In this document: piece after piece, positions 1 through 23,676 of the stretch
Layout of the letters: the number at the start of each line of letters is the position of its first letter
Numbering within the stretch: the first letter of the stretch is position 1
IMG/VR virus record: IMGVR_UViG_3300030333_005156
Coordinates: 1-23,676 of that record
Origin: a virus
DNA: 23,676 nt
Direction: 5' to 3' (one strand)
Position numbers and translations under genes: made by a program
Notes under the pieces: generated by a model
Told to the model about the DNA's origin: nothing
The model's input: the letters and a program-made list of their open reading frames with translations, nothing else
Databases searched by the model: none

Positions 1-3000
1 AATTCCACTACCACTTAAAGTTATGTTAGATGCTGCAATATCAAATGTACTACCAGTCATCATTAAGTAATTGGTTGGGTCTTTGTATATAGAAATTTCA
101 CCACTACCACTCATGAATATTCCTGGATTACTTTCATCACCAAAAGTTGTAGCACCACCAAGTCCTATACTTTGTTCACCACTTGATGAGGCAATTAATT
201 TAAATCCTGAAGTGTTTATCCCTATATCAGATGTTCTAACATCTAATCTATTGTTTGCAAATCTTAAATAATTTGTAGGGTCTTTTTGGAAATTAAATTC
301 TCCACTTCCACTCATAAAAATACCATTACTTAATAATGTTGTTGGTATTACACCACCTAATCCAATACTACCACCTGCAGAACCCTTAATTTTTATTCCA
401 CCATCATTACTTGGGTCTGAATCATGACCTAAACTCATTGATGCTTGTGTTGATGATATATGTAGGTCTGTTGCATCTAATTCAAATTTTTGTGATTGTA
501 TTTGTATATCACCACTACCATCATGTGATAAGAAATTGGTTCCTGAACCTACTTTGAATTGTCCTGTAGTATACCAATAATTGTGGGTATTAATCCACAT
601 ACCATCATTAGTTCCACTACCATCATCTTGAACATCAGTACCAATTATAATCTTATTACTTGCACCAACTCCTGTATGGACAAATAATTTACCAGTGATA
701 GAACCTGTAGTTGCAGTTATACCACCAGTAAAGTAACCATTACTTGTATAAATACCAAATCCTGCATCTGCTGGTAAAATACCAAATTCTGCAAACTCAC
801 TAACATTCACACCACTTAAATCACCTACACGAGCTTTCAAATCTACATCATAAATGTTACTACCCGTTCTTTCTACAATATCAATATATGGTGTTGTGGT
901 ATCATTTGGATTTGCATTTAATCTAATATATCCACTACCACTTCTACCAGTAGATACTAAAACTTGTCCCTCTTCATAATTTGATGGTGTTGATTGTATA
1001 TCACCTACAAATGCAGCTTCACTACCACTATGAGTCGCACTTGAACCACTATATCCACGCTTCACATATAACTTACCAGCAAAATTAGTTTCACTTGATG
1101 GAAAGTCTCTTGATGCACTTTGAACCAATACATACTCTGTTTGGAATCCTGTAGTTGTTACTTTCTTAATTGATAAAATTTCACCATCATTATTATAACT
1201 TCCAGTAAATCCAGTTGCATTTACAACCGACATAGTTTCTTGTGATGCAGTTACACCCGCCGAACCTGTTATTGATGTTGAGTTTGCTACATATAATTGA
1301 CCACCTACTGCATTTACGGTTTCTTTCTCAAATACTGCAGTTGATAATGTTCCACGAATTCTTGCATTTTCAAACTCTGCAGTTCCATTACCTGCTGCAG
1401 ATATTCTCCAACCTCTTACATTAGATGCAAAGTCTGCAGTTTCTATTGTTCCTGCACTTCTTAAAAATAAATTAGTTGAAAATATATTACTACCATCTAT
1501 TGACCAACCTGCAATTCTATTACCCTCTTCACCAAACTTAACTAAAGTGTTACCATCTGCAGTTCCACTACCATCATAGATTTTCATTCCATAATCATCA
1601 CTACCATCAGAATCACTTATTTCACCTATTCTTACATATTCATTACCACTATCATCAAATACTTGTATTCTTTCATTACCAGAACTAATATCAATTGTAT
1701 CAGTATTTAATTCAAATGCGGATGAACTTACGGTGAATGTTGAACCATCAAACTGAATTCTTGAACCAGTAGAACTTCCAAGTAAAAATCTTTCATTACC
1801 ATCTACATAAAAACCATTTCCACTATTATATGCGATTGGTGGTGTTACACCTAATGCAATAGAACCATTATTTAATGAACTACTTATTTTTAATGTACCT
1901 GCATCTAAACCAAATTTTTCTGATTTCACATCAAGTTTATTTACATCATCAAACCTAATATAATTCTTTGCATCTTGTTGGAAATTAAACTCTCCACTTC
2001 CACTCATGAATAATCCTGTGGCTGTCATACTTGGTGAACTACCAAGTTTTATACTTCCACCATAATTTGTACTCACATCAAATGTTGAAGTATCAACATG
2101 AAAATCACTTGTTTTTATTTCAAGACCAGTACCATTAAATTTTAAATGATTACTACCAGTTACTATTGAAAACAATGGTGTTGTTCCAGTTATTACTCCA
2201 AGAAATATTCCTGACGCACCATAAGTTTTATCTACAATAGATTCGGCTGGTTGTAAACTTATAAATGGACTATTACTATTTCCTCGTATAACAATTTCAT
2301 TACCACTACCCAAAGACATTGAGGCTTGAGTAGAAGATAATTCAACCGTACCAGCGTCATTATGAAATCCAGAAGTTGTTAAGTTCCAACCTGAAATGTT
2401 TTGTTCTGATTTACCAATATACAGAAGATTAGAGTAATTATTAGATGAATTCTTTTTTATTATTTGTAAACCATAATCATCATTGTGGTGTAAATTAGTA
2501 GTATCACTCAATCCACCAACTCTAACTATCTTTACATGACCATCGGTTGTATCATCATCATCTCTGTATATATGTAAACCTTGTTGAATATTTTGAGCTT
2601 GATTATCAGCCTCAACTGATAAGTAAATTCTGGATGTAGCAGTTGTAGAATGCCCACTAAGTGCTTTAGTAATATAACTTCCACTTATTTCCCAACCTGC
2701 AATTTGATTTGTATCACCCAATCGGAATAAATTACTACCACCTGATTTTCCTATAATACCCCAATTAGTAGAAGTAGTATGATATAATTCTAACTTATTA
2801 TTACTATCCTCTTTGATTGTAATAATTGGTGTTGAGTTATCTGCATCAAGTATAATACCTTTACCAGAAGCATTGACACTTGAAAGTGTATCACCATCAA
2901 TATCCCAATTTGCAACTCTACCACCACTAAATAATACATTTGAACCTGTTACATCACCACTTTCTTTTACATTAAAGTTTGAAGTAGAGATAAACATATA

Positions 3001-5907
3001 TTGGTCTTGATTTAAATGTGTATATGTTCCTGTTGGTGTAGGACTACCACTTATAAAAATATTCTGACTATGAAATGAACTACTATCAGTTTGAAATCCA
3101 CCTATCATACCTGCACTTGCAGTAATACTTCCCTCAAATGTTGCACCACTTGCAATCAAGATACCATCTTTGTCCACCATAAACATTGGGCCCATCTTAA
3201 TATAATAGTTGTCTGGATTTTCAGTTGTTGGTGTGAAGTCTATATAATACTCATCTCTTAATTGGTCAAATGCAGCAGCACTATCAGTACCAGGGCCTTG
3301 GTCTGTTTTGTATATTGTGGAAGTTGTTGCATCCATTGTGATATTACTACCACTCAATTTACCATCTACAATATTCCAATCACCAATGTTACCAGCAGTT
3401 GCAGTAATAACACCACTCATAGTAACATCACCAGTATTTGTCAAATGAAAATTACTTGAACTTATTTCTATATTACCACCACTACCACTTACAAATGCTC
3501 CAGTCTCACTACCAAGAAAGAATGTATCAGTTACTACTTCAAATAAACTTGGATTTGTTCTAAATCTTAAATACCTATCAGTTGAACCATGTGCATCAAC
3601 TAATTCCAATCCAACTCCATCATAACTTTGACTTGTAGAGAGTGATTGGGAAACTGAACCACTAAAGATTAAAAATCCACCTTTATTTTCTGCAATAGTT
3701 CTATCAAATCCATTATATCCAAGTGACCTCATATATGCAGAACCACCATGAAGTTCAATACCACTACCCTCAACACTACCCATATACATAGAACCACTAA
3801 GTAGATTACCATCACCATCAATATTAAATGAAGCACCCTCAAACAGAACATTTTCAGTTATTGCAATCGTCTCTGCAATATTACTATCTGTATCAAAGAA
3901 CTCAACTAAGAAATCATAATTATCAGGTTTCTTAGGCATTGGATGAGGCATTGGTACAATTGCCCTAAAGAATTCAGGATTAAAATTAGTTTCACTATAA
4001 GGTCGTAACATAACATCAGATATTACAAACCTACCTGCCTCTACTTTAAATATAAGTTGTGTTTTTGGGTCACCTGTTTTTGATGAGATAAATGTATTAT
4101 ATACATTATCTATTTTACCTTCTACGGCAGAACTTTGTGGTATATTTACTTCACCAAGGAAATGGTCTTCTTCTCCACCATCTCCAGATATTGCAGAACC
4201 ACTTAAGTAAACTTTTAATATTGCACTATTACTAACATCTTCTTCTGATGTTAATTTTTCTTCCTTTAGATAATATGAATTAAATTGTAATGTATAAGGA
4301 ACACCATATTCCAATTCAATACTTTGAGAAGAAGTTAAAGTTACAACATCATCAATACCACGATTACTACCACTTACCAACATACCATCAATTAAATAAT
4401 CATCATTTTGTGTCTTAGTTCCATTATTGATTAACCAATAATCATCTATAATTGATTGTGTATAAAAATATCCAGTATTTGCAAACCCAGTAGTACTAAA
4501 TGGGTCTATTAACATTTGTGGTGATTCTATTGGTGTTTCATAAATTGGTTCAAAATCACCAAGTGTTCCTTTACTTCTTGCATAAATTTTTGATTTATAA
4601 ACATCACCACTAAATGTTCTTAAATTACCAACCGTAATATCTGCAAATGACCTAAAGTGTGTTGTACTTATAGATTGTTGTGGTGCTGGTTGATATGACA
4701 TAGTAACAACACAATCTAAAATATCTGCAGGATGTTTTTCACCTGTAGTTTTATTTGTTACAAAAAATTGGTCTTCTGGTTCAACTACACTACTATTTTT
4801 AACTTTCTTAACTTTTGTTGTAAATGTATCAGGAATAGTAAACTCATCGGTAGGAAATTTTGTTGTATCTACTGCAGGACTATTTATAGTAACATCTGCA
4901 CCTACTAATGCACTTGAAGCTTTATTTGAATCATTTTCTGTTCCAGATTCCAATTCATTAATTTTAATATTAGACTTTTCAACTTCAGGTGAAGCCCTTC
5001 TAACCACTCTTCCACGAGTACTTAAATGTGGTCTTCTAATTACTTCAATTTTACTCTTTCTATTATTCTTAAATCTTTCAATTTGTTTTGTAACACTATC
5101 AAGTTCTTCAATGTTTGGTTGTGCTGGAAAATCATCTACAGGTTCATTATCTTTTGGTAATATCTCTGTTCCATCTGGAGTATTCTCTATATCTGCACTA
5201 CCTGTAATTGTTACGGTAGTGTCTGCAGTAGTATTATTAACAAAACCCTTAACAATTTCCTTTACGGTTACTCGTGGGGCACCATGAAAAATAATTGGTT
5301 GAGTATTAGGTATAGTAGAATTAATAAAAATAGGTCTGATATATCTTACATTATAAACACCTTGGAATGCAGGTGGTATGGATTGTATTGATGTCTGACC
5401 AAGTGTGGATATTCTTTGATTTTTTAAATCTTCTAACTCTTGTATCTCATTAAGTACATCTACACCTGCCTTTGCTTGTTGTTTTAATGCATTTAATTGG
5501 TCATCAAAAGGACTCGTAGTATTTATTGAATCAATACCAAACTCATTATTTGGTGTAGTTGTATCTACAAATCCATCTTTTAACTCACCAACAACATAAA
5601 GAAAACCATCACCTGGGGCAGTATCATCATAAACTTCTATTGATACTCTACGAGCATTACCCTCAAGATAATGTGGTATTGCTTCAGTATAAACAGGATT
5701 ACCTGCAGAATCTAAAATCTCTATTTTTAACTCTACATTTTCCTTTAAAAAGTGCGAACCTGCAATAATAAAAGATGAGGCACCCTTTGGAATAGTAGAT
5801 GGAAAATCTACTACATTGAAATATTTACTGGATAATCCAGATTCCTCTTGTAGGATATCTAAATCTTTTAATCCTTGATATTTGTTTATTCTTTTTAATA
5901 TAGGCAT
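1..5907 (-). CDS. Giant tail fibre / host-specificity protein, 5' part (partial)
   Basis: The minus-strand frame opens with ATG at 5907 (MPILKRINKYQG), preceded by a GGAAA-type site, and stays open for 1969 codons to the left edge, so the C-terminus is missing. The product is very rich in Ser, Gly, Thr and Asn. From about 3390 down to 1400 it repeats a short motif of the form [IV]-x-G/N-W-x-[IL] at least seven times (for example GNIGDWNI, QIAGWEISG, RIAGWSIDG, VRGWRISA), each followed by a Ser/Gly-rich strand. This pattern is known from the distal parts of phage tail tip and fibre proteins. Further on (about 1300-800) a region of the type GEILSIKK...LYVKRGYSG...YIDIVERTG resembles tail proteins of T4-like marine phages. 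No signal peptide is seen, so this is a virion protein. The exact role (long fibre, central fibre or whisker) cannot be decided. It likely carries receptor-binding function. Confidence 0.72.
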   Translation of the reverse strand, partial: MPILKRINKYQGLKDLDILQEESGLSSKYFNVVDFPSTIPKGASSFIIAGSHFLKENVELKIEILDSAGNPVYTEAIPHYLEGNARRVSIEVYDDTAPGDGFLYVVGELKDGFVDTTTPNNEFGIDSINTTSPFDDQLNALKQQAKAGVDVLNEIQELEDLKNQRISTLGQTSIQSIPPAFQGVYNVRYIRPIFINSTIPNTQPIIFHGAPRVTVKEIVKGFVNNTTADTTVTITGSADIENTPDGTEILPKDNEPVDDFPAQPNIEELDSVTKQIERFKNNRKSKIEVIRRPHLSTRGRVVRRASPEVEKSNIKINELESGTENDSNKASSALVGADVTINSPAVDTTKFPTDEFTIPDTFTTKVKKVKNSSVVEPEDQFFVTNKTTGEKHPADILDCVVTMSYQPAPQQSISTTHFRSFADITVGNLRTFSGDVYKSKIYARSKGTLGDFEPIYETPIESPQMLIDPFSTTGFANTGYFYTQSIIDDYWLINNGTKTQNDDYLIDGMLVSGSNRGIDDVVTLTSSQSIELEYGVPYTLQFNSYYLKEEKLTSEEDVSNSAILKVYLSGSAISGDGGEEDHFLGEVNIPQSSAVEGKIDNVYNTFISSKTGDPKTQLIFKVEAGRFVISDVMLRPYSETNFNPEFFRAIVPMPHPMPKKPDNYDFLVEFFDTDSNIAETIAITENVLFEGASFNIDGDGNLLSGSMYMGSVEGSGIELHGGSAYMRSLGYNGFDRTIAENKGGFLIFSGSVSQSLSTSQSYDGVGLELVDAHGSTDRYLRFRTNPSLFEVVTDTFFLGSETGAFVSGSGGNIEISSSNFHLTNTGDVTMSGVITATAGNIGDWNIVDGKLSGSNITMDATTSTIYKTDQGPGTDSAAAFDQLRDEYYIDFTPTTENPDNYYIKMGPMFMVDKDGILIASGATFEGSITASAGMIGGFQTDSSSFHSQNIFISGSPTPTGTYTHLNQDQYMFISTSNFNVKESGDVTGSNVLFSGGRVANWDIDGDTLSSVNASGKGIILDADNSTPIITIKEDSNNKLELYHTTSTNWGIIGKSGGSNLFRLGDTNQIAGWEISGSYITKALSGHSTTATSRIYLSVEADNQAQNIQQGLHIYRDDDDTTDGHVKIVRVGGLSDTTNLHHNDDYGLQIIKKNSSNNYSNLLYIGKSEQNISGWNLTTSGFHNDAGTVELSSTQASMSLGSGNEIVIRGNSNSPFISLQPAESIVDKTYGASGIFLGVITGTTPLFSIVTGSNHLKFNGTGLEIKTSDFHVDTSTFDVSTNYGGSIKLGSSPSMTATGLFMSGSGEFNFQQDAKNYIRFDDVNKLDVKSEKFGLDAGTLKISSSLNNGSIALGVTPPIAYNSGNGFYVDGNERFLLGSSTGSRIQFDGSTFTVSSSAFELNTDTIDISSGNERIQVFDDSGNEYVRIGEISDSDGSDDYGMKIYDGSGTADGNTLVKFGEEGNRIAGWSIDGSNIFSTNLFLRSAGTIETADFASNVRGWRISAAGNGTAEFENARIRGTLSTAVFEKETVNAVGGQLYVANSTSITGSAGVTASQETMSVVNATGFTGSYNNDGEILSIKKVTTTGFQTEYVLVQSASRDFPSSETNFAGKLYVKRGYSGSSATHSGSEAAFVGDIQSTPSNYEEGQVLVSTGRSGSGYIRLNANPNDTTTPYIDIVERTGSNIYDVDLKARVGDLSGVNVSEFAEFGILPADAGFGIYTSNGYFTGGITATTGSITGKLFVHTGVGASNKIIIGTDVQDDGSGTNDGMWINTHNYWYTTGQFKVGSGTNFLSHDGSGDIQIQSQKFELDATDLHISSTQASMSLGHDSDPSNDGGIKIKGSAGGSIGLGGVIPTTLLSNGIFMSGSGEFNFQKDPTNYLRFANNRLDVRTSDIGINTSGFKLIASSSGEQSIGLGGATTFGDESNPGIFMSGSGEISIYKDPTNYLMMTGSTFDIAASNITLSGSGI
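64..121 (-). repeat. Intragenic fibre repeat, copy A
   Basis: One of three copies of a roughly 58-bp unit inside the giant fibre gene. On the minus strand it encodes an Ile-Phe-Met-Ser-Gly-Ser-Gly-Glu core followed by a KDPTNYL segment. This copy is the most diverged: ISIYKDPTNYLMM replaces the FNFQ...NYLRF of the other two. Confidence 0.6.
262..321 (-). repeat. Intragenic fibre repeat, copy B
   Basis: Second copy of the fibre repeat, encoding FMSGSGEFNFQKDPTNYLRF. Its core at 288-315 differs from the core of copy C (1980-2007) by only one base over 28 positions, which suggests recent duplication or gene conversion. Confidence 0.65.
1950..2013 (-). repeat. Intragenic fibre repeat, copy C
   Basis: Third copy of the fibre repeat, about 1.7 kb from copy B, encoding FMSGSGEFNFQQDAKNYIRF. 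Near-identical 28-bp cores so far apart in one gene could support recombination that shortens, lengthens or shuffles the fibre. Confidence 0.6.
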
Positions 5908-5964
5908 TAGGTTTCCGAATGATATTATATATTCAACTATAAATATAAAACATACCAATTAATA

Positions 5965-5980
5965 TACTTATTAATAAGTA
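5965..5980. promoter_or_regulatory. 16-bp perfect palindrome in the divergent intergenic region; candidate operator
   Basis: The sequence TACTTATTAATAAGTA is its own reverse complement. It lies between the divergent starts of the fibre gene (5907, minus) and the ribbon-helix-helix gene (6012, plus), and a further half-site-like AATAAGT follows at once (5981-5986 region). RHH repressors usually bind short inverted repeats in their own promoters, so an autoregulatory operator is a reasonable inference. A TATAAATA box like the T4 late promoter lies at 5938-5945 on the plus strand. AT-rich palindromes also arise by chance. Confidence 0.45.
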
Positions 5981-6011
5981 ATAAGTGTGTATAAAATATG
6001 TAGGATTATTT

Positions 6012-6197
6012 ATGAATAAGAAGAAAAGATATAACTTTACCTTAGATGAAGATTTGGTAAATTGGTTAAAATTATATTGTAAAGAAAATAGAGTCTCTCT
6101 ATCCTCTTTTATAAACCAACAAATCCATAAAGTTTACAGAGAAAATTCTGTTAGACCATTAAATGTTATGCGTTCATCCTCTGGCAAATCTAACTGA
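6012..6197 (+). CDS. Small ribbon-helix-helix (CopG/Arc-like) DNA-binding protein
   Basis: This is the only convincing plus-strand gene here. The chosen ATG (MNKKKRYNFTLDEDLVNWLK) has AGGA six bases upstream at 6002-6005; an in-frame GTG at 5985 lacks such a site. The 61-aa product follows the RHH pattern: a short beta strand (KRYNFTLDE), helix 1 (DLVNWLKLYCKEN), a turn (RVSLS) and helix 2 (SFINQQIHKVYRE). Such proteins dimerise and insert the paired strands into the DNA major groove. The 3' end overlaps the tail of the Mre11-Rad50 gene by 24 bp in convergent orientation, so the two transcripts are partly antisense. It probably regulates its own or the fibre promoter at the adjacent palindrome. 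No antitoxin partner is seen next to it. Confidence 0.68.
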   Translation: MNKKKRYNFTLDEDLVNWLKLYCKENRVSLSSFINQQIHKVYRENSVRPLNVMRSSSGKSN

Positions 6198-9100
6198 TGA
6201 ACTTCCATTTACCTTTTTAATTTCTAATAAGGTATCCACGAAATCTCTCATTGTTTCAATGTGAGAAACAACTAATGAGAATTGAAACTCTGATTTCAGA
6301 TATTGGAATAATTGAGCAACTGAATTTAGATTGTCTGAATCCATTGTTCCCCAACCCTCATCTATAGCAAGGAAGTTACTTCGTGGTAAATTACTAACAT
6401 TCATTAAACCAACTCTTATTGCAAGAGAACTAATGAATCGTTCCATACCACTTGATAGTTCTAAAGGCCATACTCTATCGTCATCATATACAATATGAGT
6501 ATCAATAACTTTACCATCCATATTAAAAATAATACTGAAGTCAACTATTTGAGCCAAGATATCATTTACTGCTCCCTCTACGGTAGGTAATGATTTACTA
6601 ATTAAATCATAAGGAACACCATCTCGTTTGATGGCCTCTAATAAGAATTGATATGCTTGGTGTGAATCTTCAAGTTCTTCTACTTTATTAATGTTATCAT
6701 TAATTTGTTTTTCTTTGGTTTTCAATACTTGAATCTCACCATGTAAATTTGTAATTTTAGAATTAAGTGTATCTAATTGATAATCTAAATCATCACTATT
6801 ATTTTGTAATTTATCAATCTCAACTTCTACTTGTTGATTAAATATAACATTTTGTTCTTGTGACTTGGCTCTTTCCATATCACTTTTAATTAAATTAAAT
6901 TGTGTAGTTATATTCTTTTGTTTTTCTTTTGTGATGTTTATATTAGATGTTATGTTATCTTGGTATCTTTGTTTTTCATTTAACTTACCCTCTAACTCAT
7001 CTAAATCTTTTTTGAATGCACGAACCTTGAACATCTTTTGGATTTCATCTTCCATATTTTGTTTCTTTTGAACATAATCTTGTGCAAGTAATTTATCTTT
7101 CTCAAGGTTCTTTTTAGTTTCTATCGCATCTAATGTAAATGGATTACTCATACAATGGTCACAATCCTCATCATAAGTTAAATCACCAAGTTTTTCAATT
7201 TTATCTAATTTACTACGAACCTCTATTTTCAATTTATCAATTTCTACTTGAAATAAATCTCTTTCTTCTTCAAGTTTTTCTAATTTGTAATAATTCTCTT
7301 CTACACCATCTTGTTGATAGATAACAATCTTATTCTCAATCTCTTTTACTGCCCTATCAAAGTCATATTGTTCTGTTTCATATTCTGAAAGTTTATGCTT
7401 GACATTTTCAGATAATGTTGTTAACTTAGTATGTTGTTCTTCCAACTCTTCTATACTTTTCAAACTATCATCTACAGGTTTTAATCTTTTAGTTTGGTTT
7501 TTGATTTCATTTAAAACCCGTTTTACTTGTTTCTTTAAATCACCCTCATCATTTTTAAACTCTGTCTCTTTTCCTTCAAGTAAAATTAAATCATCAGTAA
7601 TTTGTGCCAACTCTTTATCATAATCTGCCTTTTTAAAATCATTTAAAAGTGTATTCACTTCCTTAATATCTTCTGCAGCCTGTTGATATAATGTATCAAA
7701 TATTTTCAATCCCATAAACTGAGATAATAACTCTTTTCGTTCTTTTTGAGTTTTATTGATAAATACGGTTGAATCATTTTGACTACTCATACTTGTTAAA
7801 ATGAAATCATCAAATCCACCAATAACTCTTTGTATATTTTTCTGTGTAGTTCGTCTTTGGTCACCATTTAAACTTACATGTTCACCAGTTTCATCTACCA
7901 TCCAAAAATCTATATCTACTTTAACATGTCCTGTCCTTAAATTCTTCTTACCTCGTTTCTCAATATAATAATCTATACCATCAATCTCAAAATTAACTTT
8001 ACAATGTAAATTAGTTTTTGATTTATTAATAATATTATCTGCTTTATATGCACGAGAACTAACATCAAATAAATTAAAACATAATGCATCCAACAATGCA
8101 GATTTACCACTTGCATTTGGAGCAAATAATCCTATCATCCCATTTAGTTTTGTGAAATCAACTACATTATCCTCACCATAACTAAATAAATTACTGAATT
8201 CAAATTGTTTTAACTTCCAACTAATGTTTCTTTGTATATCTGCTTCAGGTATAACTTGATTCAATTCTTTTAATATATCTTTAATCTTAATCATAGTATC
8301 ATCATCAACAATATAATTGTTTTTTAAATACTCACTAACTAAATCATATTGATAATCAGGATTATTTACATCACCAATGTTAATTTTCTTATCACGAATT
8401 TTTTCTGATGACAATCCATCTACTCTCGTGATAACACTTTCTTGTACTTTACATTTCTTCTGTAATTGTGTCATCAACTTTTTTAATTGTGATGGTTTAG
8501 TATTACTTACACGAACACGAATTCTTGGTTTATTTGGTAAGTTTGGTAGTTCAGGTAATTTACCATTATCTATATTAATTGTATAATAACCATAATCATT
8601 ATGTATTTCTATATATTCAGATTTTCTATTTGGAACATCCCATAACAAATAACCTTTACCAATATCTTCTCCATGATTTTGTTGAACCAATGAACCACAA
8701 TAAGATATAGTTTCTTCTTTATTCAAATGTTGTCGTTTGTGAATATCACCAAGTAATCCTAAATCATAACCTTTGAACATACTCATCTTTATTTTACTTG
8801 GTAGTTTAAATCCTAAATCAGTTTCACTTCTATCTACGGTTCCATGATACAATACAACTTTAGTTCTATCACCTGGAACATCTTTTGCTTTAATATAATC
8901 TTTCTCTTTATCCCAAACATCCCATACAATAAAGTCTGTATCTGCACAAGTGTAAATACCAGTTCTCTTTAGATAGTGTAGATTAGGATGATTTAAATTT
9001 TCTACGATTGGTGTTAATACATCTAATCTATTTAAATTGTTTAGATTACAATCATGATTACCTGCGATAATAATCAATGGACAAATATCTGCTAAGTTCT

Positions 9101-9335
9101 TGAATAGACGAGATAATTGGTCTACTAACTCAGGTGACATTTCTGTTTTACTATGTGCAATATCACCACCAATATATGAAACAGCATTATTAGGATTTTT
9201 CTTTACTTCTTTGTAAAGTCCTTCAAATACTTGTTCATATTCTTTATGTCGTTTTAAATTTCTTATTTGTATATCACTTATGTGATGTATGTGTTTAAGT
9301 TTCCTAAATGGAACCTTTATTTTATCTGTTACCAT
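6174..9335 (-). CDS. Single-chain Mre11-Rad50 (SbcD-SbcC / gp47-gp46) recombination nuclease
   Basis: A 1053-aa protein joins both halves of the Mre11-Rad50 nuclease. The N-terminal part is a calcineurin-type phosphoesterase: D21-I-Q (motif I, with Gln where Mre11 has His), G57-D58, GNHD at 92-95, H164 and GDIH at 196-199. From about residue 372 a Rad50/SbcC ATPase follows: Walker A APNASGKS at 405-412, a long coiled coil at about 545-900 interrupted by a zinc-hook CDHC at 725-728, an ABC signature LSSGME at 960-965, Walker B LAIDEGWG at 989-996 and H-loop H1025. In T4 these are two genes (47 and 46) that process DNA ends for recombination-dependent replication. There is no internal start or stop at the junction. 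The start overlaps the primase stop by 14 nt. Confidence 0.88.
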   Translation of the reverse strand: MVTDKIKVPFRKLKHIHHISDIQIRNLKRHKEYEQVFEGLYKEVKKNPNNAVSYIGGDIAHSKTEMSPELVDQLSRLFKNLADICPLIIIAGNHDCNLNNLNRLDVLTPIVENLNHPNLHYLKRTGIYTCADTDFIVWDVWDKEKDYIKAKDVPGDRTKVVLYHGTVDRSETDLGFKLPSKIKMSMFKGYDLGLLGDIHKRQHLNKEETISYCGSLVQQNHGEDIGKGYLLWDVPNRKSEYIEIHNDYGYYTINIDNGKLPELPNLPNKPRIRVRVSNTKPSQLKKLMTQLQKKCKVQESVITRVDGLSSEKIRDKKINIGDVNNPDYQYDLVSEYLKNNYIVDDDTMIKIKDILKELNQVIPEADIQRNISWKLKQFEFSNLFSYGEDNVVDFTKLNGMIGLFAPNASGKSALLDALCFNLFDVSSRAYKADNIINKSKTNLHCKVNFEIDGIDYYIEKRGKKNLRTGHVKVDIDFWMVDETGEHVSLNGDQRRTTQKNIQRVIGGFDDFILTSMSSQNDSTVFINKTQKERKELLSQFMGLKIFDTLYQQAAEDIKEVNTLLNDFKKADYDKELAQITDDLILLEGKETEFKNDEGDLKKQVKRVLNEIKNQTKRLKPVDDSLKSIEELEEQHTKLTTLSENVKHKLSEYETEQYDFDRAVKEIENKIVIYQQDGVEENYYKLEKLEEERDLFQVEIDKLKIEVRSKLDKIEKLGDLTYDEDCDHCMSNPFTLDAIETKKNLEKDKLLAQDYVQKKQNMEDEIQKMFKVRAFKKDLDELEGKLNEKQRYQDNITSNINITKEKQKNITTQFNLIKSDMERAKSQEQNVIFNQQVEVEIDKLQNNSDDLDYQLDTLNSKITNLHGEIQVLKTKEKQINDNINKVEELEDSHQAYQFLLEAIKRDGVPYDLISKSLPTVEGAVNDILAQIVDFSIIFNMDGKVIDTHIVYDDDRVWPLELSSGMERFISSLAIRVGLMNVSNLPRSNFLAIDEGWGTMDSDNLNSVAQLFQYLKSEFQFSLVVSHIETMRDFVDTLLEIKKVNGSSSVRFARG

Positions 9336-10245
9336 ATATTTTCATTCTCATTAGTTCTTTAAAGTTTACCTCGGTTGAAGTATTTAAATGTGTTATCATA
9401 TTTTTATAACCTAAGTCACTTGGGTCTTGTCCTTTAAGTTTAACAAAGTCAACTTTTATTCCCATATTATTAAATTTTTCAATCATTTTTAATGAGTCGT
9501 TAAACGCATCATCGTCTAAAACTATAACTATATTCTTAACTTTCTTTTCAACGATTTTTTTCTCAAGTTTAGGAAGTATAGTTTTTCCAAAAAGTGGAAT
9601 CGTATTATTTTTAATAGCCATTGCATCAAATACGCCTTCACAAAGGATAATCGGTTCACTCCAATTTACATATAGGTCAAAACCGATAATGTCCTTTTGT
9701 ATAGGTGGATTTTTATATTTCATGGTAGATTTATAAAAGTCTCTACCTACAAAATAATTCAATATACCATCTGAATCATAACTTGGAATAATGATACGAT
9801 TCTGATATACACCATTCAAACAATAATGTAGATTATAACGAAGTATATCACTCATATCCAATCCTCTTTTATAAAGAAAATTTAATGCGTGTTGTTTCTG
9901 AACTGAATCACCACCATTCCATAATGGTTTGGCTTCCTTTGGTAGATTTAATACAATATCTTTCTTATCTTTTTTCTCTGAAGTATAATATGTCCCACCA
10001 ATACTATCACTTAATTCTTTAAATAATTCTCTTGGTGCACCCACCTGTTTTAATAATTGAAAAAGATTATGTCCACCTTGATTACTTACCCAACAATGCC
10101 ATTTACCTGTTTGGATATTTACTTGTAACTTAGGTTTATGGTGAGATATAAATGGACTCCACCACATATACTCATTTGTTTTCTTTAAGGGTTGTCCTTT
10201 AGACTTTAACGCCTTATCTAATATATTAATAACTAATTGACTCAT
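9322..10245 (-). CDS. DnaG-type toprim DNA primase (T4 gp61-like)
   Basis: This 307-aa protein has a primase layout. An N-terminal domain resembles the CHC2 zinc finger in spacing (WSPF...VNIQTGKWHCW...GGHNLFQLL, residues 29-65) but keeps only one of the expected cysteines. A catalytic core with a toprim fold follows: acidic E203 in LCEGVFDA, the DDD triad at 244-246 in IVLDDDA, and the GQDPSD motif at 272-277. It would make RNA primers for lagging-strand synthesis with a replicative helicase that lies outside the window. The ATG at 10245 has AAGGA just upstream and overlaps the end of the SGNH gene by 20 nt. The 3' end overlaps the Mre11-Rad50 gene, so the block is probably one transcript. 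Confidence 0.82.
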   Translation of the reverse strand: MSQLVINILDKALKSKGQPLKKTNEYMWWSPFISHHKPKLQVNIQTGKWHCWVSNQGGHNLFQLLKQVGAPRELFKELSDSIGGTYYTSEKKDKKDIVLNLPKEAKPLWNGGDSVQKQHALNFLYKRGLDMSDILRYNLHYCLNGVYQNRIIIPSYDSDGILNYFVGRDFYKSTMKYKNPPIQKDIIGFDLYVNWSEPIILCEGVFDAMAIKNNTIPLFGKTILPKLEKKIVEKKVKNIVIVLDDDAFNDSLKMIEKFNNMGIKVDFVKLKGQDPSDLGYKNMITHLNTSTEVNFKELMRMKIYGNR

Positions 10246-10978
10246 TCAATTCCTTGATAAAAAATTCACTTACCCACTCATGATATAATGGGCCTGGATG
10301 ATTATCTTTTGCATTTCCATGTTTTTCATAATCTATAAACTTTTCATAACTCTCTACCACGAATGGTATATCTTTACATATGTTCTCTATTGAATAAATA
10401 TCTTTTAAACAATTGAAATACAAATTTTCTTTTTCATATAAAGTTAATGCCATCTCTTGGTTCTTATGTGTAAAACAATTTTCTTTATTACGAAACCAAA
10501 ATGGTTCTTGTTTCCATTCTAAATAACTTACCTCAGTTGGTCTTGAAAAATGATACCTACCTCTTGGTGGAATTAACATACAAACTGCCTTTGGTTTTAA
10601 TTTTGGTATCCATTTATTTGCAAGTTTAAAACACATATCTTCACCTTGTGCACCAACACTTAAATTCCACACTTTCTTATTAAAATGTTTTCCAACTATC
10701 CATGGCCATACTAATTGTTCATTATCTATTCCAACACCCATAGTTAAACTACATCCTAAAAATAAAATTCCATCTTCATCAGTATCAAATGTATCACTAC
10801 GAAACCAATGTTCATTAAAAATCATATCAGTATTATATAATGATAATTTATCTATATTATGTTTATAGTCTGTTGGTAGATTAGTATGAAATTTAGGTAA
10901 CATATTTTCATATGTATCTTCTTCCCATCTTTTTACATTATCAATCTCATAATGTTTTTTAACTATTGTTGATATCAC
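10226..10978 (-). CDS. SGNH/GDSL-hydrolase-like protein
   Basis: The 250-aa product shows the blocks of the SGNH hydrolase fold: block I FLGCSLTMG with candidate nucleophile S77 (Cys replaces the Asp of GDS), block II NLSVGAQG with G109, and a C-terminal D225-N-H227 matching the DxxH/DxH catalytic pair. No signal peptide is visible, so it should act in the cytoplasm or on virion or host glycans after lysis. Family members remove acyl or acetyl groups from lipids and sugars; the substrate here is unknown. The listed start is GTG at 10978, inside the upstream nuclease gene (20-nt overlap) and without a clear ribosome binding site. An ATG 25 codons later is possible. It sits between replication genes, which says little about its role. 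Confidence 0.6.
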   Translation of the reverse strand: MISTIVKKHYEIDNVKRWEEDTYENMLPKFHTNLPTDYKHNIDKLSLYNTDMIFNEHWFRSDTFDTDEDGILFLGCSLTMGVGIDNEQLVWPWIVGKHFNKKVWNLSVGAQGEDMCFKLANKWIPKLKPKAVCMLIPPRGRYHFSRPTEVSYLEWKQEPFWFRNKENCFTHKNQEMALTLYEKENLYFNCLKDIYSIENICKDIPFVVESYEKFIDYEKHGNAKDNHPGPLYHEWVSEFFIKELNESISY

Positions 10979-11309
10979 TTAATAAATCCATCAATGTTTC
11001 TATTCTTAAAACTGCATATGTTTTACTACGATTTCTTTTAAATACCAACAATGGTTCATGGTCATTTGCATTTTCTTCTGCTTGTTCTAATGAACTCCAT
11101 ATGTTTAATTTTTCTTGATTTTTACATTCTACAGAGAATGGGAATAATTCTCTTGCTTTAGGTGACAACAAAACATCTTCACCACTTGCACCCATTGAAG
11201 TGGAACGAACATCGTCTTCTTGTAATTCTTCTTTAAATGTTTCTAAGATAAGTTCTCGGACTTGTTTCTGTAACCTTCGTCCTTTGGACTTTGCTGATTG
11301 TGTTTTCAT
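10959..11309 (-). CDS. Small PD-(D/E)XK-like nuclease
   Basis: This 116-aa basic protein fits a minimal PD-(D/E)XK nuclease fold: an N-terminal basic helix (KSKGRRLQKQVRELI, with E19), D45 in SGEDVLLSP, the E61-C-K63 motif in FSVECKNQEK, and a following helix with Q76. The arrangement resembles Holliday-junction resolvase-type and VRR-NUC-type phage nucleases that trim or resolve branched DNA. As first gene of the overlapping block with SGNH, primase and Mre11-Rad50 genes, a recombination or packaging-related job is plausible. Its ATG has no Shine-Dalgarno sequence; a TATACT box ends only seven bases before it. The family call is from motifs only. Confidence 0.6.
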   Translation of the reverse strand: MKTQSAKSKGRRLQKQVRELILETFKEELQEDDVRSTSMGASGEDVLLSPKARELFPFSVECKNQEKLNIWSSLEQAEENANDHEPLLVFKRNRSKTYAVLRIETLMDLLSDINNS

Positions 11310-11322
11310 ATTAATAAGTATA
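11309..11322 (-). promoter_or_regulatory. 14-nt motif shared with the 5963-5976 region; candidate promoter or operator
   Basis: On the minus strand TATACTTATTAATA directly abuts the nuclease ATG. The same 14 bases occur on the plus strand at 5963-5976, overlapping the palindrome upstream of the RHH gene. TATACT could be a -10 box that would start transcription at or near the ATG (a leaderless message), or the motif could be a binding site of the RHH protein. AT-rich composition weakens the case. Confidence 0.35.
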
Positions 11323-11352
11323 ATTTAAAAACTTTAAAACTTAATTTATTTT

Positions 11353-11433
11353 TTAATTGCTTTTTGCTTTAATATTAATGCTTCCATTTCTTATTTTATC
11401 AGAGCATAATTCTCTAATAGGAAATTGAAACAT
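11353..11433 (-). CDS. Possible 26-aa small protein
   Basis: In the 190-bp gap between the metallopeptidase and nuclease genes, an ATG at 11433 opens 26 codons (begins MFQFPIRELCSDK, ends INIKAKSN) before TAA. The sequence AAGGAAAA lies about eight bases upstream, which is the main support. The peptide is basic with one Cys and no membrane segment. It matches no family I know, and it could be chance. Confidence 0.33.
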   Translation of the reverse strand: MFQFPIRELCSDKIRNGSINIKAKSN

Positions 11434-11498
11434 TTTTATTTTCCTTAAAACCTTTGTGTTATAACATCAATAATATATAGTAAAGTAATTAAAAAAAA

Positions 11499-11894
11499 TT
11501 AGTATTTATTTTTCCATTTTTTACGATATTCTTGTTTTGCCCAATTCTCAGCTTTCTTTTCCCACTTATTATCGTGATATCTTCTGAATCCTTGGAAGTC
11601 TGCCATGGCATCTGCTTGTGCATATTTTTTTAGAAATTTTTTCAATCCATATTTCTTTACCATATCTGCATGATGTATTTCATGTAATACTGATATGATA
11701 AATTCTTTGACACTTGGGTAACTTCTTCGTAACTTAATAGTATCTGTATCCCAATCGTAATCACCCTCAACACCTTTACTTGCAGTCATTTTTACTTTAG
11801 ATTTTAATCCATAGTATTTAACTAATTCAGTAGCAATAAATTGGAAGTCTGCTCTTTCCATCATCAAATGTATATTAGTTAGTTTAGGTATCAT
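11499..11894 (-). CDS. HExxH zinc metallopeptidase-like protein
   Basis: The 131-aa protein carries the zinc-peptidase motif HEIHH at residues 71-75 (H71, E72, H75), within a helix (EFIISVLHEIHHADMVKKYG). A second helix near the C-terminus (KWEKKAENWAKQEY) could give the third ligand, with E115 as candidate. The size and layout recall small SprT/WLM/ImmA-type proteins found in phages. No signal peptide is present, so it is probably cytoplasmic. Its ATG overlaps the PAP2 stop as ATGA, which implies translational coupling. Its target is unknown; virion maturation or host-protein cleavage are both possible. Confidence 0.6.
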   Translation of the reverse strand: MIPKLTNIHLMMERADFQFIATELVKYYGLKSKVKMTASKGVEGDYDWDTDTIKLRRSYPSVKEFIISVLHEIHHADMVKKYGLKKFLKKYAQADAMADFQGFRRYHDNKWEKKAENWAKQEYRKKWKNKY

Positions 11895-12511
11895 TTCATA
11901 CCTTTAAATAAAGCTTTAGCTACTTTCTTACCATATTCTTTATCACTTGGATAATGTGCTTTTGCAATAATTCTTGATTCTGCAATATCATTTCCTAAAC
12001 CAAGATATTCATTAGAGTTTCGTGAGTCAATAGAAGAAAGATACTCACCTAATAAATATCCTTGAATTGCATGTCCACTTGGAAACGATGGTGTTTTCAT
12101 ACTATCTAATTGTGTTCCATTTAAATCAATATCATAAAACTTTGCAATCTGATATGGTCTTGGTCTATTGTATTTATATTTTAATTCCATTATAAACTTA
12201 ATACTCTCTCTAACAATTTTTTTAAGTTGTTTTTTTGTTATGTTAGTATTATGTTTCTCTACAAGATTCATAAATGCTTTAACAACATCATCATTTGATT
12301 CAACAAATTCAGGATTAGGTTCAATACTTGCAAGATATTTAATTTCTTTTAAAGTTAAAGAAGAATCATTTTCTGGTGGTAGTTTTCTTGGTAAAACTAT
12401 ATTCTCATCAAATATCTCTAATTTACGAGCCATTCTCTTTTTATCTTTTGGTCTAATACTTTCAGTATAAACCATATTTCTTAAATTTAATAATTCTTTT
12501 AACTTAATCAT
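11891..12511 (-). CDS. PAP2-family acid phosphatase-like protein
   Basis: All three PAP2/haloperoxidase signatures are present (numbering from the ATG at 12511): K111-x6-R118-P119 in KYKYNRPRP, PSGH at 144-147, and S-R180-x5-H186-x3-D190 in SRIIAKAHYPSD. The family removes phosphate from phosphatidic acid, undecaprenyl pyrophosphate or small substrates. No clear transmembrane helices are seen, so it is a soluble member, unlike lipid phosphatases of the BacA/PgpB kind. I chose ATG 12511, which overlaps the upstream stop as ATGA; the frame extends to a TTG at 12535 but that start lies inside the poly-Lys tail of the upstream gene. It is coupled on its other side to the metallopeptidase. Intact catalytic residues suggest an active enzyme; the substrate is unknown. 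Confidence 0.78.
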   Translation of the reverse strand: MIKLKELLNLRNMVYTESIRPKDKKRMARKLEIFDENIVLPRKLPPENDSSLTLKEIKYLASIEPNPEFVESNDDVVKAFMNLVEKHNTNITKKQLKKIVRESIKFIMELKYKYNRPRPYQIAKFYDIDLNGTQLDSMKTPSFPSGHAIQGYLLGEYLSSIDSRNSNEYLGLGNDIAESRIIAKAHYPSDKEYGKKVAKALFKGMK

Positions 12512-12834
12512 TTTTTCTTCTTCTTCTTTCCCCAACTAAGTGGATTTATATTAAATTCCTTTTCATAAAATTTAACTCGTTCTTCAAGTTGTTCTCTTTC
12601 TTCTGCCTCTTTTGCAGAATGTCTTGCTACAATTTCAGTTATCTGAGTATTTGCCTCAGTAAAATCTTTTTCCAATTCAATTATTCTCATTTCTATTCTG
12701 TAATAAGAATAAATTAACATTCCCACTAAACTCAATATTTGAACCAGCCATTTCAAATTCAAACTAACGACCATATTGTCGCCTATCACCGTACCTTTAT
12801 ATGACCGGGCAGTGTCCTCTTTACCTATAGACAT
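12508..12834 (-). CDS. Inner-membrane coiled-coil protein with poly-Lys tail
   Basis: This 108-aa protein has a polar N-terminus of about 27 residues, one membrane helix (28-46, LKWLVQILSLVGMLIYSYY), then an acidic coiled coil (47-93) and a C-terminal run of six lysines. AGGAGT precedes the ATG within the end of the 47-aa gene. The layout matches the protein at 16567-16956 (polar start, one helix, then a coil beginning with an I-x-x-LE pattern), so the two may be related. Small membrane coiled-coil proteins are common in phage late regions; a role in lysis timing or envelope association is a guess. Confidence 0.6.
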   Translation of the reverse strand: MSIGKEDTARSYKGTVIGDNMVVSLNLKWLVQILSLVGMLIYSYYRIEMRIIELEKDFTEANTQITEIVARHSAKEAEEREQLEERVKFYEKEFNINPLSWGKKKKKK

Positions 12835-12843
12835 AATAAACTC

Positions 12844-12987
12844 CTATCTGTAAAAACCTGGTTGTCCTTGTTTTGGTTGTTTTGCTTTCCACTTTTTATG
12901 TTGGTTAGCAGTTCTGCCTTCTCTTGCCCATTTGGCATTCAAAGCTTGTCTTTTTTGTTTTCTACTCTTTGCTGCTCTATTTGGCAT
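12844..12987 (-). CDS. 47-aa strongly basic phage protein
   Basis: ATG at 12987 (MPNRAAKSRKQKRQALNAKW) has AAGGGA seven bases upstream and overlaps the end of the holin-like gene by 11 nt. The protein has about 16 Lys/Arg residues in 47, with a REGRTANQHKKWK middle and a QPGFYR end. I recall similar short MPNRSAK-type proteins from T4-like marine phages, where they are unannotated. Its charge suggests nucleic-acid or phosphate-surface binding; function unknown. Confidence 0.7.
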   Translation of the reverse strand: MPNRAAKSRKQKRQALNAKWAREGRTANQHKKWKAKQPKQGQPGFYR

Positions 12988-13222
12988 TTTTTCCCTTTAT
13001 ATAGTTTAAATCGTCTGTAATACGATTAACTTGTTCCAATAATTGTTCGTGTCTTCTATCTCTAATCTCATCACTACGATTCCATCGGTCAATTAATTTA
13101 ATACATATCTCTTCAACCTCTGATAATTTGCTTGTTAAAGATGATTGTAGAAATTTAATCATACCTATAAACAAGGTTATAATTACTCCGATTGCACCAT
13201 ACTCTAAGTATTCCTCAATCAT
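12977..13222 (-). CDS. Holin-like small membrane protein
   Basis: The 81-aa product starts with a short acidic segment (MIEEYLEYG), one hydrophobic helix at about 8-27 (YGAIGVIITLFIGMIKFLQS), then an amphipathic, charged helical tail (LTSKLSEVEEICIKLIDRWN...DDLNYIKGKNAK). This is the layout of UviB/BhlA-type holin-like proteins. AGGAGAATAAA precedes the ATG. It is followed by a 47-aa basic gene and preceded by a spanin-like gene, which fits a lysis neighbourhood, but no endolysin is seen in the window. It could also be a membrane anchor with no pore function. Confidence 0.5.
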   Translation of the reverse strand: MIEEYLEYGAIGVIITLFIGMIKFLQSSLTSKLSEVEEICIKLIDRWNRSDEIRDRRHEQLLEQVNRITDDLNYIKGKNAK

Positions 13223-13246
13223 TTTATTCTCCTTAACCTAATGGAA

Positions 13247-13999
13247 TTATCTCCAATCCCATATTTTAAATGCATTATAAGTTACACCAAATCCTACAAC
13301 AGGCTCTGTTAATCCTGTTACTTGGTCGTATGTTATACCAATAAACGGCCCTACACTTATTTGGTTCCTCGGTGGTTTAATTTTAAATGGACTACTTTTT
13401 CTACCATTCAACCTTAAACCATCAAATTGTATTGTAGGAACTTCTGCATAATACTCACCTTTTACTTCACCCTCAACAATCTTAGGTTCTCCGATTTCTA
13501 AACTACCATCAAAACCTAATTCAGTTTCAGAATCCACAATACTATCATTAACTATTGCAACACCAGTTCTACCAAATATTCTAAGGTAGGAACTTTGTGT
13601 ACCAAACTCCTTTTCAAATGGAACTACACCAGCACCACTTGAATAAGAGTTGTTATTATCATAAATAGATACTTTTTGAGAAAGTTGTTTTTTGATAGTA
13701 TCAAGTTGAATCTCAAAGTTATCCATCCTATTTTTTAATTCTTTGTTTTCTATACCACGAGTTTTATCATGATGTGATAGGTTTTTTAATAGTTTATTAT
13801 TTTGTTCTGTAAGAATCGCTACAGAATCTTGTAACTCTGTAATCATTACATCTTGTCTTGCAGAATCGTCTCTCAAGAATTCCATTTCTTCTTGAGCATA
13901 ATAATAACGAACTCCTACCACACATAATATAAAAAGTATGTTGAGAAAACCACCAATGACCCACTCTCTTCTTTTTTGTGGCCAATGTTTTAATAACAT
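13247..13999 (-). CDS. Transenvelope coiled-coil protein, spanin-like
   Basis: This 250-aa protein has a basic N-terminus, a membrane helix at about 13-34 (WVIGGFLNILFILCVVGVRY), a coiled coil at 35-112, a low-complexity linker and a beta-rich C-terminal half ending VGPFIGITYD...EPVVGFGVTYNAFKIWDWR. The type II topology and long periplasmic coil recall i-spanins. The ending recalls small proteins near holin genes in Bacteroidota phages that close with a 'GP-x-G...GVGVSY' beta hairpin. It might bridge inner and outer membranes in the last lysis step. AAGGAGTTGAT precedes the ATG. An alternative is a surface or adhesion protein; there is no lipobox. Confidence 0.5.
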   Translation of the reverse strand: MLLKHWPQKRREWVIGGFLNILFILCVVGVRYYYAQEEMEFLRDDSARQDVMITELQDSVAILTEQNNKLLKNLSHHDKTRGIENKELKNRMDNFEIQLDTIKKQLSQKVSIYDNNNSYSSGAGVVPFEKEFGTQSSYLRIFGRTGVAIVNDSIVDSETELGFDGSLEIGEPKIVEGEVKGEYYAEVPTIQFDGLRLNGRKSSPFKIKPPRNQISVGPFIGITYDQVTGLTEPVVGFGVTYNAFKIWDWR

Positions 14000-14011
14000 A
14001 TCAACTCCTTG

Positions 14012-14539
14012 TTAATCAATATTTTTTATGGCGTCTTGGATAGCTTTTCTAATTGAACCACCCAATTCAGATTTACCAAACTCAACATCTTCTTGAATTT
14101 GTAAACCAGCTGCTGATACCGTAGTGGTTGTTTCACCGATACCACGATAACTTTTCTGAGTACCCTCTTTGTTCTCAACAAGGTTAACCACTAATCTAAC
14201 TTCAGTAGATTGGTTTCTTCTATTGAATATACCTGCTATACTAAATGCCTCATTTGGTTTACCAATATAAAGAACTTCTACATTCGCAGTAAAATCAGCA
14301 TTATCATCTTCTACCAATACATATCTTGTATCTTGTAATTGTTCTTCAAGTAGTTGTTTTATACCTAAAGTTACTCTATCATCTGCAACACCTACAGATT
14401 CATCAACTTTAACAAATTGTGATATTCTTAATGTAGGGTAATTTATATCCTCACCAACAACGGTTGGTTGTGGTATAGTTTGTCCACTAATAATAGTGAA
14501 TATACAAAATCCTAAAAGAAATCTCATTGCTAATCTCAT
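14012..14539 (-). CDS. Secreted CsgG-fold-like periplasmic protein
   Basis: A signal peptide (MRLAMRFLLGFCIFTIISG) ends before Q20, and AGGAGAAG precedes the first ATG at 14539. The mature part (about 155 aa) follows the CsgG/LpoB-type order: strand PTLRISQFV, a helix plus strand of the form GIKQLLEEQLQDTRYVLVE (58-76), strands ANVEVLYIG and TEVRLVVNLVEN, a YRGIGE turn, and a last helix LGGSIRKAIQDAIKNI. CsgG forms the outer-membrane curlin export pore. This copy lacks a lipobox Cys, so it would be a soluble periplasmic relative or partner of the lipoprotein at 15538-16176. The fold assignment is from pattern, not alignment. Confidence 0.5.
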   Translation of the reverse strand: MRLAMRFLLGFCIFTIISGQTIPQPTVVGEDINYPTLRISQFVKVDESVGVADDRVTLGIKQLLEEQLQDTRYVLVEDDNADFTANVEVLYIGKPNEAFSIAGIFNRRNQSTEVRLVVNLVENKEGTQKSYRGIGETTTTVSAAGLQIQEDVEFGKSELGGSIRKAIQDAIKNID

Positions 14540-14548
14540 TTTCTTCTC

Positions 14549-15532
14549 CTAAAAGTATGTTCCGAACAATATAGAGTAAGTTGTTGTTCTTTCTCCATAA
14601 TCGTTCACAACCGTGTTATATCCCATACTGAATCCTAAATTAACTTTAAATGCCTGACTCAATTGAAAATCAAATGATAAAGTTGGCATGAGCATAATAG
14701 GACTCTGTAATAATAAATATTGTTTACCTGAATTTAAACCCTCATAATATCTTAATAATGTATATGAAACATAATTTGTAAATGTCATTTTAAAACTACC
14801 AAATTCTACAGGTGTCCTTAATCCATATAATACTGAAAAATTACCAAACCCATTGTCACTAACACTACCATATGATGCAGTTAACACAATAACTTCTGCA
14901 TTTTTCTTTACAAGAGATTTTGCATATGATGATGATACTAACCAATCACTACCCTCAAATGTTTTAAAGAAAACACCTGATGCACTTATTACTTGGTTTT
15001 GTTTTTTTGCGAGAAAGTTTACTCCTTGACCATACGATGCATTAAATCTACTTAAATCATCTGTAAAACTAAGATTACCATCGTATCTTGATTTACCATC
15101 AAAACTTTCTCGTGTGTAAATACTATTAAATGATGTTACCCAACTACTATCTACGGCTGGTGATGATTTTATCCCATAATTAACTTGAGAAACTTCATTA
15201 CTCACATCACTTTTATTAAATTGTTCTGTTGCATTACTAGCCAAAACCGATGAAAGTATTTCTTCTGCAACTCTAACTGCACAAGGAAACAAATCTTCAA
15301 AGTCATTATAGACTCTTTCTGCCCAAGATTCTAACTCTCCATTTAATACTTGTTGTAATGTGAAAAATTTTGATTTATTATAGTATGTAACATAGAATCC
15401 ACCATCTTGATTCTGTATATTGTAATTGTCTCTAACCAGAATTTGATTGCATGGGTCAATATAACTATATAAAAAGCCTTGGGCAGAGAGACTACTACAT
15501 AATAATAATATGTATAAAACTCTCTGCCACAT
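14549..15532 (-). CDS. Candidate outer-membrane beta-barrel protein with N-terminal two-Cys domain
   Basis: A signal peptide ends SLSA before Q18. The mature 310-aa protein starts with a compact domain of about 80 residues holding C28 (YSYIDPCNQ), a YVTYYNKSKFFT strand pair and C84 (DLFPCAV), which could form a disulphide. From about 130 it becomes a chain of alternating polar and hydrophobic strands (aromatic and glycine rich) and ends in YSILFGTYF, with the terminal aromatic typical of outer-membrane barrels. It lies between two CsgG-like genes with gaps under 10 nt, so the three probably work together at the outer membrane. I do not recognise a named family. Confidence 0.55.
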   Translation of the reverse strand: MWQRVLYILLLCSSLSAQGFLYSYIDPCNQILVRDNYNIQNQDGGFYVTYYNKSKFFTLQQVLNGELESWAERVYNDFEDLFPCAVRVAEEILSSVLASNATEQFNKSDVSNEVSQVNYGIKSSPAVDSSWVTSFNSIYTRESFDGKSRYDGNLSFTDDLSRFNASYGQGVNFLAKKQNQVISASGVFFKTFEGSDWLVSSSYAKSLVKKNAEVIVLTASYGSVSDNGFGNFSVLYGLRTPVEFGSFKMTFTNYVSYTLLRYYEGLNSGKQYLLLQSPIMLMPTLSFDFQLSQAFKVNLGFSMGYNTVVNDYGERTTTYSILFGTYF

Positions 15533-15537
15533 TCATT

Positions 15538-16176
15538 CTACCAACCTCTTCTGTCAATTGCCTTAATAACATTAACAACCGCAGTTTCCATAGCTTTGTT
15601 AGATGCAGAACTTAAAGAACTTTGATTCCATTCCATATTAGGATTTTTTAGAAATCCTTGACCTATGGTGGATGCTCTTCCTTGTCCACTACCAACAACA
15701 TACTGAGTATTCTCATTATTGATTACTTTAACTTGGATACCAACAATAGTTTCGTTTATTGTTTGAACTTTTCCACCTTTGATATCTTCTTTTAAGTTAA
15801 CAGCGAAATCATAAATAGTTACATACGCAGTGTATTTGGTTTTCTCTATTTTAGCTTCGTTGGCTTTCAAATCATTTAACATAGATAATTGAATATCTCT
15901 ATCCGCTTCTACGAGATTAAATCTTCCAATGAAAGAAATAACATTTGCAAGTTCTTGATTTAACCCAAATGCAACTCGTTTATCTCCAAGTTCTGGATAT
16001 CTTTCTTCAAGTTCTTTATTAAACTTAACATCCAAAATCTTTAGATTATCTACTTTTGTGATTTCCACTTCATCCAATGATTTTTGCTTTTCATACTCAC
16101 CAACATATTGTTCGGTTGATACTGATGCAGCACATCCCATTAAAACCATTAAACTAAGTAGTAATAGTTTTTTCAT
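15538..16176 (-). CDS. CsgG-like outer-membrane lipoprotein
   Basis: The start at 16176 (MKKLLLLSLMVLMGC) gives a lipoprotein signal with Cys15 as the lipidated residue; the frame extends upstream to an ATG at 16254 inside the previous gene, which I reject. It follows the upstream stop by one base, with AGAGGAAAA as ribosome site. The 212-aa protein shows CsgG/HfaB-like order: helix ALGLNQELANVI-type (70-80), strand FNLVEADR (86-93, like the 'VVER' strand of CsgG), strand YTAYVTIYDFAVN, a long strand pair NETIVGIQVKVINNENTQYVVGSG that would be the barrel-proximal part, and a final helix SSASNKAMETAVVNVIKAI. CsgG oligomers form secretion pores. No curlin subunit gene is visible here. Confidence 0.6.
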   Translation of the reverse strand: MKKLLLLSLMVLMGCAASVSTEQYVGEYEKQKSLDEVEITKVDNLKILDVKFNKELEERYPELGDKRVAFGLNQELANVISFIGRFNLVEADRDIQLSMLNDLKANEAKIEKTKYTAYVTIYDFAVNLKEDIKGGKVQTINETIVGIQVKVINNENTQYVVGSGQGRASTIGQGFLKNPNMEWNQSSLSSASNKAMETAVVNVIKAIDRRGW

Positions 16177-16177
16177 T

Positions 16178-16546
16178 TTATTTTCCTCTTGTTTCCCATC
16201 CAGGTCTTGTTTTATCAAAACCTTTTTTATGATGAGATTTTTTTGCTGATTCATGTCCTATCCAAAAAGAAATACCACCAACAATTGCATAAGTTAAAAT
16301 TTGTTTATGTTTTCTTGTTGGTTTCTTAACTTCATACTTCTTATGATGTAATGCTTTCATATGAGCTCTTTTATGAGCTTCTTCAAATCGTTTCCATTCC
16401 ATCATAGATTTATTTGCCATTTTTTGTTGGGCAAGAAGTTGTCTCATTTCTCTTTGTTCTTGTTTAGTAATTTCTTTATCAGTCTCCGTCTGTACATCTT
16501 GTCCAAATAACAATCCAATGAATAATAACATTATAAGATGTTTCAT
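16178..16546 (-). CDS. Secreted Lys/His-rich membrane protein
   Basis: The 122-aa product has a signal peptide (MKHLIMLLFIGLLFG, Q16 follows), a charged helix rich in Glu, Lys, Met and Gln at 20-70, a cluster of His and Lys (HKRAHMKALHHKK), a second hydrophobic helix at about 82-98 (QILTYAIVGGISFWIGHES) and a basic end (KKSHHKKGFDKTRPGW). It would sit in the periplasm with a membrane anchor. The His clusters might bind metal, but no defined site is visible. It is directly followed, after one base, by the CsgG-like lipoprotein. I do not recognise a family. Confidence 0.55.
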   Translation of the reverse strand: MKHLIMLLFIGLLFGQDVQTETDKEITKQEQREMRQLLAQQKMANKSMMEWKRFEEAHKRAHMKALHHKKYEVKKPTRKHKQILTYAIVGGISFWIGHESAKKSHHKKGFDKTRPGWETRGK

Positions 16547-16566
16547 AATTTTACCCTTTCCGGTTT

Positions 16567-16956
16567 TTATTTAAAATCTGCCAATGGGTCTTTTAATAAT
16601 TTCTCTAATCTTGAGATTTCACCTTTGAGTTTATCAATCTCATTCTGTAGTTTAATTATATCCCCATCATAAGACTTCACTTTTGGTGTTTTTAAACCAT
16701 CTACTTTTTCTCGTAGATACTTTAATTCTTCATCAATATTGTTAAAGTTATTGGTTACAATTTCAATATCACTTGCTTCTGCAAATCCTTGAACTACTTC
16801 TTCCAATGAGTCAATACGGCCAGTAAAACTATACCAACCAGCAATAACGGTGGAAAGAAAAGTAACAATAGCAACAATATTCTGTATTGAGATTCCAAAC
16901 TTTTTTCCTTTAACATCTTCTAATAGATTTTCTGCGTCTACTACATCTTTTGCCAT
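16567..16956 (-). CDS. Inner-membrane coiled-coil protein
   Basis: This 129-aa protein has a polar N-terminus (MAKDVVDAENLLEDVKGKKF), one membrane helix at about 25-43 (QNIVAIVTFLSTVIAGWYSF), then a long coil to the C-terminus with a short KTPKVKSYDG break near 90-98. TAGGAGATAAGTT precedes the ATG. With the 12508-12834 protein it shares the order of a cytoplasmic tail, one helix and a coil that begins RIDSLEE / RIIELEK, so the two may be distant paralogues. It sits between the T9SS-like genes and the CsgG-like genes and could anchor an envelope complex; this is a guess. Confidence 0.6.
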   Translation of the reverse strand: MAKDVVDAENLLEDVKGKKFGISIQNIVAIVTFLSTVIAGWYSFTGRIDSLEEVVQGFAEASDIEIVTNNFNNIDEELKYLREKVDGLKTPKVKSYDGDIIKLQNEIDKLKGEISRLEKLLKDPLADFK

Positions 16957-16973
16957 AACTTATCTCCTATTTA

Positions 16974-17030
16974 TTAATTGCAACAACCACATTCACAATT
17001 ATCACAATCACATTGTTTATAATTACACAT
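16974..17030 (-). CDS. 18-aa cysteine-rich microprotein
   Basis: An ATG one base after the PorV-like stop (TAATATG) opens 18 codons: MCNYKQCDCDNCECGCCN, then TAA. Seven of 18 residues are Cys, spaced as C-x4-C-x-C-x2-C-x-C-x-CC with acidic residues between, a pattern like metallothionein fragments. GGAG lies eight bases upstream, inside the end of the PorV-like gene. The next gene follows 17 nt later. The exact fit into the operon and the strong site favour a real gene. Metal binding is inferred from composition; no signal peptide is present. Confidence 0.55.
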   Translation of the reverse strand: MCNYKQCDCDNCECGCCN

Positions 17031-17031
17031 A

Positions 17032-17901
17032 TTATATCTCCACATTTAATGTTAATAATAGTGTTTCTTTTAAAGGATGAGTTTCACTACCATTTAGCAT
17101 ACCCACTCCTATTTTATATTTATCAATTTTAAAATCTAATCCTACTGATGAATAATTTAATTGGTGTGTTACATCATTATAGTATCCTGCATTCACCCAT
17201 AACATATTTTTCCAATTATAAGAAACACCTTGTCCATGAGTATGATAATTCTCATACAAGTTCCATTGATTATAAATAGTCCATTTATTTTTAATTGGAA
17301 TATTAAAACCAACATTAACTGAAGCTGGTATTTCAGGTTCATACCCATTTATTTTAGTCACTACACCAATATTAGATACCATAAAATCTAAATTAATTAT
17401 TCCATATAATTTATGAAAATGTAATCCTGTATCAAATAACATACCTTCAGTTTTTTCAGTATGTAATGAGTGACCAACTACTTTACCTCTAAATCCTATA
17501 GAGATACTATCAATTTTTTCACCTTTATATAGTAAGTTAGTTCCCCAACCAACAGATGCAACTATTGAATTTGGTGTAAAAGTACCACTAATAATACCTG
17601 CATCATCTGCAATATTTTGTGCACCATAATCAAAGTATAAAAGTGAGTAATCTAATTTACCTCTTTTTACTTGAACATAATTAAATCCCATATCATCAAC
17701 AATATTACCCAACCATTTTACATTAGTAAAACTTACTTCAGTTGTAGTATCTGTATTTAATAAGTTCATTGCAGGATTTCTAAATGCAAGTGATTGATTA
17801 CCAAGAATTGTTTCACTCGTAGTAGGTGATATTGTTAGAACACGATTTACTTGTCCAAACAAAGTTCCTATCATTAATAATCCTAATAATATTTTTTTCA
17901 T
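17032..17901 (-). CDS. PorV/PorQ-like outer-membrane beta-barrel protein (T9SS-associated family)
   Basis: This 289-aa protein has a signal peptide (MKKILLGLLMIGTLFG, then Q17) and the sequence pattern of the PorV/PorQ family: an early SLAFRNPAMNLL segment with N42-P43-A44, then VSFTNVKWLGNIVDDMGF, a YSLLYFDYG strand, and repeated glycine-rich strands (IVASVGWGTNLLY, ISIGFRGKV, GMLFDTGLHF, INLDFMVSNIG, ASVNVGFNIP, LWVNAGYYN, YKIGVGML) to the end. It is somewhat shorter than typical PorV. PorV binds the C-terminal signal of T9SS cargo at the outer membrane and delivers it for surface attachment. The gene is coupled by ATGA to the 36-aa membrane microprotein, which is coupled to the T9SS cargo gene. 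That makes it a likely dedicated partner of the cargo. Confidence 0.7.
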   Translation of the reverse strand: MKKILLGLLMIGTLFGQVNRVLTISPTTSETILGNQSLAFRNPAMNLLNTDTTTEVSFTNVKWLGNIVDDMGFNYVQVKRGKLDYSLLYFDYGAQNIADDAGIISGTFTPNSIVASVGWGTNLLYKGEKIDSISIGFRGKVVGHSLHTEKTEGMLFDTGLHFHKLYGIINLDFMVSNIGVVTKINGYEPEIPASVNVGFNIPIKNKWTIYNQWNLYENYHTHGQGVSYNWKNMLWVNAGYYNDVTHQLNYSSVGLDFKIDKYKIGVGMLNGSETHPLKETLLLTLNVEI

Positions 17902-18008
17902 TTTTTATCCTCTATTTTTTCGGAAATCCAAATTATACCTTTAATTGTAAAATACATCGCAGGTAACATAAATATTAATATTCCGAAAAATGTTATTACT
18001 TCTAACAT
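17898..18008 (-). CDS. 36-aa single-helix membrane microprotein
   Basis: Between the cargo gene and the PorV-like gene, an ATG overlapping the cargo stop by one base (TAATG at 18008) opens 36 codons. The reading frame ends in TGA that overlaps the next ATG (ATGA at 17898-17901). The product is one hydrophobic helix (VITFFGILIFMLPAMYFTIK) followed by an amphipathic, charged end (SEKIEDKK). Perfect fit with both neighbours strongly supports a real gene. It may be an inner-membrane adaptor; the family is unknown. Confidence 0.68.
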   Translation of the reverse strand: MLEVITFFGILIFMLPAMYFTIKGIIWISEKIEDKK

Positions 18009-20758
18009 TATTTAACTACCGTAAATTTATTAGCTTTTATTTTTTTATCTGTTTCAAGAACAAATATATAAACACCTGGTTCTAATGTTTGGTGATTTTC
18101 ATACACACTTACTTCAGGTAACCAAACACTTGGTTCATTTGTAAAATCAAATGTATGTATTCCTTGACCAACAACTTCATCTAATAAAGTTCCAACATAT
18201 TGTCCATTAGAATTCAGTATGTAAAGTTTTACATGTTCTTCTGTATCTATGAAGAATTGAAATTTTGTATTATCTTTAAATGGATTTGGATAATTGTAAG
18301 TAAGTTCATCATCTTCTGGTTCTCCACCACCGAATGCCCAATACTTATTCCATACCAAGACTTTACCATCTTGTCTTTCCATTAGTAAGTCATCACCATT
18401 TGGATTACCTGCTGCATATTTACCAACAAATCTTATAGGAGCCTCAGTCCATTCAGATTCAGGGAAGTCTGCTCTAAACATTAATTTTAATGCATTCATT
18501 TCATCACTAATCCAATAAGTTGATGGTGCATTACCTGGTGAATAATCTAAACCACCAAATGACAATCTTTGCCATCCTAAGTCATCTACCTCACCAACAT
18601 TTACATAAGTAAACCACGGTCCTGGTAAGTTTCCAGTCTTCATATCAATGAATTCTAATTCATTAACATTATACTCAACCTCAAATTCAAACCCAGCAAT
18701 ATTAACATCTACTGGTGTAAGTTTTAATGGAACTTCAATCATCTCACCACTCTGAACCCTTACGGTTGAATCTGCTGGGAATGATAATAATACATCATGA
18801 TTTGTTAACAATGATTTCATTGACATACGATTATTTGTTGGTGGTGAAGTTCTATTCCAAGTTGCTGGTGGGTTACCATTACCCCATCTATAAAATGTAT
18901 CACCATTTAAAGATTGTGCAACTGCTGTTCCACTTGAATCAACTAATGTTCCAGTTAAATTCATATCACCTGTAAAATAATATGCCAAACTATCAATTGT
19001 ATAATCAGGATTTGCATCATTACCATATGTTGAACTACCAGCACCTAAATCAACAATTACGGTATCTAAACCTGTGATAACTTCATCCATCATATCAGGA
19101 TTTGTAATCTCAATATATCCAAAATTTAATTCAGAATCTTCTTGGTCTAAATCATCATCATAGAAAATACTAAATTCTCTTTTTTGATTACGAGTTTCTT
19201 CATTAAATGTTTGATAGTAATTTCTACTTACAGATTGATTGTTTTCTTTTAAATTATCTGTCGTTGAAAAGTCTTCATAAGAGTTACCATTAAAGTGTGT
19301 ATAATTAGTAAACACTCCACTTGTGTAAGCCCATAAGAAATATGTATCATTTAATTGAAATACATCATCACCATCAATATCACCAATGAAATATGAAGTT
19401 GGTGATAGAGTATCTATTTGTGCAATCTCTTTAAATTTACTACCTTGGAAATTAAATGACTTAATTGCATCATTTATATTAGTGATTGCATCTCTATCTA
19501 ATTCATATTGGTCGTGTGTTTCTATATCATCTGCAGCATCTGGTGGCCAGAATGAAATAGTATATCTATTGTTTCGTGGTAATTGAATATTATAATATCC
19601 TTTATCATCTGTATAAGTCCAATCATAATAAGATACATTTAGATATCCACGATTTACGGTTTCACCCTCTGGTGCAGAAGAGAATTTAGGTAATGCATAC
19701 ATACCAGTAACACCCTCTGTAGTTTCTGTTTTCTTATGATAATAAAAAGTATCTGTATTATCACCAATAACATCATCAGATAAATCTTCATCTGTAGTGT
19801 TTGCAGTATTTGATACTTCTTCTAAGTTTTGCCAATTACTAACACCATTTGCATTTTCATCTAAATCAAACTTAACTTTCCAATAAGGATATTTGTTTCT
19901 TGTAAAAGTTTCACCCTCATCTTGGTCACCATCTTGGTTTGTATCTACCCATTCACCAATATATCTATAGAAACCTTCAACATCAACAAGTTTTGGATGA
20001 AGTGTAATATCACCTCTTGCCCCACCATTGTCTGTTTCTTCAGTTCCCCAATTTCCATCTATATAGACTTTATAATCTAATAGATAATCATCAGATACAT
20101 AAGTATAGTATCCTGTTCCACCTTGATAAAGTGTTGCGATTTTAAAAGATTTAGGTTCAAAGTTATCTACCACATCTTCTATTTTAAATTCTAATTTTAA
20201 TATTTGAGTTTCATTTCCGTTCCCATTACCGAATTCCATTTCATTCACATCATGAGAAACAGCAGTTATTCTCAACCAATCATAACGATTGTTACTTGTT
20301 GATATTTCATTATCTTCATCATCTAATGCATCATTATATCCAATGTCATCATATTGAACGACTTCATAAGAATAATCTGCATTTGCATTTTCATCACCCT
20401 CAGTATATTGTGCTAAATGTGAACCAACCAATACTTTAGTGTCGTCATCATCCCAATCAATTAAATCATTATCAAATAATAAATCTAATCTAAATGTTGA
20501 AATATCAGCACCATTATCATCAAGTGTAACTTCCATTGTGAGAACACTATCTCTCCATGTATCAAAGTTATTATTATATAGTGCGACTGCACTTGTATCG
20601 GAAGCAAGGAATTTATCCAAATCAATCGTTTCTGATTCTTTCCACCAAAATTTTGGTGTATCGTATGTACCTGTCTGTTTGATTCTAATTATCGGATTTT
20701 GTGCGACGGCAGTCCCAATAAACCCTAATAATAAGAGCCAATTTAAAAACCTCTTCAT
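18008..20758 (-). CDS. Secreted cohesin-like protein with T9SS type A C-terminal sorting domain
   Basis: This 916-aa protein has a signal peptide (MKRFLNWLLLLGFIGTAVA, Q20 follows) and a C-terminal domain from about 820: NYPNPF at 822-827, strands KFQFFIDTEEHVKLYILNSN, the GQYVGTLLDEVVGQGIHTF turn region, LEPGVYIFVL and a final KFTVVK. This is the T9SS type A sorting signature, which is recognised at the outer membrane and removed when cargo is attached to the surface. Residues about 660-800 resemble a cohesin domain (GEMIEVPLKL...AGFEFEVEYN...LKLMFRAD), and 70-200 may be another. A dockerin/EF-hand-like calcium loop, GDIDGDDVFQLND, lies at 459-471; Asp/Glu-rich loops (NQDGDQDEGE) are frequent. 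It is the first gene of the coupled run. GGAAAA precedes the ATG. No catalytic domain is recognised. Confidence 0.78.
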   Translation of the reverse strand: MKRFLNWLLLLGFIGTAVAQNPIIRIKQTGTYDTPKFWWKESETIDLDKFLASDTSAVALYNNNFDTWRDSVLTMEVTLDDNGADISTFRLDLLFDNDLIDWDDDDTKVLVGSHLAQYTEGDENANADYSYEVVQYDDIGYNDALDDEDNEISTSNNRYDWLRITAVSHDVNEMEFGNGNGNETQILKLEFKIEDVVDNFEPKSFKIATLYQGGTGYYTYVSDDYLLDYKVYIDGNWGTEETDNGGARGDITLHPKLVDVEGFYRYIGEWVDTNQDGDQDEGETFTRNKYPYWKVKFDLDENANGVSNWQNLEEVSNTANTTDEDLSDDVIGDNTDTFYYHKKTETTEGVTGMYALPKFSSAPEGETVNRGYLNVSYYDWTYTDDKGYYNIQLPRNNRYTISFWPPDAADDIETHDQYELDRDAITNINDAIKSFNFQGSKFKEIAQIDTLSPTSYFIGDIDGDDVFQLNDTYFLWAYTSGVFTNYTHFNGNSYEDFSTTDNLKENNQSVSRNYYQTFNEETRNQKREFSIFYDDDLDQEDSELNFGYIEITNPDMMDEVITGLDTVIVDLGAGSSTYGNDANPDYTIDSLAYYFTGDMNLTGTLVDSSGTAVAQSLNGDTFYRWGNGNPPATWNRTSPPTNNRMSMKSLLTNHDVLLSFPADSTVRVQSGEMIEVPLKLTPVDVNIAGFEFEVEYNVNELEFIDMKTGNLPGPWFTYVNVGEVDDLGWQRLSFGGLDYSPGNAPSTYWISDEMNALKLMFRADFPESEWTEAPIRFVGKYAAGNPNGDDLLMERQDGKVLVWNKYWAFGGGEPEDDELTYNYPNPFKDNTKFQFFIDTEEHVKLYILNSNGQYVGTLLDEVVGQGIHTFDFTNEPSVWLPEVSVYENHQTLEPGVYIFVLETDKKIKANKFTVVK

Positions 20759-20863
20759 GAGTCTTTTTCCTTTGTAGTTATTATAATCGTATCCCTGAAC
20801 TTATGGGATTATGATGTAGCCTTAATTCAGTTCATTAATAAATATCATATATAAAAAAAATAA
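20759..20863 (-). promoter_or_regulatory. Intergenic leader of the T9SS cargo operon; candidate promoter
   Basis: This 105-bp gap is the largest between the right-hand genes. On the minus strand it holds a T-run (about 20855-20849), a weak five-base-pair hairpin (ATCCC/GGGAT, about 20789-20810) and a TATAAT box at 20785-20780, some 22 bases before the ATG. No good -35 box lies 16-18 bases upstream. It could serve both as a weak terminator for the structural genes and as promoter for the envelope genes, but neither is proven. Confidence 0.35.
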
Positions 20864-21877
20864 TTAGACATCAAAGCGAACAATAAATGTAGTATCAAGT
20901 TCCTTACTTAGTTTAACTGGTTTTGCTAACTTCCCTACTACCAACAAGTTATCCTTATTATCATACAACCCAATCTCTGAAACATATGGGTAGAAATATG
21001 AACTTGTTACGAATCCATGTTGGTCTTCTGTTGCTTCATATGATGTTTTAAAACTTCCTGTTCCTTCAATGCCTGGTTGGTCACCTGGTGGGAAAAATAG
21101 GTGAACATTTTGAGTACCCTCTTTCAACATTATACTTCCACTTCTTCCTGCAGTTAAACTAATATTCATACTTTTATTCATTTTGTTTGCGGGAACCATA
21201 CATTCATAAAAATATTCATAATGTCTATGTGTTGCTTTATATTTTATATCAAAACCTGTTCCAAATCCAACATCTCCATATGAACCTGAATTATTTACAA
21301 CTGCTATTCCATGTTCATAGAAAATATTACCTACTTGAGAACCACTTCCATTGGCCAATACACCTTGACCTTGTGTAAAAGAACTTGATTTATATGCTGC
21401 AAAACTTGATGAATATGCGAAGTCATATAAATTACCATCACCATCATCTCTAATATCAAATGTTGTACCTCTTGAAGTATCACTTAGTTCAAATGTCAAT
21501 GGTTTAATTTGTTCACCAAACACATCTTTTGCAATACTAAATACAGATGCACTTGTATGTAATTCTCGTTTGATTAATGTTGTGTCGGATTGACCAAAAG
21601 TATAGAGTGGATTTTCAATTTCATCACCATCCATCTTTGTTTTATAGTAAAGTTTATTTATGGTATGCCAAGTTGGTAATGCATAATAATTTGTATTTAT
21701 GGAACCTGATGTGATTGTTGTAACCATATCAGAACCAGAATCATAATTATAAAGTGACTTTGAAACTGCTCTTACTGCAAAGAAACCACTTCCACTATCG
21801 TTATTTGTGAAACTAAAAGTTTTATTGGTTTCAAATCTCTTGATGGAAACATTTTTTCTATCAATGTCTATGAACAT
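20864..21877 (-). CDS. Virion structural protein, paralogue A
   Basis: The 337-aa product has no signal peptide and is rich in Ser, Gly, Thr and aromatic residues. Its last 45 residues (VSEIGLYDNKDNLLVVGKLAKPVKLS, then TTFIVRFDV) match the ending of the next gene's product (VGLYNENNDLLAVAKLSKPV, then IIKVKLDF). I recall such endings from structural proteins of T4-like marine phages. TAGGAAA precedes the ATG, ten bases after the upstream stop. It is likely a tail, baseplate or neck protein; the exact place is unknown. Confidence 0.6.
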   Translation of the reverse strand: MFIDIDRKNVSIKRFETNKTFSFTNNDSGSGFFAVRAVSKSLYNYDSGSDMVTTITSGSINTNYYALPTWHTINKLYYKTKMDGDEIENPLYTFGQSDTTLIKRELHTSASVFSIAKDVFGEQIKPLTFELSDTSRGTTFDIRDDGDGNLYDFAYSSSFAAYKSSSFTQGQGVLANGSGSQVGNIFYEHGIAVVNNSGSYGDVGFGTGFDIKYKATHRHYEYFYECMVPANKMNKSMNISLTAGRSGSIMLKEGTQNVHLFFPPGDQPGIEGTGSFKTSYEATEDQHGFVTSSYFYPYVSEIGLYDNKDNLLVVGKLAKPVKLSKELDTTFIVRFDV

Positions 21878-21886
21878 GAAAGTTTC

Positions 21887-22921
21887 CTAAAAATCAAGTT
21901 TGACTTTTATAATAGCTTCCCTTGAATATGATTTTAATACAGGTTTACTTAACTTAGCGACTGCCAATAAATCATTGTTTTCATTATAGAGACCAACTTG
22001 TGTAATAAAAGTTTTAGGGTCTTTAAAGAAAGTTCCTTGTGTGAAATCCCCATTTGTATCTGAAAATGTAGGATTATTACTAAAGTTAAACTTTTGGTTA
22101 TTTACTCTACAAAAATAATTTGTAGAACTAATTTCTTCTTCTCTACGAACTTGGAATTTTGAACCAGTAGCTACTGATAAAAAGAAGTTATGTGGATTAT
22201 CACCATAAGTATCCGAAGTTCTACTTGCCTTCAAAGAACCACTTGCTTCCAATACTGATGGATGTAGTAATATAATTCCTAAGTCAGGATAGAATAAACC
22301 ATATGCTCCACCAGGTTGATTTGCTGCAGTTGTATTTGTTACTGCAGTTCCTGTGGCGATTGAACCACTAATAATATTAAATACTCTACCACCCTCATTT
22401 ACGGTTGGATTTGTAGTAGCACCACTATCATCAATTAATTTCAAAGTAGATGTAGCTCCACTTCCACTTAAGTGAAGTTCCCAATTACCTGGGTCAATCT
22501 TTTCTCTTTGTCTTGCTCTTTGGAATGTTACAAAATAAAAATCATCACTTGCACTTTCGGCTCCTGTGAATGTAAATTTAGAAGTTTCTGCTGGTAAGAT
22601 AACATTTGCAAATTGTCTATACAATGCAGCAGTTTGTCTACCACCTGTATTTAATTTAGTTGTGTTACCTGCTGAACCACTTCCCCAATAATGTGCATAT
22701 CCTAATGAGAATTGTATCTCCGCCGTATCTACGGTAGCACTACCTGCAGTTGGGTCTTGATGATAAACATCAATATAGGAACCTGTTGAAGCACCTTGTG
22801 CCGATTGACTATAAAATGATGTCATCGTTCCACTTCCACCACTAAAGATACCACTTGATACTACGGTTCTTTGGTTTTTTATTACATCATTATCTTGGTC
22901 AAATGTTTGAAAAGTTGCCAT
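21887..22921 (-). CDS. Virion structural protein, paralogue B
   Basis: This 344-aa protein (MATFQTFDQDNDVIKNQRTV) is Gly/Ser/Thr rich, has no signal peptide, and shares with its neighbour both length and the C-terminal LYN-x-N-x-x-LLAVAKLSKP block. The middle includes a predicted beta-rich region with repeated short Ser-Gly-Ser stretches. AGGAGTAATAAATA precedes the ATG. The pair most likely arose by tandem duplication and assembles side by side in the virion. The function is otherwise unknown. Confidence 0.62.
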   Translation of the reverse strand: MATFQTFDQDNDVIKNQRTVVSSGIFSGGSGTMTSFYSQSAQGASTGSYIDVYHQDPTAGSATVDTAEIQFSLGYAHYWGSGSAGNTTKLNTGGRQTAALYRQFANVILPAETSKFTFTGAESASDDFYFVTFQRARQREKIDPGNWELHLSGSGATSTLKLIDDSGATTNPTVNEGGRVFNIISGSIATGTAVTNTTAANQPGGAYGLFYPDLGIILLHPSVLEASGSLKASRTSDTYGDNPHNFFLSVATGSKFQVRREEEISSTNYFCRVNNQKFNFSNNPTFSDTNGDFTQGTFFKDPKTFITQVGLYNENNDLLAVAKLSKPVLKSYSREAIIKVKLDF

Positions 22922-22933
22922 TATTTATTACTC

Positions 22934-23572
22934 CTAATTAGTTGTTCCACTTGCTTGAGTTACTATACTCATATTACCTATAGCTCCAGTTCCAAGTCCT
23001 TGAATGGTTAAGTTTGTAGTTATTTGGGAATTTAAATTTTTACCAATAAGTCTTGCTTCTTTTGCATTTATAGTAACAGACTTTGTTGAATCTGTTTGTG
23101 AAGTAAATGTTACTTGTTGTTGTGTTTCTGGGTCCACACCTGCAGTTTCTACCAGTAATTCAGCTGCATCACTATTATGTATGGTGAATCTATATCCCAC
23201 TGCATCATCTAAAGTTGAATTATTTGTTATTGGTGAAATGACTTGTTGTCCACCTGTCGGTAATGTAACGGTTGGTGCTGGTAAAGTCATTTTTGGTAAT
23301 TTGTTTGTATTTTTACCTAAAGTTATTAACTTAAACCTCATTACCTGATTCTCATCTACGAATGATTCTAATAAAGGCATGTTTTCAATAACTGCTCCAT
23401 AATAAGAAGAACCATTAGGATGTGATACATCCCAAAGATTATAATCAATCTCATCATCTGCTAATGCAAATTTTGTTATTTCAAATTCGTTTTGCCCTCT
23501 TGCCAACAATTCACGACCTTTTTTGGTAAGGACGGCATCTACGGTTATACTTGTATTATCTAAAAATCCCAT
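22934..23572 (-). CDS. Virion structural protein with conserved 'MGFLDNTSITVDAVLTKKGRELL' type N-terminus
   Basis: The 212-aa protein begins with a segment (LDNTSITVDAVLTKKGREL, then EFEITKFALADDEIDYNLWD) that I recall at the start of structural proteins of T4-like marine phages, next to paralogous genes like the two downstream. The C-terminal half (about 100-212) is a Thr/Val/Gln-rich beta domain (QQVTFTSQTDSTKSVTINAKEA) that looks like an immunoglobulin-type strand array. CAGGAGTAAAAACA precedes the ATG. It is probably a tail or baseplate-associated protein; the specific position is unknown. Confidence 0.65.
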   Translation of the reverse strand: MGFLDNTSITVDAVLTKKGRELLARGQNEFEITKFALADDEIDYNLWDVSHPNGSSYYGAVIENMPLLESFVDENQVMRFKLITLGKNTNKLPKMTLPAPTVTLPTGGQQVISPITNNSTLDDAVGYRFTIHNSDAAELLVETAGVDPETQQQVTFTSQTDSTKSVTINAKEARLIGKNLNSQITTNLTIQGLGTGAIGNMSIVTQASGTTN

Positions 23573-23643
23573 TGTTTTTACTCCTGTATGAATAGATATA
23601 ACTTTACTATAGATAAATAGTGTTATACCTAATTTTTCTTAAA

Positions 23644-23676
23644 TTATTTTACTAATAGTTTAGAATCTCCTGGTTC
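23644..23676 (-). CDS. Possible 3' end of an upstream gene (partial)
   Basis: At the right edge one minus-strand frame reads EPGDSKLLVK and then TAA at 23646-23644. The other two frames close earlier. With only ten residues visible no product can be named, and the frame choice is uncertain. The 71 bp from 23573 to 23643 hold only the ribosome site of the next gene and AT-rich sequence. Confidence 0.3.
   Translation of the reverse strand, partial: EPGDSKLLVK

Follow-up and report, generated by a model that had tools for sequence, protein, structure and literature searches.

A phage tail-region gene pair that may encode a type IX secretion cargo together with its own PorV-type shuttle

The two phage genes described here are best explained as a cargo of the type IX secretion system (T9SS) that travels with a PorV-type shuttle of its own, a reading to which we give a probability of roughly 0.6, and which is built on gene content, domains, fold, conservation, selection and conserved docking loops. 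The window, that is, the whole stretch of DNA analyzed (23,676 nucleotides), is part of the virus record IMGVR_UViG_3300030333_005156 (48,414 bp), and its minus strand carries every substantial gene. The cargo gene (18008..20758, minus strand) encodes a 916-aa protein with a signal peptide, an EF-type loop, a cohesin domain and a T9SS type A sorting domain. The barrel gene (17032..17901, minus strand) encodes a 289-aa outer-membrane barrel of the PorV/PorQ superfamily, the candidate dedicated shuttle; PorV is the host protein by which the T9SS sorting signal is recognized. Judging from the sequences, these phages probably place a protein of their own on the surface of the infected cell.

Between the two genes lies an ORF for a 36-aa one-helix membrane protein (17898..18008, minus strand) that overlaps both. 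The cargo stop overlaps the start of this ORF in a TAATG at 18010-18006, and its TGA overlaps the barrel ATG in an ATGA. An earlier note on this DNA had given these cargo and barrel coordinates and both overlaps, and they hold. Depending on the relative, the small ORF is kept, missing or replaced. On its upstream side the cargo is preceded by three conserved genes (20864-23572); beyond them come a gene for 1571 aa and, further on, baseplate-wedge genes. From these genes we place the pair in the tail region of a contractile-tail-type phage. The conserved tail-region genes are found directly upstream of the cargo in 45 of 48 loci.

A plain-pattern scan recovers 50 contigs with the cargo, and an alignment scan recovers at least 142 viral stretches that encode it. 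The earlier note had proposed looking for the same gene pair in other viral contigs, and the pair is there: the barrel is downstream of the cargo in 53 of 53 loci with room for it (meaning at least 1,100 bp of sequence past the cargo, with some of the contigs near-identical), at a gap of 0-526 bp and regardless of any small ORFs between. Conservation across dozens of independent viral contigs excludes chance. Each phage record carries exactly one T9SS cargo (20/20 records), with TIGR04183 over its cut-off in all 20, and for sequence pairs with dS above 0.1 the dN/dS of cargo and barrel is 0.04-0.21. Among the INPHARED isolates we found no relative of the cargo or of the barrel, and narrow degenerate patterns found no bacterial-type PorV in viral contigs.

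The features of the cargo are those of an exported protein. Its N-terminus (aa 1-19; 20702..20758, minus strand) is hydrophobic and has an A-x-A ahead of an invariant Gln, which by its sequence makes it a Sec signal peptide with cleavage predicted before Q20; the signal peptide is clear in complete cargo members. The barrel has the same invariant Gln right after its own signal peptide, at Q17, and both proteins fit the Bacteroidetes Q-rule, which predicts a Gln after signal peptide cleavage (PMC10653852). Further along there is an EF-hand/dockerin-type acidic loop, GDIDGDDVFQLND (aa 459-471; 19346..19384, minus strand). This loop, with the pattern GD.DGD....LND, is present in 39 of 41 distinct cargos; a Pfam dockerin match is found in none of 33 members, and only one EF-type loop is seen. 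The cohesin domain (about aa 653-800; 18359..18802, minus strand) scores 28.6 bits with PF00963, over a gathering cut-off of 24.1, and occurs in 32 of the 33 members. The full-length cargo model is weak (mean pLDDT 51), and from this low-confidence model Foldseek matches the domain to cohesin structures (1g1k, TMt 0.77).

The C-terminal sorting domain (CTD) occupies aa 818-916 (18011..18307, minus strand). TIGR04183, the family against which the earlier note had suggested searching, matches aa 823-914 with 28.5 bits over a curated cut-off of 23, and the end of the window cargo reads NYPNPF ... LEPGVYIF ... KFTVVK. The signal peptide, the cohesin-like nature and the type A ending that had been claimed for the 916-aa protein are all confirmed. 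TIGR04183 is matched (E ≤ 0.01) in all 33 distinct cargos scanned, and the sorting-domain tail is retained in 63 of 63 complete cargos examined, 60 of which have the exact YPNP. The retained motifs are NYPNPF, GQ, LxPGxYxF and KFT(V/I), and K911 is invariant. A PDB search with the CTD profile found no CTD structure onto which K911 could be mapped, so we take it as a candidate for the conserved CTD lysine discussed below. The phage CTD is about 17 residues longer than the CTDs of the candidate host group, by an insertion missing from the bacterial CTDs compared.

The description of the barrel as PorV/PorQ-like in the earlier note stands at the level of the superfamily and falls at the level of orthology. 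The window barrel scores 75.9 bits (E 4e-21) against NF033709 PorV_fam, whose curated cut-off of 90 bits it does not reach, though 22 of 48 records of barrel relatives do. It scores 57.5 bits against the PorQ model NF033711, for which the equivalog cut-off is 220, and 39.9 bits against the PorV model NF033710, for which it is 250. A position under the first of these cut-offs and far under the other two counts against reading the barrel as a PorV-type shuttle. We reject it as a PorV ortholog on that score and because the PorV-specific extracellular loop is missing, and as a PorQ ortholog on that score and because PorQ falls on the opposite side of the tree. PorP/SprF models in NCBIfam give no match at E ≤ 1. 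The barrel thus belongs to the PorV/PorQ superfamily and is not of the PorP/SprF type.

Structure prediction and profile comparison agree on a FadL-like barrel fold that is nearest to PorV. The barrel model (pLDDT 82, pTM 0.80) has as its top structural matches the PorV chains 8gl6_F and 6h3i_F (TMq 0.72 and 0.71), and a profile search of the PDB finds a single relative for the barrels, the PorV of F. johnsoniae (E 2.6e-15). When 32 phage barrels are placed in a tree together with PorV, PorQ and further paralogs from bacteria, they group as one clade (support 100/99) on the PorV side, with long branches that leave its exact root uncertain. The barrel retains the NPA motif, the WLGNIVDDM hairpin, which is near-identical in bacterial PorV and missing in PorQ, the YF.YG loop and the PL..T C-terminal strand. 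What it lacks is PorV's longest extracellular loop, NKLLVPTPP...FNDAPGGFSEE. We infer that this loop faces outside by counting strands from loop 193-199 of PorV, which has been called periplasmic (PMC10994853). With this long loop missing, the barrel's docking in SprA may not follow that of PorV.

Two of the retained loops bear directly on the proposed function. In the translocon with RemZ bound, PorV uses the main chain of Asn87 and Phe115 to hold a lysine, which is the only conserved residue on the surface of type A CTDs (PMC10994853). By profile alignment, and taking the numbering as that of PMC10994853, Asn87 aligns with phage D69, beside the invariant D70, and Phe115 aligns with the invariant Y92. 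The phage loops at these two places are WLxNIVDDM (invariant D70) and YF[DN]YGxQ (invariant Y92, G93 and Q95), and in the barrel model D69 and Y92 are loop tips, the one between strands 55-62 and 72-80, the other after strand 83-91. From these alignments, the surface patch that is best conserved among the phage barrels appears to coincide with PorV's cargo-holding place, a match that is positional only.

How would the pair work? The cargo and the barrel would be produced late in infection, together with the tail genes. Sec would export both, with the signal peptides cleaved before the Gln, and BAM would put the barrel into the outer membrane. There, the barrel would replace PorV at the lateral gate of the host SprA, its loops would bind the cargo CTD within the SprA pore, and the pair would exit laterally into the outer membrane. 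The cohesin-bearing ectodomain would then be displayed on the infected cell or released from there. We infer the late expression, the use of host SprA and the pairing, and also the benefit, which would most likely be an altered infected-cell surface, either by receptor masking on doomed cells and debris or by cell-cell sticking.

A host PorV could by itself carry the cargo. The main rival explanation, to which we give something like a one-in-five chance, is that it does, with the cargo being an ordinary T9SS substrate and the phage barrel serving as a surface anchor for the cargo, as a decoy or blocker of the phage receptor, or as a SprA plug that stops host secretion. The likely host group has a PorV and about 41 T9SS cargos of its own, and the missing extracellular loop and the scores under the PorV and PorQ cut-offs fit a barrel with another job. 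Co-variation does not separate this rival from the shuttle reading. The CTD and the barrel co-vary with r 0.86, and the barrel co-varies with an unrelated neighbor in the module with r 0.93; in partial Mantel tests, pair-specific co-evolution of CTD and barrel is not distinguishable from linkage, which leaves the rival unharmed. In a sliding window, the C-terminal third of the cargo tracks the barrel with r about 0.7-0.85 in most windows (0.54 in one), and the cargo body tracks it less, with r 0.34-0.61. The lower values suggest recombination in the cargo body; they do not prove a matching of cargo and barrel. Against carriage by host PorV stand the strict adjacency of the two genes in two phage backbones, and the fact that what is conserved in the barrel is precisely the PorV loops touching the CTD lysine.

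The second backbone comes from the divergent contigs L024, L027 and L028, in which, wherever a comparison can be made, the genes preceding the cargo bear no relation to those of the window phage; among those of L028 are a portal, an endolysin and a holin. In all three contigs the barrel follows the cargo wherever the contig extends that far. Moreover, L024 and its relative L055 have after the barrel the whole set of five envelope genes that follows it in the window (all on the minus strand): a 129-aa protein of the inner membrane (16567..16956), present in all complete loci, with a single helix and a coiled coil in the periplasm, a 212-aa lipoprotein with a GCAAS lipobox (15538..16176), a 327-aa exported protein (14549..15532) for which no family match was found, a 175-aa exported protein (14012..14539) that is a remote paralog of the lipoprotein, and a 250-aa protein with an N-terminal helix and a coiled coil (13247..13999). 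The lipoprotein reaches an hhalign probability of 23-37% against CsgG, with no Pfam or PDB support, and a CsgG identity is not supported for it or for the 175-aa protein. Since a second phage backbone carries the set complete, the cargo-barrel pair belongs to a module that is mobile between such backbones, and this transfer is the strongest comparative sign that the pair works as a unit. One can go further and see here an orthogonal, dedicated substrate channel inside the host secretion system, with a re-engineered PorV-type shuttle (the shortened loop) and a matching sorting domain (the insertion), both carried by a module of seven genes that can be transferred and that reprograms the infected-cell surface. 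We offer this fuller version tentatively, at slightly under even odds.

The module could also be taken as a whole to be an envelope-disruption or lysis machine, in which T9SS display is merely one step. The downstream coiled-coil proteins do give spanin-like matches, and in the second backbone a holin gene sits directly before the module. But the spanin matches are weak, of a kind that any short coiled coil tends to give, an endolysin and a holin are already present in the second backbone, and a 900-aa cohesin-bearing surface protein is not among the known parts of lysis. We consider a lysis machine unlikely. Less likely by far is that the 916-aa protein is a virion part, such as a tail adhesin, with an end that merely resembles a sorting domain. 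Its place directly downstream of the conserved tail-region genes is what one would expect of such a protein, but the clear signal peptides, the TIGR04183 match in every distinct cargo scanned and the ever-present PorV-family neighbor are not, and for a tailed phage to have a virion protein exported by Sec would be very unusual.

As to the host, we compared the cargo with 395 Bacteroidota genomes. In 394 of them only CTDs match and the cargo body is missing; the exception is a phage contig in the Flavobacteriales MAG NAT55, 9.2 kb long and with the phage's own gene order. This MAG has SprA (2384 bits), PorV (433 bits), 41 CTD matches over the cut-off and a GC content similar to that of the phage. 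It gives a weak hint of a marine Flavobacteriales host, weak because it rests on the binning of a 9-kb contig. Marinimicrobia are rich in PorV paralogs (one MAG has 17 matches) and were considered as a host for that reason, but this gained no further support. That both families are otherwise bacterial, and that one copy sits in a MAG, could suggest bacterial genes caught by an assembly chimera or a misclassified contig, but this is refuted by an identical junction to phage genes that recurs in dozens of contigs, by the baseplate-wedge genes upstream, by the lack of the cargo body in bacterial genomes and by the phage gene order of the MAG copy, so that we give it practically no weight. The earlier note had named three findings as fatal to its idea, no CTD match, a barrel of an unrelated family, and a bacterial/phage chimera, and none of the three turned up. 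Of its interpretation, sequence, predicted structure and genome comparison support the phage origin, the type A CTD of the cargo, the cohesin and PorV-family folds and a pairing that is strictly kept; export by T9SS, carriage by this barrel in place of host PorV, and the roles that the note floated (superinfection exclusion, aggregation or adhesion) are conjectural.

Phage-encoded T9SS cargo has so far been read as a passenger on host machinery. If the shuttle reading is true, viruses would contribute part of the secretion machine and decide which protein arrives at the infected-cell surface, and the viruses in question are marine phages that are widespread and have hosts of the Bacteroidota type. 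For the study of shuttle recognition and cargo release in T9SS, the pair provides naturally occurring PorV/CTD variants in which the shuttle is shortened and the signal enlarged; the question is raised by the fact that many dissimilar type A signals all rely on a single PorV.

The earlier note knew of no described phage system of this kind, which is half right. Phage-encoded T9SS cargo has been reported, for Cryophage (PMC7468147) and as T9SS sorting domains beside or inside crAss-BACON ORFs (PMC6949934); in the open-access literature we found no earlier report of a phage-encoded PorV-type protein or of a cargo-shuttle pair. In those two reports, the Cryophage and crAss-BACON proteins are likewise thought to use the host machinery. 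The Cryophage cargos, however, are variable enzymes or a PA14 protein with no shuttle partner mentioned in the accessible part of PMC7468147, whereas in the window phage a single conserved cargo of the cohesin type comes with a partner that is conserved too. Other marine phages likewise carry an outer-membrane export part of host type, in the CsgG/CsgF operons of pelagimyophages and Melnitz, but there it is the type VIII (curli) channel and here it is T9SS (PMC9004378). With the PorV of the T9SS translocon (6h3i, 8gl6; PMC10994853) the phage barrel has in common the superfamily, the fold, the N-terminal NPA and WLxNIVDDM-type motifs, the CTD-lysine loops and the C-terminal strand; it differs in being about 100 aa shorter, in having no NKLLVP...FNDAPGGFSEE loop, in its own clade and in what appears to be one dedicated cargo per phage record.

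The closest parallel is with SprB-SprF and the other type B cargo/PorP-SprF pairs of Flavobacterium johnsoniae, in which a large T9SS surface protein is likewise encoded beside its own FadL-like shuttle (PMC12618676, PMC9143113). For type B signals cognate shuttle-cargo pairs are proven, and the cognate pairing decides export and final place (PMC12618676, PMC9143113). The phage genes, on the other hand, are viral, the cargo that they encode has a type A signal (TIGR04183), and the barrel is of the PorV type and gives no PorP/SprF match. On our best reading, the phage pair would work as the SprB/SprF cargo-shuttle pairs do, but with type A and PorV-type parts.

When the cargo, the 916-aa cohesin protein with a T9SS type A C-terminal sorting domain, is compared between relatives over residues 1-916, its divergence is uneven. 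The body of the protein keeps about 60% identity between phages, even when the barrels (the PorV/PorQ-superfamily candidate shuttles) are down to 28% identity and the backbones are different. The divergence of the C-terminal third, on the other hand, goes along with that of the barrel. Because of these two patterns, the sequence comparison suggests recombination within the cargo gene.

Directly 3′ of the barrel gene lies an 18-aa cysteine-rich ORF, MCNYKQCDCDNCECGCCN (16974-17030), and the related locus L007 has a similar 25-aa Cys-rich ORF at the equivalent position. Further along the envelope module, hhalign (95%) relates the 175-aa protein (14012-14539) to the 212-aa lipoprotein (15538-16176) as a remote paralog. 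Each of the two resembles an envelope protein, but one that belongs to no named family.

Outside the module, and kept by many relatives, are the genes for a PAP2-family phosphatase (11891-12535) and a predicted small metallopeptidase-like protein (11499-11894). A single 1053-aa protein (6174-9335; Metallophos and AAA_23) combines SbcC- and SbcD-like nuclease parts, and its gene is adjoined by those for a primase and a PDDEXK/RusA-like resolvase. An ORF of at least 1986 aa (1-5958), which extends past the edge of the window, had no match in a family search.

As for bacteria, the 2.2-Mb Marinimicrobia MAG G053 has 17 PorV-family matches, a number which hints at the use of many PorV-type shuttles in some bacteria as well.
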